DNA of 64,000 nt from positions 62,001 through 126,000 of the forward strand of contig JAFRIG010000041.1 of NCBI GenBank assembly GCA_017432895.1. The letters run 5' to 3'. Of the stretch, positions 1-64,000 are shown piece by piece (positions within the stretch are counted from its first letter, which is position 1; each line of letters begins with the position of its first letter). The notes under the pieces were generated by a model. The model was not told the DNA's origin and did not search any database. It worked only from the letters and a program-made list of their open reading frames with translations. The position numbers were made by a program, and so were the translations under genes. The DNA comes from Erysipelotrichaceae bacterium. Its GTDB lineage: Bacteria > Bacillota_I > Bacilli_A > Erysipelotrichales > Erysipelotrichaceae.

Positions 1-197
1 TCACCAAAATAGTCGCTGATGATATGTCCCAGATGGGAAATAGTGATAATAAAATCATTAAAACCCTGTTTCTTTAATGACTCGATTTCTAACTGTAACA
101 CCGGTTTATCACCGATCTTGATCATCGGTTTGGGAATATCGGCAGCGATCGAGGAGATCCTGGTACCCTTGCCTCCGGCCATAATTACTGTTTTCAT
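1..197 (-). CDS. Sugar-phosphate nucleotidyltransferase, N-terminal part (cut by window edge)
   Basis: The first ~65 residues are visible; the rest lies left of the window. The N-terminus reads MKTVIMAGGKGTRI, the GGxGTR nucleotide-binding signature of the NTP-transferase (Rossmann-like) superfamily, followed by a KPMIKIGDKP block and the typical pattern of a sugar-1-phosphate nucleotidyl- or guanylyltransferase. It should activate a hexose or heptose 1-phosphate to an NDP-sugar in the cytoplasm. Its ATG overlaps the TGA of the upstream epimerase (ATGA), so the two are translationally coupled and probably act on the same sugar. Nucleotide and sugar specificity cannot be told from this fragment. 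Confidence 0.85.
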   Translation of the reverse strand, partial: MKTVIMAGGKGTRISSIAADIPKPMIKIGDKPVLQLEIESLKKQGFNDFIITISHLGHIISDYFG

Positions 198-1090
198 GCT
201 TTGAATTTCGGTCTTTCAAATATATCAACATATTCAAGATCCAGGATCTCTTTGAGCAGTGAATTGTCCATCAAAGTACTGGTCGCCCTTTTCGTCACGA
301 AACCTTCGACTGTTATCTCACCCATGTTGACCGGAACGATCAGATCAGGATCCAGGTTTTCTCTTTGAGCCAACAATAGACCGACATCGTATTTGGACAG
401 ATCCTTGTCGCCGCAGACATTGACGATGCTGTGGCGGTTTCCTTTTTCCATCAGCATGATCGTCAGCCTGGCTGCATTTTCAAAGCTCAAAGAAGAGCGG
501 TAGGAATCCTGATACATCTCAAAAGGCTTGCCATTCTTAAGCGATTCGACGATCCGGTCATAGAAGTGCGGTTTGCCAGCCAAGCTTGGCGAAATTAAGA
601 ACGGAAATCTTACCACATTGCGTCCTGAGTGGACCATAATTGCTTCCGCGGCACACTTGTTGTGGCCATAGATATTGACTGGATTTAAAGGATCGCCTTC
701 CTTGAAATGATAGAAATCGATGCTTTCGCCATAGACGCTGTCGGTGGAAGGATAGTAGATCTCTTTGGCAAAATACGCCTTATTGATGAAATAAGAAAGC
801 GATGTCACATTGATGTTCCAGGCCAATTGCGGATTGGCTTGGACCAGATCGGGATTGTGATAAGCGGCCAGATAGACGATCTTCAGATCGGAATTATTTC
901 TTAATTCTTCAGTGAGACTATCTACCGCTTCCCGATCGGTGATATCACAGTTGACCCAGCTGACTCTTTTCTCGTTTTCAGTTTCCGGGATCAGCCTGTC
1001 TACGCAGATCAGATCCTCATCCGTATCTTCGAGGACAGCTTTCCTGATGTAAGCTCCCAAATAGCCATTTGCACCGATGATACAATACAT
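194..1090 (-). CDS. NAD-dependent epimerase/dehydratase (extended SDR)
   Basis: This is a 298-residue extended short-chain dehydrogenase. It opens with the Rossmann motif GANGYLG, has STDSVYG (the catalytic Ser/Thr region) and the active-site pair YGHNK (YxxxK). The size and pattern match RmlD/GalE-like sugar-nucleotide epimerases or reductases. I chose the ATG at 1090, not one 12 codons upstream, because AAGGGGAG lies just before it and the conserved Rossmann strand starts there. The stop of the YfhO-like gene is 1 nt upstream and the nucleotidyltransferase start overlaps its stop, giving a three-gene unit. Substrate unknown; probably an NDP-sugar made by the downstream nucleotidyltransferase. 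Confidence 0.85.
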   Translation of the reverse strand: MYCIIGANGYLGAYIRKAVLEDTDEDLICVDRLIPETENEKRVSWVNCDITDREAVDSLTEELRNNSDLKIVYLAAYHNPDLVQANPQLAWNINVTSLSYFINKAYFAKEIYYPSTDSVYGESIDFYHFKEGDPLNPVNIYGHNKCAAEAIMVHSGRNVVRFPFLISPSLAGKPHFYDRIVESLKNGKPFEMYQDSYRSSLSFENAARLTIMLMEKGNRHSIVNVCGDKDLSKYDVGLLLAQRENLDPDLIVPVNMGEITVEGFVTKRATSTLMDNSLLKEILDLEYVDIFERPKFKA

Positions 1091-1091
1091 T

Positions 1092-3724
1092 TCAGACTCC
1101 CCTTCTTCTCTTGAAAAGACTTGCAATATAAATGATGGCCGCCAGCGAAGAGATCACAGCGCCGGCCTTGAGACCCGGTGTCATATAAACCAGTTCCACC
1201 TGATGCTCACCGGCTTTCAGTGGCAGAGCCAGATAATGCTCATCCGCCTTCAGGACAGCTGTTTCTTTCCCATCAACATAAGCCTTCCAGCCTTTCGAAT
1301 ACGGGATCGAAAGCAGCATGTACTTGTCGCTCTTCAGCGAGATCCTGCCACTGACCTTATTATTTCCAAAGACGACATCTTCAAGGTGTTCATCGCTCAA
1401 AGCCGAGATCTTTTCCACATAGTCATTTCTATCGATCACACTTAAATAGATATCTTCATAGGTATAAATACCCGGCAACGAAAAACTGATCGTGATCTCT
1501 TTGGTCTCATCGCCAAGATACGTCACGTAATCGTGTTTGTTGAAATTGTAACGATGAGACAGAGTCATGTGATAGAGATAATACGGATCTTCCCGGCCGT
1601 TATAGATCTTCAATACGGCTACCGTGTGGTCATCTTCAATGATCCCACGATCATCGATATATTCCAAACCATCGATCGAAAGATAAAGCTGCTTGACATC
1701 TTCTTTCGGTTTCAAGGTGATCGTTCCGTTTTTCTCCTCGACGATGATACTTCCTTTAGAAAAATGCACATTATCTGAACTGCTGACCTCATAATCAAGC
1801 AAAGAAACCGTGTTTTTCCAGACATCCGTACCATTTTCGATCACGACCGCATCCAGCAATAGTTCCTGCTTTTCGACACTGTTAAGATCGTACCAGTCCT
1901 CATAGGAAACGGCCTTTTCAAAGGTCGAACCAAAAGGCAGAAAATAATCGTTCTCATAGATCCGGTAACGGCCATTGTCTTCCCGATAGCTGAAACCTTC
2001 AGGAACCGTATCGTCATAGCCTTCCCGGAGAATGTAATAGCGCACATTGGCAAGTGTATCGAGAACATCTCTTTGATCATAGCCGTTCAGTTGCCAGTTG
2101 AGACGGTCTCTTATTCCTAAAAGGATCCTGAACTTCTGATCATAAGGATTGGTGATGCTCCAATAGTAGTTGACGGAATTGACTCCCGAAGACATCGCAT
2201 CGTTGTTCGTAAAATGATTGCCGTCATAACGGAAGAAATCGTCTTCCTTTTCATAATATTCCTTCATCATCGCCGCCTCATGGCTGCTGAGCAGTTCTTT
2301 GGCTCCCTGTACACCTAGAAGGTCATTGATGACATTTCCACCCTTTTCTGAAAGGTTGTAAGTATAGATGAAAAGAATATTGATGATGATAACCAGGATC
2401 ATTGCCGCCTGTTTTAGCTGCAGCCTTCCTATTGTCTTTTCTTTTCCAAATACGATGATCAGATAGAAAACGACAGCCAGACCCACAGGCAAAAGTCCTC
2501 TCAGAGTCCTTGACCAGGCTGAATATAATGCCAGCAGGATCATAGCGCCAAGTATTGCCAGCAGATACTTCTTTTTTTTCTGCAGCTCATCCCAGAATAA
2601 AGCCGTGGTATAGGCGACCGGTAAAGCGATCACAAAGGACCAGCGTTGCGAAACATAAGAAAAGCCGTTGAAGATCTTGCCCCCGATCGGCAAACAGACA
2701 CAGATAAATCCCAGCACAAAGATAAGCACCAGCAGGATATGTTTCTTAAACTCCTTGAACAGAACAGCTATGCAAAACAGTGTTGCCGAAGCAAAACCCA
2801 TATACAGATCATAAGGAAAGTCGTTGGCGACAAAGACCGTAAACAGTCTCTCATAAAAGAAAGCCGGATATAAAAGCGGGATGCTTCTTTGTATCGCCAG
2901 ACGGCTGTCGGAAGTATAAGCCAGGATGACCGGCAGCAGGATGATGGCCGCCATCAGAACACCGAAGATCGCATAGCTCAGTATTATAAACAATAATTTT
3001 ATCCCTTTAAACAGCTCTTTGCGGTAAAGCAATAAGACACGCAGGACACCATAGATCGCTACCGCAAGAGCTTCCATATAGAAGAAATACATCCAGCACA
3101 TTGCCGAAACAGCGACGGTCAAAACGAAAAGATGAGGTCTGTTCTCTTCGATGATCATTTCCAGCGAAAGAATATACAGAGGCATGAACATCAGTGGAGT
3201 CAGAAAATAGATATGTAAAGTAAAACTCTGCAAAGCCCAGAAACAGAAGGCATAGACCAGTGCACCGGATAGTATCCCGTAATGATTTCGATCTTCTTAT
3301 ATAAACACAACATGGAAAAGAAAAGACCGGCCAAATACATCCTTATCAGAGCATTGAAGAAATAAAAGATATACATGTACCTTTCCGGGACAAAAACCGC
3401 CAGAAAAGCGATCGGATCGCCTACTCCATAACCATGCAGGATATCGATGATATCGGCACCTTCACCAATACTGTGATCCCATAAAGGGATGACGATCTTT
3501 CCGGCGAAAAGATTGGAAAAGATCTCTTTGAGATAATTTGAATAATATAACAGAGCACGATAGTGCTGATTCATGCCATCACTTGTTGAATTGATGTTCG
3601 TCTTGCCGTTGGCCAGTAAGATCGCAACCAGAATGATGCTCAACAAAACAAAAACACCTGAATAGATCAGATAATAGCTGGCTAAAGACTTCTTTTGTTT
3701 CGTTTCAGACAACATAAAAGACAC
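1092..3724 (-). pseudogene. YfhO-family membrane glycosyltransferase, frameshifted
   Basis: Two overlapping frames together encode a YfhO-like polytopic protein. The first (3724 to about 3290) gives the N-terminal membrane segment, a loop with GEGADI, and the LCLYKK segment. The reading then shifts by one base near 3286-3288, an A-run on the coding strand, into the frame that runs to 1092. Restoring one A gives about 877 aa, close to the intact paralogue at 10871-13453, and a continuous match: KKIENHYGILSGALVYAF against KKKEDIFAIVSGALLYAF. The C-terminus has the shared SKGWKAYVDGKE domain. Known YfhO proteins add sugars to lipoteichoic acid outside the membrane. The shift could be a true mutation or a homopolymer sequencing error. 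The start is GTG 3724 or ATG 3715; neither has a ribosome site. Confidence 0.85.
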
Positions 3725-3795
3725 ATTTATTATATTACATTTTTGTCATATATCTCCTTCATCAAGCGATTCAGGTTTATCTGTGGCGGTCGTGA

Positions 3796-3812
3796 TGTTA
3801 AAATAATACATA
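3796..3812 (+). promoter_or_regulatory. Extended -10 promoter, probably leaderless start
   Basis: TGTTAAAAT (TGnTAAAAT, extended -10) occupies 3796-3804 and the ATG of the acyltransferase is at 3812, with 7 nt between. A transcript would start at or next to the ATG. No Shine-Dalgarno sequence precedes the ATG. A possible weak -35 (TTTATC) sits at 3776-3781. Confidence 0.5.
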
Positions 3813-4846
3813 TGAAACAGAATAAGATCAATTACGATAAGATCAACTACGGCTTCAGTCTGTTAAAAATGCTGATGGCCTTTGAAGTTTTACTGGGACA
3901 CTTTGCCGACTGGTCACAATATGACCCCAGGATCGTCTGGCCTTTCAGGGAACTGGTCTCTTTAGCGGTACCGAGCTTTGTCATCATGTCTTTCTACCTG
4001 ACGGAAAGATCCTTCTTGAACAGAGATGATGAAAAATTCAAAGTCCGTTTTAAAAAGCTGCTGATCCCGCAGATCGCCTGGGCCTTCATCTATTACATCA
4101 TCTACGCTCTGATCGATCTGTTCATGCACAAGAAGCTGCATAGCGGCATCACGGACCTGTTCTGGCAGATCCTGACAGGCCACAGTTCCTATCTCAACCC
4201 CAGCATGTGGTACCAGTTTGACATCATCATCACGACCGTTCTTTTTTTCCTGGTGTTCAGGCAGATCAAAGACAACAAAAAAGCCTATTGCGGATTGCTG
4301 ATCATCACTTTATTCTGCTACATCCTGCAGTTTAGCGGGGTCAACAGAGCCCTGTTTGGCGAAATGATCTTCGAACTGAAATACCCTCTTGGCCGCATCA
4401 TCGAAATGATCCCCTTTGCGACGATCGGCTTTAGCCTGAGATACTTTGATGTCTTTGAAAAGCTGAAAAAATACCGATGGATCGTCATGGTCTTATGCGT
4501 TGCCTTGTTTTTGCTGGGCTTCCATATCCCCTGGCCTGAACTTAAGGACTTCGGTTTTGCCGGATTTGCCAAACCGTATCTGGCCTTATGCATCGTGACC
4601 TTCGCCTTTTTGACGCCACTAGAAAAACTGAGTCTTCCCATCAAAAAGGCCATCATAAAGATCAGCGATTATTCCCTGGGTATCTATTGCATTCACCGTC
4701 TGATCAACACTTTGCTGAAAGTATTCATCCCTTCGATCAGCCTGCAAAGCTTTGAAAGATGTGTGTTGCTTTACATCATCTGCTACTTCATCTGTTTCCT
4801 GATCGACCTGTTACCCGATAAAAACACGAAATTGCTGGTCAACTGA
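3812..4846 (+). CDS. Acyltransferase-3 family membrane protein
   Basis: This 344-residue polytopic protein resembles the acyltransferase-3 (OafA/WecH-type) family, which move acetyl or other short acyl groups onto extracytoplasmic sugars. The N-terminal segment GFSLLKMLMAFEVLLGHF carries the expected histidine in the first membrane helix, followed by about nine more hydrophobic segments and a short polar tail. The ATG at 3812 begins a good N-terminus; 39 further in-frame codons upstream are poor and overlap the divergent YfhO-like start. It is transcribed alone from an extended -10 promoter and ends at a strong bidirectional terminator. Its substrate is unknown; a surface glycan made by this region is the natural guess. 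Confidence 0.85.
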   Translation: MKQNKINYDKINYGFSLLKMLMAFEVLLGHFADWSQYDPRIVWPFRELVSLAVPSFVIMSFYLTERSFLNRDDEKFKVRFKKLLIPQIAWAFIYYIIYALIDLFMHKKLHSGITDLFWQILTGHSSYLNPSMWYQFDIIITTVLFFLVFRQIKDNKKAYCGLLIITLFCYILQFSGVNRALFGEMIFELKYPLGRIIEMIPFATIGFSLRYFDVFEKLKKYRWIVMVLCVALFLLGFHIPWPELKDFGFAGFAKPYLALCIVTFAFLTPLEKLSLPIKKAIIKISDYSLGIYCIHRLINTLLKVFIPSISLQSFERCVLLYIICYFICFLIDLLPDKNTKLLVN

Positions 4847-4868
4847 TCATTAAATCATAAAACAAACA

Positions 4869-4897
4869 AAAAGAGAGCTGTCACACAGTTCTCTTTT
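4869..4897. terminator. Bidirectional intrinsic terminator
   Basis: AAAAGAGAGCTG (4869-4880) pairs with CAGTTCTCTTTT (4886-4897) in a 12-bp stem with one G-T pair and the loop TCACA. A- and T-rich flanks on both sides serve the convergent acyltransferase (+) and LDH-family (-) genes. Confidence 0.8.
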
Positions 4898-4900
4898 GTT

Positions 4901-5875
4901 CTAGGCAAATTCTTTTAATTTATTGCTGATCTTTTGCGCGGAATCAAGAAACTTCTGATATTCCTCTTGACTCCAGCGTTCCTTGATCCTGAGCTGCACA
5001 CCACCCGGCCCGATGACGGATGGGACAGACAGTGCCACATCATTGACGCCGTTTTCACCCTTTAAAACCGATGAAACCGGCACGATCGTCGGACGCTGGT
5101 TGATGATCGCATCCGCCAGCACGCAGACACACGTTGCGATCCCGTAATGAGTCCTGCCCTTGGCAGCGATGATGCTGGCACCCATATTCTTCGTCTTTTC
5201 GGCAATATCCTTTTTGATCTGCTCATTCCATTGCAGACCGACGCTCTCACAGTATTCTTCAATACCGATGCCGCTGATCGTCACATGACTCCAGATCGGC
5301 ACCTGGCCATCGCCATGTTCACCGATCACATAGGCACTGATGACTCCGGTCGAAACCCCAACGTAATCGGAAATGCTTCTGACAAAACGGGAAGTATCCA
5401 GGATACATCCGGTACCGAAGACCATCCCATCCGGAAGATCCATCCATTTGCTGACTTTATACGTCAGGATGTCGACAGGATTGGAAACGATCACGATCAC
5501 ACCTCTGGTATAGTATTTTTTGATCGAATCGACGACCGACCTGATGATCTTGATATTGTCGTTTGTCAGATCGAGCCTCGACTCGTTGTTTCTTCTGTTT
5601 CTGCCGGCCGCGATGATGATCAGATCACAGTTTTCACAGTCGCTGTAATCGCCTACATACACATCTGTCGTACCCAGAATGGGGATGCCGTGTCTGATGT
5701 CTTTGACCTCACCAAGCGTTTTCTCCTCATTGATATCGATCAAAGCGATCTCTCTGGCGATATCGCGCAAAGCCAGGGCATAGGCAATAGTCGAACCGAC
5801 ATATCCGGCACCAATGATCGCCACCTTGCGGTTTCCCGTCACAAAATTTCTTTTCTTGTTCATCTGAGTTTCCAT
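4901..5875 (-). CDS. ldh: L-lactate dehydrogenase-family NAD-dependent 2-hydroxyacid dehydrogenase
   Basis: This 324-residue protein has the full LDH/MDH fold: nucleotide-binding GAGYVGS (~22-28), SNPVDI (~131-136), LDTSR with catalytic Asp160, and GEHGD with proton-donor His187. Such enzymes interconvert 2-keto and 2-hydroxy acids in the cytoplasm. The substrate-loop position that is Gln in standard LDH and Arg in malate dehydrogenase is Arg94 here (AGRNRRNNESRLDL), while the surrounding ESRLDL looks LDH-like, so specificity is open. Its ATG overlaps the stop of the acyl ligase by one base (TAATG), and a terminator follows. This coupling suggests it makes the hydroxy acid that the ligase activates, though it may simply be a housekeeping LDH. 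Confidence 0.9.
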   Translation of the reverse strand: METQMNKKRNFVTGNRKVAIIGAGYVGSTIAYALALRDIAREIALIDINEEKTLGEVKDIRHGIPILGTTDVYVGDYSDCENCDLIIIAAGRNRRNNESRLDLTNDNIKIIRSVVDSIKKYYTRGVIVIVSNPVDILTYKVSKWMDLPDGMVFGTGCILDTSRFVRSISDYVGVSTGVISAYVIGEHGDGQVPIWSHVTISGIGIEEYCESVGLQWNEQIKKDIAEKTKNMGASIIAAKGRTHYGIATCVCVLADAIINQRPTIVPVSSVLKGENGVNDVALSVPSVIGPGGVQLRIKERWSQEEYQKFLDSAQKISNKLKEFA

Positions 5876-7284
5876 TATTCGTAATACTTATTCAATTCTT
5901 TATACAAAACTTTGCCGGCATCGTTTTTGGGTATCTCATCGATCACGATCGCTTTGAAAGCGTTCGGATTCAGATTGGTCTTGCCCGAAACAAATCGTAC
6001 GACATCATTTCCAAATTCAGACTCCGTGATAAAGATATACATATGATCATCTTTGCCTGCGCTGACCGCCTCGATACCGAACCTTTCTTTGACAAGGCGA
6101 TCGATCTCATCAAGATTAACCCGATTGCCGAAGATCTTCAGAAAGCGTTTCTTACGACCTACGATATAGTAGTACCCGTCTTCATCAAACTGAGCCATAT
6201 CTCCGGTCTCCAGGATCCCGCCTCTTTCATCGCCTTTGATGAGATCTTCGCCACATTCAGCATAGCCCATGGTGACGTTTTTTCCTTCATAGACCAGTTC
6301 ACCGGTCACAAAAGGTTCATGGATCTCATTGCCGTCCGCATCGATCAAAGAGAATCTGCCACCCGGGATCGGAATACCCATCGACCCCTTTTTAGCCAAA
6401 GCCATATCAGCCGGCAGATAACCCATCCTGGCCGTTGCCTCGCATTGGCCATACATAACGATGAACCTCTTCCCGTTTTCTTGAGCATAACGGGCAAACT
6501 TTTCATGCAGTTCCGGCAGGATCTTCCCCCCGGCCTGCGTCATCGTCCGCAAAGAAGGAAGCTCCCGCTTATAAAAGCCGAGTTTATTGAGCATCTCATA
6601 TGTATACGGGACTCCGCCAAAGGAAGTGGCCCCTTCTTTCGTAAAAAATGACCAGAATTCCTTCCACATGATGCCCTTCTCTGTTAACAGGATGCAGGCG
6701 CCGACCAGAAGATGCGAATTGATGATCGAAAGTCCGTAAGTATAATTCATCGGTAAGGTGCTGATCGGTTTTTCCGTTTCATCCAGTTCAAGGTATGAAA
6801 CGATAGCTTCGGCATTGTTTTTTACATTGAGATAAGACTGACGGACAAATTTCGGCGAACCCGTCGAACCGGAAGTCGTCAGCAGCAGACCAAGTTCTTC
6901 AAAAAGAGGATATTCGATCTTTGATCCGCTCTTTAACAGAACATACGCAAACCTTTCATATACCTCTTCAAAGCCTTCAAAACGATCTTTAAGATCAGCC
7001 GGTGCCCAGATATATGCGGGCTTGTAAATACCGATCAGATTAAAAAGCAGTTCTTCATCGATATGCGAATTTAAAAGGACCGGTACGACAGAATGGTTCA
7101 TGAAAGATACATAGCCGACAACGGAACCGATCTCATTTTGGCACAATGAAAAAACCAGACAGCGTCTGCCGATCTTTCGATACAGGATATCCGTTTCTTC
7201 ATGCAAATCGCTATAGCTGAGGCTGTTGCCGCTATCATCGATCAGAGCTTTGTTTTCAGCGTATTTATTGAGATCCCAAATCAT
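5875..7284 (-). CDS. AMP-forming acyl ligase (ANL superfamily)
   Basis: This 469-residue adenylate-forming enzyme has the phosphate loop TTSGSTGSPK (136-145), MYGQCEATARMG (~278-288), ETGD with Asp362, GRKKRFLKIFGNRVN hinge region and PKNDAGK with the catalytic lysine 458. Members activate a carboxylic acid as acyl-AMP and pass it to CoA or a carrier-protein phosphopantetheine. It is shorter than typical DltA (~500) and resembles the acyl ligases found in O-antigen clusters. It heads a two-gene unit with the LDH-family gene. Candidate acceptors are the two carrier proteins at 14888 and 36301. Substrate not determined; a short 2-hydroxy acid is my inference from the neighbour. Confidence 0.88.
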   Translation of the reverse strand: MIWDLNKYAENKALIDDSGNSLSYSDLHEETDILYRKIGRRCLVFSLCQNEIGSVVGYVSFMNHSVVPVLLNSHIDEELLFNLIGIYKPAYIWAPADLKDRFEGFEEVYERFAYVLLKSGSKIEYPLFEELGLLLTTSGSTGSPKFVRQSYLNVKNNAEAIVSYLELDETEKPISTLPMNYTYGLSIINSHLLVGACILLTEKGIMWKEFWSFFTKEGATSFGGVPYTYEMLNKLGFYKRELPSLRTMTQAGGKILPELHEKFARYAQENGKRFIVMYGQCEATARMGYLPADMALAKKGSMGIPIPGGRFSLIDADGNEIHEPFVTGELVYEGKNVTMGYAECGEDLIKGDERGGILETGDMAQFDEDGYYYIVGRKKRFLKIFGNRVNLDEIDRLVKERFGIEAVSAGKDDHMYIFITESEFGNDVVRFVSGKTNLNPNAFKAIVIDEIPKNDAGKVLYKELNKYYE

Positions 7285-7318
7285 TTCTTCAACCTTTTTA
7301 ATTCTTTTCTACCTTACA

Positions 7319-7324
7319 ATTATA
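7319..7324 (-). promoter_or_regulatory. -10 box upstream of the acyl ligase
   Basis: A TATAAT on the minus strand lies about 35 nt before the ligase ATG (7284), between the terminator at 7420-7461 and the gene. No convincing -35 box is seen. The ribosome site is AAAAAGG about 9 nt before the ATG. The rest of 7285-7545 shows only this, the terminator, and no gene I trust. Confidence 0.4.
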
Positions 7325-7419
7325 TGAAACTTTCCGCTTTTATACCATAGCCCTGCCCGGCAAAATCGGATCACAAGGCGTTTATCATTAAACTGCACAG
7401 GATGAAGCCATATGCAAGT

Positions 7420-7461
7420 AAAAAGGAAGGAAATACAGAATAAACTGCTTCCTTCCTTTTT
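7420..7461. terminator. Bidirectional intrinsic terminator
   Basis: AAAAAGGAAGGAA (7420-7432) and TTCCTTCCTTTTT (7449-7461) form a perfect 13-bp stem with a 16-nt loop. On the minus strand it closes the small repeat-protein transcript before the acyl-ligase unit begins. Confidence 0.75.
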
Positions 7462-7545
7462 CTTTCCTTTATGATCGAATATGGCTGTATCCAATCGAAA
7501 GGAGTTTACTGAATAGTGTCAGCAAAGAAATGGACTATGAATCCG

Positions 7546-7878
7546 CTAATCTTTGTTGAGATCCTTGAATACGGTTCCAAACAGGCTTTCTTTGGCTTCG
7601 GCGGTCTTTTTGCCGGATTTGTCATAGAAACCGGTATAGCCGAAGTTTCCTTTTCGGGATTCGCCGGCGTATTTGCCCTTGGAATCGTAGTATCTTTTTG
7701 AATCTGAAGATATCCTGGAAGATGAGCCTACTTTGTTGCCATGGACATCGTAGTAGTTCTCTCTTCCCGATGCACTGCTTCGGCTGGAGCCGATCTTTTT
7801 GCCACGTTCATCATAAAAGCTTGTTCCACCAAGAGAATTCTTGCGGGCTGATATTTTCTTTGAAGCGGATCTGGACAT
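7546..7878 (-). CDS. Small protein of four FYD-x2-GK repeats, unknown function
   Basis: This 110-residue basic protein is made of four imperfect repeats of about 22-24 residues built around (F/Y)YDxxGKxxG: SFYDERGKKIGSS, NYYDVHGNKVGSS, RYYDSKGKYAGES and GFYDKSGKKTAEA. There is no signal peptide or membrane segment, so it is probably cytoplasmic. The ATG at 7878 is preceded by AAGGAGAATAAA, a good ribosome site, and an upstream in-frame ATG lacks one. It is flanked by terminators on both sides and is thus a single-gene unit inserted between the MBOAT gene and the acyl ligase. I do not recognise the family; the repeats recall short aromatic-Asp-Gly repeats but no function follows. Confidence 0.75.
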   Translation of the reverse strand: MSRSASKKISARKNSLGGTSFYDERGKKIGSSRSSASGRENYYDVHGNKVGSSSRISSDSKRYYDSKGKYAGESRKGNFGYTGFYDKSGKKTAEAKESLFGTVFKDLNKD

Positions 7879-7954
7879 TTTATTCTCCTTTTGATCTTTC
7901 ACCTATATTTTATTACATAAAACTATGTCAGAACCTGATTTGTCTTTCCAAATC

Positions 7955-7985
7955 AAAAAGACCAGAGAATTCATACTCCGGTCTT
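7955..7985 (-). terminator. Intrinsic terminator after the MBOAT gene
   Basis: On the minus strand AAGACCGGAG pairs with CTCTGGTCTT (7976-7985 with 7958-7967, one G-T pair) around an 8-nt loop, followed by a run of five T. It ends the long operon 10 nt after the MBOAT stop. Confidence 0.8.
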
Positions 7986-7994
7986 CATAATTTA

Positions 7995-9506
7995 TCAGAA
8001 ATTGCCGTATATGAAATTTGAAGCTTCATAACCGGGCCCGTATTTGCCAAAGACCAGGATCAGCATTATCAGCAGCAGGTAGAAAGTCCATCTGACTACC
8101 AGATTCTTTTTATCGATACTTTCTCTGATATCGATACCCCTTTCCTTGATGACATCTACCGCCATGATGACGATGACACAGATCAGGCAAAGGATCCATT
8201 CCCTAATGCTGATACCCAGATCAGTGAAAGTCTGGGCATTAAAGGCTGACAGATCAAATAATGCACTGCCCAGATTCTTATAGATGCCAAAAGCATCCTT
8301 AAGACTGTTGGCTCTGGACAAAACTCTTCCCAAAGTGACGATCAGGAATGTTCTTAACATCTGAAATAAACGCCAGCCCTTGGAACTGTCATTGATATGC
8401 AGTTTATCACGCCCCATCTTGAACTGGTCCTCAAGCAGGATACTACTCATGATAAAGACTCCGTTCCAGATACCATAGGCGGCATATTTCCAATCCGCTC
8501 CGTGCCAGATACCGACCAGAAGATAGACGACAAACATGGCTGTGAAGACCGGGAATTTCTTTCCGATATTATTGCCTAAGGATTTGCGCAATTTTTTGCC
8601 GATCGAATTCAGACGTTTGGAAAGAGACAAGGGATAAAATACGTATTCTCTCATCCAGGCTCCCAGCGAGATATGCCAGCGCCGCCAGAATTCCTCGATC
8701 GAACGGGAAAAATACGGTTGTCTGAAGTTATCATCCAAGGTGATACCGAAGACCTGTGAAATGCCTCTTACCGCATCGATACCGCCGGAAAAATCGGCAT
8801 AGAGCTGGAAACCGTAGCAGATCAGGCCGAAAAACAGGAAAAGGCCATGGAACTGCTGGTAATTATCAAAGATATATTTGACCGGAACCGAAAGCCTGTC
8901 AGCCAGAATGATCTTCTTGGCGATACCCCAGCCCATCAGCTGCAGGCCATGGCAAATGCGCACATAATCGAAATCATGTCTTTCATACAATTGTTTGGCA
9001 AGCCGTTCATATTTCGGGATCGGACCCTGTATGATCTGTGGGAAATATGCCATATACAACAGGAAACGAAGGACATTTTTCTCCGCTTTGATCCTTTTCT
9101 TGGCGATATCGTTTAGATAGGCAATCGCCGCCAACGTATAGTAAGAGATGCCTAAAGGCATCAAAAAATGAAACAGCGATATATTGCCATGTAGCAGCGA
9201 ATTGATGCTGGTGATGATGAAATCGGCATATTTGATCAGGATAAGACTTCCTAAGACGCCGGCAACACCCAAAGAACTGAGCAGTTTTCTTTTCTTTTTA
9301 TCTTCGCATCGATCGATCAACAGTCCGATCGCATAGGTAAAAAGCGAAGTTCCCAGCAGCACCATCAAAAGCTTCCCGGAACTCAGATAATAATAGAGAT
9401 AAGAAAACAGCAGCAAAAAGACCCATTGCAAACGGATCGGACCGGCAAAATATACAAAGAAGCTCATTCCCAGAAAGAGGATGAATTTGAATGATACCAG
9501 ACTCAT
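7995..9506 (-). CDS. MBOAT-family membrane O-acyltransferase (DltB/AlgI-like)
   Basis: This 503-residue polytopic protein has the MBOAT signatures FWRRWHISLGAW (273-284) and GIWHGADWKYAAYGIWNG with the catalytic His335. Family members (DltB, AlgI, PatA) take an acyl group from a cytoplasmic carrier protein or CoA and transfer it across or onto the outer face of the membrane. Its ATG overlaps the stop of the SGNH-protein gene (ATGA), the same pairing as DltB/DltD and AlgI/AlgJ. It is the last gene of the run beginning with legB and is followed by a terminator. The likely acyl donor is the ACP encoded upstream in the same unit; the acceptor is unknown. Confidence 0.93.
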   Translation of the reverse strand: MSLVSFKFILFLGMSFFVYFAGPIRLQWVFLLLFSYLYYYLSSGKLLMVLLGTSLFTYAIGLLIDRCEDKKKRKLLSSLGVAGVLGSLILIKYADFIITSINSLLHGNISLFHFLMPLGISYYTLAAIAYLNDIAKKRIKAEKNVLRFLLYMAYFPQIIQGPIPKYERLAKQLYERHDFDYVRICHGLQLMGWGIAKKIILADRLSVPVKYIFDNYQQFHGLFLFFGLICYGFQLYADFSGGIDAVRGISQVFGITLDDNFRQPYFSRSIEEFWRRWHISLGAWMREYVFYPLSLSKRLNSIGKKLRKSLGNNIGKKFPVFTAMFVVYLLVGIWHGADWKYAAYGIWNGVFIMSSILLEDQFKMGRDKLHINDSSKGWRLFQMLRTFLIVTLGRVLSRANSLKDAFGIYKNLGSALFDLSAFNAQTFTDLGISIREWILCLICVIVIMAVDVIKERGIDIRESIDKKNLVVRWTFYLLLIMLILVFGKYGPGYEASNFIYGNF

Positions 9507-10834
9507 TGGCCCTCCTTCAGCGATAGACCCGCATAATCGTAATCTCCATACACTCTTTCGCCGTTTTCAAGCTTGTAGGCAATGACGGTATATGTGTAGT
9601 TCATATCCGCATTAACCTCTTCATCTTTGAAAGAAGTATCGCCTGTTTCATAAACCTTTTCAAAACCGCTGTCCGTCTTGCGATAAACGACATAGCCGTC
9701 AGCTTCCTGTACGTTTTGCCAATTGAGAATATTAGAATCGTTTTCTTTGACTAAAGATAATAATTCGGGTCTGTCAAGAAAGTAATCCCGCTTTGTCATA
9801 TCCGTCTCGATATCCAGAACATACGGATCGATGATCGTATGATATTTTTCGACGGCCTTATCCCATCCCTGATCTTCGACGGAATGAAGCTCATAATGCT
9901 GCTTCAGATAGTTGAGCAGATAATCCGTGTATTTGATCGAACCATGGATGTTGGTGTGACTGACATCATAAAAATCCCGGTCGGTATGCAAACCGATCTC
10001 TTCAAGCTTATCTCTTAGATCCAGCAAATCGTAGCCTCTATCGCTGATAAGGTCAGCTAACGTATTGAGCTGCCGATACTGTTCAGCGGAATAGACTCGC
10101 GGTGGAAGCAGAAAGATGATGTTTTCCTTTTTCTCATCGCAGTAATCCAGAAGATCATTCATCAGATAAGCCATCTGATCGGGCATCTCTTCTTTTTCGG
10201 CAGATAAAAGATATTGTTCAGTTATATCGTTGATTGTGGAAAGATAGTATTTATGGCGTGTCGCTCCTTTGATGCCTTCGTCAATGATGAAATCATCTGG
10301 TTCCATCTCGACCCAGCGGTCATGATATTCCATGATCGTCGCATAGAAACCGATACTGTTGAGGATGCTCTCCCCGTCCTGAGTAAAATAGCGGGACAAA
10401 AAGGCGATCTTGTTTCCGGACATCGGCATATAGTCCGACATGAAATGAACACCTAAATACTCCATCTGATAATTCGGTGTGATCGTCAAGATGATCGGTA
10501 CCTCTTTCTGAGTCTTTCTCACTTCTTCGATCGCATAACGGTAGGCCATCATGCCCATTCCAGAAGAAGAATAGTTGAGGGTCCTGATACCGTATGATTC
10601 ATAAGCGAATAATGGCGAATAAAAGGAGAAACAGCAGCTTGAACCGATAAAAACGGCATCGGCGGAATTCTTTTCCTCTTTATAGAAATCGATCACCTGA
10701 AAGCTGGAATTGTCATTGTATCTTTCCCGATACTGAAGATAATATTGCGCATGATAAGCCAAAACGAAAAGGATCACACAAAAACATATGATCCTGATAT
10801 ACGGTGCCCTGAATCTTTTCAGATACTCTATCAT
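9503..10834 (-). CDS. Membrane-anchored SGNH-like acyl-transfer protein with C-terminal Fn3-like domain
   Basis: This 443-residue protein has an N-terminal membrane anchor (~12-30) and an extracellular SGNH/DltD-like domain: FIGSS with the nucleophile candidate Ser65/66, and DVSHTNIHG with Asp290 and His293. Residues ~360-440 form a fibronectin-III-like module (NILNWQNVQEADGYVVYRK) that DltD and AlgJ lack. It should act outside the membrane with the coupled MBOAT protein, moving or releasing acyl groups on a polymer. I chose the ATG at 10834 because TAAGGA precedes it and the anchor follows directly; a frame 12 codons longer starts at the upstream stop. The Fn3 module may bind the glycan. Confidence 0.85.
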   Translation of the reverse strand: MIEYLKRFRAPYIRIICFCVILFVLAYHAQYYLQYRERYNDNSSFQVIDFYKEEKNSADAVFIGSSCCFSFYSPLFAYESYGIRTLNYSSSGMGMMAYRYAIEEVRKTQKEVPIILTITPNYQMEYLGVHFMSDYMPMSGNKIAFLSRYFTQDGESILNSIGFYATIMEYHDRWVEMEPDDFIIDEGIKGATRHKYYLSTINDITEQYLLSAEKEEMPDQMAYLMNDLLDYCDEKKENIIFLLPPRVYSAEQYRQLNTLADLISDRGYDLLDLRDKLEEIGLHTDRDFYDVSHTNIHGSIKYTDYLLNYLKQHYELHSVEDQGWDKAVEKYHTIIDPYVLDIETDMTKRDYFLDRPELLSLVKENDSNILNWQNVQEADGYVVYRKTDSGFEKVYETGDTSFKDEEVNADMNYTYTVIAYKLENGERVYGDYDYAGLSLKEGQ

Positions 10835-10843
10835 TTCCTTACC

Positions 10844-10849
10844 ATTATA
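10844..10849 (-). promoter_or_regulatory. Possible internal -10 box before the SGNH gene
   Basis: Minus-strand TATAAT sits 9 nt before the ATG at 10834, after the stop of the YfhO gene. A TTGTTT at 10865-10870 is a weak -35 with 15-nt spacing. It could give an internal transcript for the SGNH-MBOAT pair. Confidence 0.35.
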
Positions 10850-10870
10850 TCCCAAAACACACCCAAACAA

Positions 10871-13453
10871 TCACGACAGTGTCTTACGCTTCTTTGTCCT
10901 TAACTCGATGTAGATAAACAATACCGTACTTAACAGCGAAACAGCCAGTCCCGGCTTTAACAGCGGAGTCGAATAACGCAATTCGATAACATGTTCCCCT
11001 TTTATGGCCTCAAGCCCCAGGTATTGGATATTGCAATTTAATAAAGCGGCTTCTTTGCCATCAACATAGGCTTTCCAGCCTTTGGAATAAGGGATCGAGA
11101 AACAAAGCAGCCCATCTTCCGGTATACTCAGATGCGTATAGACTCTGTCGCCTTGTATCTCCAGTTCATTTATCTGTATATCGCTTCGTTTTTCAAGTTC
11201 AGCGATCTGATCTTCCAGCGGCTGACAGATGATCCTGATCGAATGATAAGTATAGGAACCGCCATCTGAAAAATCCAGTGAAACAACGCCATCAAGGCCA
11301 TCCAGATAGCCCAGATCGACCAGATAGTCATGGCGATCGGTATAATGCTGATTATCATTGCCCTTGAAAATGAAGTACTTCTCAATGTCTTCGTATCTGA
11401 CCCGGATATAGGCGACCAGCTCATCAGAATACAAGCCATCGACCAGAACATAGTACTCGCCAGGCCTATCACATTCTCCTTCCAGGTAGATCTTTGCCTG
11501 CTGCCCGGACACTGCGATATGATCGGAATCGATCGCGATATCTTCATCTTTTTCCAGCTGATAAGATACATCGATGAGTTTGCTTGCTACATCTTTGTGA
11601 TCGATCAGATCAAGATCGTTCTCTACGACCGCCGCTTTAGATAAAAGCTCGTTTTTCTCAGCCGTATCAAGTTTATCAAAGTCGACTCTGAGAATATAGT
11701 TGTCATAGACATAGACCAGATCCAAGGCATATGGGCTTTCATAAACATCATAGCCATTGATCCTGTCTACAAAGCTAAAGCCATAAGGAACAAGGCGATC
11801 ATCGACTTTATTCACATAGTATTTGACACCCGACAAGGCATTCTGGGCAAAACGTTCCCCGTAATTGGCATAGTGATGATTGCTGTTGTCGGAATAGCCC
11901 AGGCTCTTACGGAAATCGACGACATAGTCGTTTGCGATCGACCAGTAGTACTGGGTCGATGAATGCTCTCCAAGTATCGTCTGATTGACAGTCATCCTGT
12001 TTCCGCTGTATCGGAAAAAGGTCTCATCATTAAAATCTTCAAAAACGGAATGTTCATCGTTTTTCATATCCTGTATCGAAGAAAGATCGGCACCCATATC
12101 CGGAACATTCCAGTATGTCGGTGAAAAATCATAATAGATCCTGAAAAACAGACCAAAAAGGACAGCTAAAAAACAAAGCAGCTTATCAAACTTTCTGATC
12201 TTTATAAAACGCAGAAAACCAAGCACAAACACGCTCAAAACCAAAAACATGGCGTGCAATTGCCAGTAACTCCGGTCGATCAGGATGCAGATCCCGTAAT
12301 AGATTACAAACAGAATAAGGTTTACATAAAACAGTTCATTGACCTTTTTTAGATCCTGCAGACATTCACTGACCAGATAAGCCATCAGTAAAGATACGGC
12401 ATAACACCATCTGTCGATCGGATAAGTAAATGCATTGTAGATCTTGCTCAGATGCGGCAGACTCACAAACAAGATGGCCGTGATCAATAAAGCGATCAGT
12501 GGCCTGTCTTTCTTTTTTAAAATCAGATAGGACAAAGCGACCGGCCAGAAGATCGAATGATCGCCCAGATAAGTTCCTCTGAAGGTCAGCGTTTTGAAGA
12601 TCGCCTTATACTCTTTCAGGGAGAAAAACATGCCGAAACTGACATCGGAATCTAGACGGTTGCTCTGAAACATCTTGGAAGCCATCGGCAGAAAGATGAT
12701 AAAGCTCATCCCCAAGCCCAGGGTTGCATACAGGCCGATCCTAAGCAGTGCAAATAATCTGTTCTTCCATGTTTCTTTCATAAACAGAAGTCTTATCAGA
12801 ACATACAGGACCGTGCTTAACACGTTCATATAAAAGAAATAGATATTGCTCAAAGAAGACAGCATGACCGCTATCACCAGCAAAGCCGGATCATCATGAT
12901 CGATCACCTTCTCACAGCCCAGTATGATGAAAGGCAGAAAAGCCGCAGCCGAAATAAAGAAAACGTGGCCGGACATACTGGTAAAAGAAAAAGAAGAGAA
13001 AGCATACAATAAAGCACCGGAGACGATGGCAAAAATATCTTCCTTCTTCTTATAGAGACATAAAACAAGAAAACCTAAGCCCGAAACATAGATTCTCATA
13101 ATCGTCGATAGATCGTAGTAATGATACATGTATTCTTCCGGGCACAAAAAAGAAAAGAACGTGAAGATATCGCCAATAGCATAATAGTGAAAGGCCATCA
13201 GGACATCCGCACCCTCGCCGATCACAAAATCCCATTCAGGCAGAGAAAATCTTCCCTTAGAAAGATTCGCAAAGAATTCCTTCAGATAGCGGGAATAATA
13301 GACCAGGGCCTTATAATGCTGACGGAAACCGTCTCCGTTGGCATCGATCAAGGTAGTTCCCTTAGAGAAATAATAATAAGCGATCAAAGCCGCCAGCAGA
13401 CAAAAAAAGGCCGAATAAAAAAGATAATAAGACCATCTTCTTTTCTTTTCCAT
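10871..13453 (-). CDS. YfhO-family membrane glycosyltransferase
   Basis: This 860-residue protein has about 12-13 membrane segments followed by an extracellular C-terminal region ending in SKGWKAYVDGKE and a last membrane helix, the YfhO layout. In Bacillus subtilis YfhO transfers sugar from undecaprenyl-phosphate to lipoteichoic acid. The first extracellular loop has GDGFRQHYKALVYY and IGEGADV, as in the frameshifted paralogue at 1092-3724. The start ATG at 13453 lies exactly 6 nt after a TATAAT; an ATG 6 codons upstream is also possible. It sits in the run after acyltransferase-3 (15-nt gap) and before the SGNH gene. Role inferred: extracellular glycosylation of the same polymer that is acylated. 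Confidence 0.88.
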   Translation of the reverse strand: MEKKRRWSYYLFYSAFFCLLAALIAYYYFSKGTTLIDANGDGFRQHYKALVYYSRYLKEFFANLSKGRFSLPEWDFVIGEGADVLMAFHYYAIGDIFTFFSFLCPEEYMYHYYDLSTIMRIYVSGLGFLVLCLYKKKEDIFAIVSGALLYAFSSFSFTSMSGHVFFISAAAFLPFIILGCEKVIDHDDPALLVIAVMLSSLSNIYFFYMNVLSTVLYVLIRLLFMKETWKNRLFALLRIGLYATLGLGMSFIIFLPMASKMFQSNRLDSDVSFGMFFSLKEYKAIFKTLTFRGTYLGDHSIFWPVALSYLILKKKDRPLIALLITAILFVSLPHLSKIYNAFTYPIDRWCYAVSLLMAYLVSECLQDLKKVNELFYVNLILFVIYYGICILIDRSYWQLHAMFLVLSVFVLGFLRFIKIRKFDKLLCFLAVLFGLFFRIYYDFSPTYWNVPDMGADLSSIQDMKNDEHSVFEDFNDETFFRYSGNRMTVNQTILGEHSSTQYYWSIANDYVVDFRKSLGYSDNSNHHYANYGERFAQNALSGVKYYVNKVDDRLVPYGFSFVDRINGYDVYESPYALDLVYVYDNYILRVDFDKLDTAEKNELLSKAAVVENDLDLIDHKDVASKLIDVSYQLEKDEDIAIDSDHIAVSGQQAKIYLEGECDRPGEYYVLVDGLYSDELVAYIRVRYEDIEKYFIFKGNDNQHYTDRHDYLVDLGYLDGLDGVVSLDFSDGGSYTYHSIRIICQPLEDQIAELEKRSDIQINELEIQGDRVYTHLSIPEDGLLCFSIPYSKGWKAYVDGKEAALLNCNIQYLGLEAIKGEHVIELRYSTPLLKPGLAVSLLSTVLFIYIELRTKKRKTLS

Positions 13454-13489
13454 GACCCTATTATATAACATGGCGTTTATGCTTCTTAA
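13453..13489 (-). promoter_or_regulatory. Internal promoter giving a leaderless YfhO transcript
   Basis: Minus-strand TTAAGA (13484-13489) and TATAAT (13460-13465) are separated by 18 nt, and the ATG of the YfhO gene starts 7 nt after the -10 box, at the expected transcription start. No Shine-Dalgarno sequence fits between them. Confidence 0.45.
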
Positions 13490-14478
13490 GCGAAAAAGAA
13501 CTTATCCGTTTTTTTCAATGCAAACGAACAAAGACAGGTAAGCAAATAAGCGATAATCGCGATCAAGATGCCGTTTTCAACAAATAAACCGGCTGCTTTT
13601 ACGAATTTTTCATATAAAAGATAGAATTCCATGGAATACTCACCATTCTTCTCGATAAAAGGCATTATGATCCGGCTTTTTGACAGGATAGAATACAGGA
13701 AACCGACCAGAAAGATCAAAGCTGCAGCAATCACTAAACAGAAGTATCGATAAGCAATACTTCCTTCTGAGCCATCAGCACTGATGAACCTGTATGTCAA
13801 AAGAAAAGCAAGTAAAGAAACAGAAGCGACGATATAAGCATTGGCCTTTTTACCCTGTTTGACGTGTTTTGCCAGATAAGCGCCGAACAGAAAAGCCGGT
13901 ATCCGTCTCAATGCGATCTCGGTATGTTCGAAAAATAACGGTGAAACACTTCTCAATAAAAGATTGGCCAGGATGGAAAGCAAAATAAGCAATATTATGC
14001 AACGATCTCCATGGCGTTTCTGCATTTTATATATCAAAGGATAGATTAAATATAAGAAAAAGATCAGGATAAAAAACCAGTTTTCTCTTATGCCCTCACA
14101 CACGAAAAGAATACCGGAAACGCTCTTAAGTATTCTTGAAAAGGAATATGAATTGATCACGCCCCAGATGATATTGACAAGAAGATAAGTCGGTAATATC
14201 CTTCTTATCCGCCGCTTATAGAATAAAAGCACATTGTCATCCTTTTCCAGCGAATAATACAAGCCTATCGCCGAAAGGATCAGAAAGATCTCGACTCCGA
14301 TCTGTCCGGATGATTTGATCAGATACAGCTGATAGTAGATCAAATATAAAAAATGAGTCAGACCCTGACCATCCTTTGCCGTAAAACGGATCCCGGAATG
14401 ATAAAGAGCGACCCACAGTGTGGCGATCCCTAACAACAGTTTTCTCGATCTGCTTATGTCTTTAAAATCAAAGCTCAT
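13486..14478 (-). CDS. Acyltransferase-3 family membrane protein
   Basis: This 330-residue polytopic protein has the acyltransferase-3 pattern: the helix-1 segment LLLGIATLWVALYHSGIRF with its histidine, a cytoplasmic basic loop (YKRRIRRILPTYLL), and about ten membrane segments. These proteins O-acetylate or O-acylate extracytoplasmic glycans. Its start overlaps the MaoC stop (ATGA), so it is translated together with the ACP-MaoC pair. That coupling suggests it may use the acyl group made by those enzymes and not only acetyl-CoA; this is inference. Confidence 0.85.
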   Translation of the reverse strand: MSFDFKDISRSRKLLLGIATLWVALYHSGIRFTAKDGQGLTHFLYLIYYQLYLIKSSGQIGVEIFLILSAIGLYYSLEKDDNVLLFYKRRIRRILPTYLLVNIIWGVINSYSFSRILKSVSGILFVCEGIRENWFFILIFFLYLIYPLIYKMQKRHGDRCIILLILLSILANLLLRSVSPLFFEHTEIALRRIPAFLFGAYLAKHVKQGKKANAYIVASVSLLAFLLTYRFISADGSEGSIAYRYFCLVIAAALIFLVGFLYSILSKSRIIMPFIEKNGEYSMEFYLLYEKFVKAAGLFVENGILIAIIAYLLTCLCSFALKKTDKFFFA

Positions 14479-14891
14479 CGCAAAAAACCGACTTCAACCT
14501 TGCCCTTGACGACTTTCTTTTCATCCTGATTCTGGATGAAGACTTTGATAACAGCTCTTTGCACTGAAGCGTGCAGCTCATCGACGATCCCCTTTACGAT
14601 CAGGATATCCCCGACATAGACCGGCCGGGAGTATTTGACATCGATACCCTGGAGTAAACAGTATTTTCCGGGTAATAAAACACCGACCAGCTTCGAAATA
14701 AAAGATGTTGTCAGCAAACCATAAACAACTTTATCCTGATAACCCTGTTCCAGTGCAAAATCTCTTTCGTTATGCAAAGGATTTTCATCGCCTGAAAGCT
14801 CCAAAAACATCTTCATCATCTCTTCGGTGACAGTGACAGTGAAAAATTCTTCCTGTCCGACTTTCAGGTCTTCAAAACGATACTCGTTCAT
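14475..14891 (-). CDS. MaoC-like hot-dog hydratase/dehydratase
   Basis: This 138-residue single hot-dog domain protein has the R-hydratase signature LELSGDENPLHNERDFA, with Asp35 and His40 as the hydratase pair, then GLLTTSFISKLVG and a KYSRPVYVGD strand. MaoC/PhaJ-type enzymes add or remove water at a 2-enoyl thioester, giving (R)-3-hydroxyacyl groups. It overlaps by 4 nt with both the ACP gene and the acyltransferase gene. Together with the ACP it could form or dehydrate a 3-hydroxyacyl-ACP, for example a 3-hydroxybutyryl group for sugar acylation. The actual substrate is not visible from sequence. Confidence 0.85.
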   Translation of the reverse strand: MNEYRFEDLKVGQEEFFTVTVTEEMMKMFLELSGDENPLHNERDFALEQGYQDKVVYGLLTTSFISKLVGVLLPGKYCLLQGIDVKYSRPVYVGDILIVKGIVDELHASVQRAVIKVFIQNQDEKKVVKGKVEVGFLR

Positions 14892-15136
14892 TCTTCTGCA
14901 GCCTTTCTCATGATCAGATCAGCCATCTCACCCACATTGGCCAGATCCGATACTTCCGCCATGTCAAACACCATTTCAAATTCGTTCTCGATATTGACGA
15001 TCAGATTGATCTGTTCCAAAGAATCCCAGTCATCGATATCACTGGAATTGGTCTCATCGGTCAGAACAATGCTGTCATCATCAAATACATTGCAGAAGAT
15101 CTCATTGAGAGTCTTCATCACTTCTTCTCTATTCAT
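14888..15136 (-). CDS. Acyl carrier protein of the FkbH module
   Basis: This 82-residue acidic protein has the carrier-protein core DIDDWDSLEQINLIVNIE; Ser39 of DSL is the phosphopantetheine site. It overlaps the FkbH-like gene by 8 nt at its start and the MaoC-like gene by 4 nt at its end, so all three are made together. By family precedent an FkbH-like enzyme loads this carrier with a D-glyceryl group from 1,3-bisphosphoglycerate. The MBOAT protein of the same operon is a plausible user. It needs a 4'-phosphopantetheinyl transferase, not seen here. Confidence 0.92.
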   Translation of the reverse strand: MNREEVMKTLNEIFCNVFDDDSIVLTDETNSSDIDDWDSLEQINLIVNIENEFEMVFDMAEVSDLANVGEMADLIMRKAAEE

Positions 15137-16907
15137 TCACTACCTCAATAACTTCATTCTTGATTTTATAATCATCATTTACATCCAATGACCAATCGGT
15201 ATTGCCTTTTTCATCTTCACTTATTTTACTAAATCCCTGCAAGGAATAGAAATCTTTTACCATGTTGTTCTTTGCTGTCGGATAGTAATGACCGATGATT
15301 TTTGAAATACCTTTTTCCCTGCATCTTCTTACCAGCTCATCCATCATGGCATATTCAAGGTCTCTCTTCAATACCCGGCAGCTCATTATCCACAGATCTA
15401 TCTCACAGACATCTTCTTTAACATGGCCGATCACGACGGAAACCAAACCATTATCACCAAACCTGTCGATGAGCTTGCCATATAACGGGATATAGTTTTC
15501 ATCATTGGCTATTGTTTCGATCTCGCTCACCGTATAACGGTGCGTTGTCAGATTGAACTGGTTGGACTTGTTGGACAACTGTGCGATCCTTTCATAATAC
15601 ATCGGCTCAAAAGGTCTGATGATGCCCGTCATATCCAAAGATAAGAGATAATCCTTATAGTCCGCAAAACTGGCCTCGGCTTTGGCTCTTTGGATATTCT
15701 CCTTGTACATTTCGTTTCTCTTGAGATCATCTTTTGACAAGGTCGTCACTTCAAAGAAACCGTTTCTATCTATCACTTCGATAAAATGCTCAACAGAATC
15801 CAATTCCGGTGCACAAACACCTTTTAACTGCTCCGTTACGATATGCCTTTCCGCCGGATTGTCATCCACAAAGACCAGGCTTTCCGGAAGCAAAGCCAGT
15901 TCATTGGCGATATCCGCAAAATTCTTGTCTTTAGGATCCCAGTTGGCCTTGATCTCCACGAAGTCATCTTCACTTAGTTCGGAATCCGGATGATTAAGTC
16001 CGGCGATCGCATTTTCATAATCGTTCTTGGAATCGATATTCAAGATGAGGCCCAATTGTTTATGTTCCTTTAAATATCGCTGGAATTCACTATAGACCTG
16101 TCCTTCGCTTTCTTCCGGACCTACTTTGATCCCTTCGACGCCGTCATCACCGATGACTCCGCCCCATAAAGTATTATCCAGATCCAGTACGAAACCTTTC
16201 TTGTTTTTACCGAAGATCGACTTGATGATATTGGCGACATTGAACGAAAGATACGGCACCGCGTTGACATTCAAAGCATATTTGTACATATGGAAATAGA
16301 AAGGATCCGACCACTTTTTCAATCCGTAATCCGCCGAAATGTAATTGATGTCACAGATATAGAAGTTCTCATGAGAAGCTGCGTAGTCCGCAAACATCAT
16401 ATTTAAATGATTGACGAAATTGACCTTGCCATGAACATCCGATGCATCCTTATTGCCCATAAGGCGATAATAAGGCAATTCAAAGTTATTCTGAATGATC
16501 GGACAGTGATATCTGTTTTCTAAACTCTTCCAGATATTTTCAAACTTTTCAAACTCGGTTTTCCACAAGTTTTCCACATTTTCACCCAGCTGGGGAAAGT
16601 TAAGAATATTTCTGATACTGGTGCATACATAGATGATGTCCGGATTGAATTCTGCCAATTCAGGATTATCAAACATCGCATCTTCATAGAACTTGTTGTA
16701 TTCGGATTCATAGAAAGACGGTTTGATACCGTTATTCAATAAGAACAGTTCCATGATCTGTTTTACAGCTGCAGTCGTATAGCCTCCTAAAATGGCGATC
16801 TTTTTCTCAACGAAGCCCTCGCCTACAGACAGCAATGTTTTCTTGATCTTTCTTTTGTTTTCCAGAATATAATTCGGATCAAAAGGATACAATAATTCTT
16901 TTACCAT
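15129..16907 (-). CDS. FkbH-like HAD-IIIC protein, probable glyceryl-ACP synthase
   Basis: This 592-residue protein has an N-terminal SGNH-like part (~35-225), a HAD subfamily IIIC domain with VLDLDNTLWGG (Asp242 and Asp244) and FVDDNPAE, and a C-terminal GNAT-like domain (~430-575). FkbH family members in polyketide and capsule pathways dephosphorylate 1,3-bisphosphoglycerate while loading the glyceryl group on an ACP. The ACP gene overlaps its end. It lies 3 nt after a small membrane-protein gene in the legionaminate run. A glyceryl group, reduced or dehydrated by MaoC or used directly, is therefore a candidate decoration of the glycan. Confidence 0.88.
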   Translation of the reverse strand: MVKELLYPFDPNYILENKRKIKKTLLSVGEGFVEKKIAILGGYTTAAVKQIMELFLLNNGIKPSFYESEYNKFYEDAMFDNPELAEFNPDIIYVCTSIRNILNFPQLGENVENLWKTEFEKFENIWKSLENRYHCPIIQNNFELPYYRLMGNKDASDVHGKVNFVNHLNMMFADYAASHENFYICDINYISADYGLKKWSDPFYFHMYKYALNVNAVPYLSFNVANIIKSIFGKNKKGFVLDLDNTLWGGVIGDDGVEGIKVGPEESEGQVYSEFQRYLKEHKQLGLILNIDSKNDYENAIAGLNHPDSELSEDDFVEIKANWDPKDKNFADIANELALLPESLVFVDDNPAERHIVTEQLKGVCAPELDSVEHFIEVIDRNGFFEVTTLSKDDLKRNEMYKENIQRAKAEASFADYKDYLLSLDMTGIIRPFEPMYYERIAQLSNKSNQFNLTTHRYTVSEIETIANDENYIPLYGKLIDRFGDNGLVSVVIGHVKEDVCEIDLWIMSCRVLKRDLEYAMMDELVRRCREKGISKIIGHYYPTAKNNMVKDFYSLQGFSKISEDEKGNTDWSLDVNDDYKIKNEVIEVVNE

Positions 16908-16910
16908 TTT

Positions 16911-17567
16911 CTAAAAACCCAGTCTGCTGATGAAGCTGTATACAAGAAAGGCAAACAAGCCGATCGTTGCCAAAGCAAATAACAAGGCCACGACACGGAA
17001 CATCCTGATCAGGGCGATCGTCGTGTCACCCTTTGTTTTTCTTTTCTCTTTACGATTCTTTTTCTTATCTTTCTTATCTTCTTGGGTTGAAACAGCGGCT
17101 TCTTCCACTGAAGAGAGCTTCTTTTTTTCATTCAGCGCAAAACAAAGCGGGAGATCCATAAAGCCTTTATCGCACAGGACCCTTTCGATCGTAGAAGCAA
17201 AGTTCAGACGACTGCGGACACGATCGCTATCGACTTTGGAAGAAAGTTCCCAGCCTTTGACAAGATTCAGGAAACAGATCAGCCCGATCAGCAGCAGGAT
17301 CAGCGAGAAAAGCGCCGAGAGTTCCATCGATGAATAATAATCATCATTCAGAAATGAGGTGTAGGCATCTTCCAGACACCCGGCCGTGTGTATGATCAAA
17401 GTCCCGAGAACGATCAGAAAAGCACTCGATAAGACCAGGAAACGGCCATTGTTTCTTTTGGCCGCATCATCCTCGTGTTCATAAAGATCCAATGCCTTAT
17501 GATGCATCGAGATAAGTGCTTCCTTGTCGCAGCTGCTGTAATCGATAAAAGCCTCGTTATTTGCCAT
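16911..17567 (-). CDS. Small membrane protein, SLATT/RipA-like layout, unknown role
   Basis: This 218-residue protein has a hydrophilic N-terminal helix region (~1-40), two membrane segments (~44-65 and ~82-104), a cytoplasmic stretch rich in Lys/Glu (~140-185, KKDKKKNRKEKRK), and a C-terminal membrane segment (~192-213). The two-helix hairpin after an RNNGRF-type basic stretch resembles SLATT or RipA-family membrane proteins, but I cannot confirm the family. It lies 22 nt after legF and 3 nt before the FkbH-like gene, linking the two halves of the operon. No catalytic motif is seen; it may be a scaffold for the enzymes. Confidence 0.7.
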   Translation of the reverse strand: MANNEAFIDYSSCDKEALISMHHKALDLYEHEDDAAKRNNGRFLVLSSAFLIVLGTLIIHTAGCLEDAYTSFLNDDYYSSMELSALFSLILLLIGLICFLNLVKGWELSSKVDSDRVRSRLNFASTIERVLCDKGFMDLPLCFALNEKKKLSSVEEAAVSTQEDKKDKKKNRKEKRKTKGDTTIALIRMFRVVALLFALATIGLFAFLVYSFISRLGF

Positions 17568-17589
17568 TTTTCACCATCCTTTTCAATGA

Positions 17590-18273
17590 TCAGAAATTCA
17601 AGATCGCCTCGGCGACCTTCAGATCGAATTCATCATCAATATCATAAGAACGCTTGCGATCCATGATATAGGCATAACACTCATCATCATAGATGTTCAT
17701 ATGTCTGTAAAAAGACTCCGTTTTCGAAATATAGATCGCACCGTTGAAACGATAATAAGTTCTGATATCCTGTCTTCTCTTGTTGTATTGCTCGTTGGAA
17801 ATAAAGCCCGTCATCGAAAGATCATCCGGAAGCGTATTGACCAAATGCATCGAACACTCCAATTCGCACATTGAAACGACGGCATTGGCTCTTTTTTCTT
17901 CTAGCTGTGCATAGGCGTTTTTAATGTCCTGCGCATTACGCAAAGGGGAAGTCGGCTGCAACAGGGCAAATGTATCGAACTCTTCGCCAAGGGACTTATA
18001 ATTATCTAAAACTTCTTTTACGACCTCCCAGGGGGAGGCGCTGTCCTTCGAGTTCTCCTCGTTTCTTAAAAACGGCACTTGTGCCCCATACTCCTTTGCG
18101 ATCTTTGCGTATTCCTTTGAATCGGTCGAAACCATCACGGTTTCAAAACATTCAGACTCTAAAGCCGCCTCAATCGTATACGCCAAAAGCGGTTTGCCGT
18201 TAAGCAGCCTGATATTCTTGTCTTTCAGTCCTTTCGAACCGCTCCTGGCGGGAATGATCGCAATATTTCTCAT
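17590..18273 (-). CDS. legF: CMP-N,N'-diacetyllegionaminate (CMP-nonulosonate) synthetase
   Basis: This 227-residue cytidylyltransferase opens with IIPARSGSKGLKDKNIRLLNGKPLLAYTI (residues 5-33), the CMP-sialate/legionaminate synthetase signature (IPARxGSKxxxxKN), and includes QPTSPLR. It activates a 9-carbon nonulosonic acid with CTP. The ATG follows the legG stop directly, with GGAG inside the end of legG. Neighbouring LegB- and PtmE-like genes favour legionaminate over neuraminate; the sequence of this protein alone would fit NeuA as well. Confidence 0.88.
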   Translation of the reverse strand: MRNIAIIPARSGSKGLKDKNIRLLNGKPLLAYTIEAALESECFETVMVSTDSKEYAKIAKEYGAQVPFLRNEENSKDSASPWEVVKEVLDNYKSLGEEFDTFALLQPTSPLRNAQDIKNAYAQLEEKRANAVVSMCELECSMHLVNTLPDDLSMTGFISNEQYNKRRQDIRTYYRFNGAIYISKTESFYRHMNIYDDECYAYIMDRKRSYDIDDEFDLKVAEAILNF

Positions 18274-19449
18274 CTATTTCTCCAGATCATAGAAGACTTT
18301 CTTAAGTTCGATATCCTTGCCATAGAAAGTTTTCTTAATTATTTTCACCATCTTATCCGAAGTCTTGCCATCACCATATGGATTGACCACATTCTTATCA
18401 AACTTCAAAGCTTTCTTCAAAGCTTTTTCGATATCGGCTTCAAGAGGTCTGCAGTTGATCGTGCTGTCTGCCTGTATCCTCCCCTTTTGTCTGTCACCGA
18501 TATTGATCGTCGGCTTGTTGAAAGAAGGAACCTCGACGATACCGCTGGAGGAATTGCCGATGACACATTCACAATACTTTATCGCACTGAAATACTTAAG
18601 CGTTCCTAAAGATGATACTACGATACAGTTCTCATTTTTCACCACAAACTTCTCAAGTTCCGCATTGATCTTTTCGCCACTCAAGTCAGCGTTAGCCTTC
18701 GTGATGATAAATTTCATCTCCTGATGCCTATGCAATACTTTCAGCAGTTCATGGAGCTGATCGATGGCACTGTCGTTTTCCAAAGTCACCGGATGGAAAG
18801 TCACGACAGCATAAGGCTTATCGAGTTCAAAACTGAGTTCTTTTCCTAGTTCTTCTTTGTCTAAACACTTGACATTCAACACATTCTCGACACCCAACGC
18901 CCCGGTATTATAGACTCGCTTGGGATCTTCACCCAACTGGATGATCCTGTTTCGATATGCTTCCGTAGAAGCCAGATGCAGGTAAGACATCTTGGAGATC
19001 GAATGTCTGAAGACTTCATCGATCGCCCCTTCTGTCGTCTCGCCTCCCGCAATATGAATGATCGGGATCCGACAGATCGTGCAAGCCGCCGCCACTTCAA
19101 AAGTCTCAAAGCGGTCGCCCAACAATAAAACGACATCAGGTCTTCTTTCATTGAAGTATTCCGTAAACTTCTTCACCGTCTTGGCCATGATATTGGCCGT
19201 CTCTATAGCGTCATCATTGGCCTTGGACATGATACTTATCTTCTTATCAATATTTAAGCCATCCTTTTCAACTTCCTTGATGGTATAACCGAAGGCTTTT
19301 AACAGATGCGTGCCGGTCACAGCCAAAACAAGATCGCACCATTCGGCCTTATCCAGTTTCCATAATAAAGGCCGCATGATCCCGTAATCAGCTCTGGTGG
19401 TCGTGACAGCACAGATCTTCAGTTTTTCGGTATTAGTAGAGTTCGTCAT
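18274..19449 (-). CDS. legG: NDP-N-acetyl-sugar hydrolysing 2-epimerase (LegG/NeuC)
   Basis: This 391-residue protein of the UDP-GlcNAc 2-epimerase superfamily has TTTRADYGIMRPLL at the N-terminus, LLGDRFETFEVAAA, HIAGGETTEGAIDE and GNSSSGIVEVPSF, all typical of the hydrolysing NeuC/LegG group. It releases a 2-epimerised sugar from its nucleotide, giving the 6-carbon precursor for the synthase. Its start overlaps the legI stop by 17 nt. In the LegB/PtmE context the nucleotide is expected to be GDP and the sugar 2,4-diacetamido-2,4,6-trideoxy. Confidence 0.9.
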   Translation of the reverse strand: MTNSTNTEKLKICAVTTTRADYGIMRPLLWKLDKAEWCDLVLAVTGTHLLKAFGYTIKEVEKDGLNIDKKISIMSKANDDAIETANIMAKTVKKFTEYFNERRPDVVLLLGDRFETFEVAAACTICRIPIIHIAGGETTEGAIDEVFRHSISKMSYLHLASTEAYRNRIIQLGEDPKRVYNTGALGVENVLNVKCLDKEELGKELSFELDKPYAVVTFHPVTLENDSAIDQLHELLKVLHRHQEMKFIITKANADLSGEKINAELEKFVVKNENCIVVSSLGTLKYFSAIKYCECVIGNSSSGIVEVPSFNKPTINIGDRQKGRIQADSTINCRPLEADIEKALKKALKFDKNVVNPYGDGKTSDKMVKIIKKTFYGKDIELKKVFYDLEK

Positions 19450-20440
19450 CCTCGATCAGATAGTCTTCCTTATAATCGTGTTTGGCTGTTTTGCCGATCA
19501 GATCAAACCATTTCATCGGATTGATACCGCTGCCCGGTCTTTTGGTCGTGATGTTTTCTTCACTGAACACATCACCGGCCTTGATAGATGTCCTGGCGAT
19601 GATACTCTTGCGGGCGATGTCCTGGTTCTTGGCTTCGGAAGCTGAGACCTTTTTGATGCCATCACCGATCGAAGCTTCCACATGTCTGATCATCGAGACC
19701 ATTTGTTTGAGTTCGTCAGGCTCGATGCTGGCCTTGTGATCAGGGCCTTCCATTTCACGGCTCAAGGTAAAATGTTTTTCAATAACAAAGGCTCCTCTGG
19801 CGACAGCCGCCACCGGTATCTCCAGGCCCCTGGTGTGATCGGAGTAGCCGACAGGAAGTCCAAAGGTATACCTCATCGTCTCCATCGCCTTCAGATTGAC
19901 ATCTTCATATGGAGCCGGGTATTCGGTCGTACAATGCAACAAAGTGATATCGTCAGCACCATGTTCCTTCAGTACTTTGACGGCGTTATCCACCTCATAC
20001 AGTTCGGACATGCCCGTCGACATGATGATCGGCTCATTAAGCTCAGCGATCTTTATCAGCAAAGGCAGATTGGTGATCTCCCCTGAAGGGATCTTCCACC
20101 TTCTCATGCCGATGCTATGCAGATAATCGACACTTGGCAAATCGAAGGCCGTCGAAAGAAATTCGATGCCTTTTTCATCACAATACTGTTTTAACTGGCC
20201 ATACTCCTCGTATGTAAGCATCAGTTTCCTGACCATATCGAGCTGGGAATCCTCTTCCCCGGTCGTCACTTTCTGATATTCGGCCTTGTCGGCATAACGG
20301 GAAATGACATTTTCCGCCTTGCAGGTCTGAAACTTGACGATATCCGCCCTGGCTTCCACAGCCTTATCAACCAGCTGTTTTGCGATCTCGAAATTGCCGT
20401 TGTGATTGACACCGGCTTCCGCAATTATCAATGTTTTCAT
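19433..20440 (-). CDS. legI: N,N'-diacetyllegionaminate synthase (NeuB-type)
   Basis: This 335-residue NeuB-family protein has IAEAGVNHNG at the N-terminus, VKFQTCKAENV, STAFDLPSVDYL, HCTTEYPAPYEDVNL, GYSDHTRGLEIPVAAVARGA, and a C-terminal SAF/antifreeze-like domain (SIIARTSIKAGDVF). It condenses phosphoenolpyruvate with a 6-carbon N-acetyl sugar to make a nonulosonate. I chose the ATG at 20440 because GAAGGAT lies before it and the conserved strand starts at once. It overlaps legG and follows the acetyltransferase by 1 nt. Confidence 0.92.
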   Translation of the reverse strand: MKTLIIAEAGVNHNGNFEIAKQLVDKAVEARADIVKFQTCKAENVISRYADKAEYQKVTTGEEDSQLDMVRKLMLTYEEYGQLKQYCDEKGIEFLSTAFDLPSVDYLHSIGMRRWKIPSGEITNLPLLIKIAELNEPIIMSTGMSELYEVDNAVKVLKEHGADDITLLHCTTEYPAPYEDVNLKAMETMRYTFGLPVGYSDHTRGLEIPVAAVARGAFVIEKHFTLSREMEGPDHKASIEPDELKQMVSMIRHVEASIGDGIKKVSASEAKNQDIARKSIIARTSIKAGDVFSEENITTKRPGSGINPMKWFDLIGKTAKHDYKEDYLIEDDELY

Positions 20441-20441
20441 A

Positions 20442-21083
20442 CTATTTATCCTTCTTCTTGGCACCCATGGTCACGGCGGGGTTGCCTACCGTCGTGCCCG
20501 GATTCTTGATATTGGTAAACACGGCTGCACCAACGCCGATCCTGGCGCTGTCGCAGATCGTTACGTGCTGAATGATCGAAGCACCGGTGCCGATCTCACA
20601 ATACCTGCCCACTACGCATCTTCCCGAGATCGTGGCGTTGGGATAGATCGTCGTATAATCGCCCACTTCCACGTCGTGGTTGACGGATGCGTTGTACAAG
20701 ATCACGCATTGCTTGCCGACTTTGGCTTCAATGCCCACCAGAGCATTGGCAAAAATCATCGAACCTTCACCGATCTGAGCGGTGCGATGAATGATCGCCC
20801 GGGGGTCTATCAATGTCGCCACATGGGCATTGGCCGGCAGCGTATCGATGATCCTCTCCCTGACAGCCGTATTGGCCAAAGCACAGACGACATAGACATC
20901 TTCATAGTTCTCAATGACTTCATCGCCACCTAAAACAGGATAGCCCTGGAAAGATTCCATCTCCCCTTTTTCAGTGAAACCTAATAGGTTCCATTCCGGT
21001 TTATTCTCATTTATTCTTTCGACAAGCCAGGCGACATCTTTACCCAGATCGCCGGCTCCCATGATAATTAGATCTTTCATCAT
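20442..21083 (-). CDS. legH: NeuD/PglD-type sugar N- or O-acetyltransferase (LegH role)
   Basis: This 213-residue protein has an N-terminal Rossmann-like sugar-binding part (LIIMGAGDLGKDVAWLVE) and a C-terminal left-handed beta-helix of hexapeptide repeats (IGEGSMIFANALVGIEAKVG ... IGVGAAVFTN), the NeuD/PglD layout. In the legionaminate pathway the same fold acetylates the 4-amino group of the GDP-linked sugar. It starts right at the stop of the nucleotidyltransferase (TAAATG) with GGAG before it. It could instead O-acetylate the finished nonulosonate as NeuD does; position between PtmE-like and legI favours the LegH role. Confidence 0.82.
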   Translation of the reverse strand: MMKDLIIMGAGDLGKDVAWLVERINENKPEWNLLGFTEKGEMESFQGYPVLGGDEVIENYEDVYVVCALANTAVRERIIDTLPANAHVATLIDPRAIIHRTAQIGEGSMIFANALVGIEAKVGKQCVILYNASVNHDVEVGDYTTIYPNATISGRCVVGRYCEIGTGASIIQHVTICDSARIGVGAAVFTNIKNPGTTVGNPAVTMGAKKKDK

Positions 21084-22121
21084 TTATTCTCCATACAGTC
21101 TGATCCGCATCTTTTCAAGTTCGGACATCTGGCCCATATCGAGCCAGTCTTCTTCTTCAACGGTATAGACACCGATCTTTCTGCCCTTTTCCTTTTCCAT
21201 CCTGATGATATCCGGGAAATCGATCCTGACATTCTTCTTCAGATCTTTCAGAACGACCGGTTCCACGATATACATGGCGGTGTTGGTCAAAAAAGAATAT
21301 TCCGGCTTTTCCTCGATCGAGTCCAGAACGTCTTTCTTATCGACATTGACGATACCATAAGGTATCGTGACATGTTTCCTGGCGCATATCATCGTGATGT
21401 CGTTCTTGTTTTTCTTGTGAAACTTCACGATCTCGCTGTAATCATTGAGGATCAGAGAATCGCAACAGATAAAGAAGAAGGTATCTTTGATCTTGTTTTT
21501 CAAAAGGCTTAGGCCCCCACCCGTACCTAAAGGTTCAATCTCATCGGTCCAGGTGATCTTGTACTCTTTATCGATCTCTTTGAAGTATGATTTGATCAGT
21601 TCCTTCTTGTAGTTGACGATGATATGAAAAGCACTGCAGCCGGCTTCCTCATATCTTCTCATGATATGTTCGATGATCGGCAGATCCCCTACCGGGATCA
21701 GGGGTTTAGGCAGGATCTTGGTGAAAGGATCAAGCCTTGTACCCTTGCCGCCGGCATTGATGACGACCGGAATATCGATCTTCTTTTTCCTGGCCTTTGC
21801 GGCTTTCTTGCCGGTATAAATATCCAGGATCTTCTTTTTCTCATCGATGATCGGAATGGCGATATAGTTCTTATCCAGCAGCGTGATCGCTTCTTCCAAG
21901 GATGAAGCGACCCGTTTCGGGTTCCGGTTGCAAGCCTTATCAACACTTTCTTCCACATTGCCGCCATTAAACAGATAACGGCGGATATCACCATCGGTCA
22001 AGGCGCCGATCATGATCTCGTTTTCCGCGACAAAAAGGATCTTGGGCTTTACGGAGTCCAGCTTCTTCATCGCATCTTTGATCTTGCAGTCTTTATTGAC
22101 TAAATACTGTCTGTAATCCAT
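21084..22121 (-). CDS. ptmE: CBS-domain nucleotidyltransferase, PtmE-like (glucosamine-1-P guanylyltransferase)
   Basis: This 345-residue protein fuses a CBS pair (~1-115, with IGALTDGDIRR) to a sugar nucleotidyltransferase (NAGGKGTRLDPFTKILPKPL, ~125-345). That fusion is the hallmark of PtmE from the Campylobacter legionaminate pathway, which makes GDP-glucosamine from glucosamine-1-phosphate. It lies 4 nt after legB. The CBS pair may sense an adenylyl nucleotide or the end product. GDP use is known for the family and inferred here. Confidence 0.85.
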   Translation of the reverse strand: MDYRQYLVNKDCKIKDAMKKLDSVKPKILFVAENEIMIGALTDGDIRRYLFNGGNVEESVDKACNRNPKRVASSLEEAITLLDKNYIAIPIIDEKKKILDIYTGKKAAKARKKKIDIPVVINAGGKGTRLDPFTKILPKPLIPVGDLPIIEHIMRRYEEAGCSAFHIIVNYKKELIKSYFKEIDKEYKITWTDEIEPLGTGGGLSLLKNKIKDTFFFICCDSLILNDYSEIVKFHKKNKNDITMICARKHVTIPYGIVNVDKKDVLDSIEEKPEYSFLTNTAMYIVEPVVLKDLKKNVRIDFPDIIRMEKEKGRKIGVYTVEEEDWLDMGQMSELEKMRIRLYGE

Positions 22122-22125
22122 ATTT

Positions 22126-23106
22126 TTATACGTTATAGATATCGGCTTTATACTTATCCAGATTGTTTCTTAAGAATTCGATCGTTTCCGCCAGACCTTC
22201 TTCGAAAGTATACTGAGGCTTCCAGTTAGTAAGCCTCTTGATCTTTTCATTGCAGCCCAAGAGCCGATTGACTTCCGATTTTTCGGGACGGACTCTTTGT
22301 TCATCACAGATGATCCTGGCGCTGGGGTTGATCTGCCTGATCAGTTCGTTGGCCAGATCACCGATCGAGATCTCCTTTTGCGTGGCGATATTGATCTCTT
22401 CGCCGATCGTCTTATCCGACTTGTATATCTCTAAGAAGCCTCTGGCCGTGTCCTTGACGTAGTTGAAGTCTCTTGTCGGGGTCAATGAACCAAGCTTGAT
22501 CTCTTCCATCCCCGAAAGCAATTGGGTGATGATCGTCGGAATGACAGCCCTTGCGGATTGTCTGGGACCGTAAGTATTGAAAGGCCTGACAATCGTCACC
22601 GGCAAAGAGAAGCTTCTATAGAAAGATTCCGCCAGCCTGTCGGCTCCGATTTTTGTAGCCGAATAAGGCGATTGGCCCTGATACGGGTGTTTCTCATCAA
22701 TTGGCACATACTGGGCAGTTCCGTAAACTTCACTGGTCGATGTGACCAGGATCCTTTCCGTTTTCAGGTCTCTGGCCGCCTGCAGAATATTCAATGTACC
22801 CTTGATATTGGTATCGACATACATGTCGGGTGAATGATAAGAGTAAGGGATAGCGATCAGGGCTGCCAGATGAAAGACCGCATCGACATCTTCCATAGCT
22901 GTGCGAACGCCGTTAGGATCTCTGACATCACCCAAGAAGATCTCTATTTTGTCCTTGATCTCTTTATCAAAAGTATCGATCCAACCCCAATTGTTGAAAG
23001 AGTTATATTGGACCATCGCTTTAACATCATAGCCTTCTTTTACCAGCAGTTCACTCAGATGGCTGCCAATGAAACCCTCTGCACCGGTAACTAATATTTT
23101 GCCCAT
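22126..23106 (-). CDS. legB: GDP-N-acetylglucosamine 4,6-dehydratase-type SDR
   Basis: This 326-residue extended SDR has GAEGFIGSHL, TSTSEVYGTAQYVPIDEKHP, SPYSATKIGADRLAESFYR (YxxxK active site) and a C-terminal RPEKSEVNRLLG block typical of the LegB group of sugar-nucleotide 4,6-dehydratases. It would oxidise C4 and remove the 6-hydroxyl, giving the 4-keto-6-deoxy sugar. GAGG lies 8 nt before the ATG. It is the first gene of the long run that ends with the MBOAT gene. The aminotransferase that should act next (LegC) is not adjacent. Confidence 0.88.
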   Translation of the reverse strand: MGKILVTGAEGFIGSHLSELLVKEGYDVKAMVQYNSFNNWGWIDTFDKEIKDKIEIFLGDVRDPNGVRTAMEDVDAVFHLAALIAIPYSYHSPDMYVDTNIKGTLNILQAARDLKTERILVTSTSEVYGTAQYVPIDEKHPYQGQSPYSATKIGADRLAESFYRSFSLPVTIVRPFNTYGPRQSARAVIPTIITQLLSGMEEIKLGSLTPTRDFNYVKDTARGFLEIYKSDKTIGEEINIATQKEISIGDLANELIRQINPSARIICDEQRVRPEKSEVNRLLGCNEKIKRLTNWKPQYTFEEGLAETIEFLRNNLDKYKADIYNV

Positions 23107-23130
23107 AAGAAAAACCTCTTTTTCCCTCTT

Positions 23131-23139
23131 ATTCTAACA
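23131..23139 (-). promoter_or_regulatory. Extended -10 promoter of the legB operon
   Basis: Minus-strand TGTTAGAAT (TGnTAGAAT) lies 25 nt before the legB ATG, in the 79-nt gap after the GT-C gene. There is no good -35 box, as expected for extended -10 promoters. A weak 6-bp hairpin (AAACAG/CTGTTT) between the two genes may reduce read-through. Confidence 0.45.
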
Positions 23140-23185
23140 TTATTTTAGAAACAGTGGTATAGAGGCTCTGTTTGCGTAAAGCTTA

Positions 23186-25186
23186 TCACTCTACCTTGTA
23201 GACCTTGTAATTATCGTCACTATAAACCTGATGCAGACCCGTCAATTGCAGATCAAGGCTTTGGGAAAGAGTCTGCACCAGATAGGAAACACCCTCATCC
23301 TTCAATCTTTCCAAAGCATTCGGATCGCCATCAAACAGATCATTTACCATCTTTCTTCTTCTTTCGGTCTCGACATGATCGGCATACTGGCCATCATTCC
23401 ATATAAAACGCTTGGAAAAGACACCGAAGTTTTCTTCCTTTTTTATCTCGTCATATTCAAAAGTATCGATTGCGATATAATCCTCTTCATTAGTGTTATC
23501 TCTTAGCCAGAGACACAATCTGTAATCATCGACCGTGAACAGATTTCGGCTGATTCCTTGTTTATAGTCCCCACGATATGCCGCAATGCCATCTTCGACA
23601 ACCGGTTTCACTCTTTCAAAAAAGAAGCGTCTGATATCCCTGAAAGACACCAGGCACACTAACAGAAGGCCGATATACAGGAAAGATCTTTTATCCTGGC
23701 CAATGGCTTCGATCGCCATCAGACCTGCCAGGATCGCATATGGGAAACCGGACATGATGAAATACATCTGGGAATTGCCATTCTGATAGGTATTGATCGT
23801 AAGCAGAATGCCCCAAACAGATATGATGCACAGCAACAAAGATATAAACATGACCCTTTTCTTTCTGATGAGAACGCAAAGCTGCCAGACAAGAGAAACT
23901 ATCAGCAGTGACATTGCCCCGTTATCGGAGTTTAAGACATAAAGTCCCAAAGCCAGGATCCGGCTGAGCCCGTTATTCGGAAAGCCTTTGCTGATCAGAT
24001 CATTCAGAATGTCGTTTGCCCAGTAATTCTGATCAAAAGCCCTTAAAACGCCTAAAAACTCAAGACCGTTTTCCTCGATCGTCTGACCGGAAAGATCACT
24101 GATAAAGATCAGATAAATACTTAAAAAAGAAAACAGCCATAAGACACCATAGACAAGGCCTTCCTTCCATCTTTTCTTAAGCAGCAGATCCAGACAGACA
24201 AACCCAAAGCCGATCAGAGATACCAGCGAAACCGGACCTTTAAAACCCGTCGTCAAGCCGATCAAAACGCAGGTGATCAAAACCTTTTTCAGTCCATAGG
24301 CATCATCATTAGATGCTTTACATAAAACGCTTATGCCCAGCATGGAAAGCGCATAGGCATAATCAAAACCGAAGGGACAGAAGTAAAGGTGGTTTGCCAG
24401 AAAAACGGTAGAGCCTTCCGTAAAAAGGATCAGAATCATGCCCAGATAGATAAGAGCCTCGTTTTTTAAAAGAGTAGACAAAAGTTCATATGCCGCAAAG
24501 ACCATCATGATGCAGGGAATGATATAAGAAAAATAATAGCTTAATTCCAGCACGTCGATACCACTGATCAGACTGCATTGGGCGATCAGCGCATTGGAGA
24601 AATGATGGTAATAAAAGCTGACCCCGACCAATCGGAAATCCTGAACAGGGAGGCCCTTGGTAAAAGAGATATTGTTGCCGACCCAGAACAGAAAGTCCTT
24701 GTTCAGATAAAGATCGTGTTTCACATTAGTGACGGGATTAGGCAAAGAGATGGAAAAAAACGCAAACAAAACGATCATTAAAACCAAAAATAAAAGAAGG
24801 TAGAAATCATCGTTTAAAAGCTGCTTCTCATCTTTCCTCTTGTACAGATAAAAACAGGAAAGGATCGCTAAGATCAGGCTTATCAGACCCGATAATTTAG
24901 CGATCTTCAAACCCATTAAAATCAGATACTCAAACAAGACAACCAGGATGCCCAGACTGTAAGCCCATAATATCTCTGCGTTGCCATCACATTTTTTTAT
25001 GCCAAACAGTTCAACAAGCGCCAGACCGGGAATAAAGATGCCCAGAAACTGATAAAGGGTATAGATGATCCCGTCAAATAAAGAAAGCTCACAGACAACA
25101 GCTGTAAGCAGGCAGAAAAGCAGAATGAAAAGCTGCAATAGACAGATATGTGAATTTCTTTTCAGTTCACTCAGAAATCTTTCCAT
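23186..25186 (-). CDS. Large polytopic membrane protein, GT-C-type glycosyltransferase candidate
   Basis: This 666-residue protein has about 12-13 membrane segments and a soluble C-terminal region (~520-666). The first long loop (~130-190, LPNPVTNVKHDLYLNKDFLFWVGN then SFYYHHFSNALIAQ) sits where GT-C enzymes carry catalytic acidic residues. GT-C proteins transfer sugars from polyprenyl-phosphate donors outside the membrane. It starts 2 nt after the ATP-grasp gene (ATG 25186; a TTG at 25192 overlaps that stop). I do not recognise a specific family; the call rests on topology and the ArnC-like and ArnE-like neighbours. Confidence 0.75.
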   Translation of the reverse strand: MERFLSELKRNSHICLLQLFILLFCLLTAVVCELSLFDGIIYTLYQFLGIFIPGLALVELFGIKKCDGNAEILWAYSLGILVVLFEYLILMGLKIAKLSGLISLILAILSCFYLYKRKDEKQLLNDDFYLLLFLVLMIVLFAFFSISLPNPVTNVKHDLYLNKDFLFWVGNNISFTKGLPVQDFRLVGVSFYYHHFSNALIAQCSLISGIDVLELSYYFSYIIPCIMMVFAAYELLSTLLKNEALIYLGMILILFTEGSTVFLANHLYFCPFGFDYAYALSMLGISVLCKASNDDAYGLKKVLITCVLIGLTTGFKGPVSLVSLIGFGFVCLDLLLKKRWKEGLVYGVLWLFSFLSIYLIFISDLSGQTIEENGLEFLGVLRAFDQNYWANDILNDLISKGFPNNGLSRILALGLYVLNSDNGAMSLLIVSLVWQLCVLIRKKRVMFISLLLCIISVWGILLTINTYQNGNSQMYFIMSGFPYAILAGLMAIEAIGQDKRSFLYIGLLLVCLVSFRDIRRFFFERVKPVVEDGIAAYRGDYKQGISRNLFTVDDYRLCLWLRDNTNEEDYIAIDTFEYDEIKKEENFGVFSKRFIWNDGQYADHVETERRRKMVNDLFDGDPNALERLKDEGVSYLVQTLSQSLDLQLTGLHQVYSDDNYKVYKVE

Positions 25187-25188
25187 AT

Positions 25189-26346
25189 TCAAGTAATGCT
25201 TCGATCCATGAATCCTCTGATCTTCTCAGGATCATCACAGGTAATGATATAGTAACCGTGCCGATTGGAAGAATCCGTCACGTCGTCAGCAAAATGGTCG
25301 AGGTCGATATCGTGGTCAATGATCCTTATTTCAGGATCATCAAGAGCCAGCTGATAGTATGGCAGATCCTCCTGTTTCATAATGAAACGGACGGCTGCGT
25401 TTGTCCGCTCCCCAAGAGCGGAAAAATCGGGCTTTTTGCCTAAGGAGACATTCAGAACGGCTTCGACAAAATCAAAGCCGGTAGTCAGTCTGACCAGATC
25501 GGAACCGATAAAGTCACCGCCCATCCGACCGCCGATCTCGACGATGCCGATCTTTCCATCTTCCCTGATCTTGATCTCGGTATGAGATGCCCCGTATTTG
25601 ATGCCGAGGCTATCCAAAGCATGGAAGGTCACTTTCTTTATCTTTGCGACCATTTCCGGATCGTTTTCACAGAGTTCAAGGTGCCCGTTTTCAATGAAAT
25701 GCGGAGCTCCCGTAGTATATTTGCGGGTAAAAGAAAGGAAATGATGCTCACCCTCATAAGAGATGCATTCCACAGAGAACTCATCCCCTTCCAGGTACTC
25801 TTCGACCAGTGCCTTTTTTTCAAAGCCCTCTTTTTTAGCCATCTCGATCGCCTTTTCCAGTTCTTCAGCCTTTTCGATCCTGGTGATACCTCTGCTGCCG
25901 GATCTGTCTAAGGGCTTGACGATGAGCGGATAAGCCAGTTTTTCAAGCGGCAGATCTTCCGCCTTTTCAACCAGAAAACTCTTGGGCGAGGGATCGCCAT
26001 GCTGCTCAAAACAGTTGCGCATCAGATGCTTGTTCGTAGACCTGGCCGTACATTCAAGATCATTGGAAACAAGGCCCATATGCTGAGCGACATAGTTCAC
26101 CGTGATGATCGCCAGATCGGAAGAGATCGACGAAATGCTGCAGATACCGATCTGTCTGCAGACTTCCAGGATCTTTTCTTTTTCAACGATACTGATGGGA
26201 TAGAAATGATCCGCTTCTTTTTCGCCGACATCGTTGGCTGCCCAGGCAAAAACATGAGTTATGTAACCCATCTCTTTTGCTTTTCTGATCAATGGCAACT
26301 GCAGATAGCTGGCGCCGATTATCGCTACATGTTTTGTCTCACTCAC
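25189..26346 (-). CDS. ATP-grasp carboxylate-amine ligase
   Basis: This 385-residue ATP-grasp protein has a pre-ATP Rossmann part (HVAIIGASYLQLPLIRKAKEMGY), the phosphate-binding strand LIVKPLDRSGSRGI, the hinge ALVEEYLEGDEFSVEC, and the metal site VEIGGRMGGDF. The family joins a carboxylate to an amine through an acyl phosphate. It overlaps the GT2 gene start-to-stop by 4 nt and follows a WecE-like aminotransferase two genes upstream. The simple reading is that it attaches an amino acid or other acid to the 4-amino group of the sugar made by that enzyme. The acid is not known. Confidence 0.88.
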   Translation of the reverse strand: MSETKHVAIIGASYLQLPLIRKAKEMGYITHVFAWAANDVGEKEADHFYPISIVEKEKILEVCRQIGICSISSISSDLAIITVNYVAQHMGLVSNDLECTARSTNKHLMRNCFEQHGDPSPKSFLVEKAEDLPLEKLAYPLIVKPLDRSGSRGITRIEKAEELEKAIEMAKKEGFEKKALVEEYLEGDEFSVECISYEGEHHFLSFTRKYTTGAPHFIENGHLELCENDPEMVAKIKKVTFHALDSLGIKYGASHTEIKIREDGKIGIVEIGGRMGGDFIGSDLVRLTTGFDFVEAVLNVSLGKKPDFSALGERTNAAVRFIMKQEDLPYYQLALDDPEIRIIDHDIDLDHFADDVTDSSNRHGYYIITCDDPEKIRGFMDRSIT

Positions 26347-27275
26347 TTTTTATCTCCGTTTATCTTCTCCCGGATCAGATAAGCCGGAAAGCCCTTGGTC
26401 TGGCTGAAGATATTGCCAACATAGATCCCGACACCACCTAAACAGACTAAAGTTATACCGCCCATCAGAAAGATCGCGGCAATGATACTGGTCCAGCCTT
26501 CGGTGACATTGCTGGAAACAAAATAATTGATGATCTGTATCACAAGATAGACGAAAGCCAAAGCCGCGATCACAAAACCGAGCTTAATGATCGCCTTCAA
26601 CGGCTTATTCGATTGCGATGTCAGCATATCGATGGCCATATCCACCTTTTTGGAAAAAGTATAGGAAGATTTGCCTTCAAAACGCTTTTCCGCTTCAATA
26701 TCTATTTTCGAAACCTTATAGCCCATCCATGACAGCATCGCCGTAAAAGACTTATTGTTGTCTTTTATCTGCCGATATTCATCAACGACTTTTTTTCTGA
26801 CGATACAGAAATTACCCACATCGCCATCATAATAGCCTTCGGTAAAGTGATTGTAGATCCTATAGAATGTTTTAGAGAAAAACAGGACCATGGCATTGTC
26901 CTTGCGATCCATCCGGCGGGCAAATACGATATCGTATCCCTTTTCTATTTCCTGAAAGAGGTCCTCGATCCCCTCAGGTCTATCCTGCAGATCACAGTCC
27001 ATGAGAACGATATACTCACCCTTTGCCTCATCTATGCCGGCATTCGTCGAATGGATCTGTCCGAAATTGCGGGAGAGATCGATCCCCATCACTCTTTTAT
27101 CTTCATGGCAGAGTTCTTCGATGATCTTCCAGGAACCTTTCGGACAGGCATCATTAACTAAGACCAATTCAAAAGACTTCTGGATCCTGTCCATCGTTTC
27201 TCTGACTCTTTCATATAAAGGCCTTAAAGCCTCCGGACAGCCATATACCGGCACAACGACTGAAATATCGACCAT
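26343..27275 (-). CDS. Polyprenyl-phosphate glycosyltransferase, GT2 (ArnC/GtrB-like)
   Basis: This 310-residue protein has an N-terminal GT2 domain (VVVPVYGCPEALRPLYERV; VNDACPKGS; MDCDLQDRPEGI with the DxD) and two C-terminal membrane helices (~228-250 and ~262-285), the ArnC/GtrB/DPM1 layout. These enzymes place a sugar on undecaprenyl phosphate at the inner face of the membrane. A strong GGAGG lies 11 nt before the ATG. It sits between the WecE-like aminotransferase and the ATP-grasp gene, so the lipid-linked sugar is probably a 4-amino-4,6-dideoxyhexose or its acylated form. Confidence 0.92.
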   Translation of the reverse strand: MVDISVVVPVYGCPEALRPLYERVRETMDRIQKSFELVLVNDACPKGSWKIIEELCHEDKRVMGIDLSRNFGQIHSTNAGIDEAKGEYIVLMDCDLQDRPEGIEDLFQEIEKGYDIVFARRMDRKDNAMVLFFSKTFYRIYNHFTEGYYDGDVGNFCIVRKKVVDEYRQIKDNNKSFTAMLSWMGYKVSKIDIEAEKRFEGKSSYTFSKKVDMAIDMLTSQSNKPLKAIIKLGFVIAALAFVYLVIQIINYFVSSNVTEGWTSIIAAIFLMGGITLVCLGGVGIYVGNIFSQTKGFPAYLIREKINGDKK

Positions 27276-27306
27276 GGTCTAACCGACCTCCTAAACTCAA
27301 TACAAA

Positions 27307-28452
27307 TTAACAGGTTTTCTGCGCATAGAAATCTGCGATCTTTTCACAGACATATTCAATATCTTCTTTTGTCAGCCTGTAATACATCGGCATCCGCAAA
27401 AGTCTTTCAAAAGTCGAAGTCGTAAAACGATCTTCACTGGCCATCCTTCCGGCTCTGATACCCTCCGGGGCACTGTGCAAAGGCACATAATGGAAAGCTG
27501 TACCTATTCCAAATTCCCGCAGATATCTCTGCAAAGCTTCTCTTTCCTCAAGATCCTTGCACATGACATAGAACATATGGCCATTGTGTTCACATCCTTC
27601 AGGAATGACAGGTAGATCGACCAGACCTTTCTCTTTTAACGGTCTTAACAGCTCCATATAGGTATTGAAACTGGCAAGTCTGTCATCGTTGATCTTGTCC
27701 ATATCCAAAAGCTGCGGATAAAGATAAGCGGCCAAAATATCGGAAGGCAGATAACTTGAGCCCTTATCGACCCAGGTATATTTATCCACCTGGCCGTTCT
27801 TGAACTGGGTACGATTGGTACCCTTTTCTCTGACGATCGCCGCCCTGTCCAAAAAAGCGGGATTGTTGATCAGAATGGCACCACCCTCGCCCATGGAATA
27901 ATTCTTCGTCTCATGGAAGGAGTAACAGCCCAGATCAGCTATCGTACCAAGATAGGTTCCTTTATACAAAGCGTTGACACCCTGCGCTGAATCTTCGATC
28001 GTGACCAGATTATGACGTTTGGCTATTTCCAGTATCTTATCCATATCGCAGCCGACACCGGCATAATGAACGACCATGATCGCCTTGGTCTTTTCGGTTA
28101 TGGCGGCTTCGATCAGTTCTTCATTGATATTCTTGGAATCTTCTCTGATATCGACAAAGACCGGAACACCGCCGAAGATGACGATCGCATTCGCCGTCGA
28201 AGAAAACGTATAGGAAGGAAGGATGACTTCATCGCCCGGACCGATGTCCGCCAGCATGCAAGCCATCTCAAGAGCTGTCGTGCCGCTGGTCGTCAAAAGA
28301 ACACATGGCGATTTGAATTTTTCCTCCATGAGCTTTTCACACTTCATCGTAAATGCGTTATCTCCGCAGATATGATGAGAAAGAATAGCCTCGTTTACAT
28401 ATTTTTCTTCATCATCCGCAAACGGCGGAACATTGAACGGTATCTTTTTCAT
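27307..28452 (-). CDS. wecE: WecE/RffA-type sugar-nucleotide 4-aminotransferase
   Basis: This 381-residue PLP enzyme of the DegT/DnrJ/EryC1 family closely follows the WecE pattern: IPFNVPPFADDEEKYV, LTTSGTTALEMA, GDEVILPSYTFSSTANA, VTIEDSAQGV (Asp154), SFHETKNYSMGEGG (Schiff-base Lys183), and REKGTNRTQF. WecE makes dTDP-4-amino-4,6-dideoxygalactose from the 4-keto-6-deoxy sugar. AGGAGG precedes the ATG. No rmlA/rmlB genes are in the window. It could alternatively supply the missing LegC step of the legionaminate pathway, but its sequence looks like WecE, not LegC. Confidence 0.88.
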   Translation of the reverse strand: MKKIPFNVPPFADDEEKYVNEAILSHHICGDNAFTMKCEKLMEEKFKSPCVLLTTSGTTALEMACMLADIGPGDEVILPSYTFSSTANAIVIFGGVPVFVDIREDSKNINEELIEAAITEKTKAIMVVHYAGVGCDMDKILEIAKRHNLVTIEDSAQGVNALYKGTYLGTIADLGCYSFHETKNYSMGEGGAILINNPAFLDRAAIVREKGTNRTQFKNGQVDKYTWVDKGSSYLPSDILAAYLYPQLLDMDKINDDRLASFNTYMELLRPLKEKGLVDLPVIPEGCEHNGHMFYVMCKDLEEREALQRYLREFGIGTAFHYVPLHSAPEGIRAGRMASEDRFTTSTFERLLRMPMYYRLTKEDIEYVCEKIADFYAQKTC

Positions 28453-28463
28453 GACCTTGCCTC

Positions 28464-30155
28464 CTATTCAGAAACGACCCTGTATATCGTATAATCTTTA
28501 TTTGCCTCTATTTTCGAAACGACTTCAGCCTTCGCTTTGTCATCATAATGAATATTAATATACTTGATGATCAATTGCAATTTTTCCTCATCGGAAATTA
28601 TCAGATAGACATCATCATTATTCACGATATCTTTGAAAGGATTGCGGACATTGTAACGCTGCTTAAGCTCTTCATTCAACGGCATATTGACTAGCCACCC
28701 GCCAAGGCTGCACAGGTTCTCCACGTTATAAGAATCATCGCCAAGGAAAAGACCGCTCACATAATCAAGTCCTTCGTCCGTTGTTCTCAGATACAGATGC
28801 GTGTTATCCTGCCTGATCTGCTTCAAGGCGGAGATCTTGAGCTCATCACGTATCCGCTTGGAACTGTTGATCCTGAATTCATCAAAATAGATAAAGCTGC
28901 AAGAGATCATAATGATAAGAACAGCCAATACAGCCGGAACTAATCTCATACTGCCAAAAGTATTCTTTCTTTTGTATAAAAGGATCGTGATGCCTGAAAA
29001 CAGGATGCTCAGATGAACTCTGCCCAGATAAGCGAAATTGCGGAATATATAGCTGAAAACGATACAGAATAAAGTCAATAGCACACAAAGGATGAACGTG
29101 ATCCACTCATCCAGATCCTTTTCGGCTTCAAGTTGCAGGATGAACAGACCCAAGAAAAATAAAGTAAATGCGACCCCTTCCTTGTTTTCAAAAAAGAAAG
29201 CTATCGTTTCAAAGACCAGTTCCTTAAAACCATCTAGGACACCTTTTTTGACCGTGGTTTGCCGCTCAAGGATCTCTTCCATCATTTCGCTTGTAAAGAT
29301 ATCGGGATCATCAAAATCCCAGAGATCATAAAGCATCTCAAGATCCGTCTGACTTAAACCGAGATCCTGATATAAAAGGGCGTCATTTCTATAATCTATC
29401 TCTCCCCTGTCCAGCAAAGCAGCTCTCGTGCTGTTGTAGGCTTTGAAAGCCTTCCAGGCAGATTCCTGATAACTTAGTCTGCCGATATAGCGATTGACAT
29501 TCATCAAAACAAAGCATACCAATCCGCAGATCAGCAGTTTCAGTACCTTTTTCTGCAGGTTTTTGTTTTGGCGATCTTTGATAAAAGAAAGGATCAGAGG
29601 CATAAAAAGACATACGCAAGGCAAAGAAACCAGATAAAACTGTCTCACCCTGAATAGCGGACTTAAAAGGATCAGTACAAGCGAAAAGATGATACCGGCT
29701 TTCCGGTCTTTTTCCAAAGACCAGGCCAGCAGAAGATAACCGGCCACAGCCAAGATGCAAGCTGTCTTAGTAAACTGCAAAGCGGAATAAAAGAAACGCC
29801 CGGCCAGAAACAGAAAGATGCTCATCAGTGAGATCTGAAGCAGATCGTTTTCTCTGTCACTCAAAACATAAGTGATGGTACTTAAAGAAAGAAAAATCAT
29901 CAGATACTGAAAGCCCTCATACCAGGCTAAACCGGGAATGATGCGATAGAGAAAACTCAATAAATATCCTATGATCGGATTGATAAAGACCAGATGGGCA
30001 TCGGGGCTTCCATAAGCACCCATAGCGATCATCTTCATTGAATAATCATCATCCGTCTCAAAAGCACAATAGAAAAAGGCCAGAAAATACAGCATCAATA
30101 TCAGATTGACAGCCAACGAAACTATTAAGCGGTGTTTCTTGAAAAAGTCTTTCAT
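28464..30155 (-). CDS. Polytopic membrane protein, GT-C-like, ArnT-role candidate
   Basis: This 563-residue protein has about 11 membrane segments and a soluble C-terminal part (~430-563). The first extracellular loop (FYCAFETDDDYSMKMI, ~22-37) contains a run of acidic residues where GT-C enzymes carry the catalytic Asp. I chose ATG 30155; a GTG 27 nt upstream lies within a stem-loop. It has no clear ribosome site. It heads the unit WecE-GT2-ATP-grasp-GT-C and may transfer the lipid-linked amino sugar to a polymer. It is not matched to a named family. Confidence 0.75.
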   Translation of the reverse strand: MKDFFKKHRLIVSLAVNLILMLYFLAFFYCAFETDDDYSMKMIAMGAYGSPDAHLVFINPIIGYLLSFLYRIIPGLAWYEGFQYLMIFLSLSTITYVLSDRENDLLQISLMSIFLFLAGRFFYSALQFTKTACILAVAGYLLLAWSLEKDRKAGIIFSLVLILLSPLFRVRQFYLVSLPCVCLFMPLILSFIKDRQNKNLQKKVLKLLICGLVCFVLMNVNRYIGRLSYQESAWKAFKAYNSTRAALLDRGEIDYRNDALLYQDLGLSQTDLEMLYDLWDFDDPDIFTSEMMEEILERQTTVKKGVLDGFKELVFETIAFFFENKEGVAFTLFFLGLFILQLEAEKDLDEWITFILCVLLTLFCIVFSYIFRNFAYLGRVHLSILFSGITILLYKRKNTFGSMRLVPAVLAVLIIMISCSFIYFDEFRINSSKRIRDELKISALKQIRQDNTHLYLRTTDEGLDYVSGLFLGDDSYNVENLCSLGGWLVNMPLNEELKQRYNVRNPFKDIVNNDDVYLIISDEEKLQLIIKYINIHYDDKAKAEVVSKIEANKDYTIYRVVSE

Positions 30156-30170
30156 TTTAACTATAAGAAA

Positions 30171-30194
30171 ATATATCAGCACCTGCTGATATAT
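30171..30194 (-). terminator. Perfect 10-bp stem-loop before the GT-C gene (terminator or 5'-end hairpin)
   Basis: ATATATCAGC (30171-30180) and GCTGATATAT (30185-30194) are exact inverse complements around a 4-nt loop. On the minus strand TTTTCTT follows, so it can end the EamA-pair transcript. A minus-strand TATAAT at 30197-30202 lies just upstream, so it could also form the 5' end of the next transcript. Confidence 0.6.
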
Positions 30195-30241
30195 CCATTA
30201 TACATGATAAATTTAGCTTATTTTTCAATTCTGTGTTCATC

Positions 30242-30577
30242 TCATACACTGTAGATGATGACACCGATAAAGATCAGAATGATGCCTAAAACCTGTCTGT
30301 TTCTGATCTTCTCCTTCAAAAACAGAAAGCTGAAAAAAGGAACCAGCAGATGACTCAAAGACTCCAAAGCCGCATTATATGACAAGGAGATCCCCTTCAA
30401 AGCATAGGTTCCCAGCAAGAGGCAGGCGAAGAACACCCCATAGGAAATGATGACCGAAGGATTGAGATATTCGCCAATAAGGCTGTCATATTCTTTATCG
30501 GCGCTTTTCTTTAGCAGCAGCTGAGACAAAGCCGAAAAAACGACGCTGCAGATCTTCACCAGGGCATACTTATTCAT
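30242..30577 (-). CDS. Half-size EamA/SMR-type transporter, ArnE/ArnF-like subunit 2
   Basis: This 111-residue protein has four membrane helices (~5-22, ~40-58, ~65-85, ~90-110), the size and pattern of ArnE/ArnF and small multidrug resistance proteins. It ends with RNRQVLGIILIFIGVIIYSV, typical of EamA halves. It overlaps the preceding half-size gene by 8 nt, so the two are coupled and likely form a heterodimer that flips an undecaprenyl-phosphate amino sugar. The next unit downstream encodes the GT2 that would make such a lipid. Confidence 0.85.
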   Translation of the reverse strand: MNKYALVKICSVVFSALSQLLLKKSADKEYDSLIGEYLNPSVIISYGVFFACLLLGTYALKGISLSYNAALESLSHLLVPFFSFLFLKEKIRNRQVLGIILIFIGVIIYSV

Positions 30578-30917
30578 GTTCCTTCTCTCCCGAAGAAATT
30601 ACGATGATGCCGGCAATGATGAATAAAGCCCCGATGCAGGCCTTCAGTGTGATCTGTTCTTGGAAAATGAGAAGACCCAAAAGGATACCCCAAAGGATTG
30701 ATAATCCATTGAAGGCATAAGCCACCGACAAAGGGATCTTCTTCAAAATCTGCTGCCACATAAGAGCGTAAACACCCAAGCACAACAATAACAGTCCCAT
30801 AAAAAGGATGTATCTGAACGATAAAAACTCCTCATAGGCCGCAAACTTGGCAAAGACATTACTCAAAGAGTAGATGAAGATCGCAACCTGCAAAAACACG
30901 AAATTTCTGATTTTCAT
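30570..30917 (-). CDS. Half-size EamA/SMR-type transporter, ArnE/ArnF-like subunit 1
   Basis: This 115-residue protein has four membrane helices and the motif YALMWQQILKKIPLSVAYAFNGLSILWG, like ArnE/ArnF. I chose ATG 30917: longer frames start inside the weak hairpin after the surface-protein gene, and a TATAAT ends 9 nt before this ATG. It overlaps the second half-size gene by 8 nt. The pairing of two different four-helix proteins matches the ArnE-ArnF flippase for undecaprenyl-phosphate-aminoarabinose in Gram-negative bacteria. The cargo here is probably the lipid-linked sugar of the adjacent module. Confidence 0.85.
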   Translation of the reverse strand: MKIRNFVFLQVAIFIYSLSNVFAKFAAYEEFLSFRYILFMGLLLLCLGVYALMWQQILKKIPLSVAYAFNGLSILWGILLGLLIFQEQITLKACIGALFIIAGIIVISSGEKEHE

Positions 30918-30926
30918 AACAAAACA

Positions 30927-30932
30927 ATTATA
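30927..30932 (-). promoter_or_regulatory. -10 box with near-leaderless spacing before the EamA pair
   Basis: Minus-strand TATAAT is separated by 9 nt (TGTTTTGTT) from the ATG at 30917. There is no Shine-Dalgarno sequence, so the mRNA leader would be about 3 nt. Confidence 0.45.
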
Positions 30933-30956
30933 AACAAAGTTCCAAAATATCATCAA

Positions 30957-30975
30957 GGGCCCGCATAACGGGCCC
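30957..30975 (-). terminator. GC-rich hairpin after the surface-protein gene
   Basis: GGGCCCG (30957-30963) pairs perfectly with CGGGCCC (30969-30975) around CATAA, 12 nt after the stop of the 1722-residue protein. It lacks a long T run on the minus strand (TTGATGATATTTT), so it may be a weak terminator or need a factor. Confidence 0.5.
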
Positions 30976-30987
30976 CTGTTTCATGAT

Positions 30988-33900
30988 TTACTTGCTTTTG
31001 ATCGTACCGGAGATATCCTTGATCGATAACTTCAATGTCGTAGTCTTAAGACCCTTGATGTTGTCGTCATAGACACCGTAATCTCCTGCCCAGTCGACTC
31101 TGATCGTCACCGTCTGAGTCGAACCGGCCTTGATCTTGGCGGCATCGACCACTTTGACAACGATCTTTCCGTCTTCATAGACCACATCATAAGCTTTGCT
31201 GCTGTTTTCGATCTTGACATTGCTGATCTCGCTGTTCACCGTACCGGACATTACCAGTTGTGAAGTAGCAACGACCTTGCCTTTGTTGGTCGTATCATAA
31301 GCGTTGACGGTCGAAGGAACAAGCTTGAGCGTCGCAGCCTTTCTGGCTACCTTGACCGAGATCTGTTTACTGATGACTGCCCCGGTCTTAGTTGTGATAT
31401 TAAGAACAGGCTTATAGGTACCATCTTTCAGACTGCGATCTGTTAAGGAAATCATAGCCTTACCATCTTCGCTCAGCTGAGCCTTGAGCCCGCTTGCTCC
31501 GCTCAATGAAACGGAAACAACTTCATCAACGATATTGCTCAATTTGATCGTACCGGTCACTTCGATTGAAGGATCAAGCTGATTGAGATTGCCTTTGAGC
31601 GTGACGGCTGCCGTAGCTGCCTTATCGTAAAGGACGATGATCAGCCTGATTGGAACACTTGAAACCTTGCCATTGATCAGCGGATAAACATCGAAGAGAT
31701 ATCTGCCGGCTTTGATGCTCGCATCATTCTTGACCGTATCCTTGAGCGTTGCTGTGAAGGCGTTGTTTTCACTGTCGAATCCGACATCGACGATATCCTT
31801 GCTTAAAGCACTCACGTGATCGATACCGGTCACATTGGCTTCATATCCCAGATTCGTCGGTACCTTAAGAACAGTGGCCAGCGTCTCTTTGTACTGTTTG
31901 TTCAGTTTCAAGGCGGAAGTCTTCAGAGTGATCTTCGGATCGCTTTCCACTACTTTAACTGTCAGTACCATTTCCTTGAGCTGTACATAGTCAGTCTTTT
32001 CACTGCTCGTGTAGACCAACGGGATCATCGTCAGTTTATAAGTTCCGGCCTTGCTTGCCTTGACTGTGATCATGCCATCGGCATAAGTGACTTCTGAAAT
32101 ACCGTCCTCATTATCGGCCCAGCCGTAAACGACATCCAGCAGCGTATCATCAAATGAAGACCATTTGACCGCTACGGAAGCGGAATCCTGATACTTCAGG
32201 TTGTAATTGAGAGTTGCTGAAGCCAGTTTTGCACTTGGCGTCGTGGCGATGACCTTGACGTTCAACGTAAGCTTGATCGCATCGTTCCAGCCTGCTTCCT
32301 TATAGGACAAGGCAACTTTACCATTTGCAGCCGGTACCTTGACAGTGGCGTAGCCGTTTGCATCGATCGCAGAAACTTGATATCCAGCATCGGATGTCAG
32401 AACGCCGGTATTGATCGGATTCTTTTTGCCGTCTATCAGTCTGACCTTGACTGTCTTGTATTCGCTGGCTTCCGGAACAAAGAGCGTCACTGCCGTACTT
32501 TCCAGTTTGACGGTCGGCTTAGTGGCTACCGTCTTAAAGGTGACGACCTTATCGACATAACCTTCCTCATTGTATCCTTCAAAGCTGAAACGTACTGTTC
32601 CTTTATTGACGAACTTGCCATCCTTCATCTTCAGGGTGACTGTTCCTTCGTTTTGATCGAATATTGCCCAATCATCAAGGAATTTGATCTCTTTGATGAC
32701 GGCATCCTTGGACGTAGCCGTCAGATTCAATGAACCTTCATTGGTAAAGGTATTGAAAGAACCGCTGGTCTTAGCCGTTACCGTCGCTTTCTTGGCCGTA
32801 ACTGTGACTGTGAAATCAAAGTCATAGGATTTGTTGTTATCCAAGGTTACGGTCAGGGTGTACTTGCCGGTCTTTAAAGCCTTGATCTTTTCGGCTGTCG
32901 GATCGGCAATAGACAGATCGAAATAGCCCTCGTCCTTATTGAGTGTTACGTTATAGTCGCTGCCGGAGATGCTCACATTTTTGATCACAGAATTTCTTTC
33001 CGGATAGACCTCACTGTAAGCAGAAGAAACATATACTCTGGCTCCTGCTTCAGCATACTTGTTGATCGTGACCTTGTTGGCCGAAAGCCTCGGTGTGAGA
33101 TCCAGGATCCTGAACACGATATCCTTGGAAACAGGGATATCCTTGGGATTTGTGGTGACTGTGGCTGTAACTGTTACTTCACCAGCCTTCTTGATCGTCG
33201 CAACACCGGCTGCGGTAACGGAAACGATATTGGCATCGACGGAAGTGAACTTGACATTGGAAGTCGTATATGTATTTCCGGCCTTATCGGTTCCGATCGC
33301 TTTTAAATTCACCGTCTTCTTGAGATCGCTATCCGCATCAAAGAAGAGGTTATAGACGCCATCGACCTCGGTCTTATCTTCAACGCCTTCCGCTTCAAGT
33401 TCAAGCGAATAGAAGACCTTGTTGATCACGGAGATCGAAGCTACAGTACTTCTGGTTGCCAGATCATCGAGATAGATCGTGATGTTGGCCTTGCCGACTT
33501 TCTTTCCTTCGACGACACCGTCATCATCAACGGAAGCAACCGAAGCAGCTGCCGATTTGAATCTGAGCATGCTGCGATCGACTTCAACGCCATCGGCATA
33601 GAGCGACAATCTGAATTTCTCACCGATCTCGATACCACTAGCGTATTCATCTTCGGCATTATTCACATTGACCGCTTTCCAGGTCAGTTTTGCGTTCTTG
33701 TTATAGGTATAGACGGAATAAGTCGTCTTGGCTTCCTGGTCGGCGATATAGGCGTAAATATCGACCGTTCCCATCTTCAGGAAGGTGATATTGCCTTCAC
33801 CATCCACCGTTGCGATGTTTTCATCGCCTGAACGGTAAGACAGGTAAGCCGAGATATCATCGGTTCCGTTGATCTTGGCTGTAGCCGCCATCTTGCCCGG

Positions 33901-36156
33901 AGTCCCGACGACACCATCCGCCTTGCTGGCGGAAGCCGTGACCTTCAAACCATCAGCCGTGACAGTGATATCCTTGGTATCGGTGATGCCATTGGCTGAG
34001 GCGACCAGCCTATAGGTGCCGAACTGTTCGGCAAATACCGCACATTTATTGCCAACTGCTTCGATACTGACCTTGTCATCAGCTGTTAAAGCAACATAAT
34101 TGTTGCCATCTTTCTTTAAGATGCTCCAGCTGATATCACCACTCGTATCGACCATATAGGTCTTTTCGACGGTGAAGTAAATCGAACTGCCATCGTCTTT
34201 CTTATCGGCAGTAACGATGTAAGGAAGATTGACGGTCTTGTTGACGACGTTATAGGTTCTCGCATATAAGGCGAAACTCGTGTTGCCCGACAAAGTCCCG
34301 CTAAACAGATCTTTCAAAGTCTGTGAAGCGATGATCAGCTTGTTGCCGCTTTGCGTGATAACGGCCGTTTCACCATTGGCGTTATATAAGTATTTGTCAT
34401 TATTGATCAGGATCCTGCCACCGGTAGAAACTCTATCGTTTCTGACCGCCATCGTCAGCATCTCATAGAAGACAGCTCTTTCCGTACTGTCGGTACATTC
34501 AATGACCAGATCGCCATTGGCAGATACACTCATATTGATCTTGGAAGCATCGATCTCATGAGGTTCATTTTTGAGATCCAGATAAGCGGTCTTTGTGGTC
34601 TCAAGATAACCTTCAGCCGACAAAACCAATGTGTGGTTGCCGTTCATCAGATCGTTCTCGACAAAGAATTCATTGGGAATGACGACCTTTTCGTAACAAT
34701 CCGCATAATCGGGATCGTTCTTGTCATCGATGTATTTAAATGCCTGAACCGTGATCGTCTTATTGCTGGAAGCAGAACTGTTAAGATCTTTAAGTTTGCC
34801 TATATTCTGTAAGAAATTCTGTTCATTATCGACCGTGATATAACCACCGCCGATGTAATTTACCTTCGCAGGCAATACCAATGCATAGTTGTCATCGGAA
34901 GGGCTCTTGTAGTAGCAGCTCGGTGCCGCCAAAGCCTTCAAAAAGTTCTTATCGGAAGAATCGATGACCACGTCGCCGTTTGTGGTTGTCGTGATGGTAA
35001 TATCGCTAGGCGCATCAAGATTCAGTTTGGCGATCTTGGAAAGATTCGCGTTGTTACCGGTGTATTTTGACTCAAGATCGATCGTCTCAGTATATGCCGT
35101 ATAACCCGGTGCACATACCTTGATCGTAATCGGACCATTAGGAACCTTATCATCGATCAAAGCCCTTAAATCGATCTCGATGCCGTGGTGATGAGTCAGA
35201 AAATAGAAATCATCAAAGTAGATAGCCTGCTGCGGTGTCTTTCCGGTGTAATAATAAATGGCACAAAGATTGCCCTTTGAATCATAAATATCGACATGCG
35301 AACCGGTATAGATCCCGCCAAGCCACTGGCCATAGTTTGTTGTATTGTACTTCCTGAATGTTGAGATCCAGGGGTCTTCATCGCCAAGCTTGTCAGCCGT
35401 CTTCATCTCACCGATGCAAAGCAATAAAGAACCTGTTCCAAGTTCGATCAGTCTGGCTTTCCATGGGCCATATGTATTAGGAGTCAGGTTGACGCCCGCA
35501 TTCTTCAGATTGATCGCATAAACTTCAGCTGTTTTTGAGACCTTGATCGTGAAATTCTCAGGTGTAACATTCGCATATTTGAGATATTTATTGACAATCG
35601 TCAGCTCACCACTCTCATATGTGCAGTGGACATTCATGAAAGTGAAATCTTCACTGCCCGATAAAGTTATCGTAGCTGAAGAATCAGCCATGAAAGCAGA
35701 CGCCCAAGGAGCGTTAGTGAAAACGATACCTACATCCTTCGTATACTTGACAGAGGTACCATCACTGTATTCAGCCTGCAGTTCATCGCCTGTTTCATCA
35801 GGCGTTTCAACTAAAGCATCCGATTCGACAGTTTCTTCATCGATCGTATCTTCTGCCGTCTCATCAGGTTCTTCAAAAGCTTCCGGATCTGTTTCTTCCT
35901 CCTGAACCGGCAGTTCTTCGCTCGTTTCTTCTTCAACGATCTCAGTCTGCTCCTCAGTAGTTCCTTCTTCTTCACTTTCTTCCTCAGTGATGACTATAGG
36001 ATCTTCCTGATTTTCTTCTTCAGATACTTCTACCGTTTCTGTCAATGTTTCCTCATCTGAAAGCGTCTCTTCATCTGCATAAACTATTGCAGCGTGAGAC
36101 AAAACGGATGAAAACAACATCATAAACGTTATCAATAAAGTTAATAATTTTTTCAT
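30988..36156 (-). CDS. Very large secreted protein with acidic stalk, Shr-like and Ig-like repeats
   Basis: This 1722-residue protein has a signal peptide (1-27, cut after YA near SHAAIVYADE), a Glu/Thr-rich low-complexity stretch (~28-125), domains resembling the hemoglobin-interacting/DUF1533 type (~350-600, e.g. NGDVVIDSSDKNFLKALAAP), three bacterial Ig-like group 2 domains (~730-1010; NIATVDGEGNITFLKMGTVDIYAY) and about seven further beta-rich repeats. It ends SGTIKSK with no LPXTG motif, membrane tail, or S-layer domain, so how it is held is unclear. AGGAGG precedes the ATG. It stands alone between the flippase pair and the lone carrier gene. Likely adhesin or cell-wall-associated scaffold. 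Confidence 0.85.
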   Translation of the reverse strand: MKKLLTLLITFMMLFSSVLSHAAIVYADEETLSDEETLTETVEVSEEENQEDPIVITEEESEEEGTTEEQTEIVEEETSEELPVQEEETDPEAFEEPDETAEDTIDEETVESDALVETPDETGDELQAEYSDGTSVKYTKDVGIVFTNAPWASAFMADSSATITLSGSEDFTFMNVHCTYESGELTIVNKYLKYANVTPENFTIKVSKTAEVYAINLKNAGVNLTPNTYGPWKARLIELGTGSLLLCIGEMKTADKLGDEDPWISTFRKYNTTNYGQWLGGIYTGSHVDIYDSKGNLCAIYYYTGKTPQQAIYFDDFYFLTHHHGIEIDLRALIDDKVPNGPITIKVCAPGYTAYTETIDLESKYTGNNANLSKIAKLNLDAPSDITITTTTNGDVVIDSSDKNFLKALAAPSCYYKSPSDDNYALVLPAKVNYIGGGYITVDNEQNFLQNIGKLKDLNSSASSNKTITVQAFKYIDDKNDPDYADCYEKVVIPNEFFVENDLMNGNHTLVLSAEGYLETTKTAYLDLKNEPHEIDASKINMSVSANGDLVIECTDSTERAVFYEMLTMAVRNDRVSTGGRILINNDKYLYNANGETAVITQSGNKLIIASQTLKDLFSGTLSGNTSFALYARTYNVVNKTVNLPYIVTADKKDDGSSIYFTVEKTYMVDTSGDISWSILKKDGNNYVALTADDKVSIEAVGNKCAVFAEQFGTYRLVASANGITDTKDITVTADGLKVTASASKADGVVGTPGKMAATAKINGTDDISAYLSYRSGDENIATVDGEGNITFLKMGTVDIYAYIADQEAKTTYSVYTYNKNAKLTWKAVNVNNAEDEYASGIEIGEKFRLSLYADGVEVDRSMLRFKSAAASVASVDDDGVVEGKKVGKANITIYLDDLATRSTVASISVINKVFYSLELEAEGVEDKTEVDGVYNLFFDADSDLKKTVNLKAIGTDKAGNTYTTSNVKFTSVDANIVSVTAAGVATIKKAGEVTVTATVTTNPKDIPVSKDIVFRILDLTPRLSANKVTINKYAEAGARVYVSSAYSEVYPERNSVIKNVSISGSDYNVTLNKDEGYFDLSIADPTAEKIKALKTGKYTLTVTLDNNKSYDFDFTVTVTAKKATVTAKTSGSFNTFTNEGSLNLTATSKDAVIKEIKFLDDWAIFDQNEGTVTLKMKDGKFVNKGTVRFSFEGYNEEGYVDKVVTFKTVATKPTVKLESTAVTLFVPEASEYKTVKVRLIDGKKNPINTGVLTSDAGYQVSAIDANGYATVKVPAANGKVALSYKEAGWNDAIKLTLNVKVIATTPSAKLASATLNYNLKYQDSASVAVKWSSFDDTLLDVVYGWADNEDGISEVTYADGMITVKASKAGTYKLTMIPLVYTSSEKTDYVQLKEMVLTVKVVESDPKITLKTSALKLNKQYKETLATVLKVPTNLGYEANVTGIDHVSALSKDIVDVGFDSENNAFTATLKDTVKNDASIKAGRYLFDVYPLINGKVSSVPIRLIIVLYDKAATAAVTLKGNLNQLDPSIEVTGTIKLSNIVDEVVSVSLSGASGLKAQLSEDGKAMISLTDRSLKDGTYKPVLNITTKTGAVISKQISVKVARKAATLKLVPSTVNAYDTTNKGKVVATSQLVMSGTVNSEISNVKIENSSKAYDVVYEDGKIVVKVVDAAKIKAGSTQTVTIRVDWAGDYGVYDDNIKGLKTTTLKLSIKDISGTIKSK

Positions 36157-36180
36157 TGACCGTTTTCCTCCTACCCTACT

Positions 36181-36186
36181 ATTATA
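36181..36186 (-). promoter_or_regulatory. -10 box of the large surface-protein gene
   Basis: Minus-strand TATAAT lies 24 nt before the ATG at 36156, with AGGAGG (36167-36172) between them, giving a short leader of about 18 nt. No good -35 box is seen. It lies back to back with the promoter of the carrier gene. Confidence 0.4.
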
Positions 36187-36264
36187 TATTAATCCTCTAA
36201 CTTATTTCTTTTTTTCTTTCGCACAGCCTATAAGCCTTTTTAATACTGAAATAGAGCCCATTTT

Positions 36265-36301
36265 TTGCCATATTCCGCTTTTCCTACTATAATGACTTAT
36301 A
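36265..36301 (+). promoter_or_regulatory. Near-consensus promoter placing transcription start on the ATG
   Basis: TTGCCA (36265-36270), a 17-nt spacer and TATAAT (36288-36293) are followed 7 nt later by the ATG of the DltC-like carrier at 36301. The predicted transcription start coincides with the start codon; there is no room for a Shine-Dalgarno sequence. This is the clearest leaderless case in the window. Confidence 0.65.
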
Positions 36302-36528
36302 TGGAAAAGTTATTGGAATTACTGAAAGAACTTCGTTCCGATATCGATTTTGAGAACGAAGAAAAACTGATTGATGACGGGCTTCTGGACTCCTTCGACA
36401 TCATCTCCCTGATCGTTGAGATCAACAGTGCCTTTGACGTTGAGATCTCAGCCGATGATATCTGTCCCGAAAACTTCAATTCGATCAAAAATCTTTATGC
36501 GCTGATCGAATCATATAAAAACCAGTAA
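36301..36528 (+). CDS. DltC-like acyl carrier protein, stand-alone
   Basis: This 75-residue acidic carrier protein has the sequence LIDDGLLDSFDIISLIVEIN; Ser31 of DSF is the phosphopantetheine site. The LLDS(F/M) core and length (75-80) resemble DltC, the D-alanyl carrier, more than fatty-acid ACP. It is on the opposite strand to its neighbours, has its own near-consensus promoter with the start at the ATG, and ends at a perfect terminator. Its loading enzyme is not adjacent: the AMP ligase at 5875 is the only candidate in the window. Whether it works with the MBOAT protein at 7995 or with dlt genes elsewhere is open. Confidence 0.88.
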   Translation: MEKLLELLKELRSDIDFENEEKLIDDGLLDSFDIISLIVEINSAFDVEISADDICPENFNSIKNLYALIESYKNQ

Positions 36529-36538
36529 GCAGAAGAAT

Positions 36539-36563
36539 AAAACATCCCGACGAGGGATGTTTT
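36539..36563. terminator. Bidirectional intrinsic terminator
   Basis: AAAACATCCC (36539-36548) and GGGATGTTTT (36554-36563) form a perfect 10-bp stem with the loop GACGA. It serves the carrier gene on the plus strand and the fumarase-like unit on the minus strand. Confidence 0.85.
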
Positions 36564-36566
36564 CAT

Positions 36567-37430
36567 TTACAGATCTACGCTTGCTTTACGCGGTTCAAAG
36601 CAGCAGCAGGGTCTCATGCAAACGATACGTACACCACTGGCTCTTTGTGGGCCGACTTTCATGAAGGTCGCCAGAACGCTGGTATCACCACCCAAGCCGA
36701 TCGCTCCGGTATGAGATTTGTTTACCTCTTCGGTGATCTTTTTTTCAAATTCATTTTGAACTTCATAGTTGCCATCAGCCATGGCCTGAAGCATCAGCGA
36801 AGACGCCTCATAATGTGTACGTCCGATCCCTACGGCAAGTGTGCAAGGCGAACAGCCAAGCATGGAGACGGCTTCTTTCGCCCAGGAAATGATCTCGTTT
36901 AATACGACATTCATGTCATGCTGATGAAATACCCGGTAAGTCTTCGACCGGATCTCCGGCCCACCACCCTGCATCATGATCGTCAAAGTCAGCTTATCCT
37001 TATCTTCAACATACCTCATCATCATCGGAGCCGGAAGGACCGCCTCTGAACGGCTGTCCAGACCTCCCGACTGATCGATACGTTGTCTGTCGTCACCCAT
37101 GATGCCCATAGGTCTGCCAGGCAGATCGCGAAGGCCTTTTTCAACGCCCTCATAGATCGCTTCGATCATCTTGCCATCGACATTTCTGTTTTCTCCGACC
37201 TGCAATATCAGATGCGGGATGCCGGTATCGTCGCACAAAGGAGAACGTTGATTCTCAGCGATCCTGGCATTTTCACAGATCTCTTCGATCGCCCATCTGG
37301 ACAAGGAAGAAGATTCTTTTTCTTTATATCTTTTATAGATCGCAAACTTTGCTTTGGGAAAAACGGAACTTGCTTTTACCAGTGTCGACGCCGTCTTTTC
37401 AACGATCTCAGTGTATTGTTCATTTGTCAT
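36567..37430 (-). CDS. Class I fumarase/tartrate dehydratase alpha subunit-like protein
   Basis: This 287-residue Fe-S hydro-lyase domain has PLCDDTG (Cys66) and GCSPCTLAVGIGRTHYEAS, two of the cluster-binding regions of FumA-N/TtdA proteins. The C-terminus, VCMRPCCCFEPRKAS, has four cysteines where ordinary alpha subunits have one conserved Cys. Such two-subunit enzymes hydrate fumarate, mesaconate or similar diacids, or dehydrate tartrate, using a [4Fe-4S] cluster. GGGAG lies before the chosen ATG at 37430; the beta-subunit gene overlaps its start by 11 nt. It is the last gene of the run from 46936. The substrate may differ from fumarate given the divergent C-terminus. Confidence 0.88.
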   Translation of the reverse strand: MTNEQYTEIVEKTASTLVKASSVFPKAKFAIYKRYKEKESSSLSRWAIEEICENARIAENQRSPLCDDTGIPHLILQVGENRNVDGKMIEAIYEGVEKGLRDLPGRPMGIMGDDRQRIDQSGGLDSRSEAVLPAPMMMRYVEDKDKLTLTIMMQGGGPEIRSKTYRVFHQHDMNVVLNEIISWAKEAVSMLGCSPCTLAVGIGRTHYEASSLMLQAMADGNYEVQNEFEKKITEEVNKSHTGAIGLGGDTSVLATFMKVGPQRASGVRIVCMRPCCCFEPRKASVDL

Positions 37431-37938
37431 AGATGCTCTCCCCATCGGCGATCGCAATCACCGCCGGATAATCTTTTACGATCAGTTCATTGAACGCTTC
37501 CATACCCAATTGCTCAAAAGCGACCACTTTTCTTTCAACGATCCTGTTTGTCAGTGTTGCCGTAACCGGCGGAATGACCGCGTAGACGGCTTTGTTTTCT
37601 TTGAGTATTTCCGCTGTTTCTTTCTTCAGTTCCCCTTTGCCAAGGTGCATCCTGATTCCGGCTGAAGAAAGAATGCCCATCGTCGATTCGATCTCATATT
37701 TATTGCTGGAAGTCGGACCCACGCCGGCCGGACTGACAGCCGTATGAAAGATCAGTCCGCCTTGTAAATCGAAAGGCGCTTGATTTATACTGCCGTCTTC
37801 GATCATTTTTGCGATCCTGGGTAAAACGGCATCTCTTCCACAAAAGATGCGACCGTTGATCAAAACGGTATCTCCAACCTTCAATGAAGCAACATCTTCA
37901 TCGCTGATCGGAAAATTCAAAACTTTCTTTTCACTCAT
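37420..37938 (-). CDS. Class I fumarase/tartrate dehydratase beta subunit-like protein
   Basis: This 172-residue protein matches the C-terminal (beta) domain of class I fumarases: VGDTVLINGRIFCGRDAVLPRIAK, GGLIFHTAVSPAGVGPTSSNKYE, STMGILSSAGIRMHLGKGEL and IPPVTATLTNRI. It pairs with the alpha gene that overlaps its end. The ATG at 37938 has GGAG upstream and overlaps the acyltransferase stop by 8 nt. In an envelope cluster a dedicated hydro-lyase suggests production or use of a C4/C5 dicarboxylic hydroxy acid such as malate, tartrate or citramalate; that is inference. Confidence 0.88.
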   Translation of the reverse strand: MSEKKVLNFPISDEDVASLKVGDTVLINGRIFCGRDAVLPRIAKMIEDGSINQAPFDLQGGLIFHTAVSPAGVGPTSSNKYEIESTMGILSSAGIRMHLGKGELKKETAEILKENKAVYAVIPPVTATLTNRIVERKVVAFEQLGMEAFNELIVKDYPAVIAIADGESIYDK

Positions 37939-38980
37939 TAGGATACTCCTGTCTAAAAAACTTATGCAGATGATCACCTAACCATGTGATGATCATCGTA
38001 ACTCCATAATACGTCAATATCGAATACAAAGTAATAAAGACAAACCAGATCAATCCTGTTAAAACCGTATATCTTGGCCAGATGAGGCAAAACAGATCGC
38101 GGAAGACCTTGTGATTAAGATAAACCGAAGGCGTGATCAGTGCCCACTTTTCGATCAGCGGATGTTCAAACAGCTTATTGGACGATAAACAGGCAAAGGC
38201 GCTTGTGACCCCGATAGAAATGATGAAGACCAGAATGAAATCATAGACGGTCTGGTAGAAGAAGAACGGGATCACAACGCCTCCCAGGATCAGGCTTACA
38301 GCCGAAACCGATAACAGTATCCTGTCATCATAATGACTAAGCTTTTTTGCCACCTCATAAGCTATCACGCCGAGATTAAGATCCGCAAAACCGCGTAACA
38401 GTGCGCTGTTCAAAATAATGTAACGGCAATCCCAATGTTCGCCAATATAGCCGTATGTCAGACAAAGATATGGATAAATAAGTATGATCGATAAGGGACA
38501 AATAATCTTAATGTATGATCTATCATATTTTTTCAATAAGGTTCTGATCACAAAACCATCAATAATCAATGTCGAAAGATACCAGCTTACCGAATTATAG
38601 GCAAAACCGGCTGGCCAATTGAGACCGATCGAATGAAAAAGAAAGATCTCCGGCAGATGGGATATTATCCCATTAAGATAATCGTATATGCCATAACCCA
38701 GGTAATAGCCTTTACCCAGCAATGCAACAGCAAACGCAAACAAGGCATGCGGAAAATATTTAAGATATGTTTTTTTCAGATCTTTCCAGGCAAAGCCATC
38801 CAGATCGTTTTTTTCTTTCAGATAATAATACTTCCTGGCGATCAAAGCTCCGGAAACAATAAAAAAGAATTCCACCGCAATATACCAGGACGTATAGTGC
38901 CCATACACGTTGTTCAAATGGTAAAAAGCAATCAGATATGTAAAAAAGATCCTGTTAAACTGTATCAGAGAATTCTTCAT
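37931..38980 (-). CDS. Acyltransferase-3 family membrane protein
   Basis: This 349-residue polytopic protein opens NSLIQFNRIFFTYLIAFYHLNNVYG, with the helix-1 histidine of acyltransferase-3 proteins, followed by an EFFFIVSGALIA segment and about nine more helices. It would O-acylate an extracytoplasmic or lipid-linked sugar. It starts 10 nt after the hydroxyacid dehydrogenase gene, without a clear ribosome site (AATATAAAAAATG), and overlaps the fumarase beta gene. Its presence between metabolic enzymes ties that enzyme set to glycan modification. Confidence 0.87.
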   Translation of the reverse strand: MKNSLIQFNRIFFTYLIAFYHLNNVYGHYTSWYIAVEFFFIVSGALIARKYYYLKEKNDLDGFAWKDLKKTYLKYFPHALFAFAVALLGKGYYLGYGIYDYLNGIISHLPEIFLFHSIGLNWPAGFAYNSVSWYLSTLIIDGFVIRTLLKKYDRSYIKIICPLSIILIYPYLCLTYGYIGEHWDCRYIILNSALLRGFADLNLGVIAYEVAKKLSHYDDRILLSVSAVSLILGGVVIPFFFYQTVYDFILVFIISIGVTSAFACLSSNKLFEHPLIEKWALITPSVYLNHKVFRDLFCLIWPRYTVLTGLIWFVFITLYSILTYYGVTMIITWLGDHLHKFFRQEYPNE

Positions 38981-38990
38981 TTTTTATATT

Positions 38991-39962
38991 TCAAGCGACC
39001 AGACAGTTACTGATCTGCTCTATCTGACCGGAATCAAACAGATCGATATTATGCAATGCTTCTTTAAACATCCGCTCATAAGCTTCATAAGCCAGTCCGG
39101 CGATATGTGGGGAAAGCAAGACGTTAGGAAGCGTTCGCAATTCGCTGTCGGCCTTAAGCGGCTCCTCTTCAAAAGTATCCAGACCACAGGCCGCGATCTT
39201 TCCCGACTTCAATGCTTCGGTCAGAGCTTTCTCATCGATGAGTTTTCCTCTGGCGGTATTGATCAGTATCACACCGTCTTTCATCAGACCTATCTGCTGC
39301 TTTGTGATGATCTTACCTGTTTTCTTATCATATGGGCAATGCAAAGAAATGATATCGGATGATCTAAGCAGCTCGTCCAAAGAAAGATAAGTCAGATGCA
39401 GTTCCTTTTCAATTTCTTCATTCTGTCTGAACTGATCATAATATACGATATGACAATCGAAACCATTCAGCATCTTCGCAACCCGCTTGCCGATATTGCC
39501 CATGCCGATGATACCAACAGTCTTGCCAAAAAGTTCATGCGTCTTTATTCCGTTCTTCTGTTTGTTCCATTTGCCATCTTTCATCTCCGGCCAAACAGAA
39601 TAAGTGTTTTTCAGCGTCGCAAGCATCAGCATAAGCGTATATTCGGCCACACTTACCGCATTTACGCCTTTGTTGACATACAAAGGGATCCCATGTCTTT
39701 TCAAGACATCCAGATCAATGCTGTCAAGTCCTACCCCGGTCCGCTGTATCATTTTCAGCTTCTTTGCGGATGCGATCACTTCTTCATCGATCTCAAGTTT
39801 GCCGCTCATCAGAAGATAATCCGCATCTTCTATAGATTTTATCAGCTCACTGCGATCGACTTTTTCCAGCATCTGCAGATCAAAACGCCCGGCAACATTT
39901 TCCCGTAAAAGAGCTGCCAGTTCTCCTTCATATCTGTTGGTCAAAAGGATCTTTTTCTTCAT
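38991..39962 (-). CDS. D-2-hydroxyacid dehydrogenase (SerA/phosphoglycerate dehydrogenase-like)
   Basis: This 323-residue protein has the D-isomer 2-hydroxyacid dehydrogenase fold: an N-terminal substrate domain, GKTVGIIGMGNIGKRVA (NAD site), LHCPYDKKTGKIIT, NTARGKLIDEKAL with the catalytic Arg, and SPHIAG with the catalytic His. It lacks the C-terminal ACT domain of many SerA proteins. It reduces or oxidises a 2-keto/2-hydroxy acid, for example hydroxypyruvate, glyoxylate or a keto diacid. GGAG precedes the ATG, which overlaps the CitE-like stop. Linkage to CitE-like and fumarase-like genes suggests one acid pathway. Confidence 0.88.
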   Translation of the reverse strand: MKKKILLTNRYEGELAALLRENVAGRFDLQMLEKVDRSELIKSIEDADYLLMSGKLEIDEEVIASAKKLKMIQRTGVGLDSIDLDVLKRHGIPLYVNKGVNAVSVAEYTLMLMLATLKNTYSVWPEMKDGKWNKQKNGIKTHELFGKTVGIIGMGNIGKRVAKMLNGFDCHIVYYDQFRQNEEIEKELHLTYLSLDELLRSSDIISLHCPYDKKTGKIITKQQIGLMKDGVILINTARGKLIDEKALTEALKSGKIAACGLDTFEEEPLKADSELRTLPNVLLSPHIAGLAYEAYERMFKEALHNIDLFDSGQIEQISNCLVA

Positions 39963-41104
39963 TTTGCTCCGGCATTGAAAAGATCGGTATAGCTCGATTC
40001 GTCTTTGATGACGCCATAGACCAGTGCCCTGTTATAAAGTTTTTCCGCCCAGTTGCGGTGCGGGCCGATCTCGTTCATCTTATTGGCGTTTTCGCTCTTT
40101 ATGACACCGCCATCGGTACTGAGAATCTGACAGACATCCTTATAAACTTCTTCCGAAATGGCATACATGCCATTGACATAAGGAATATGGGTCGGATGGA
40201 TGATCGTTTTGCCGATGAAACCGTTTGCCTTATCCAGCAAAACTTCTCTAAGCAAGCCATCGACGGCGTCGTTAACGAAAGTTTTAGTCTTCAGCACGGA
40301 ATTGTTGAAACGCTGCGGCAGATCTTCAAACTTCTTATTCTTATCGACCCGGAAATATTCCCAGACCGGACCGGAAACGACATAATCGTTATTGCGGGCG
40401 AAAATATTCAAAACATCTTTCAGACAGTCGGCAACCGGCATGATATCGTAAATCGTATAATTTATGCCTCGACGAACACCGAAAACCGAAGACCAGTCGG
40501 TTCCACCGACTCTGACATTAAGTACCAGATCCCGGTATTTATCCAGGATCTGCTTGACACCCATCAGTTCATCCATTCTGGATTCCAGATAAGCCATCTT
40601 CTTGCTTTCAAGGATCGGCATGCCATACAGCACTTCGCCAAAACGTTCATTCAGTTTCACAAGATGGGAATAATACTCCTCTCCATCCGATACTTCAAAT
40701 TTGGGGAAATTAAAACCCGTAAGATAGGCTACCTGATGTTTCTCAAGTCTGGCGGAAAAATGTTTGAACTGTTCGATATTTCTGACTCTGATTATCAGCA
40801 ACGGGATATCGCCATAAGCGATCCTCCCGTTTTTCACATCCTCATCAAGTTTGTCCAGCAAAGCCAGAACATTGTCTTCGGCAGCCGGAACATCTTCCAA
40901 TCGGCAGGCATCTTCAAAACACATGACCATGGAAGTCAGTCCGGGATATTTTCTGGTCAATATCGCATCATGAAAATCTCTGGTACCAGGCATATACATC
41001 GTAGCCCCCAGACAGAATTTCAGTGTTTCAAGATCCGTACGTTTATCAAATTCGATCGGTTCTTTGATAAAATCGATCTGTTTTCCATAGTTATGATGTC
41101 TCAT
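39959..41104 (-). CDS. HpcH/HpaI aldolase / CitE-like C-C lyase
   Basis: This 381-residue TIM-barrel protein of the citrate lyase beta/HpcH family has KFCLGATMYMPGTRDF, MVMCFEDACR (metal/substrate acidic residues) and NVRVGGTDWSSVFGVRR. Family members cleave or form C-C bonds at 2-keto or acyl-CoA acids (citryl-, malyl-, citramalyl-CoA). It is longer than CitE (~290) and resembles stand-alone CitE-like proteins found near ATP-grasp genes. GAGG precedes the ATG. It overlaps the hydroxyacid dehydrogenase gene and follows the ATP-grasp gene by 10 nt. The actual aldol substrate is unknown. Confidence 0.82.
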   Translation of the reverse strand: MRHHNYGKQIDFIKEPIEFDKRTDLETLKFCLGATMYMPGTRDFHDAILTRKYPGLTSMVMCFEDACRLEDVPAAEDNVLALLDKLDEDVKNGRIAYGDIPLLIIRVRNIEQFKHFSARLEKHQVAYLTGFNFPKFEVSDGEEYYSHLVKLNERFGEVLYGMPILESKKMAYLESRMDELMGVKQILDKYRDLVLNVRVGGTDWSSVFGVRRGINYTIYDIMPVADCLKDVLNIFARNNDYVVSGPVWEYFRVDKNKKFEDLPQRFNNSVLKTKTFVNDAVDGLLREVLLDKANGFIGKTIIHPTHIPYVNGMYAISEEVYKDVCQILSTDGGVIKSENANKMNEIGPHRNWAEKLYNRALVYGVIKDESSYTDLFNAGAK

Positions 41105-41114
41105 TCAATCCACC

Positions 41115-42398
41115 TCATAAAAGAACACTCGTCTTTTCCATAAATAACTTCGAAGTCAGTTCGTTTTTACCTATACGGATACTGACTCCTTTATCATCCA
41201 AAACATCAGTATATTCATCAGCGATCTTCAGCTTATGCAGACACTCTTCAACACTGTCGGCAGCGATCAGATACTTCAGAACATTACAGCTGCTGGGTTT
41301 ATCACCCGTAATTTGATCACCTTGTTTCTTTAAGATAATTACATCGGAAACGATATTCTCTGCCATCGACTTTTCAATTCCGCAGATCTGATCCAGTACT
41401 CCTTCTGAGGCAAAGATCGGAAAACATATCACATACTTTTCAAGACGGGCAGAATCATTACTGTCACCTGTTTTTCCCAGATAGGAATCAATAGAATACG
41501 ACAGCATATCAAAACCGGCATATTCTTTAGCGACCATCGAAGAAGTGCCGCCTGCGACTCGGGGCGAAAACTCGATCACATAGACCTCGTCATCTCTGAC
41601 GATGACCTGCATGAAAAAAGGCGTATTATCCGGCAATTCGAAAGCATCGCCGATCTGTGTTGCGATCTTTAACAGTTTTTTCTCTAAAACCCTGTTCAGC
41701 TTTGGAAAATAGGCATTGCAAAGCTGTCTTGTCATATTTCCATCGATGACCGATATCTTACAGGTACTTAATATGAGATGGAATATGCCGTCTTTGCGAT
41801 AGCCATGCACACCCATTTCCGTACCCTCGATAAAATCTTCAACGATCGCTTTGCCTGACAGGCCAAAGCCGCACGCTTTGTTGACAGCTTCCTGCAGTTT
41901 TTCTTTCTCGGCAAAGGCGACCCGGCTTATCCCCGCTGAACCGCAGCTGTCGGCCGGCTTTACGATCACCTCTTGGGCCAGATCAAGTTCACTTATATCC
42001 GTATCTTGCGAAACGACATAATAACGGGCTGTCGGAATATCATTATCCATCATGATCTTCTTCATCAGCCGTTTGTTGGTGACCTTTTCAGCCGTATCCG
42101 CAGAAAAAGGATGGGGCAAATCAAGCCTTTCCGCTGTTTTCATTGCAACATTCATCTGCTGATCAAGACAGGAACTGAGCACTATATCAGCATGGTACTG
42201 TTTGGCGATATTATAGACCGCATCATAGTCCATCGCTGATTCTTTGCAATGTATATCTGCAAATTCAGCAGCGGGAGGGTCATCAAAATAATCGACCAGG
42301 ACTGTTCGATATCCTCTTTCTTTCAATTCTCTGATCAGTTCACCATGCGGTACCGTACCTCCCAGTACGACCGCTGTTTTCTTATCCGTTTCGCTCAT
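41115..42398 (-). CDS. ATP-grasp carboxylate-amine ligase, paralogue A
   Basis: This 427-residue ATP-grasp protein has a Rossmann-like N-terminus (TAVVLGGTVPHGELIRELK), SSCLDQQMNVAMKTAE, KVTNKRLMKKIM, the phosphate loop VIVKPADSCGSAGI, and VIEFSPRVAGGTSSMVAKEYAG at the metal site. It is a close paralogue of the enzyme at 45644, sharing long stretches nearly unchanged (DQQMNVAMK, TAEKVTNKR). It would join a carboxylic acid to an amine via an acyl phosphate. ATG 42398 is chosen over GTG 42404; the ribosome site is weak. It lies between the TIM-barrel and CitE-like genes, so the acid is probably made by this operon. Confidence 0.87.
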   Translation of the reverse strand: MSETDKKTAVVLGGTVPHGELIRELKERGYRTVLVDYFDDPPAAEFADIHCKESAMDYDAVYNIAKQYHADIVLSSCLDQQMNVAMKTAERLDLPHPFSADTAEKVTNKRLMKKIMMDNDIPTARYYVVSQDTDISELDLAQEVIVKPADSCGSAGISRVAFAEKEKLQEAVNKACGFGLSGKAIVEDFIEGTEMGVHGYRKDGIFHLILSTCKISVIDGNMTRQLCNAYFPKLNRVLEKKLLKIATQIGDAFELPDNTPFFMQVIVRDDEVYVIEFSPRVAGGTSSMVAKEYAGFDMLSYSIDSYLGKTGDSNDSARLEKYVICFPIFASEGVLDQICGIEKSMAENIVSDVIILKKQGDQITGDKPSSCNVLKYLIAADSVEECLHKLKIADEYTDVLDDKGVSIRIGKNELTSKLFMEKTSVLL

Positions 42399-42407
42399 CT
42401 GCACTTT

Positions 42408-43304
42408 CTAATCGACCTTCCACTTCGTGGGTGAAGCGATCGCTTCCGGATAATACTCATCGATCATTCGTTTAACTAAAACGATCTGTTTCGCTCGCTT
42501 TTTGGCGTCATCCGCTGTTGTGTCCCAGCTGTGTGTCTTGGCAACCGAACCGCCGGTCTTCAGATAGATCGGAGCTGCGATGCGGATCATTTCCGGAACT
42601 TCATAATGACGTATGAAACCGCCGGAAGACTCCGGATTTTCTGTATGGATATCGATCGGAATATCGATCGCCTGTCTGATTGCCGCCAGCATCTGCAGCT
42701 GTATATCTCTGACCGGGTTGAACGAATTTGCGCCAATACTTTCCAAAAGTTTGCCGGAACAGGGATTGCCCTGGCCGGTATGAGCTGAAACCTTGAATTC
42801 GCAATCCGCCGGCAGTTCTTTGGCTTTTCTCATTTCATTAAGCAGCCATAAGCAACCCTCATCATAGACCAGAAAACCACGACAGCCGAATCTTACAGCA
42901 CGCTTGACATCTTCGATTGCTCTCACGATCTGTTCCTGACCACGCAAACGATATCCCATGCGCTGGCCTTCCGGAGTGTGAACGGAAGCACTGGTATCGG
43001 TCGTTGCTCTGGGGCCGATAGCCAGGATCAGCTGTACATTGTATTTTTTTGCCAGAGCTACCATTTCTTCGATCTCTTCATCCAGTAAGGTCCAGATACC
43101 CTTAGTCTGGGTAACCCTGTGGATCGGAACATGGTAAGCATCCAACTGTTCGAGCAACGCCTTCATTGCGCCAGGACCCTGAATACCGGGAACTTCAAAA
43201 CGATATTGCCCGCCATCGGGGAATCTTTTATCGGAAGTGGGAAGATCATAGGCATCCCCTGAAGGCATACCGATCTTCTTTAAAAAATCTCTGGTCTCCT
43301 GCAT
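42408..43304 (-). CDS. TIM-barrel protein annotated in relatives as U32-like, unknown reaction
   Basis: This 298-residue protein begins KKIGMPSGDAYDLPTSDKRF and carries ILAIGPRATTDTS, VYDEGCLWLLNEMRKA and SAHTGQGNPCSGKLLESIGANSFN, a barrel pattern like that of U32-family proteins, some of which act on rings or C-C bonds and not peptides. It is clearly conserved-looking but I cannot assign a reaction. AAGGAG lies before the ATG. It lies 15 nt after the MmgE/PrpD gene and 9 nt before the ATP-grasp gene, so it is likely a step in the same acid-forming pathway. Confidence 0.75.
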   Translation of the reverse strand: MQETRDFLKKIGMPSGDAYDLPTSDKRFPDGGQYRFEVPGIQGPGAMKALLEQLDAYHVPIHRVTQTKGIWTLLDEEIEEMVALAKKYNVQLILAIGPRATTDTSASVHTPEGQRMGYRLRGQEQIVRAIEDVKRAVRFGCRGFLVYDEGCLWLLNEMRKAKELPADCEFKVSAHTGQGNPCSGKLLESIGANSFNPVRDIQLQMLAAIRQAIDIPIDIHTENPESSGGFIRHYEVPEMIRIAAPIYLKTGGSVAKTHSWDTTADDAKKRAKQIVLVKRMIDEYYPEAIASPTKWKVD

Positions 43305-43319
43305 ACGCGTGTTCTCCTT

Positions 43320-44669
43320 TTATAGTTTTATTAAAAAGACATTCAAATCTTTTTCTATATTATATATCCAATTGAGAAGCTCCTTACTCAATTCCCTGTC
43401 TTTTCCCGAAGAAGCCATCAGAGAATAATACTTCTCTTCCAAAGCTTCCCTGCTTAACGGATTCTCCGGTTCCCCATAAGGATAATCAGCCCGACAGGTA
43501 TATGAAGCCTCAGCTGTTTTTATGGTGACGATCGATGCCCGTTTATCCGGAACAAGAGCGGAAAGTTCCTTGTTTTCAATGATCATGATCTTTTTTAAGA
43601 CCTTCTTTATCCTTTCATCATTGATGCATGCATCCGAAAACTGCTCATAATTGACTTTCCCAAAACAGATCGCCGAAGCTACACCATATGGGATCGACAT
43701 CTTAGCCGAATCAGTATTTAAGATTTCCGTATGATCATGACCTTTCAAAGCCAGATCGTAGATCTCAATCAGTACCTCTTGAATATCATTTAAATCGATA
43801 TCATTGTCTTCACAGATACGTAAGGCAGCTTCTACTGCTCCATGGGCGTGCCGGCAGGCTGCATAAGGCTTTCGATAGATCGTCTTTATGGCGTATCCGG
43901 TTTCGCAAGGCTTCAAGAGTCTGTTCAAGTCAACGTTTTCGGCACATGCTTTGAAAAATCCGCGATCTCCACCCAGGATATCTTTCGGCCCATCAAGCGC
44001 TTCATTGGCAAAACAGACCGCATTGATCGCTGCCATAGCCGCATGGCCAATCGTATAAGGCTTGAGTTTGGAACCGCCATCACTCATTTCCAGAAGTCCG
44101 GCAGCACTTGTCGCCGCCGCGCATATCACGGGATTATACAACGCTTTTTCATAGCCGATCGCCGCTGCAGCTCCGATTGCCGCCCCGATACAGGCACAGG
44201 TCCCGGTCGCATGGAAACCTTTCTTTTTATGTCCGGGCTGTATCGCTGAAGAAAGCCGGATCGTCGCTTCATAGCCGGTCACGATGCCCCTTAACAGGTC
44301 GTCGCCGGATAGACCATTATCTTGCACAAAAGGTAATATCGCACTGATCACGACCGACCCTATATGGATCATACCGAAACGATGCCCATCATCCAGTTCG
44401 ATATAATGACTGTGAAAACCATTGAGGAAAGCGGCAGTCAGCACATCTGCTTTCCTGTTAGTTCCGATGACCGTACATCTGCCACGATCGATTGCCATTT
44501 TGTTCAGATAGGAAGCGGTCTCATTACGCAAAACAGATGCACCGATCATAGTGCATCCAATGTAATCCAGAAGACAGTTTTTGGCTTCCTGCAATACATC
44601 CGCCGGAAACTCCTGTCTGGAAAAATCGTATATGGAATCGATGAAGTTAGCAGTTATCGTCTCTTCCAT
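43320..44669 (-). CDS. MmgE/PrpD-family protein
   Basis: This 449-residue protein has the MmgE/PrpD pattern: DYIGCTMIGASVLRNE, NGFHSHYIELDDGHRFGMIHIGSV, GYEATIRLSSA, GFHATGTCACIGAAIGAA and ACRHAHGAVEAALRI. Known members are 2-methylcitrate dehydratase, cis-aconitate decarboxylase and iminodisuccinate epimerase. All act on di- or tricarboxylic acids without metal or cofactor. AGAGAGG precedes the ATG, which overlaps the GT2 gene end by 23 nt. In this operon it could dehydrate, decarboxylate or epimerise a diacid that is later joined to a sugar by the ATP-grasp enzymes. The precise reaction is not predictable. Confidence 0.88.
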   Translation of the reverse strand: MEETITANFIDSIYDFSRQEFPADVLQEAKNCLLDYIGCTMIGASVLRNETASYLNKMAIDRGRCTVIGTNRKADVLTAAFLNGFHSHYIELDDGHRFGMIHIGSVVISAILPFVQDNGLSGDDLLRGIVTGYEATIRLSSAIQPGHKKKGFHATGTCACIGAAIGAAAAIGYEKALYNPVICAAATSAAGLLEMSDGGSKLKPYTIGHAAMAAINAVCFANEALDGPKDILGGDRGFFKACAENVDLNRLLKPCETGYAIKTIYRKPYAACRHAHGAVEAALRICEDNDIDLNDIQEVLIEIYDLALKGHDHTEILNTDSAKMSIPYGVASAICFGKVNYEQFSDACINDERIKKVLKKIMIIENKELSALVPDKRASIVTIKTAEASYTCRADYPYGEPENPLSREALEEKYYSLMASSGKDRELSKELLNWIYNIEKDLNVFLIKL

Positions 44670-45582
44670 TTATGACCTCTCTGATATAATACTGCGGCAT
44701 CCCGCTGACAGTCATATAGATCCTGCCGAGATATTCACCCATGATACCCAGTATGACCATGATCATACCGCCAACAAACAGGATCGCCAAAAGCGTACTG
44801 GTATAGCCGGAGACCTTGATCGGTCTTACGACACTGCGGACCAGCAGATAGACCATCCAGATGAAACTGAAACCGGAAAATAAGAAACCCAGATAAGTTG
44901 CGATACGCAAAGGCATCATCGAAAAACTAATAAAGATATTCAGCCACATCCTGAACAGTTTCTTGAAGGTGTAGCCGGATGAACCCGAGATCCGTTCATG
45001 ATGTTCGATCTCGACATTGCCATACTTGCTGGTGACTTTCATCAGAAAAGAACCGATCGAAATGAAAGGACTCTTATATGTCAGCATCGCATCCACGACC
45101 GTCCGGCTCCAGGCCGTAAAAGATGATCTTTTGATCCCCTTGGGCTTGTTTCCCATGAGTTCCGCGACCCAGTTATGCAGATCACTCATGAACTTCTTAA
45201 ATGCTCCGTGCTTCTTGTTTTTGAATTCGGCATAAACAACATCATAGCCTTCATTAAGCTTATCTGTAAGCTTAAAGATCCCTTCAGCCGGATGCTGACC
45301 GTCATCATCCATGAAAACGATGACATCGCCCTTGGCCTGCTGAAGCGCCGCCAGTTTTGCTGAAGGCTGACCATAATTACGGGAAAGATCTATGCCGGTG
45401 ATTCTGCTATCTTCTTTACAGAGCTGCAGAATGACCACGAAAGTATCATCAGGAGAACCATCATTTACTAATACGATCTGATAGTCCTGTCCCCTTTTCT
45501 GAAATTCATTTTTTATATCCGCTACCACCAAAGGCAGGTTTTTGGCCGATTTATAACACGGAATACATACAGATATCAACAT
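44647..45582 (-). CDS. Polyprenyl-phosphate glycosyltransferase, GT2 (ArnC/GtrB-like)
   Basis: This 311-residue protein has a GT2 domain (SVCIPCYKSAKNLPLVVADI; VNDGSPDDT; FMDDDGQHPAEGI) and two C-terminal membrane helices (~225-250 and ~262-290). It belongs with ArnC/GtrB enzymes that load undecaprenyl phosphate. The ATG at 45582 follows GAGGAAGAAAAA; an 11-codon longer frame lacks a ribosome site. It lies between paralogous ATP-grasp B and MmgE/PrpD in the same run, tying the acid pathway to a lipid-linked sugar. It is a second enzyme of the same kind as that at 26343. Confidence 0.9.
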   Translation of the reverse strand: MLISVCIPCYKSAKNLPLVVADIKNEFQKRGQDYQIVLVNDGSPDDTFVVILQLCKEDSRITGIDLSRNYGQPSAKLAALQQAKGDVIVFMDDDGQHPAEGIFKLTDKLNEGYDVVYAEFKNKKHGAFKKFMSDLHNWVAELMGNKPKGIKRSSFTAWSRTVVDAMLTYKSPFISIGSFLMKVTSKYGNVEIEHHERISGSSGYTFKKLFRMWLNIFISFSMMPLRIATYLGFLFSGFSFIWMVYLLVRSVVRPIKVSGYTSTLLAILFVGGMIMVILGIMGEYLGRIYMTVSGMPQYYIREVINGRDDNC

Positions 45583-45643
45583 TTTTTCTTCCTCATCCAT
45601 CATATTACACTTCAATCATACTAATTAAAGCAACAAAAATCTA

Positions 45644-46936
45644 TTAATCGACCTGCAGCATCATCGTTAATTTAGCCGAAAATTCTTCAAAAGAAACACT
45701 CTTCACAGGCAGGCGAATGCTGTTTCCCTCAGGATCTTCCACATCGATCAGATCTGAAAATCGACGCATCTTGCTGTAACATTCTTCGATACTTGATGCA
45801 TCAAAAACAAGCTTGGCAACGATCGATCTGCTGGGCTTGGAATCATCCGCTTCCTCACCTGCTTCCTTCAGTTTTATGACCGCATGAAGCATGTTCTGAT
45901 CAATTAACTGATCGACACCCTTCAGTTTCTCGTAGATTCCTTTTTTGGCATAGATCGGCAAGCAACAGACATATCTTCCTAAAACGGCTGTCTCATCATA
46001 TTCTCTCCGGATCCCCAGATAAGAATCGATTGAAAAAGAGATCAGATCAATACCGGTATAATCCTTTGCCACCATGGACGAGATCCCTCCTCCTAAGCGT
46101 GGCGAAAACTCCAAAACGTAAACTTCTTCATCTTTTATCATGACCTGCATGAATAACGGTACGGATCCTTTCAATTCAAAAGCGGCAAGGATCTGATCAG
46201 CCACGTCCTCAAGCTTTTTCTGCAAAGCGGCATTCAGTTTCGGCAAATAGACATTATAAAGCAGAAGATTCGTATTCTCGTCAGCGTCACAGACTCTGCT
46301 GGTACCAAAAAGGATCCGGGCATGGCCATTATCCGCTATGGCATGAACGCTCATCTCACACCCGTCGATGAATTCTTCAACTATCGCTTTCCCCGTCAGC
46401 CCAAATGAGCAGGCCTTATTCAAGGACTCCTTCAGTTTTTTCTGATCAAGTTCAGACAGCTTCGTGACACCTGCCGAACCGCTGCTGGCATCGGGCTTGA
46501 TGATGACCGGAGCTTTTAGATCAAGAAGTGAAAGATCGAAGTCCCTGTCAACGACATAGTATTTTGCGGTTGGGATATGATATTCCATCATGATCTTCTT
46601 CATCATCCGCTTATTGGTGACCTTTTCTGCCGTCGCAAAAGAAAAAGGATGTGAAAGACCCAACTCTTCCGCAACTTTCATCGCGACATTCATCTGCTGA
46701 TCCAGACAGGAACTAAGTACTAGTTTAGTATCATATTTTTTCGCAATAGCCAGCACCGCCTCAAGATCCATTGCCGATTCCCGGTAATGAACATCCGCAT
46801 ATACGGCCGCCGGAGGATCCGTAAAATAATCGATCAGAACAGTATGATAAGCTCTTTTTTTTAGCTCTTTGATCAGATCGATATGAGGGACCGTTCCTCC
46901 CAGAACGATAGCTGTTTTTTGCCTTGATATATCCAT
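45644..46936 (-). CDS. ATP-grasp carboxylate-amine ligase, paralogue B
   Basis: This 430-residue ATP-grasp protein has TAIVLGGTVPHIDLIKELK, SSCLDQQMNVAMKVAEELG, the phosphate loop VIIKPDASSGSAGV and LEFSPRLGGGISSMVAKDY. It is a close paralogue of the enzyme at 41115, which suggests two related acid-amine couplings in one pathway or two polymers. AAAGG lies before the chosen ATG 46936. It is the first gene of the run that ends with the fumarase-like subunits, and lies 51 nt after the Wzx gene. Confidence 0.87.
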   Translation of the reverse strand: MDISRQKTAIVLGGTVPHIDLIKELKKRAYHTVLIDYFTDPPAAVYADVHYRESAMDLEAVLAIAKKYDTKLVLSSCLDQQMNVAMKVAEELGLSHPFSFATAEKVTNKRMMKKIMMEYHIPTAKYYVVDRDFDLSLLDLKAPVIIKPDASSGSAGVTKLSELDQKKLKESLNKACSFGLTGKAIVEEFIDGCEMSVHAIADNGHARILFGTSRVCDADENTNLLLYNVYLPKLNAALQKKLEDVADQILAAFELKGSVPLFMQVMIKDEEVYVLEFSPRLGGGISSMVAKDYTGIDLISFSIDSYLGIRREYDETAVLGRYVCCLPIYAKKGIYEKLKGVDQLIDQNMLHAVIKLKEAGEEADDSKPSRSIVAKLVFDASSIEECYSKMRRFSDLIDVEDPEGNSIRLPVKSVSFEEFSAKLTMMLQVD

Positions 46937-46987
46937 AACAAGCACCTTTCAATATTGCAATTTTGAAACTATCTGCCTGTTTCCTAT

Positions 46988-48442
46988 TTATTTCTTCAGT
47001 TCCTTATAGACCTTCATTACTTCAGGATACAGTTTCCATAAGACTAATACACTCACCACCAGGAAAACGATATACCTGTAAACATAAGGCAAGGAATAAG
47101 ATAAAACACTCAATTGATTGATTGCCCAGAACAGCAACGAAATGAAAACCATCTTTTTAAAAGAGACACATCGGCTGCCACAGACCTTCTTCTCCAAAAC
47201 ACCCTGTATCACCAGCAGCATCAGATAGCTGAAAGCCGTCGTATATGCCGCAGATCGATAACCGAACTTCGCGATACAGAAAAGGTTCAATGCCATATTT
47301 ATCAGCATCGCAGCCATGGTTCCCAAAGCACAGTATAAAGTCTTTTTCTGGTAACGTTCGATCGAAGTAAAACAGTTGCTGAAAAAGCGAAACAGCGTCC
47401 CTGTCACCATCGGAGCGATCAGATAGACAGCCTCTTTGTATCTTGAACCACCAAGTATCAGAACCAGTTCCGGTCCCAGGATAACCAAAGCCCAGGAAAT
47501 ATAACCGAAAAGATATGTGATGAAATCCCAGGGCTTCTGTATCTCTTCCGCTTCGTTTCGATCAAGCTTTTCAAAAAGCCAAGGCATGAATGAATGCCAT
47601 ACGGCATCTTCAATGATCCAGATGATAAACGACACTGTCGTAGCCAAAGAGAATATACCGGTAACTTCACTTGAGACCATCTTGCGGATCATGATCTTAT
47701 CCGCCTGGTTCATGATCTGAATGGACAGGGTCTCCGGTATCAGCGGCAAACTATACGTAACAGCATAATGCCAATACTTCCTGTCTCTAGAAAAATCGCC
47801 ATCCTTGCACATGATATAGGCGGCAAGCAGACCACCGATGATCTGTGGCGTATAATAACCGATGACTCGTAGATCGACGAGACTGTCATATAATCCCTTC
47901 CTGTTTCCCCAATATAACAAAGCGATCGAAAGCAGTGTCGCGGGAATCATCATCAAAGAAGAAAGGATGACGCTTCGCTTATATCTGAGCATATGCGCTT
48001 CCCTGGTCTGGAAATACATGACCGATGTATATGAGAATGTATAAAGGATCATGAACACATACATCAGATCATCGATCTCGATAAAACCGATAAAGATCTT
48101 TCTGAAGAAGATGGATACCAGCAGATAGAATACTGCGATAACAAGATATGATAGACTCAAGGTCGAACTGACATATTTCTCAAAATCATCCCGGAAATCA
48201 TACTTCGCTCTTGAGACGCTCCGATACATGCTCAAAGAAAGTACCGGTACCAGTATCAGCAGCCAGGATTCATATGTGCGCAATTCGCCATATTGAGCCG
48301 TCGAGACCAGCCTTGAATAGATGGGTGTCGCCAGAAAAGAAACCCCTCTGACGAGAAGCTGCATCAGGATATAAAAGATCCCGGCGATCGTCGCCTTTCT
48401 ATTAAGATCTTTTTTGCTGGTTTTATTTGTATTTTCGTTCAA
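46988..48442 (-). CDS. wzx: Wzx-type polysaccharide flippase (MOP/PST family)
   Basis: This 484-residue protein has 12-14 membrane helices and the N-terminal pattern KATIAGIFYILMQLLVRGVSFLATPIYSRLVSTAQYGELRTYES seen in Wzx/RfbX flippases (residues ~15-58). These move undecaprenyl-diphosphate repeat units outward. The start is TTG 48442 with AAGGA 11 nt upstream. It implies that at least one polymer here follows the Wzx/Wzy route, although no wzy is recognised in the window. It is followed by the ATP-grasp/GT2 operon. Confidence 0.9.
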   Translation of the reverse strand: MNENTNKTSKKDLNRKATIAGIFYILMQLLVRGVSFLATPIYSRLVSTAQYGELRTYESWLLILVPVLSLSMYRSVSRAKYDFRDDFEKYVSSTLSLSYLVIAVFYLLVSIFFRKIFIGFIEIDDLMYVFMILYTFSYTSVMYFQTREAHMLRYKRSVILSSLMMIPATLLSIALLYWGNRKGLYDSLVDLRVIGYYTPQIIGGLLAAYIMCKDGDFSRDRKYWHYAVTYSLPLIPETLSIQIMNQADKIMIRKMVSSEVTGIFSLATTVSFIIWIIEDAVWHSFMPWLFEKLDRNEAEEIQKPWDFITYLFGYISWALVILGPELVLILGGSRYKEAVYLIAPMVTGTLFRFFSNCFTSIERYQKKTLYCALGTMAAMLINMALNLFCIAKFGYRSAAYTTAFSYLMLLVIQGVLEKKVCGSRCVSFKKMVFISLLFWAINQLSVLSYSLPYVYRYIVFLVVSVLVLWKLYPEVMKVYKELKK

Positions 48443-48509
48443 AAATGTTCTGTTCCTTATCCGAAAGTCTTTAATATTTTACTATAAATAGACGATTCCA
48501 ACAACACGG

Positions 48510-49589
48510 CTAGCGTTCAAAAACGATATCCCACAGCTCTTTCTTCATCGGCTTTAGTGAAGCCTTTTGCGGGCCGGTCATTTGGGCATAGGAGTTGCCT
48601 TCGACCATTATCCAGCCTTCTTTTGACAAAGCGATATCCCAGCCGACATAAGAAAGTTTCTCTGTCTTTTCAGCTAAAGTGAGAACAAGTTTTTTTGCCT
48701 GTTCCCATTCCGGCAGCTGAAAGCCTTTAAAAACAAGGCCGCTATCCGGATGCTTTTTCAACATCACCCCTGTTTCAGCGCAGCCATCCGTCAGAACGAT
48801 TCCCGTTTCCTGATCCACCAGACAGGCCGGTCCGCCCATAAAACTGTTGTCAATGACCGAGTTTTTCTGTCCCGTACGAAAGTTGCTGGCCCAAAGCACG
48901 ATTTTACCGTTTACCGTCCTCAAAGTCCTGACCTTCACCGTATTGACAGAAGCCGGATGGAAAGCTGCCAATCTGGGATCCTGTTTTATCATTTCCTCAC
49001 AAACGACATTTCCGGAACTTCTGACTTTGGCAATCAGTTCCTCAGCCGAAGCAAAATCTTTAATATCAACTGCATAGATCCCGACCCCTCTGGATCCTGT
49101 ATCATCTTTAACGATAAAACGAGGATGGCGCCGTATGAATTCCTCATCCAGATCTTCGCCCCTGATCACTTCCCTTTTATAAAATTCTTTAAACAGTTCA
49201 TAGGTACGGTATTTATGAGTCAGGATCCGGGCTTCTTCTCTATCATTCAGTATGGAAGCGATCTTCAATGTATCGACTGCCGAAATAAAACCTTCTTTTT
49301 TCTGTTCATCAGCCTCGTAGATATGATACATAAAGTAATCTTCGGCGGAATAGCCGTATTTCATCCAGCATCTTTCAATATCTTTTTTTATTTTTTCTCT
49401 ATCTTGAGCTTTGTATACGGAAGCATTCTGATCCAGCAGTTTTTCGATCCTTTCTTCCGCAGGTTTGTGACTCAGTTTATGAACATAACATGCACTGTCA
49501 TACGCAAAAGAAGAAACACCATGCAAAAAAGTTCCGCCATGCAGATACCAGTTTGATAAGATCCTGTTTCCTTTATCGATCAGACTCAT
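48510..49589 (-). CDS. ATP-grasp protein of the sugar-transfer-associated type
   Basis: This 359-residue protein resembles the ATP-grasp group found in capsule clusters (sugar-transfer associated): helical N-terminus, FIVKDDTGSRGVGIYAV as phosphate-binding region, VCEEMIKQDPRLAAFHPASVNTVKVRT, then GGPACLVDQETGI and VGWDIALSKEGWIMVEGNS with the metal ligands. It is not closely related to the other three ATP-grasp proteins. AGAGG precedes the ATG. It lies 67 nt before wzx and just after a terminator, so it likely heads the wzx unit. Substrate unknown. Confidence 0.85.
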   Translation of the reverse strand: MSLIDKGNRILSNWYLHGGTFLHGVSSFAYDSACYVHKLSHKPAEERIEKLLDQNASVYKAQDREKIKKDIERCWMKYGYSAEDYFMYHIYEADEQKKEGFISAVDTLKIASILNDREEARILTHKYRTYELFKEFYKREVIRGEDLDEEFIRRHPRFIVKDDTGSRGVGIYAVDIKDFASAEELIAKVRSSGNVVCEEMIKQDPRLAAFHPASVNTVKVRTLRTVNGKIVLWASNFRTGQKNSVIDNSFMGGPACLVDQETGIVLTDGCAETGVMLKKHPDSGLVFKGFQLPEWEQAKKLVLTLAEKTEKLSYVGWDIALSKEGWIMVEGNSYAQMTGPQKASLKPMKKELWDIVFER

Positions 49590-49613
49590 AAGATCACACC
49601 TCTTTCTATAATA

Positions 49614-49650
49614 AAAGCGGCAACACCCGTATATAGAGTATCACCGCTTT
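49614..49650 (-). terminator. Intrinsic terminator after the InlB-repeat protein gene
   Basis: On the minus strand AAAGCGG and CCGCTTT (49644-49650 with 49614-49620) pair around a 23-nt loop that can itself pair in part, followed by TTTATTATAG. It separates the surface-protein gene (stop 49702) from the ATP-grasp gene (start 49589). Confidence 0.65.
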
Positions 49651-49701
49651 ATTTTATCAGGTTTTAATTACAGTTTATCAAATTATACTGACAATTTACG
49701 A

Positions 49702-51795
49702 TTAACCTTCGACACCTGTCACCGGAGGAGTATAAGTGTTAGGTTCTATTACCGGGATCTTCTTCCACTGCGCTACCAGCAGGATTTCACTGTTCTTGCC
49801 GAGAGCTACCAGGATATCTTTGAAGTCATTGACATTCTTATATAATGTCTGATTTCCATCCGGATCGGTATAGACGAAACCTAAGAACTTGTAGCCTTTT
49901 CTGACGAACTGGTTAGGATCGGAAGTCATATCGGGATCAGAGTATTTGTACTCGTGATCAGGCATCGTGCCTGTACCGCCGTTGCCATCATACTTGATCG
50001 TATACTTCCAGGGATCCCATTGTGCAAACAGTTCGATCTCTCTGTCTTCTTCTTTTAAGAGCGTATCCTTGTATTCGACTGAACCATTCAGGATCTCACC
50101 ACTATTTTCAAACTTGAAGCCGACGAAATCGTAACCGTATCTGCTGTATGTCCATTCGCTCTTGGAAGGCATCTTGTCCATATCGCCTGTGTAATCGGAA
50201 TCGGCCATTTCACCCGTGGCATCTGCAGCATTCTTCTTGTAGATGATCTTGTAAGGAAGCGGATTCCATTGAGCATAAAGAACGACAGTTCTGTCATCTT
50301 CTTTCAGAAGCATATCTCTGAAGTCATCAGGATCAGTGTGGATATCTTCGGAATTCGGATCCTCGATCGTATAACCCAGGAATTCGAAGCCCGGCCATTC
50401 AAATGTCCACTCATCCTTTGAAGGCATCGTCGGATTCGCACCCGTATAATCGTCATCGCTCATTTCACCGGTCGCATCCGGAGAATTCTTGTCATATTCG
50501 ATCTTGTAATCGAGCGGATTCCATTGCGCATAAAGAACGACAGTTCTATCTTCTTCTTTCAGAAGCATATCTTTGAAATCTTCAGGATCGGTATGAATAT
50601 CATCGGAATCCGGATCCTCGATCGTATAACCCAGGAACTCATAGCCGGGTCTTTCAAATGACCAGGTTTCTTTGGAGTTCATCGTATCTTCAGATTTCCT
50701 GTAGGTATCATCATCCATTTCACCGGTCGCATCATCGGCATTCTTTTTGTACTTGATCGTATAAGACTGCTCGAAATAGACTTTCAGGACCGTGGAACCA
50801 TCAGGCTGAACTTCCAGCGACCACTCTTTGTTCATGGCCTCATCGAGCTTATAGCCTTCGCCCATTTCCGGATTCGGTACCTTGTCTTCATCGGTGATGC
50901 TTACGATCGGTCTCTCATAGAGGTCGACGAAATAATCTTCACTGGTGTAGTCCGGAGTCTCAGGATAGCCTTCCGAGGTTTCGTAGTAATAAGCTACTTT
51001 ATAAGGGGTGTGGGTCTGAATGATCATCACCAGAAGATAGAGGTGGTCATGCTTGCCCTCAGCCGTAAACGAGAAGGAAGATTCGTTTTCAAGCGGAACA
51101 GCGAAAGTACCATCATCAAAGTCATACCAGGTACCATATTTCACATCATCTTCATCGATATGAACGATACCGCTGGAAGTAACCTTGAAATAATCGGAAA
51201 GGTTTTTGCCGTAACCATACTTATCTTTAGTATCGATATAGTAGATCTTTCTGCTATCAGCACCGGCATAATAGTAGTTGCCTTCATCCGGATCTTCGAA
51301 TGCTACAGCACCATAGATATTGGCAGGGCTGGTAAACTCAGGATCATTGTAGAACGAATAGGTTACATCGTAATCCATGCCCATCGCATTCAGACGGATA
51401 TCGTTATCAGATTCCAGTCTGATACCGCGTTTACGGCCTGACTGCGCATCGATCCAGTCATCACCGGCTTTCTTATAACGGTTATAGCCGACAAAAGTGA
51501 TATCGATCTTGATCGACTTGGTCTCTCCATAATAATTCAAAGCATCAGGATAGTAAGCCGTATATGTCGTGCCTGGCTCACCAATCGTATAGCTTGAAGG
51601 AATCGTCGACTTTTCTTTGTCATAATTATTCCTGTTAAGCTCAAAAGAATAGAAGTTCTTTGACGAGATAGAGTTCGCATACTCTCTTACCGTCGGATCT
51701 TCGGCCACGATCTTGCTCGGTGCAACTGTCACTGCCAGTAAAACTGTCAGTAAGGTTGTCAGCACTTTTGCAGGATGAAGCTTCATTTTTTTCAT
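49702..51795 (-). CDS. Secreted protein with InlB-type B repeats
   Basis: This 697-residue protein has a signal peptide (MKKMKLHPAKV... cut near VAED, ~32), an N-terminal beta-rich region (~35-330) and five B-repeat (Flg_new/InlB-like) units of ~70-85 residues ending in ALYAQW-type strands (VVLYAQWNP). Two central units are almost identical. It ends NTYTPPVTGVEG, without a sortase motif plus membrane tail. GAGGAGG precedes the chosen ATG 51795; a longer frame starts 14 codons upstream without one. B repeats mediate surface or host contact in Listeria internalin B; here the role is unknown. Confidence 0.87.
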   Translation of the reverse strand: MKKMKLHPAKVLTTLLTVLLAVTVAPSKIVAEDPTVREYANSISSKNFYSFELNRNNYDKEKSTIPSSYTIGEPGTTYTAYYPDALNYYGETKSIKIDITFVGYNRYKKAGDDWIDAQSGRKRGIRLESDNDIRLNAMGMDYDVTYSFYNDPEFTSPANIYGAVAFEDPDEGNYYYAGADSRKIYYIDTKDKYGYGKNLSDYFKVTSSGIVHIDEDDVKYGTWYDFDDGTFAVPLENESSFSFTAEGKHDHLYLLVMIIQTHTPYKVAYYYETSEGYPETPDYTSEDYFVDLYERPIVSITDEDKVPNPEMGEGYKLDEAMNKEWSLEVQPDGSTVLKVYFEQSYTIKYKKNADDATGEMDDDTYRKSEDTMNSKETWSFERPGYEFLGYTIEDPDSDDIHTDPEDFKDMLLKEEDRTVVLYAQWNPLDYKIEYDKNSPDATGEMSDDDYTGANPTMPSKDEWTFEWPGFEFLGYTIEDPNSEDIHTDPDDFRDMLLKEDDRTVVLYAQWNPLPYKIIYKKNAADATGEMADSDYTGDMDKMPSKSEWTYSRYGYDFVGFKFENSGEILNGSVEYKDTLLKEEDREIELFAQWDPWKYTIKYDGNGGTGTMPDHEYKYSDPDMTSDPNQFVRKGYKFLGFVYTDPDGNQTLYKNVNDFKDILVALGKNSEILLVAQWKKIPVIEPNTYTPPVTGVEG
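50259..50768 (-). repeat. Tandem 255-bp repeat (85 residues) in the InlB-repeat gene
   Basis: The segment AACGACAGTT occurs at 50281 and 50536, 255 nt apart, inside long nearly identical stretches that encode GYTIEDPxSxDIHTDPxDF. The third, upstream copy diverges more. The near-identity at DNA level suggests recent duplication or gene conversion. Confidence 0.8.
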
Positions 51796-51874
51796 TTCAC
51801 TAATCCTCCTCAAATAATACCTGACACGTCTTTTCACAACAAAAAGGCGTTAATATACCTATCTATATTCTACC

Positions 51875-51910
51875 AAAAAAGGCAGACCAGATTACTATAA
51901 TTTGATCTGC
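51875..51910 (-). terminator. Intrinsic terminator after the InlB-repeat region lipoprotein gene
   Basis: On the minus strand GCAGATCA...TGGTCTGC (51882-51910) forms an imperfect stem of about 12 bp followed by six T (51875-51880). It ends the lipoprotein transcript 96 nt after its stop. The rest of 51838-52005 contains no gene I can support. Confidence 0.75.
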
Positions 51911-52005
51911 AAAATCAACTTTTTTCGCTGTTTTTAATTTATGAAAGCGTTTCCAGCTCTTTTTGGCCTTTGTCGCTAGCGATCTACGTAAAATACGAAA
52001 GCCTT

Positions 52006-53067
52006 TTATTCCCTGCTTAGCAGCATTTTCTGGATCTTGAGATCCCATTTGCCCCAGTTTTTGCCATAGGCATAACCGATCACGATGGCTCCGTTTGAAT
52101 CGATATAACCCTCTTTCGACTTGGCAACACCCATATTGTGGGCATAATCTTCGATGTCCTCTTTCACGGAAGCGATCTCTGTAAAATCCTTGCCATTATC
52201 CGACATATACACGATCAGATAAGAATCTTCCAGAAGTCTGTTTTGAATCGTGAAAGCCAGAAAGGTATCAAGATTCTCATCATAAACGACTTCCACCGAA
52301 TCATGATCGAGCTGATAAAGGACCGCCCCCTTATCTCTTATCGTACTGGGCCAGTCATCCGTCAGATCAGCTTTACATAAGCCGATGTAGGTATCCCGGA
52401 TATCGATGTAACTGTAATAGATGAACAGATCCTCGTCTTTGATGACGAAACTGACTTCACCAATCCCCCAGTTGTCCTGTCCTCCGTCATAATAGATGAT
52501 CGGTTCGGGATCACCACCCCAGGAAGTCCCGTTCCACTTTTCAAAAGGACCATCAGGATTTTTACTGCGAGCGACGAAAGCCATATTATAGGAACCCTGA
52601 CCTTCATAATAATCCGTCGCCGTATAAGCCAGATAGTAATAGCCGCCGAAACAGATCACGCCCGGATCGCAGACCGAACAGCGGTCTTTGGAACCGCTGC
52701 TAGGCTTTAAAACGATCTCTTCTTTCGACCACTCATCGCCATCATAATGGCGATACGTGATCCAGTCCCATTGCGAACCGCTGTTGCCCGGTGAAGAAAA
52801 CCAGGCATCCATAGTTCCATCGTCATTTCTGATGATCGAAGGTCCGTAACGGTAATGGTCTTCAGAGGCGTAGAAGATCGTCTTCCCCTCATTGAGAGCC
52901 TTGATCTGATAAGTTACTTCTTCTTCTTTTTCAACGACATCCTCAGCAGGTATCTTTTCCTGTTCAGGGGGCTTTGTCTTTGAACATGAACTTAAAATGA
53001 TCAGCAAAAACAAAACAATGATCAGACATCTATGCCAGGCAAAGCCTTTTCTTACTGTTTTTGTCAT
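52006..53067 (-). CDS. Lipoprotein with GH43-like five-bladed beta-propeller
   Basis: This 353-residue protein has a lipoprotein signal with lipobox LSSC (Cys28), an acidic linker, and a beta-propeller of the GH43/GH32/GH62-like type: YRYGPSIIRNDDGTMDAWFSSP, CDPGVICFGGYYYLAYTA (Asp of the propeller active site), GEVSFVIKDEDLFIYYSY. Such enzymes cleave glycosidic bonds of surface or environmental glycans. It stands alone between two secreted repeat proteins. The ATG at 53067 starts 6 nt after an extended -10 (TGTTAAAAT) without a ribosome site. Catalytic residues could not be fully assigned, so it may only bind sugar. Confidence 0.82.
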   Translation of the reverse strand: MTKTVRKGFAWHRCLIIVLFLLIILSSCSKTKPPEQEKIPAEDVVEKEEEVTYQIKALNEGKTIFYASEDHYRYGPSIIRNDDGTMDAWFSSPGNSGSQWDWITYRHYDGDEWSKEEIVLKPSSGSKDRCSVCDPGVICFGGYYYLAYTATDYYEGQGSYNMAFVARSKNPDGPFEKWNGTSWGGDPEPIIYYDGGQDNWGIGEVSFVIKDEDLFIYYSYIDIRDTYIGLCKADLTDDWPSTIRDKGAVLYQLDHDSVEVVYDENLDTFLAFTIQNRLLEDSYLIVYMSDNGKDFTEIASVKEDIEDYAHNMGVAKSKEGYIDSNGAIVIGYAYGKNWGKWDLKIQKMLLSRE

Positions 53068-53082
53068 AAAAACATTTTAACA
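53067..53082 (-). promoter_or_regulatory. Extended -10 promoter giving a leaderless lipoprotein transcript
   Basis: Minus-strand TGTTAAAAT (53074-53082) is followed by GTTTTT and the ATG at 53067. The same nine-base -10 element and spacing (6-7 nt) occur before the acyltransferase at 3812. Confidence 0.55.
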
Positions 53083-53111
53083 GAATTCATGATCACAGAT
53101 CATAATATGAC

Positions 53112-56100
53112 CTATTCGACAACATTTACCTTTACATAAACATTCCAGATCGCTGAGCGTCCCTTATATCTTCCCCCGTTTTCCGTGACCTTTAAAGTCG
53201 TGGATGTCGTAAATCCGTCATACAGGGAAACATTGATCGTCTTAGCCGCACTTTCAGGTATCCCATCGACCTCTGTTATCTTGATATACAGCTTGCCTGT
53301 TTCATTGGCGTAATCAATGATCCTGGACCCATCGCCGATCGGCTCATTGTTGTATTTGTAGTAGAAACTCCACTCGTTGCCCACTTTGTTGTAGTCGTCG
53401 CACATTGGGATGATCTCGATTTCAAAACTGAACTTGGGATCCTCTTGCCAGATCGCATAGAAGGTCACTGTTCCGGATTCAGCCAGATTGCGCACGCTTT
53501 GACAATCACTATACATGATCCCCGAACCATCAGGGATCGTATTCCAGCCTATGAAAGAATAGTGTTTCCGCTTGAATTTGTTGACAGTCAAAACCTTATC
53601 TGAATCATAAGTCAAAGAAAGATCGCTCATGGAACCGCTTCCGCCATTGGCATTGAACCTTAGTTTATAGGTATTGGCCTTCCACCTGGCCTCCAAAACA
53701 AGATTTCCATGACTTCCCTTGGCAATACTTGTCACCTTCTTGCCGTTAAGATACCAGCCGGTAAAACTGTATCCAGTTCTGACAGGAGATGACAAAACAA
53801 GGGCCGTCGACTTGCTGTAGGAATAAGAGATAGGATTGGGATTGTCCTGTTCAAAAGAACCCAGTTCCCCGGTATAGCTTATCGAATATGTTGCCGGTTC
53901 ATCTTCAAAATAAGGGGTCAAAACCAGGTCCTGATAGATCCCGGCTGGCAGATAGGCGTAGCCGTCTTTGGTCCCATCATTATCCACCGGATAGATATAC
54001 GATACTTCACCCTGCCTGTCTTCATATGTCCAATATAAGAGGTCATAGCCCAGTTTGATCGGATTGTTTATCCGATAGAGGTTTTCCTCTTCACTGTAAC
54101 TGTACTTCTTTGGATTCTTTGATGGATTGCTGATGCCCTTTTCCAGAGCGTAGCTGATCGAATAAGAGACATAGGACCAAAGCTCTGAAACCGCACCGCT
54201 TTTCTTGTCGATCACTTTAGTCACCGACAGGACGATATTGCCCTTATCTTCACTGACGAGATTTTTGATGCTGGAAGTTGCCGCTACGGTCTTGGCCACC
54301 ATCTTGCCCTTGGCATCGAGATAGGAATAGCTGAACTTTTTCACCGCTTTGCCCGGCGTATTGAAGACATCCTTATCGAGTTTATAGGACCTGTCATAGA
54401 CAAAACCATCCACAATGACATCGTCAAAGCCATCCGCCCTGTAAGTGATCGTATAAGTGATCGGCTCCCACTTCGCATATAGTGAAGTGTTTTTCATCGT
54501 CAGATCATCTATAGACATTACTTCCTGGCTCAGAGCCTTATCGCTGTACCATCCCTTGAAAAGATAGCCTTTTCTTACCGGCCTAGGCAAAACGATGCTT
54601 TCCGATTCAATATTGAAAGTCTTGTCATAGACCTCATCCTTGGCAATAGAACCCTTATTCAGATTGTAGCTGAGCTTATAGCTGACAGGAGTGAAGTATG
54701 CATACAGACACCTGTCGCCATAGGAGCCCTTGGCAATGGAACTCACTTTCTTGTCGGTTTCCAGATCACGCCAGCCGCCAAAACTGTAATAGTCCTTGAC
54801 CAAAACCGGCAGTTTGAAAGCCTTGGAAAGGATATCATAGCTTCCCAGATACAGACCATCTGTTTCCGTCAGCCTTTCATCATAGACCTGTTTGGCCTTT
54901 AAGACACCACCCCTGGGATCAAGCGTCAAAGAATAGCTGATCGGATCGGAATAGATCGCATAAAACATGATCGTGGCATTGTTTTTGAGATCGATATTGA
55001 TACCGGTGATATCATCACCCTCGTGATAAAGAGGTTCAAGATCATTTTTATTTGTCGACCAGCCTAAAAAGGCATAACCGTTTTTATAAGGGCTAAGGCT
55101 GGATACGATGACGGGATCATTGAGTTTATAAGTCTGGGCTTTCTCGATCGTACCTTTGCCGCCATTGGCGTTGTAGACGAGTTTATAGGTGTTTTCACTG
55201 TATTGAGCTTTTAAAGACAGATCAGCTGCCACAGCCGAACCAAAGCTGTATTTCTGATCGTTGAGATACCAGCCGGCAAAGCTATAGCCCCTTCGTGATG
55301 GTTCAGCGATCGCCTTGAGTGTTTTGCCCTCTTCCACCAGGATCTTTGCCAGCAGACTGTCATCATGATCATAAAAGGAAGCGACAAAGATCTTCTTTGT
55401 CGACTCGGCGATCCTGATATAGCAGCGTACGCCGTAGTTTATATAACCCTCAGGCTCAAACAGGATATCATAGGATGCCGTGGTGATCCCCATTGCCGCC
55501 AGATGCCCCAGACTGATGCCGAAGCTTCCTTCCTGAATGCTGAAGCGGATCGGATCATCAAAGACATAACTGTCGCCTTTTCGGCCATAGATCTCGACTT
55601 TTCCTCTAGCTAAAGCTTCAAGCCATTGAGAATCTGAACTCTTCAATAAAATTCCATCGGCCAAACTGAAAGAGGTTTTCAGATCTGAAGGCAGATACGC
55701 CCTGATCGGCGATTCGATCGACAGATCCTGAACGCTGTTATCCTCATAACCCGGTGCATGCAAAGTAAGGTCATAGGTACCGCCAGGAAACTTGTTTTCG
55801 ATCAAAGAAGATTCGGGAATGACGATCCTTCCGTTTTCATAACTATAAGATGTAACGGTCCTGTTATCGTATCGCCTGTTGACCAGACTGACTTCGATGT
55901 CGACATTATTATTGTTATAGACAAAGTCGTTTACGATACCTTCGATATAGCCGTGATCTTTGAAAGAAACGATCTCATCTTCGCCATTAAAGATCTCGGG
56001 ACTTGCCAGAGCCTGCAGCCAGTCTTCATCTGCAGATTCAATGATCAGATCGCCATCTTCCTGATAGATTAGAAAATCCACCGTTCCCTGCTCACAGGCG

Positions 56101-58304
56101 ATCTGCAGACCTCCCTGCAAAGCTGCCGCAGTCTTTTCATAGCCATAGACCAGGACATAGACATTAACTTCTTCGCCATTGAGGACCCCGTTTTCCTTTA
56201 ATGCCTCCTTGTCGATGTTGATTACTCCGTTTTCATATCTGATGTCTTCACTGCAGACATCATAGTTATTCGTAATGACCTCTTTGTTGCTGATGACCTT
56301 TTCTTTGCCATCAGATGAGATGATGATCTGCGAACCCTTTCTATAGCTTCTCTCCGTATAGTCATAGACTTCAGGTGTAAGTAAAGCTGAAAGGAAATCG
56401 GGATCAGGGCACGCTATCTTCAATGCGTCATCTTCTACAAAAACGCTTATCTCCGGTGCCTTAGCACTTGCGCTTAGATCGATATCCTTGGTCAGTATCT
56501 TTTCGCCATTGTAGACTTCGACCCGGCCTTCTCCGCCTGGCACATTGTGATTTTTCAAGACCGCAAGCGGGATCGACACATAAATATCACCATCGATCGT
56601 ATTGGTGATCTCATAGAACTGATCCTTTTTCAATAGATCGCCATTATCGTAAGCAAAGAAAGAGAAACGCTCATCATTCAAAACAATATCGATCCCGGCA
56701 TTATTATTCAGCTGTTCTGTAAAGCCTTCATCCCCCGCAATGATCAGTTCCCCCGTCTTGGCATTCTGCTTTACAGCCAGTTCTTCCTTGACCGTATCGA
56801 TCAGTACATATTCATTGTAATTTCTATCGATCAGTTTATACTGGACCCGCAGGTCTTTCATTGACAGACAATAGATATTGCCAAGTGCAGCTTCTTCTTC
56901 ACTCAGCGAATAATAGGGCTCGATTGAAAGATCTTTCATATCCAGGCGGAAGATGTCCGTATTCGAATTGAAATAGACACTGCCATCGATATCCGGCACC
57001 GCTGAGAAATATGAGACGTAATTGTATTTGTTTGTCAAAGGTTCAAGACAAGTGACTTCTTTATCCGTTTCAAGATCGTGGATGACGATGCCCTTATCAA
57101 AATCGAAGTAGACCGCCTTATTTTCATAGACACACAGAGGTCTCGAATACAATTCATGCAGAAAGTGATCTTTGAATCTATCTGACGTCGGAACTTTCTG
57201 ATAGACATTAATACCGTTACAATTCCAGTCATCAGTATCATGATTGTTTTCATACATCTCGTCCCGGCTGCACAGGAAGTGTATATAAAAACAGTTATCG
57301 TCACCTCCATCATCAAAGGTCACATCAAGGTAGTAATAATCATCATCCAGCACAACGATATTCCAGGCGTGATTGAGCATATCGCTGGTCACGACATGGC
57401 AATCAAAACCCGCTTTCTTAGCCAGCAGGCAGAAAGCCAGCGCATAACCCTGACAGACGGCCGAGCCTTCCACGATCGCATTGAAGGCGTTATGACCATT
57501 AAGTTCAAAATCATAATCGCAATGCGAAATCAGCCAGTCATGCAGATAGATAAGTTTGCTTAAAGGTGCCCAATCCTCATCGATCGCTGAAATTATCATG
57601 TCCACCTTCGACTCGAACAGATCGATATCACTCTGAGAAGTACTATAATACTCCGGAACGACACGCGTGACATAGGAACCGGAAATGTAGCCCCTGACAT
57701 GAAATGATACATAAAACAGTTGAGGATTCTCATTGAGCACTTTGTAATAGGAAGTAAATAATTTCTCTGCTGTAAGGTTATAAGCACTGACATCGATCGA
57801 GGCCTTGCGCTTTATCAAGCCATTATAGATAGCCTTTTCCGCTGCCGAAAGAGAACTGGAGATGACGACGGGACTTGCCGTACCATCCGGCGAGTATATT
57901 TCGTCTTCTTCAGACGGAAAACCGCCTTCCTGAATGATGTAAGCGGAAAGGTCAAATTCAAAGAGCTCTTCTTCATCATCAGTATCGATCTCTGTTATTT
58001 CATCTGTTTCTTCGCTTTGCGTTTCTTCGATCTCCAAAACCTCTTCTTCAGATATATCCTCTTCCACTTCAACAGTTTCTTCGATCTCTAAAGCATCTTC
58101 TTTTGCTTCAACAATCTCCTGTTCAAAAACAAACTCTTCTTCAGCTTCTTCCGTTTCATTTAAATCGACCGTTTCAAGATAAGTCTCATCCTGGGGCTGA
58201 TCATCTTCCTGTGCCTGCACATGCACACCAAAACAACCTAACATGATCAGTATTACAAGTAGAAATATGGATACTTTCCGACCCATTATCTTTATCACAT
58301 TCAT
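53112..58304 (-). CDS. Giant secreted protein: transglutaminase-like domain, Shr-like domains and InlB-type repeats
   Basis: This 1730-residue protein has a signal peptide (~1-31), an acidic Glu/Thr/Ile-rich stalk (~33-120), and a transglutaminase-like cysteine protease fold (~225-335) with Cys284 (SAVCQGYA), His312 (NHAWN) and Asp327 (YLDVTFDD). A propeller-like segment (~360-480), about three DUF1533/Shr-like domains (~560-960) and seven or more InlB-type B repeats (~970-1620) follow. No anchor motif is seen. GAGGAAG precedes the ATG 58304; a TTG 7 codons upstream is less likely. The intact triad suggests cross-linking or peptide cleavage at the surface. It is followed by the GH43-like lipoprotein gene. 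Confidence 0.87.
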   Translation of the reverse strand: MNVIKIMGRKVSIFLLVILIMLGCFGVHVQAQEDDQPQDETYLETVDLNETEEAEEEFVFEQEIVEAKEDALEIEETVEVEEDISEEEVLEIEETQSEETDEITEIDTDDEEELFEFDLSAYIIQEGGFPSEEDEIYSPDGTASPVVISSSLSAAEKAIYNGLIKRKASIDVSAYNLTAEKLFTSYYKVLNENPQLFYVSFHVRGYISGSYVTRVVPEYYSTSQSDIDLFESKVDMIISAIDEDWAPLSKLIYLHDWLISHCDYDFELNGHNAFNAIVEGSAVCQGYALAFCLLAKKAGFDCHVVTSDMLNHAWNIVVLDDDYYYLDVTFDDGGDDNCFYIHFLCSRDEMYENNHDTDDWNCNGINVYQKVPTSDRFKDHFLHELYSRPLCVYENKAVYFDFDKGIVIHDLETDKEVTCLEPLTNKYNYVSYFSAVPDIDGSVYFNSNTDIFRLDMKDLSIEPYYSLSEEEAALGNIYCLSMKDLRVQYKLIDRNYNEYVLIDTVKEELAVKQNAKTGELIIAGDEGFTEQLNNNAGIDIVLNDERFSFFAYDNGDLLKKDQFYEITNTIDGDIYVSIPLAVLKNHNVPGGEGRVEVYNGEKILTKDIDLSASAKAPEISVFVEDDALKIACPDPDFLSALLTPEVYDYTERSYRKGSQIIISSDGKEKVISNKEVITNNYDVCSEDIRYENGVINIDKEALKENGVLNGEEVNVYVLVYGYEKTAAALQGGLQIACEQGTVDFLIYQEDGDLIIESADEDWLQALASPEIFNGEDEIVSFKDHGYIEGIVNDFVYNNNNVDIEVSLVNRRYDNRTVTSYSYENGRIVIPESSLIENKFPGGTYDLTLHAPGYEDNSVQDLSIESPIRAYLPSDLKTSFSLADGILLKSSDSQWLEALARGKVEIYGRKGDSYVFDDPIRFSIQEGSFGISLGHLAAMGITTASYDILFEPEGYINYGVRCYIRIAESTKKIFVASFYDHDDSLLAKILVEEGKTLKAIAEPSRRGYSFAGWYLNDQKYSFGSAVAADLSLKAQYSENTYKLVYNANGGKGTIEKAQTYKLNDPVIVSSLSPYKNGYAFLGWSTNKNDLEPLYHEGDDITGINIDLKNNATIMFYAIYSDPISYSLTLDPRGGVLKAKQVYDERLTETDGLYLGSYDILSKAFKLPVLVKDYYSFGGWRDLETDKKVSSIAKGSYGDRCLYAYFTPVSYKLSYNLNKGSIAKDEVYDKTFNIESESIVLPRPVRKGYLFKGWYSDKALSQEVMSIDDLTMKNTSLYAKWEPITYTITYRADGFDDVIVDGFVYDRSYKLDKDVFNTPGKAVKKFSYSYLDAKGKMVAKTVAATSSIKNLVSEDKGNIVLSVTKVIDKKSGAVSELWSYVSYSISYALEKGISNPSKNPKKYSYSEEENLYRINNPIKLGYDLLYWTYEDRQGEVSYIYPVDNDGTKDGYAYLPAGIYQDLVLTPYFEDEPATYSISYTGELGSFEQDNPNPISYSYSKSTALVLSSPVRTGYSFTGWYLNGKKVTSIAKGSHGNLVLEARWKANTYKLRFNANGGSGSMSDLSLTYDSDKVLTVNKFKRKHYSFIGWNTIPDGSGIMYSDCQSVRNLAESGTVTFYAIWQEDPKFSFEIEIIPMCDDYNKVGNEWSFYYKYNNEPIGDGSRIIDYANETGKLYIKITEVDGIPESAAKTINVSLYDGFTTSTTLKVTENGGRYKGRSAIWNVYVKVNVVE

Positions 58305-58339
58305 CGTTTTCTTCCTCTTACTCAAGCATATATCAAGAA

Positions 58340-58358
58340 AAGGCTGTCAAGCAGCCTT
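58340..58358 (-). terminator. Intrinsic terminator after the 260-residue-repeat protein gene
   Basis: AAGGCTG (58340-58346) and CAGCCTT (58352-58358) form a 7-bp stem with the loop TCAAG; on the minus strand TTTTCTT follows. It lies between the stop at 58365 and the next start at 58304. Confidence 0.7.
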
Positions 58359-58364
58359 AAAATA

Positions 58365-61300
58365 TCAGTCGAGTTTAAGCCACATCGCCGGACGTACAGC
58401 ATTGACGATCTCCAGCATCGAAGTTCCGATCGAACCATCCGCCGAACGGATGACCAATATCGTATCGTCTCGCTCCTCACTGGAAGTTCTTAGCCACCAG
58501 GTACAGTGATCTTCACTTGAAGCGGCAACACCGTTTTCGATCGCGTAAGCCGTTGCCAGACAGATCCGGTCTTCTTCATTTTCAAAGTATCTTTCGGCCT
58601 CTTCATCGCTCAACAAGAAGAGTCTGTCTCTGGTTTCATATTCTTCCATGATGATCTCATCGAGATCGGCATCCTCATCCAAATCTTCAGGATAACGGTA
58701 ATTTAACAGCGTCGTCTGCAGCACGGCTGAAGGACTTTCACCGGAGAAGGCGTTATCCGGGAAACGGCCATTGAGCCAGGAACGTAAAGTGCTGTTGTCC
58801 CAATAAACTCTTTCCGAAGTAGCATTGAACTGCTGGGCATCGATGCCATACAGACTCAAAACCAGGATCGAACCTTCCTGTTTTTCCAGTACGATCCACT
58901 CCAGCATCTCCTTGCCGTTGTCGTAATTTCCATCCTGCTCGTAATCACCAAACAGGATGATATCGCCGACATCGGCTTTTTCCATAAGCCGTTTCTTGAT
59001 CGACTTGATCCGATCTTCACTGTCATCGAAACGCAGGCCATTAAAGGAATTTGCCGCCGCGATCAGCTCACCTTTCTCATAAAGATCCTCGGCTTTCTTA
59101 TATTGAGACTCCTTGGCCATATAGACGGAATCCTTGTAATCGCCAAGTTCGTCAAATGCCAGGATCGCCTCATCAAACTGACCGTTGTTCAGTAAAGAAA
59201 CGGCATTGTTGTACTTGCTGTTAGGGACATACCAATATCTGTAAGTGACGATGGCCAGAATGGTCAAAGAAATAACGGCGGCCACGATACCGATATTGGG
59301 TTTTGGCAGATTGATAGCTTTTCTTTGGGCTTTTCTAAGTTCGGCCTCTTGCTTTCTTTCCTGCTTTTTTCTTTCTTTCTCGGCTCTATCCTGGGCTTGC
59401 TTTTCAAGCCTTTGCTTATCTCTGGCTTCTTTTTCCCGGCGTTTAAGTTCTTCAGCTTCCTGTTTCTGCTGGCTGATCTGAGCAGCTTCAAGGGCCTTGC
59501 GCTCCTTTTCCGCTTCTTTTTCAAGGGACTTTAAAGCCTCTTCATCTTTTCTTTCCTGCTCGGCTTCTTCCTTAGCCTTGCGTAAAGCCTCTTTTCTTTC
59601 CAGATCAGCCTTCTTAAGCTGCTGATTTCTTTCTTTCAGCCGGCTGTTATAGATAGAGCGGACTTCTTTATCGCTGCTGCGCAGGAAGGATCTATACGAC
59701 TTTCTGATCGTATCCTTCAGATACTCGTCTTCTTCCTCCGCTTCTTCGATCCTGTTATCATAAGTTTCCAGCAGTTCCTTAAAGTATTCCCTGATCCTGG
59801 CGGAGCCTTTTTCTGACAGGAAAGAAAGGGAAGGATTGGAAGCGATCTCATCTTCGATCTGTTTCTTCTGCTGTATCCTGGTCTCACTTAAAGAGTCATA
59901 AGTCCGATCGAAATCGTAATGACTGCGGATCTCATGTTTTTCAAACAGATCCTCCAGATAGCATCTGGATACCATATCATCGATATGTTTGCTGTCTTCT
60001 TCAACCGCTTCGACATTCACCAGGATCTCATCGGCATAAAGATTCTTATAGTATTCAAAAAGATCATCGATATTATCGTTTTCAGTTGAAGCCATCAGAT
60101 AAGCCAGATTGGCCTCTTCAGATTCCGGATCGATATTCAGATAGGATTCAAAACGCTCCTTAGCCTGTTCGTAAAGACCTCTGGCAAGGAAACCGTTGCC
60201 CACTTCCAGCAAGGCATCCAGCGTCTCTTTTTCCCTGGAGACCCGGATATTTCTGATGCGTTCTTTACATTTCTCGATGTATTCCGCCGAATCCTTGTAA
60301 TCCTTATCAAAACTCTGACAGAGCTTTTCAAGCTCTTCTTCGCTCAGATCCTTATTGAACTCAGCGATATTGGCCTGATAGAAACGGTAATCATCCTCAT
60401 CCTTTTCTCTCAGCTTCTCTTCATAGATCTTCTCTAAGGTTTTATCGCTTTCCTTGAGATAGATATCATAGATGTGTCTGACCGACTCCTTCTGCTTCTC
60501 GTCCTCGTTTTTGGAACGGGAAATGCGCAGATCATAGACATCTTTGATCTCATTGAAGATCTTTTCGATATCCTTATCACCTTTACCGAAGACCTTGGCC
60601 AGAAGCGGATTCATTCTGAATTCTTCCAGCAGCTGTTCTTTCTGAGCCATCCTGGCCTTGGTGGATGATTTGAACGTGCGATCAAAACCGTAATACTTCC
60701 GGATCGTCTCCTTATCCAGATAAGACGGCAGATAATAGCGGTCGGCCATCGCATCGATGTGACTGCGATCTTCTTTGCAGGCTTCGATCAGATCCTTTGT
60801 ATCTTCATTGTATAGTTCCTTATAATAGGTCTTCAGTTCATCGACATTCCTGCAGCCGGTCTCGATCATCAGAATACCCAGATAAGCCTGCGGATCTTCC
60901 GGATCAAGCGAAAGCGCATTATTAAAGCTCTCGTTAGCCAGCTTTGTATTGCCCGAAGCCAGATAGGCCCGGCCGGCAATAAGGGCTGTCTCGACCTCCT
61001 GACGCTCATCAAAAGCCTTTTCCCGGTCTTTGAGATCACGGATCTTCTTCTGACAGAGGTTTATATATCTTTCACATTCCTTGAAATCGCCAAGTTCTTT
61101 GAAACGCTCAATCAGCTCTTCCAGTTCATATATATCCGAGCTCAGCTCATAGGAACGGATCAAATTTCGATAATTGTCGCTTTTTTTATCGTTTGCCTGC
61201 TTGTGCAGCTTTTTGATCTCAGCATAAGTCTTGAACAGAAAACGCTGGTAGTCGTTTCGAATCTGTTCGCTCTTTTTCTTATCAGCTTCCCGGGCTTCCC

Positions 61301-62570
61301 GGACATTATTTTCAAAGTGATCATACAGATCATCGATGCGTTTTTTAGTCTGCTTGGAGCCATTGGTTTTGAGCCAGCCGAACAAAGGATCGCCACCGAT
61401 CTCGTCTTTGAAACGGCTTTGCTGTCTGATACGATCACTTAAAAGTGAGGGATAAGTCAGATCAAAGAAGTACTTCTCTCTGATCTCTTCTTTTTCCAGA
61501 AGATCGGGCAGATAATATTTCTCACACATCTCTTCGATGTGTTTATTGTCTTCTTCGCAAGCCTTCAGGATCTCTTCATTCTCAGAGCTGTAGAGATCTT
61601 TATAGTAGGCAAAAAGCTCATCGGCATCTTTGGTTTTGGTCCTGGCCATCAGGATACCAAGACGGGCTTCCTCATTATCCTTATCCAAAGAAACGATCTG
61701 CGTAAAACGATCGTAGGCATCGGAAAAATCGTCCTTGATCAAAGACAGCTTTGCCTCATCCAGCAAAGCCCTGATCTTTTTCTCATGATCCTCATCTAAA
61801 GCCTTCTGCTTCAGCTGTTCGATCTTTTTTTCACACAAAGAGATATAGCGTTCGCCCTCTTTGTAGTCGACAAAATCATTCAGATCAAAAATAAGTTTTC
61901 GCAGCTCATCGACATCTTCACTTTTTCTGTAGACCTCAAGCAGATCCTGATAGTCCTTCTCTTTCCTGTCCCTGGCTTTTCTGTTGAGTTCTCTGACATC
62001 GGCATAGGTCTTGTAGAGAAAACGCTGGTAGTCATTCCTGATCTGTTCTGAACTGTTTCGATCGGCGATCTCGGATTCATCGATCCGCTTATCATAAACC
62101 TTAAGGATCTCATTTATCTCATTGAAGCCGTTTTCTCTAAGCCATCTCAGATCATCATCGTTCTCGATCAGCTTAAGGATCTTTTCCTTTTCCTTCCTTC
62201 TTGAAAACAGGTCGGATTTATAGGAAAGATCGTACTGATAGGCCTTTAGGATCTCTTCTTTTTCCAGATAGGAAGGCAACTCATTTTTCTCGGCCACATC
62301 CTGTATATGTTCATTATCCGGTTCACAGCCCAAAAGGATCTCGTATTCGGGTTTATTGAAAAGATCCTGATAGTAACCGATTAGTTTATCTTCTTGATTC
62401 AGACTGTTTTTTGCCAACAGGGAACCGATATGGAGATCCTTGCTGTCAGGTTGGACTTTTAAGAGTCTTAGATAAAGCTGGGAAGCCGCAAAATAAAGAC
62501 CGGACTTCAAAAAGTCCGCAGCCTGCGTTTTCAGTTCATTCAGATCTTCCTGTCTGATCTCTTTATCCAC
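58365..62570 (-). CDS. 1401-residue protein of four 260-residue helical repeats, one membrane helix and a DUF6273-like domain
   Basis: The N-terminal ~970 residues consist of four copies of a ~260-residue unit. Each has a TPR-like hairpin, a YYKDLYxxE...CxEDxxHI segment, an LPxxLEKEEI motif and a core IRNDYQRFL, at residues 177, 437, 697 (VRHIYDIYL) and 955 (IRKSYRSFL). A Lys/Glu coiled coil (~970-1085), one membrane helix (~1093-1112), a short TPR-like part and a C-terminal DUF6273-like domain (~1190-1401; SLYGIDAQQFN, STLRSWLNGRF, NAVRPAMWLKLD) follow. The start is GTG 62570 with AAGGGG. The repeats would be cytoplasmic and the C-terminal domain outside. No function is known to me; a scaffold or transmembrane sensor is possible. 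Confidence 0.85.
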   Translation of the reverse strand: MDKEIRQEDLNELKTQAADFLKSGLYFAASQLYLRLLKVQPDSKDLHIGSLLAKNSLNQEDKLIGYYQDLFNKPEYEILLGCEPDNEHIQDVAEKNELPSYLEKEEILKAYQYDLSYKSDLFSRRKEKEKILKLIENDDDLRWLRENGFNEINEILKVYDKRIDESEIADRNSSEQIRNDYQRFLYKTYADVRELNRKARDRKEKDYQDLLEVYRKSEDVDELRKLIFDLNDFVDYKEGERYISLCEKKIEQLKQKALDEDHEKKIRALLDEAKLSLIKDDFSDAYDRFTQIVSLDKDNEEARLGILMARTKTKDADELFAYYKDLYSSENEEILKACEEDNKHIEEMCEKYYLPDLLEKEEIREKYFFDLTYPSLLSDRIRQQSRFKDEIGGDPLFGWLKTNGSKQTKKRIDDLYDHFENNVREAREADKKKSEQIRNDYQRFLFKTYAEIKKLHKQANDKKSDNYRNLIRSYELSSDIYELEELIERFKELGDFKECERYINLCQKKIRDLKDREKAFDERQEVETALIAGRAYLASGNTKLANESFNNALSLDPEDPQAYLGILMIETGCRNVDELKTYYKELYNEDTKDLIEACKEDRSHIDAMADRYYLPSYLDKETIRKYYGFDRTFKSSTKARMAQKEQLLEEFRMNPLLAKVFGKGDKDIEKIFNEIKDVYDLRISRSKNEDEKQKESVRHIYDIYLKESDKTLEKIYEEKLREKDEDDYRFYQANIAEFNKDLSEEELEKLCQSFDKDYKDSAEYIEKCKERIRNIRVSREKETLDALLEVGNGFLARGLYEQAKERFESYLNIDPESEEANLAYLMASTENDNIDDLFEYYKNLYADEILVNVEAVEEDSKHIDDMVSRCYLEDLFEKHEIRSHYDFDRTYDSLSETRIQQKKQIEDEIASNPSLSFLSEKGSARIREYFKELLETYDNRIEEAEEEDEYLKDTIRKSYRSFLRSSDKEVRSIYNSRLKERNQQLKKADLERKEALRKAKEEAEQERKDEEALKSLEKEAEKERKALEAAQISQQKQEAEELKRREKEARDKQRLEKQAQDRAEKERKKQERKQEAELRKAQRKAINLPKPNIGIVAAVISLTILAIVTYRYWYVPNSKYNNAVSLLNNGQFDEAILAFDELGDYKDSVYMAKESQYKKAEDLYEKGELIAAANSFNGLRFDDSEDRIKSIKKRLMEKADVGDIILFGDYEQDGNYDNGKEMLEWIVLEKQEGSILVLSLYGIDAQQFNATSERVYWDNSTLRSWLNGRFPDNAFSGESPSAVLQTTLLNYRYPEDLDEDADLDEIIMEEYETRDRLFLLSDEEAERYFENEEDRICLATAYAIENGVAASSEDHCTWWLRTSSEERDDTILVIRSADGSIGTSMLEIVNAVRPAMWLKLD

Positions 62571-62662
62571 GATACCCCTTACTGATTCCCCTAAAGTACG
62601 ACAAAAAACATGTCAGATCCTACATATATTAGTATAGCGTAAATACAGCTTTTATTACGAAA

Positions 62663-63664
62663 TCAAATTTTCCTTTTGAAAACGATCTTCTCAAACAGGA
62701 TCCTCATCAGCCAGGCTCCAACATAGGAGAAGGCCAATATAAGCATAACGCCATAGAGATCTGCCTCACTGCTTATGAATCTTCTGACCGCCTTGATCAC
62801 CAGACCATGGACCATATACAGTTCCAGGGAAATGGAACCGGTAAACTCCAGAAAGCGGTTTTTGAACGCAAACCGATAGGACAGGCCCATCAGCAGCACC
62901 TGTATGCAAAGCTGCCGCAAAACAAAGAGATGTCTTTGACCATACAGAATAAACACAAATATCAGACTAAAGCTCATGGTGATAGCCCAATATCTTTTCA
63001 GATAACGAATCAGCTGTTTCTCATACAAGGCACAGGCCAGACCCGCGATATACATATAAGTTGAACGATACCAGACATCCCGATAAGCCAGGACCCAAAA
63101 AAGCAGACACAGCAAAGCACAGGAAAACATATTAAACAACAAGATCCTTATCCCGCCTTTTTTGCATAGCAGCAGTGAAAGATAAAAGATCGGATATATC
63201 AGCAGGATCTCCATGATGTACCATGAATAGCTTACGATCGGATCGCCCTTTACAAACGCCAACAGCACTTCCACGACACTGTAAGCTTCACCGATCAGCA
63301 GATAATAGAGACCATACAGAATGGTAAAACACAGATAAGGGATCAGGATCTTGAAAAGACGCTTTCGAATGAAGCCCTTATGATAATCTGTCCGAACAAG
63401 ATTCTGTTTCATCAGCCCATAACCGCTCAAAAAGAAAAACACCCCGACCGCAATAAAACCCAGTTCGCCAAATAACGGCATAATGACGCCTTTGCCATAA
63501 AGCGGAGCGAGATGATCAAACACTACAAGTAACGACAATAAACCACGCAAAACAACAGAATTCCGCAAAGAAAAAAGACTGTCCTGTTCATCTTTTATAT
63601 CGATCCTCATCCACAGAACAATCAGAAACAATATGATAAGCGGGCCAAGATCTGTCTGTTTCAT
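62663..63664 (-). CDS. Acyltransferase-3 family membrane protein
   Basis: This 333-residue polytopic protein has the acyltransferase-3 pattern: LRGLLSLLVVFDHLAPLYG with the helix-1 His, FFFLSGYGLMKQN, basic cytoplasmic loop IRKRLFKILIPYL, and about ten helices. ATG 63664 is chosen because TATAAAAT ends 8 nt before it; a frame 17 codons longer begins without a ribosome site. It is divergent from the partial acyltransferase at 63735. Its acceptor is unknown, and a third or fourth glycan O-acylation step is likely. Confidence 0.85.
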   Translation of the reverse strand: MKQTDLGPLIILFLIVLWMRIDIKDEQDSLFSLRNSVVLRGLLSLLVVFDHLAPLYGKGVIMPLFGELGFIAVGVFFFLSGYGLMKQNLVRTDYHKGFIRKRLFKILIPYLCFTILYGLYYLLIGEAYSVVEVLLAFVKGDPIVSYSWYIMEILLIYPIFYLSLLLCKKGGIRILLFNMFSCALLCLLFWVLAYRDVWYRSTYMYIAGLACALYEKQLIRYLKRYWAITMSFSLIFVFILYGQRHLFVLRQLCIQVLLMGLSYRFAFKNRFLEFTGSISLELYMVHGLVIKAVRRFISSEADLYGVMLILAFSYVGAWLMRILFEKIVFKRKI

Positions 63665-63734
63665 CCTATTCAATTTTATACGATTTTTGTTAGCCCGAGA
63701 GACTTTTATCCTCATTTATGGGAAAATGAGTTTA

Positions 63735-64000
63735 ATGAAGAAACATTACCGTCACATCGACGTCCTAAAAGGACTCTGTATCCTTATCGTCATCTTCGAA
63801 CACGCCAAATGGGATCGATCATTTAAACTCAAAACCCTCTTCCCCTTCTGGGACCGCATCGCCATTCCCTGTTTCATGGTGATCTCTGGCTTTGTCTATG
63901 CCGCTTCACTTCAAGACAAGACGCTTAAAGAATACTATTCCTATAAAAATATCAGCCGCAAACTTAAACGCTATCTGATACCTTTTCTTTTTGTCTATCT
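63735..64000 (+). CDS. Acyltransferase-3 family membrane protein, N-terminal part (cut by window edge)
   Basis: The visible 88 residues begin MKKHYRHIDVLKGLCILIVIFEHAKW and continue with FPFWDRIAIPCFMVISGFVYAA, a classic acyltransferase-3 N-terminus with the helix-1 histidine and a second helix. The gene runs off the right end of the window. A start 3 codons upstream (ATG 63726) is also possible; neither has a clear ribosome site. It is divergent from the acyltransferase at 62663, with only about 60-70 nt between the two starts. Confidence 0.85.
   Translation, partial: MKKHYRHIDVLKGLCILIVIFEHAKWDRSFKLKTLFPFWDRIAIPCFMVISGFVYAASLQDKTLKEYYSYKNISRKLKRYLIPFLFVY

Follow-up and report, generated by a model that had tools for sequence, protein, structure and literature searches.

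Gene content of the locus

The window analysed was the 64,000-nt stretch at positions 62,001 to 126,000 (forward strand) of contig JAFRIG010000041.1 from Erysipelotrichaceae bacterium GCA_017432895.1. It contains a ten-gene operon on the minus strand at 36567-46945, in which neighbouring genes overlap or are separated by at most 28 bp; the initial annotation had described these ten genes as co-directional and tightly packed, and all ten were found to be so. They are transcribed in the order ATP-grasp B, GT2, MmgE/PrpD, barrel, ATP-grasp A, lyase, dehydrogenase, acyltransferase-like protein, fumarase beta and fumarase alpha. With gaps of only 42 and 67 bp to the next two genes, the true operon start very likely lies upstream and takes in a Wzx flippase and an ATPgrasp_ST protein. 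The features, in order of transcription, are as follows.

48510-49589, minus strand: ATPgrasp_ST protein (PF14397, E = 1.2e-38), 67 bp upstream of wzx, probably the first gene of the transcript
46988-48442, minus strand: Wzx-type oligosaccharide flippase (PF01943), 42 bp from the ten-gene run
45644-46945, minus strand: ATP-grasp ligase B, a paralogue of ligase A
44647-45615, minus strand: GT2 with two TM segments at its C-terminus, of the ArnC/PgfS type (undecaprenyl-phosphate sugar transferases)
43320-44669, minus strand: MmgE/PrpD family enzyme (PF03972 and PF19305)
42408-43304, minus strand: unclassified TIM barrel ("U32-like") that matches no Pfam family, used as the marker of the cassette
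41115-42404, minus strand: ATP-grasp ligase A, the ligase kept in the cassette
39959-41104, minus strand: CitE/HpcH-like C-C bond lyase (PF15617, E = 2.9e-112)
38991-39962, minus strand: D-2-hydroxyacid dehydrogenase
37931-38980, minus strand: multi-TM protein, putatively acyltransferase-3-like by membrane topology, with no family match
37420-37977, minus strand: class I fumarase/tartrate dehydratase beta-type subunit (PF05683)
36567-37457, minus strand: class I fumarase alpha-type subunit (PF05681)

Most of the gene names given initially were retained, with two reservations: the barrel has no Pfam U32 match, and the acyltransferase-3 call comes from topology. Searched against Pfam up to E = 10, the barrel matched no family except for a 12-bit Fe-ADH match, and the U32 peptidase model was not among the matches; "U32 family peptidase" is the annotation carried by its distant homologues. 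Phmmer against PDB chains and an AlphaFold2 model with Foldseek and VIA-align pointed to no function: the U32 protein Mk0906 (5d88), with Z = 14.2 and an rmsd of 3.5 over 187 residues, is tied with FBP aldolases, CutC, RuBisCO-like proteins and many other TIM barrels. Distant barrel homologues are housed in loci that look like sugar-acid catabolic loci, and no homologue was found in the phage records searched.

The two ATP-grasp ligases are paralogues with 52% identity, and among named ligases of solved structure, L-amino acid ligases come nearest to ATP-grasp A (E = 3e-9). For the MmgE/PrpD enzyme, the nearest solved structures are B. subtilis IRG1, IDS-epimerase and cis-aconitate decarboxylase, and the presumed catalytic residues D93, H102, H153, K203 and K267 are conserved in the cassette family, as are R238, E267 and H286 (also presumed catalytic) of the dehydrogenase. 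The alpha and beta domains of a class I fumarase/tartrate dehydratase are both present, and C75, C202 and C285 of the alpha-type subunit are conserved as presumed cluster ligands; the alpha subunit passes the subfamily cut-off TIGR00722 only and the beta subunit passes none, with no equivalog-level match to fumarase or tartrate dehydratase.

Occurrence of the cassette and its two versions

Four enzyme activities, namely the MmgE/PrpD enzyme, the unclassified TIM barrel, the PF15617 C-C lyase and the two-subunit class I fumarase, make up a cassette that recurs in about 80 loci from at least seven phyla; these loci, the 80 with the highest similarity among 233, are not independent of one another. 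The carriers belong to Bacillota, Bacteroidota, Pseudomonadota, Fibrobacterota, Lentisphaerota and Omnitrophota and include one spirochaete; Tissierella simiarum (L038), Billgrantia campisalis (L040) and Vreelandella nigrificans (L063) are cultured species with the dehydrogenase version described below. Versions and neighbourhoods were counted in the 62 loci that span 12 kb or more, and each core gene was present in 58 to 62 of these. This recurrence in unrelated genomes means that the grouping is not due to chance. Barrels from cassette loci of different phyla are 77-86% identical. The cassette is best read as a horizontally transferred block that passes between bacteria of widely differing groups and arrives mostly in gene clusters for surface sugars.

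The loci fall into two versions that exclude each other: a 2-hydroxyacid dehydrogenase is present in 30 of the 62, a phosphonopyruvate-decarboxylase-family enzyme, mostly with an aldo-keto reductase, in 31, and both in one (Fisher p = 1.4e-16). Such exclusion would be expected if the two versions shared a single kind of 2-oxo acid as substrate. The window carries the dehydrogenase version, the slot of which is filled by either of two non-homologous 2-hydroxyacid dehydrogenases (HADH or LDH2). With two tree methods, the version label switches 11-12 times on the trees of the barrel and FumA but only twice on those of CitE and MmgE; CitE and MmgE were therefore grouped with the version-specific steps, and the earlier idea that both versions share all four core enzymes equally was dropped. 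In all five checked genomes with a cassette that lacks FumAB, a PcaB-like lyase of the fumarase superfamily was present, either in the fetched locus or no more than about 12 kb away on that contig; a hydration-type step therefore seems to be required, with hydratases that seem interchangeable. The layout is modular, with shared steps and two exclusive endings.

The nearest relatives of the window locus (L007-L010) have one ATP-grasp of the A/B type only, at the A position. In L007, L008 and L010, a wzx with 58-60% identity lies upstream of GT2-MmgE, so that the Wzx/GT2 gene order of the window is repeated. A 39% identical homologue of the acyltransferase-like protein occupies the same place in L007, and this gene is missing from most cassettes.

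Glycan and amino-sugar setting

Glycan genes were found in 28 of the 30 dehydrogenase-version loci, an ATP-grasp ligase likewise in 28, and a TRAP transporter (marker, DctM) in none. An aminotransferase of the 4-amino-4,6-dideoxysugar type lies within 2.5 kb in 15 of these 30 loci, half of them having none at that distance, vs 1 of 31 decarboxylase loci (Fisher p = 2.6e-5); the nearby aminotransferases score best on the DesI or WecE 4-aminosugar models. No glycan marker was found in 11 of the 31 decarboxylase-version loci, and 8 of the 31 have a TRAP transporter. Two dehydrogenase-version loci (L024 and L036) stand beside a citrate-lyase operon and have no glycan genes. In the window, further features lie downstream of the operon:

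30242-30956, minus strand: two adjacent 4-TM EamA/SMR-type proteins, possibly an ArnE/ArnF-like flippase pair
28464-30182, minus strand: 9-TM protein with no family match, possibly a GT-C glycosyltransferase
27307-28452, minus strand: dTDP-4-amino-4,6-dideoxygalactose (dTDP-Fuc4N) transaminase of the WecE type (556.7 bits vs a cut-off of 375)
26343-27275, minus strand: second ArnC/PgfS-like GT2

The Fuc4N transaminase is the likely source of an amino-sugar acceptor; some 8 kb, including the gene of a 1722-residue secreted protein, separate it from the cassette. Two marks of a glycan N-acyl decoration locus are present, a 4-aminosugar transaminase in the region and Wzx with a GT2 among the acyl genes. 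The dedicated glycan pathway proposed in the initial annotation is supported in part: the conserved unit, its glycan loci and ATP-grasp ligases and the aminotransferase enrichment speak for it, but the core chemistry is not glycan-bound everywhere, the same enzymes occurring without glycan genes in L024, L036 and the 11 sister-version loci. An occurrence of this kind was what the initial annotation had named as refuting its proposal, so that these loci count in part against it.

Proposed pathway and alternatives

The transferable cassette probably makes an anionic 2-oxo acid that is converted to a D-2-hydroxy acid and joined as an amide to a 4-amino sugar for glycan decoration. This reading rests on the observed gene set, the exclusive versions, the association with glycan genes, ligase and aminotransferase, and the conserved presumed catalytic residues; from these we infer the order of reactions, the 2-oxo and 2-hydroxy acids, the amide bond and the acceptor. 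The barrel and the fumarase would act on a precursor common to all versions, and the C-C lyase and the MmgE/PrpD enzyme would shape the anionic 2-oxo acid, which the D-2-hydroxyacid dehydrogenase of the window version would reduce to the D-2-hydroxy acid. The ATP-grasp ligase would then activate the acid with ATP and couple it through an amide bond to the nitrogen at C4 of a 4-amino-4,6-dideoxyhexose, and the glycosyltransferases and flippase would assemble and export the decorated glycan. The acceptor may be lipid-linked, as the initial annotation proposed, or nucleotide-linked. As a first guess, the acid may be a hydroxy-dicarboxylic acid, since surface polysaccharides of bacteria are known to contain malic and 2-hydroxyglutaric acids in amide linkage (PMC3210612). 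Several points weigh against the pathway: no single acid accounts for all four core enzymes, L024, L036 and 11 decarboxylase-version loci are without glycan genes or markers, the Fuc4N transaminase of the window is distant from the cassette, and half of the dehydrogenase-version loci have no such aminotransferase within 2.5 kb.

A catabolic operon that converts an imported di- or tricarboxylic acid to acetate and pyruvate, and that has glycan neighbours only since both are mobile, is unlikely. The TRAP transporters of the decarboxylase version (often with a LysR regulator), its loci without a glycan marker, the citrate-lyase-type genes in L024 and L036 and the distant barrel homologues in apparent sugar-acid catabolic loci would fit it; however, none of the 30 dehydrogenase-version loci has a TRAP transporter while nearly all have glycan genes and the ligase, the cassette genes are interleaved with wzx, GT2 and ligase in a single run, and no organic-acid uptake transporter was seen in the window operon. 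Plain itaconate-to-pyruvate catabolism was rejected because it would yield pyruvate, for which a glycan locus would require no pathway of its own. It is quite unlikely that the hydroxy acid is made but coupled by the ATP-grasp ligase to an amino acid or uronic-acid derivative, released as a free small molecule, or attached as an O-ester by the membrane acyltransferase. The L-amino acid ligases nearest to ATP-grasp A and, in the window, a putative membrane acyltransferase encoded amid the cassette point that way, whereas 4-aminosugar-type aminotransferases are enriched beside the ligase-bearing version and most cassettes lack the acyltransferase-like gene.

Formation of phosphonopyruvate without PEP mutase, giving glycans with phosphonolactate or hydroxyethylphosphonate groups, is very unlikely. 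In its favour, a cassette decarboxylase exceeds the NCBIfam cut-off for phosphonopyruvate decarboxylase (TIGR03297; 384 vs 312.5 bits) and clusters with PEP-mutase-linked members, just 5 of the 29 cassette genomes have a PEP mutase (TIGR02320) above cut-off, and among 295 genomes four of five such decarboxylases adjoin PEP mutase and the fifth adjoins the barrel. Against it, the cassette decarboxylases form a separate long-branched clade; a complete PEP-mutase set lies near the cassette in L058, an arrangement that would be redundant; a phosphonate route offers no evident task for MmgE, CitE and fumarase; and the cassette loci are without the nucleotidyltransferases that two thirds of all phosphonate clusters contain (PMC6697681). 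The window has no phosphonopyruvate-type decarboxylase, and its genome (93.5% complete) has no match to TIGR02320 or TIGR03297. After searches for PEP mutase, PntC, LicD and CDP-glycerol transferase, a phosphonate product was set aside as unlikely. The wider proposal that the barrel and its partners supply surface glycans in many phyla with a phosphonopyruvate-type anionic 2-oxo acid (C-P or C-S), without PEP mutase, is highly improbable.

If the hydroxy-acid amide reading is correct, the cassette represents a new pathway in the surface chemistry of gut and rumen bacteria and beyond, including a barrel enzyme without known function that is strongly conserved across phyla. Many proteins that score as phosphonopyruvate decarboxylases are tied to the cassette and not to PEP mutase, and may be misread as phosphonate production. 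With its interchangeable hydratases, the modular layout allows the chemistry to be tested using a small number of enzymes.

Comparison with known systems

In the literature searched, no description was found of this gene combination, of PEP-mutase-independent phosphonates or of ATP-grasp N-acylation, and both the acid and the pathway appear to be undescribed. The phosphonoglycan clusters with PEP mutase and phosphonopyruvate decarboxylase (for example in Segatella copri, L100) share the decarboxylase family, a reductase and surface-glycan loci with the sister version, but the cassette lacks PEP mutase and the PntC nucleotidyltransferase and has extra dicarboxylate-type enzymes. The nearest relatives of the CitE-like protein outside the cassette are the Ter-operon C-C bond lyases (PF15617; 43-48% identical), from plasmid loci with phosphoribosyltransferase, StiP and, in L108, TerD; the cassette lacks these three partners, none of which was found among the window ORFs scanned (18274-58325). 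Itaconate, mesaconate and citramalate degradation shares an MmgE/PrpD enzyme near cis-aconitate decarboxylase, a mesaconase-like class I fumarase and a CitE-like lyase, whereas most cassette loci are without a CoA ligase or CoA transferase and have the barrel, dehydrogenase, ATP-grasp ligase and glycan context. Glycans with N-acylated 4-amino-4,6-dideoxyhexoses (Qui4N, Fuc4N, anthrose; N-malyl, N-2-hydroxyglutaryl) share dTDP-4-aminosugar genes, a flippase, glycosyltransferases and acyl-making enzymes with the cassette loci. The known routes to them use CoA ligase or N-acyltransferase genes; the cassette differs by its ATP-grasp ligase together with MmgE, the barrel, CitE and fumarase.

Gene content of the operon

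The operon of dicarboxylate-type enzymes reported in the initial annotation was confirmed and extended. Its ten genes are present and co-directional, with neighbours overlapping or at most 28 bp apart. Upstream, the run continues with a Wzx flippase gene after a gap of 42 bp and then, after a gap of 67 bp, a gene for an ATPgrasp_ST protein.

36567-46945, minus strand: ten-gene operon

The source genome is a 2.29-Mb draft, 93.5% complete. The gene families named earlier were upheld by Pfam and NCBIfam scans except for the TIM-barrel protein and the acyltransferase-like protein, for which no family was matched in those scans. ATP-grasp ligases A and B are paralogues (52% identical). The remaining analysis concerns the cassette of MmgE/PrpD enzyme (MmgE), barrel, PF15617 C-C lyase (CitE) and two-subunit class I fumarase (FumA, FumB), for which the closest named relative of the window's copy is in Solobacterium sp. 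UBA1761; by identity and contig position, this copy agrees with that of a genome belonging to the window's own genus.

Distribution and conservation of the cassette

The barrel protein was scanned against one genome per species, giving 233 related stretches, and the best 80 (79 distinct loci) were taken for comparison; these loci are not independent and many are from metagenome-assembled genomes. In these 80, the barrel is 77-86% identical and near full length, and the hosts are Bacillota, Bacteroidota, Fibrobacterota, Pseudomonadota, Lentisphaerota, Omnitrophota and one spirochaete. The cassette is not a binning artefact, because cultured isolates carry it (Mediterraneibacter massiliensis, Tissierella simiarum, Billgrantia campisalis, Vreelandella nigrificans and [Clostridium] citroniae). 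It is rare within any single lineage: in the family, 5 of 273 genomes have it, and samples of the phylum and of Bacteroidota gave 2 of 295 and 3 of 198. Sixty-two loci span 12 kb or more; all 62 have the barrel, 60 have CitE, 59 each MmgE and FumB, and 58 FumA. Mean pairwise identity across loci is 0.80 for the barrel, 0.63 for CitE and FumA and 0.38 for MmgE; barrel, CitE and fumarase distances are correlated (r 0.65-0.89), and those of MmgE correlate weakly.

Two exclusive versions

Thirty of the 62 loci carry a 2-hydroxyacid dehydrogenase, as in the window, and 31 a decarboxylase of the phosphonopyruvate decarboxylase family, with one carrying both (L076) and none neither (Fisher p=1.4e-16). 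The dehydrogenase slot is filled by HADH or the unrelated LDH2 family, for which the best NCBIfam model is L-sulfolactate dehydrogenase, scoring below its cut-off. An aldo-keto reductase accompanies the decarboxylase in nearly all decarboxylase-version loci. Both endings act on 2-oxo acids; the simplest inference is therefore that the cassette makes a 2-oxo acid. The version label switches 11-12 times in the trees of the barrel and FumA (at least four switches are forced by supported branches) but just two times in those of CitE and MmgE, whether built with FastTree or IQ-TREE. Because these counts differ, the barrel and fumarase would handle a precursor common to both versions, and CitE and MmgE would form the version-specific part.

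Phosphonate synthesis was considered because the sister-version decarboxylase groups with enzymes linked to PEP mutase. This decarboxylase exceeds the phosphonopyruvate decarboxylase cut-off (384 against 312.5 bits, NCBIfam), and 49 alignment columns are invariant across cassette and PEP-mutase-linked decarboxylases. A decarboxylase over cut-off was found in 5 of 295 genomes, in four near PEP mutase; the fifth (G325) is without PEP mutase, and its decarboxylase adjoins the barrel (matches 22 bp apart). Of 29 cassette genomes, only 5 have PEP mutase over cut-off. However, the decarboxylases of the cassette fall into a single clade on a long branch (SH-aLRT 99), and cassette loci are without the nucleotidyltransferases present in two thirds of phosphonate clusters (PMC6697681). 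A separate full PEP-mutase set also lies close to the decarboxylase-version cassette of locus L058. A phosphonate role is less likely than a different anionic 2-oxo acid as the product.

L058, 16070-20876: PEP mutase fusion protein (76% identity with its Segatella copri counterpart), phosphonopyruvate decarboxylase, phosphonoacetaldehyde reductase

Putative hydratase, lyase and barrel steps

Three complete loci (L040, L063, L066) and two Bacteroidota genomes (G910, G921) are without FumA and FumB and have instead a lyase of the fumarase/aspartase superfamily. Its closest model is 3-carboxymuconate cycloisomerase (482, below the cut-off of 595), and it also resembles XcbD of bacterial coenzyme M synthesis. 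Whole-genome search placed it near the cassette in all five such genomes (either on the cassette's contig at about 12 kb or less, or within the retrieved locus itself); G325, which bears the fumarase, has only a distant homologue. That a non-homologous lyase takes the place of the fumarase suggests that the pathway cannot do without a step of hydration or addition/elimination type.

The PF15617 lyase was not found in L024 and L036, where by sequence inspection the barrel is adjoined by CitC-, CitX-, CitE- and CitF-like genes of citrate-lyase type; this gene content suggests, without proving, a citrate-lyase-like cleavage. These two loci contain two copies of the barrel together with dehydrogenases of both types, and have C45-like peptidase, metallo-beta-lactamase-fold, peptide ABC and creatininase-like genes; use of the cassette there is possibly catabolic. 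Immediately after the cassette, L020, L047 and L061 have CoA-transferase-like genes, and the latter two also a sodium symporter-like gene.

The AlphaFold2 model of the barrel is a confident TIM barrel (pLDDT 87) with low-confidence loops, and fold searches with it picked out no single function. Distant homologues share 33-43% identity. Those in Thermomicrobium and Streptomyces are near enolase-superfamily, metallo-beta-lactamase-fold or SMP-30-like hydrolase and sugar ABC transporter genes (Streptomyces neighbours assigned by inspection), which hints at sugar-acid chemistry. At most, we would guess that the barrel carries out aldolase-type or isomerase-type chemistry with a 2-oxo acid. Another homologue lies in a plasmid-borne candidate biosynthetic cluster.

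L088, 10898-23135, Enterobacter chuandaensis plasmid: barrel homologue (35%), 2-hydroxyacid dehydrogenase, aminotransferase, two diiron-oxidase-like genes (haem-oxygenase-like diiron proteins), APH kinase, nucleotidyltransferase, MFS

Association with glycan genes

Searches with a limited set of glycan markers found similar genes in 28 of 30 dehydrogenase-version and 20 of 31 decarboxylase-version loci; these counts are a lower bound on glycan context. An ATP-grasp ligase is present in 28/30 and 11/31, respectively, and a TRAP transporter in 0/30 and 8/31. A DegT-family aminotransferase lies within 2.5 kb in 15/30 against 1/31 (p=2.6e-5). Ten of the 15 were scanned; two exceed dTDP-Fuc4N transaminase cut-offs, and for the other eight the best model is dTDP-4-dehydro-6-deoxyglucose aminotransferase (DesI), below its cut-off. 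The window has a dTDP-Fuc4N transaminase gene of its own, and further encodes two ArnC/PgfS-like family 2 glycosyltransferases, a pair of EamA halves and a legionaminate-type set of nonulosonate enzymes. Its two large secreted proteins are possible glycan carriers.

Other features of the window
4901-10870: L-lactate dehydrogenase, AMP-forming ligase and DltB-like MBOAT protein, consecutive, resembling a lactylation or D-alanylation set
15129-16907: FkbH-domain protein near MaoC-like and membrane acyltransferase-like genes, a further acyl-group module
17590-23106: PseF/NeuA-like, NeuC, NeuB, NeuD, CBS-domain nucleotidyltransferase and LegB (legionaminate-type)
27307-28452: dTDP-Fuc4N transaminase (556.7 against a cut-off of 375 bits)
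30988-36156: secreted protein, 1722 residues
53112-58325: secreted protein, 1737 residues, with Listeria-Bacteroides repeats and a transglutaminase core

The initial annotation had proposed a dedicated pathway building an unusual acid that ATP-grasp ligases couple by an amide bond to a lipid-linked amino sugar. This interpretation is partly supported: for the window's version, a dedicated pathway for decorating a glycan fits the data best, with the acid, bond and acceptor putative. An amide-linked hydroxy-dicarboxylic acid would be a plausible product class by analogy, because malic and 2-hydroxyglutaric acids are amide-linked to amino sugars in the surface polysaccharides of other bacteria (PMC3210612).
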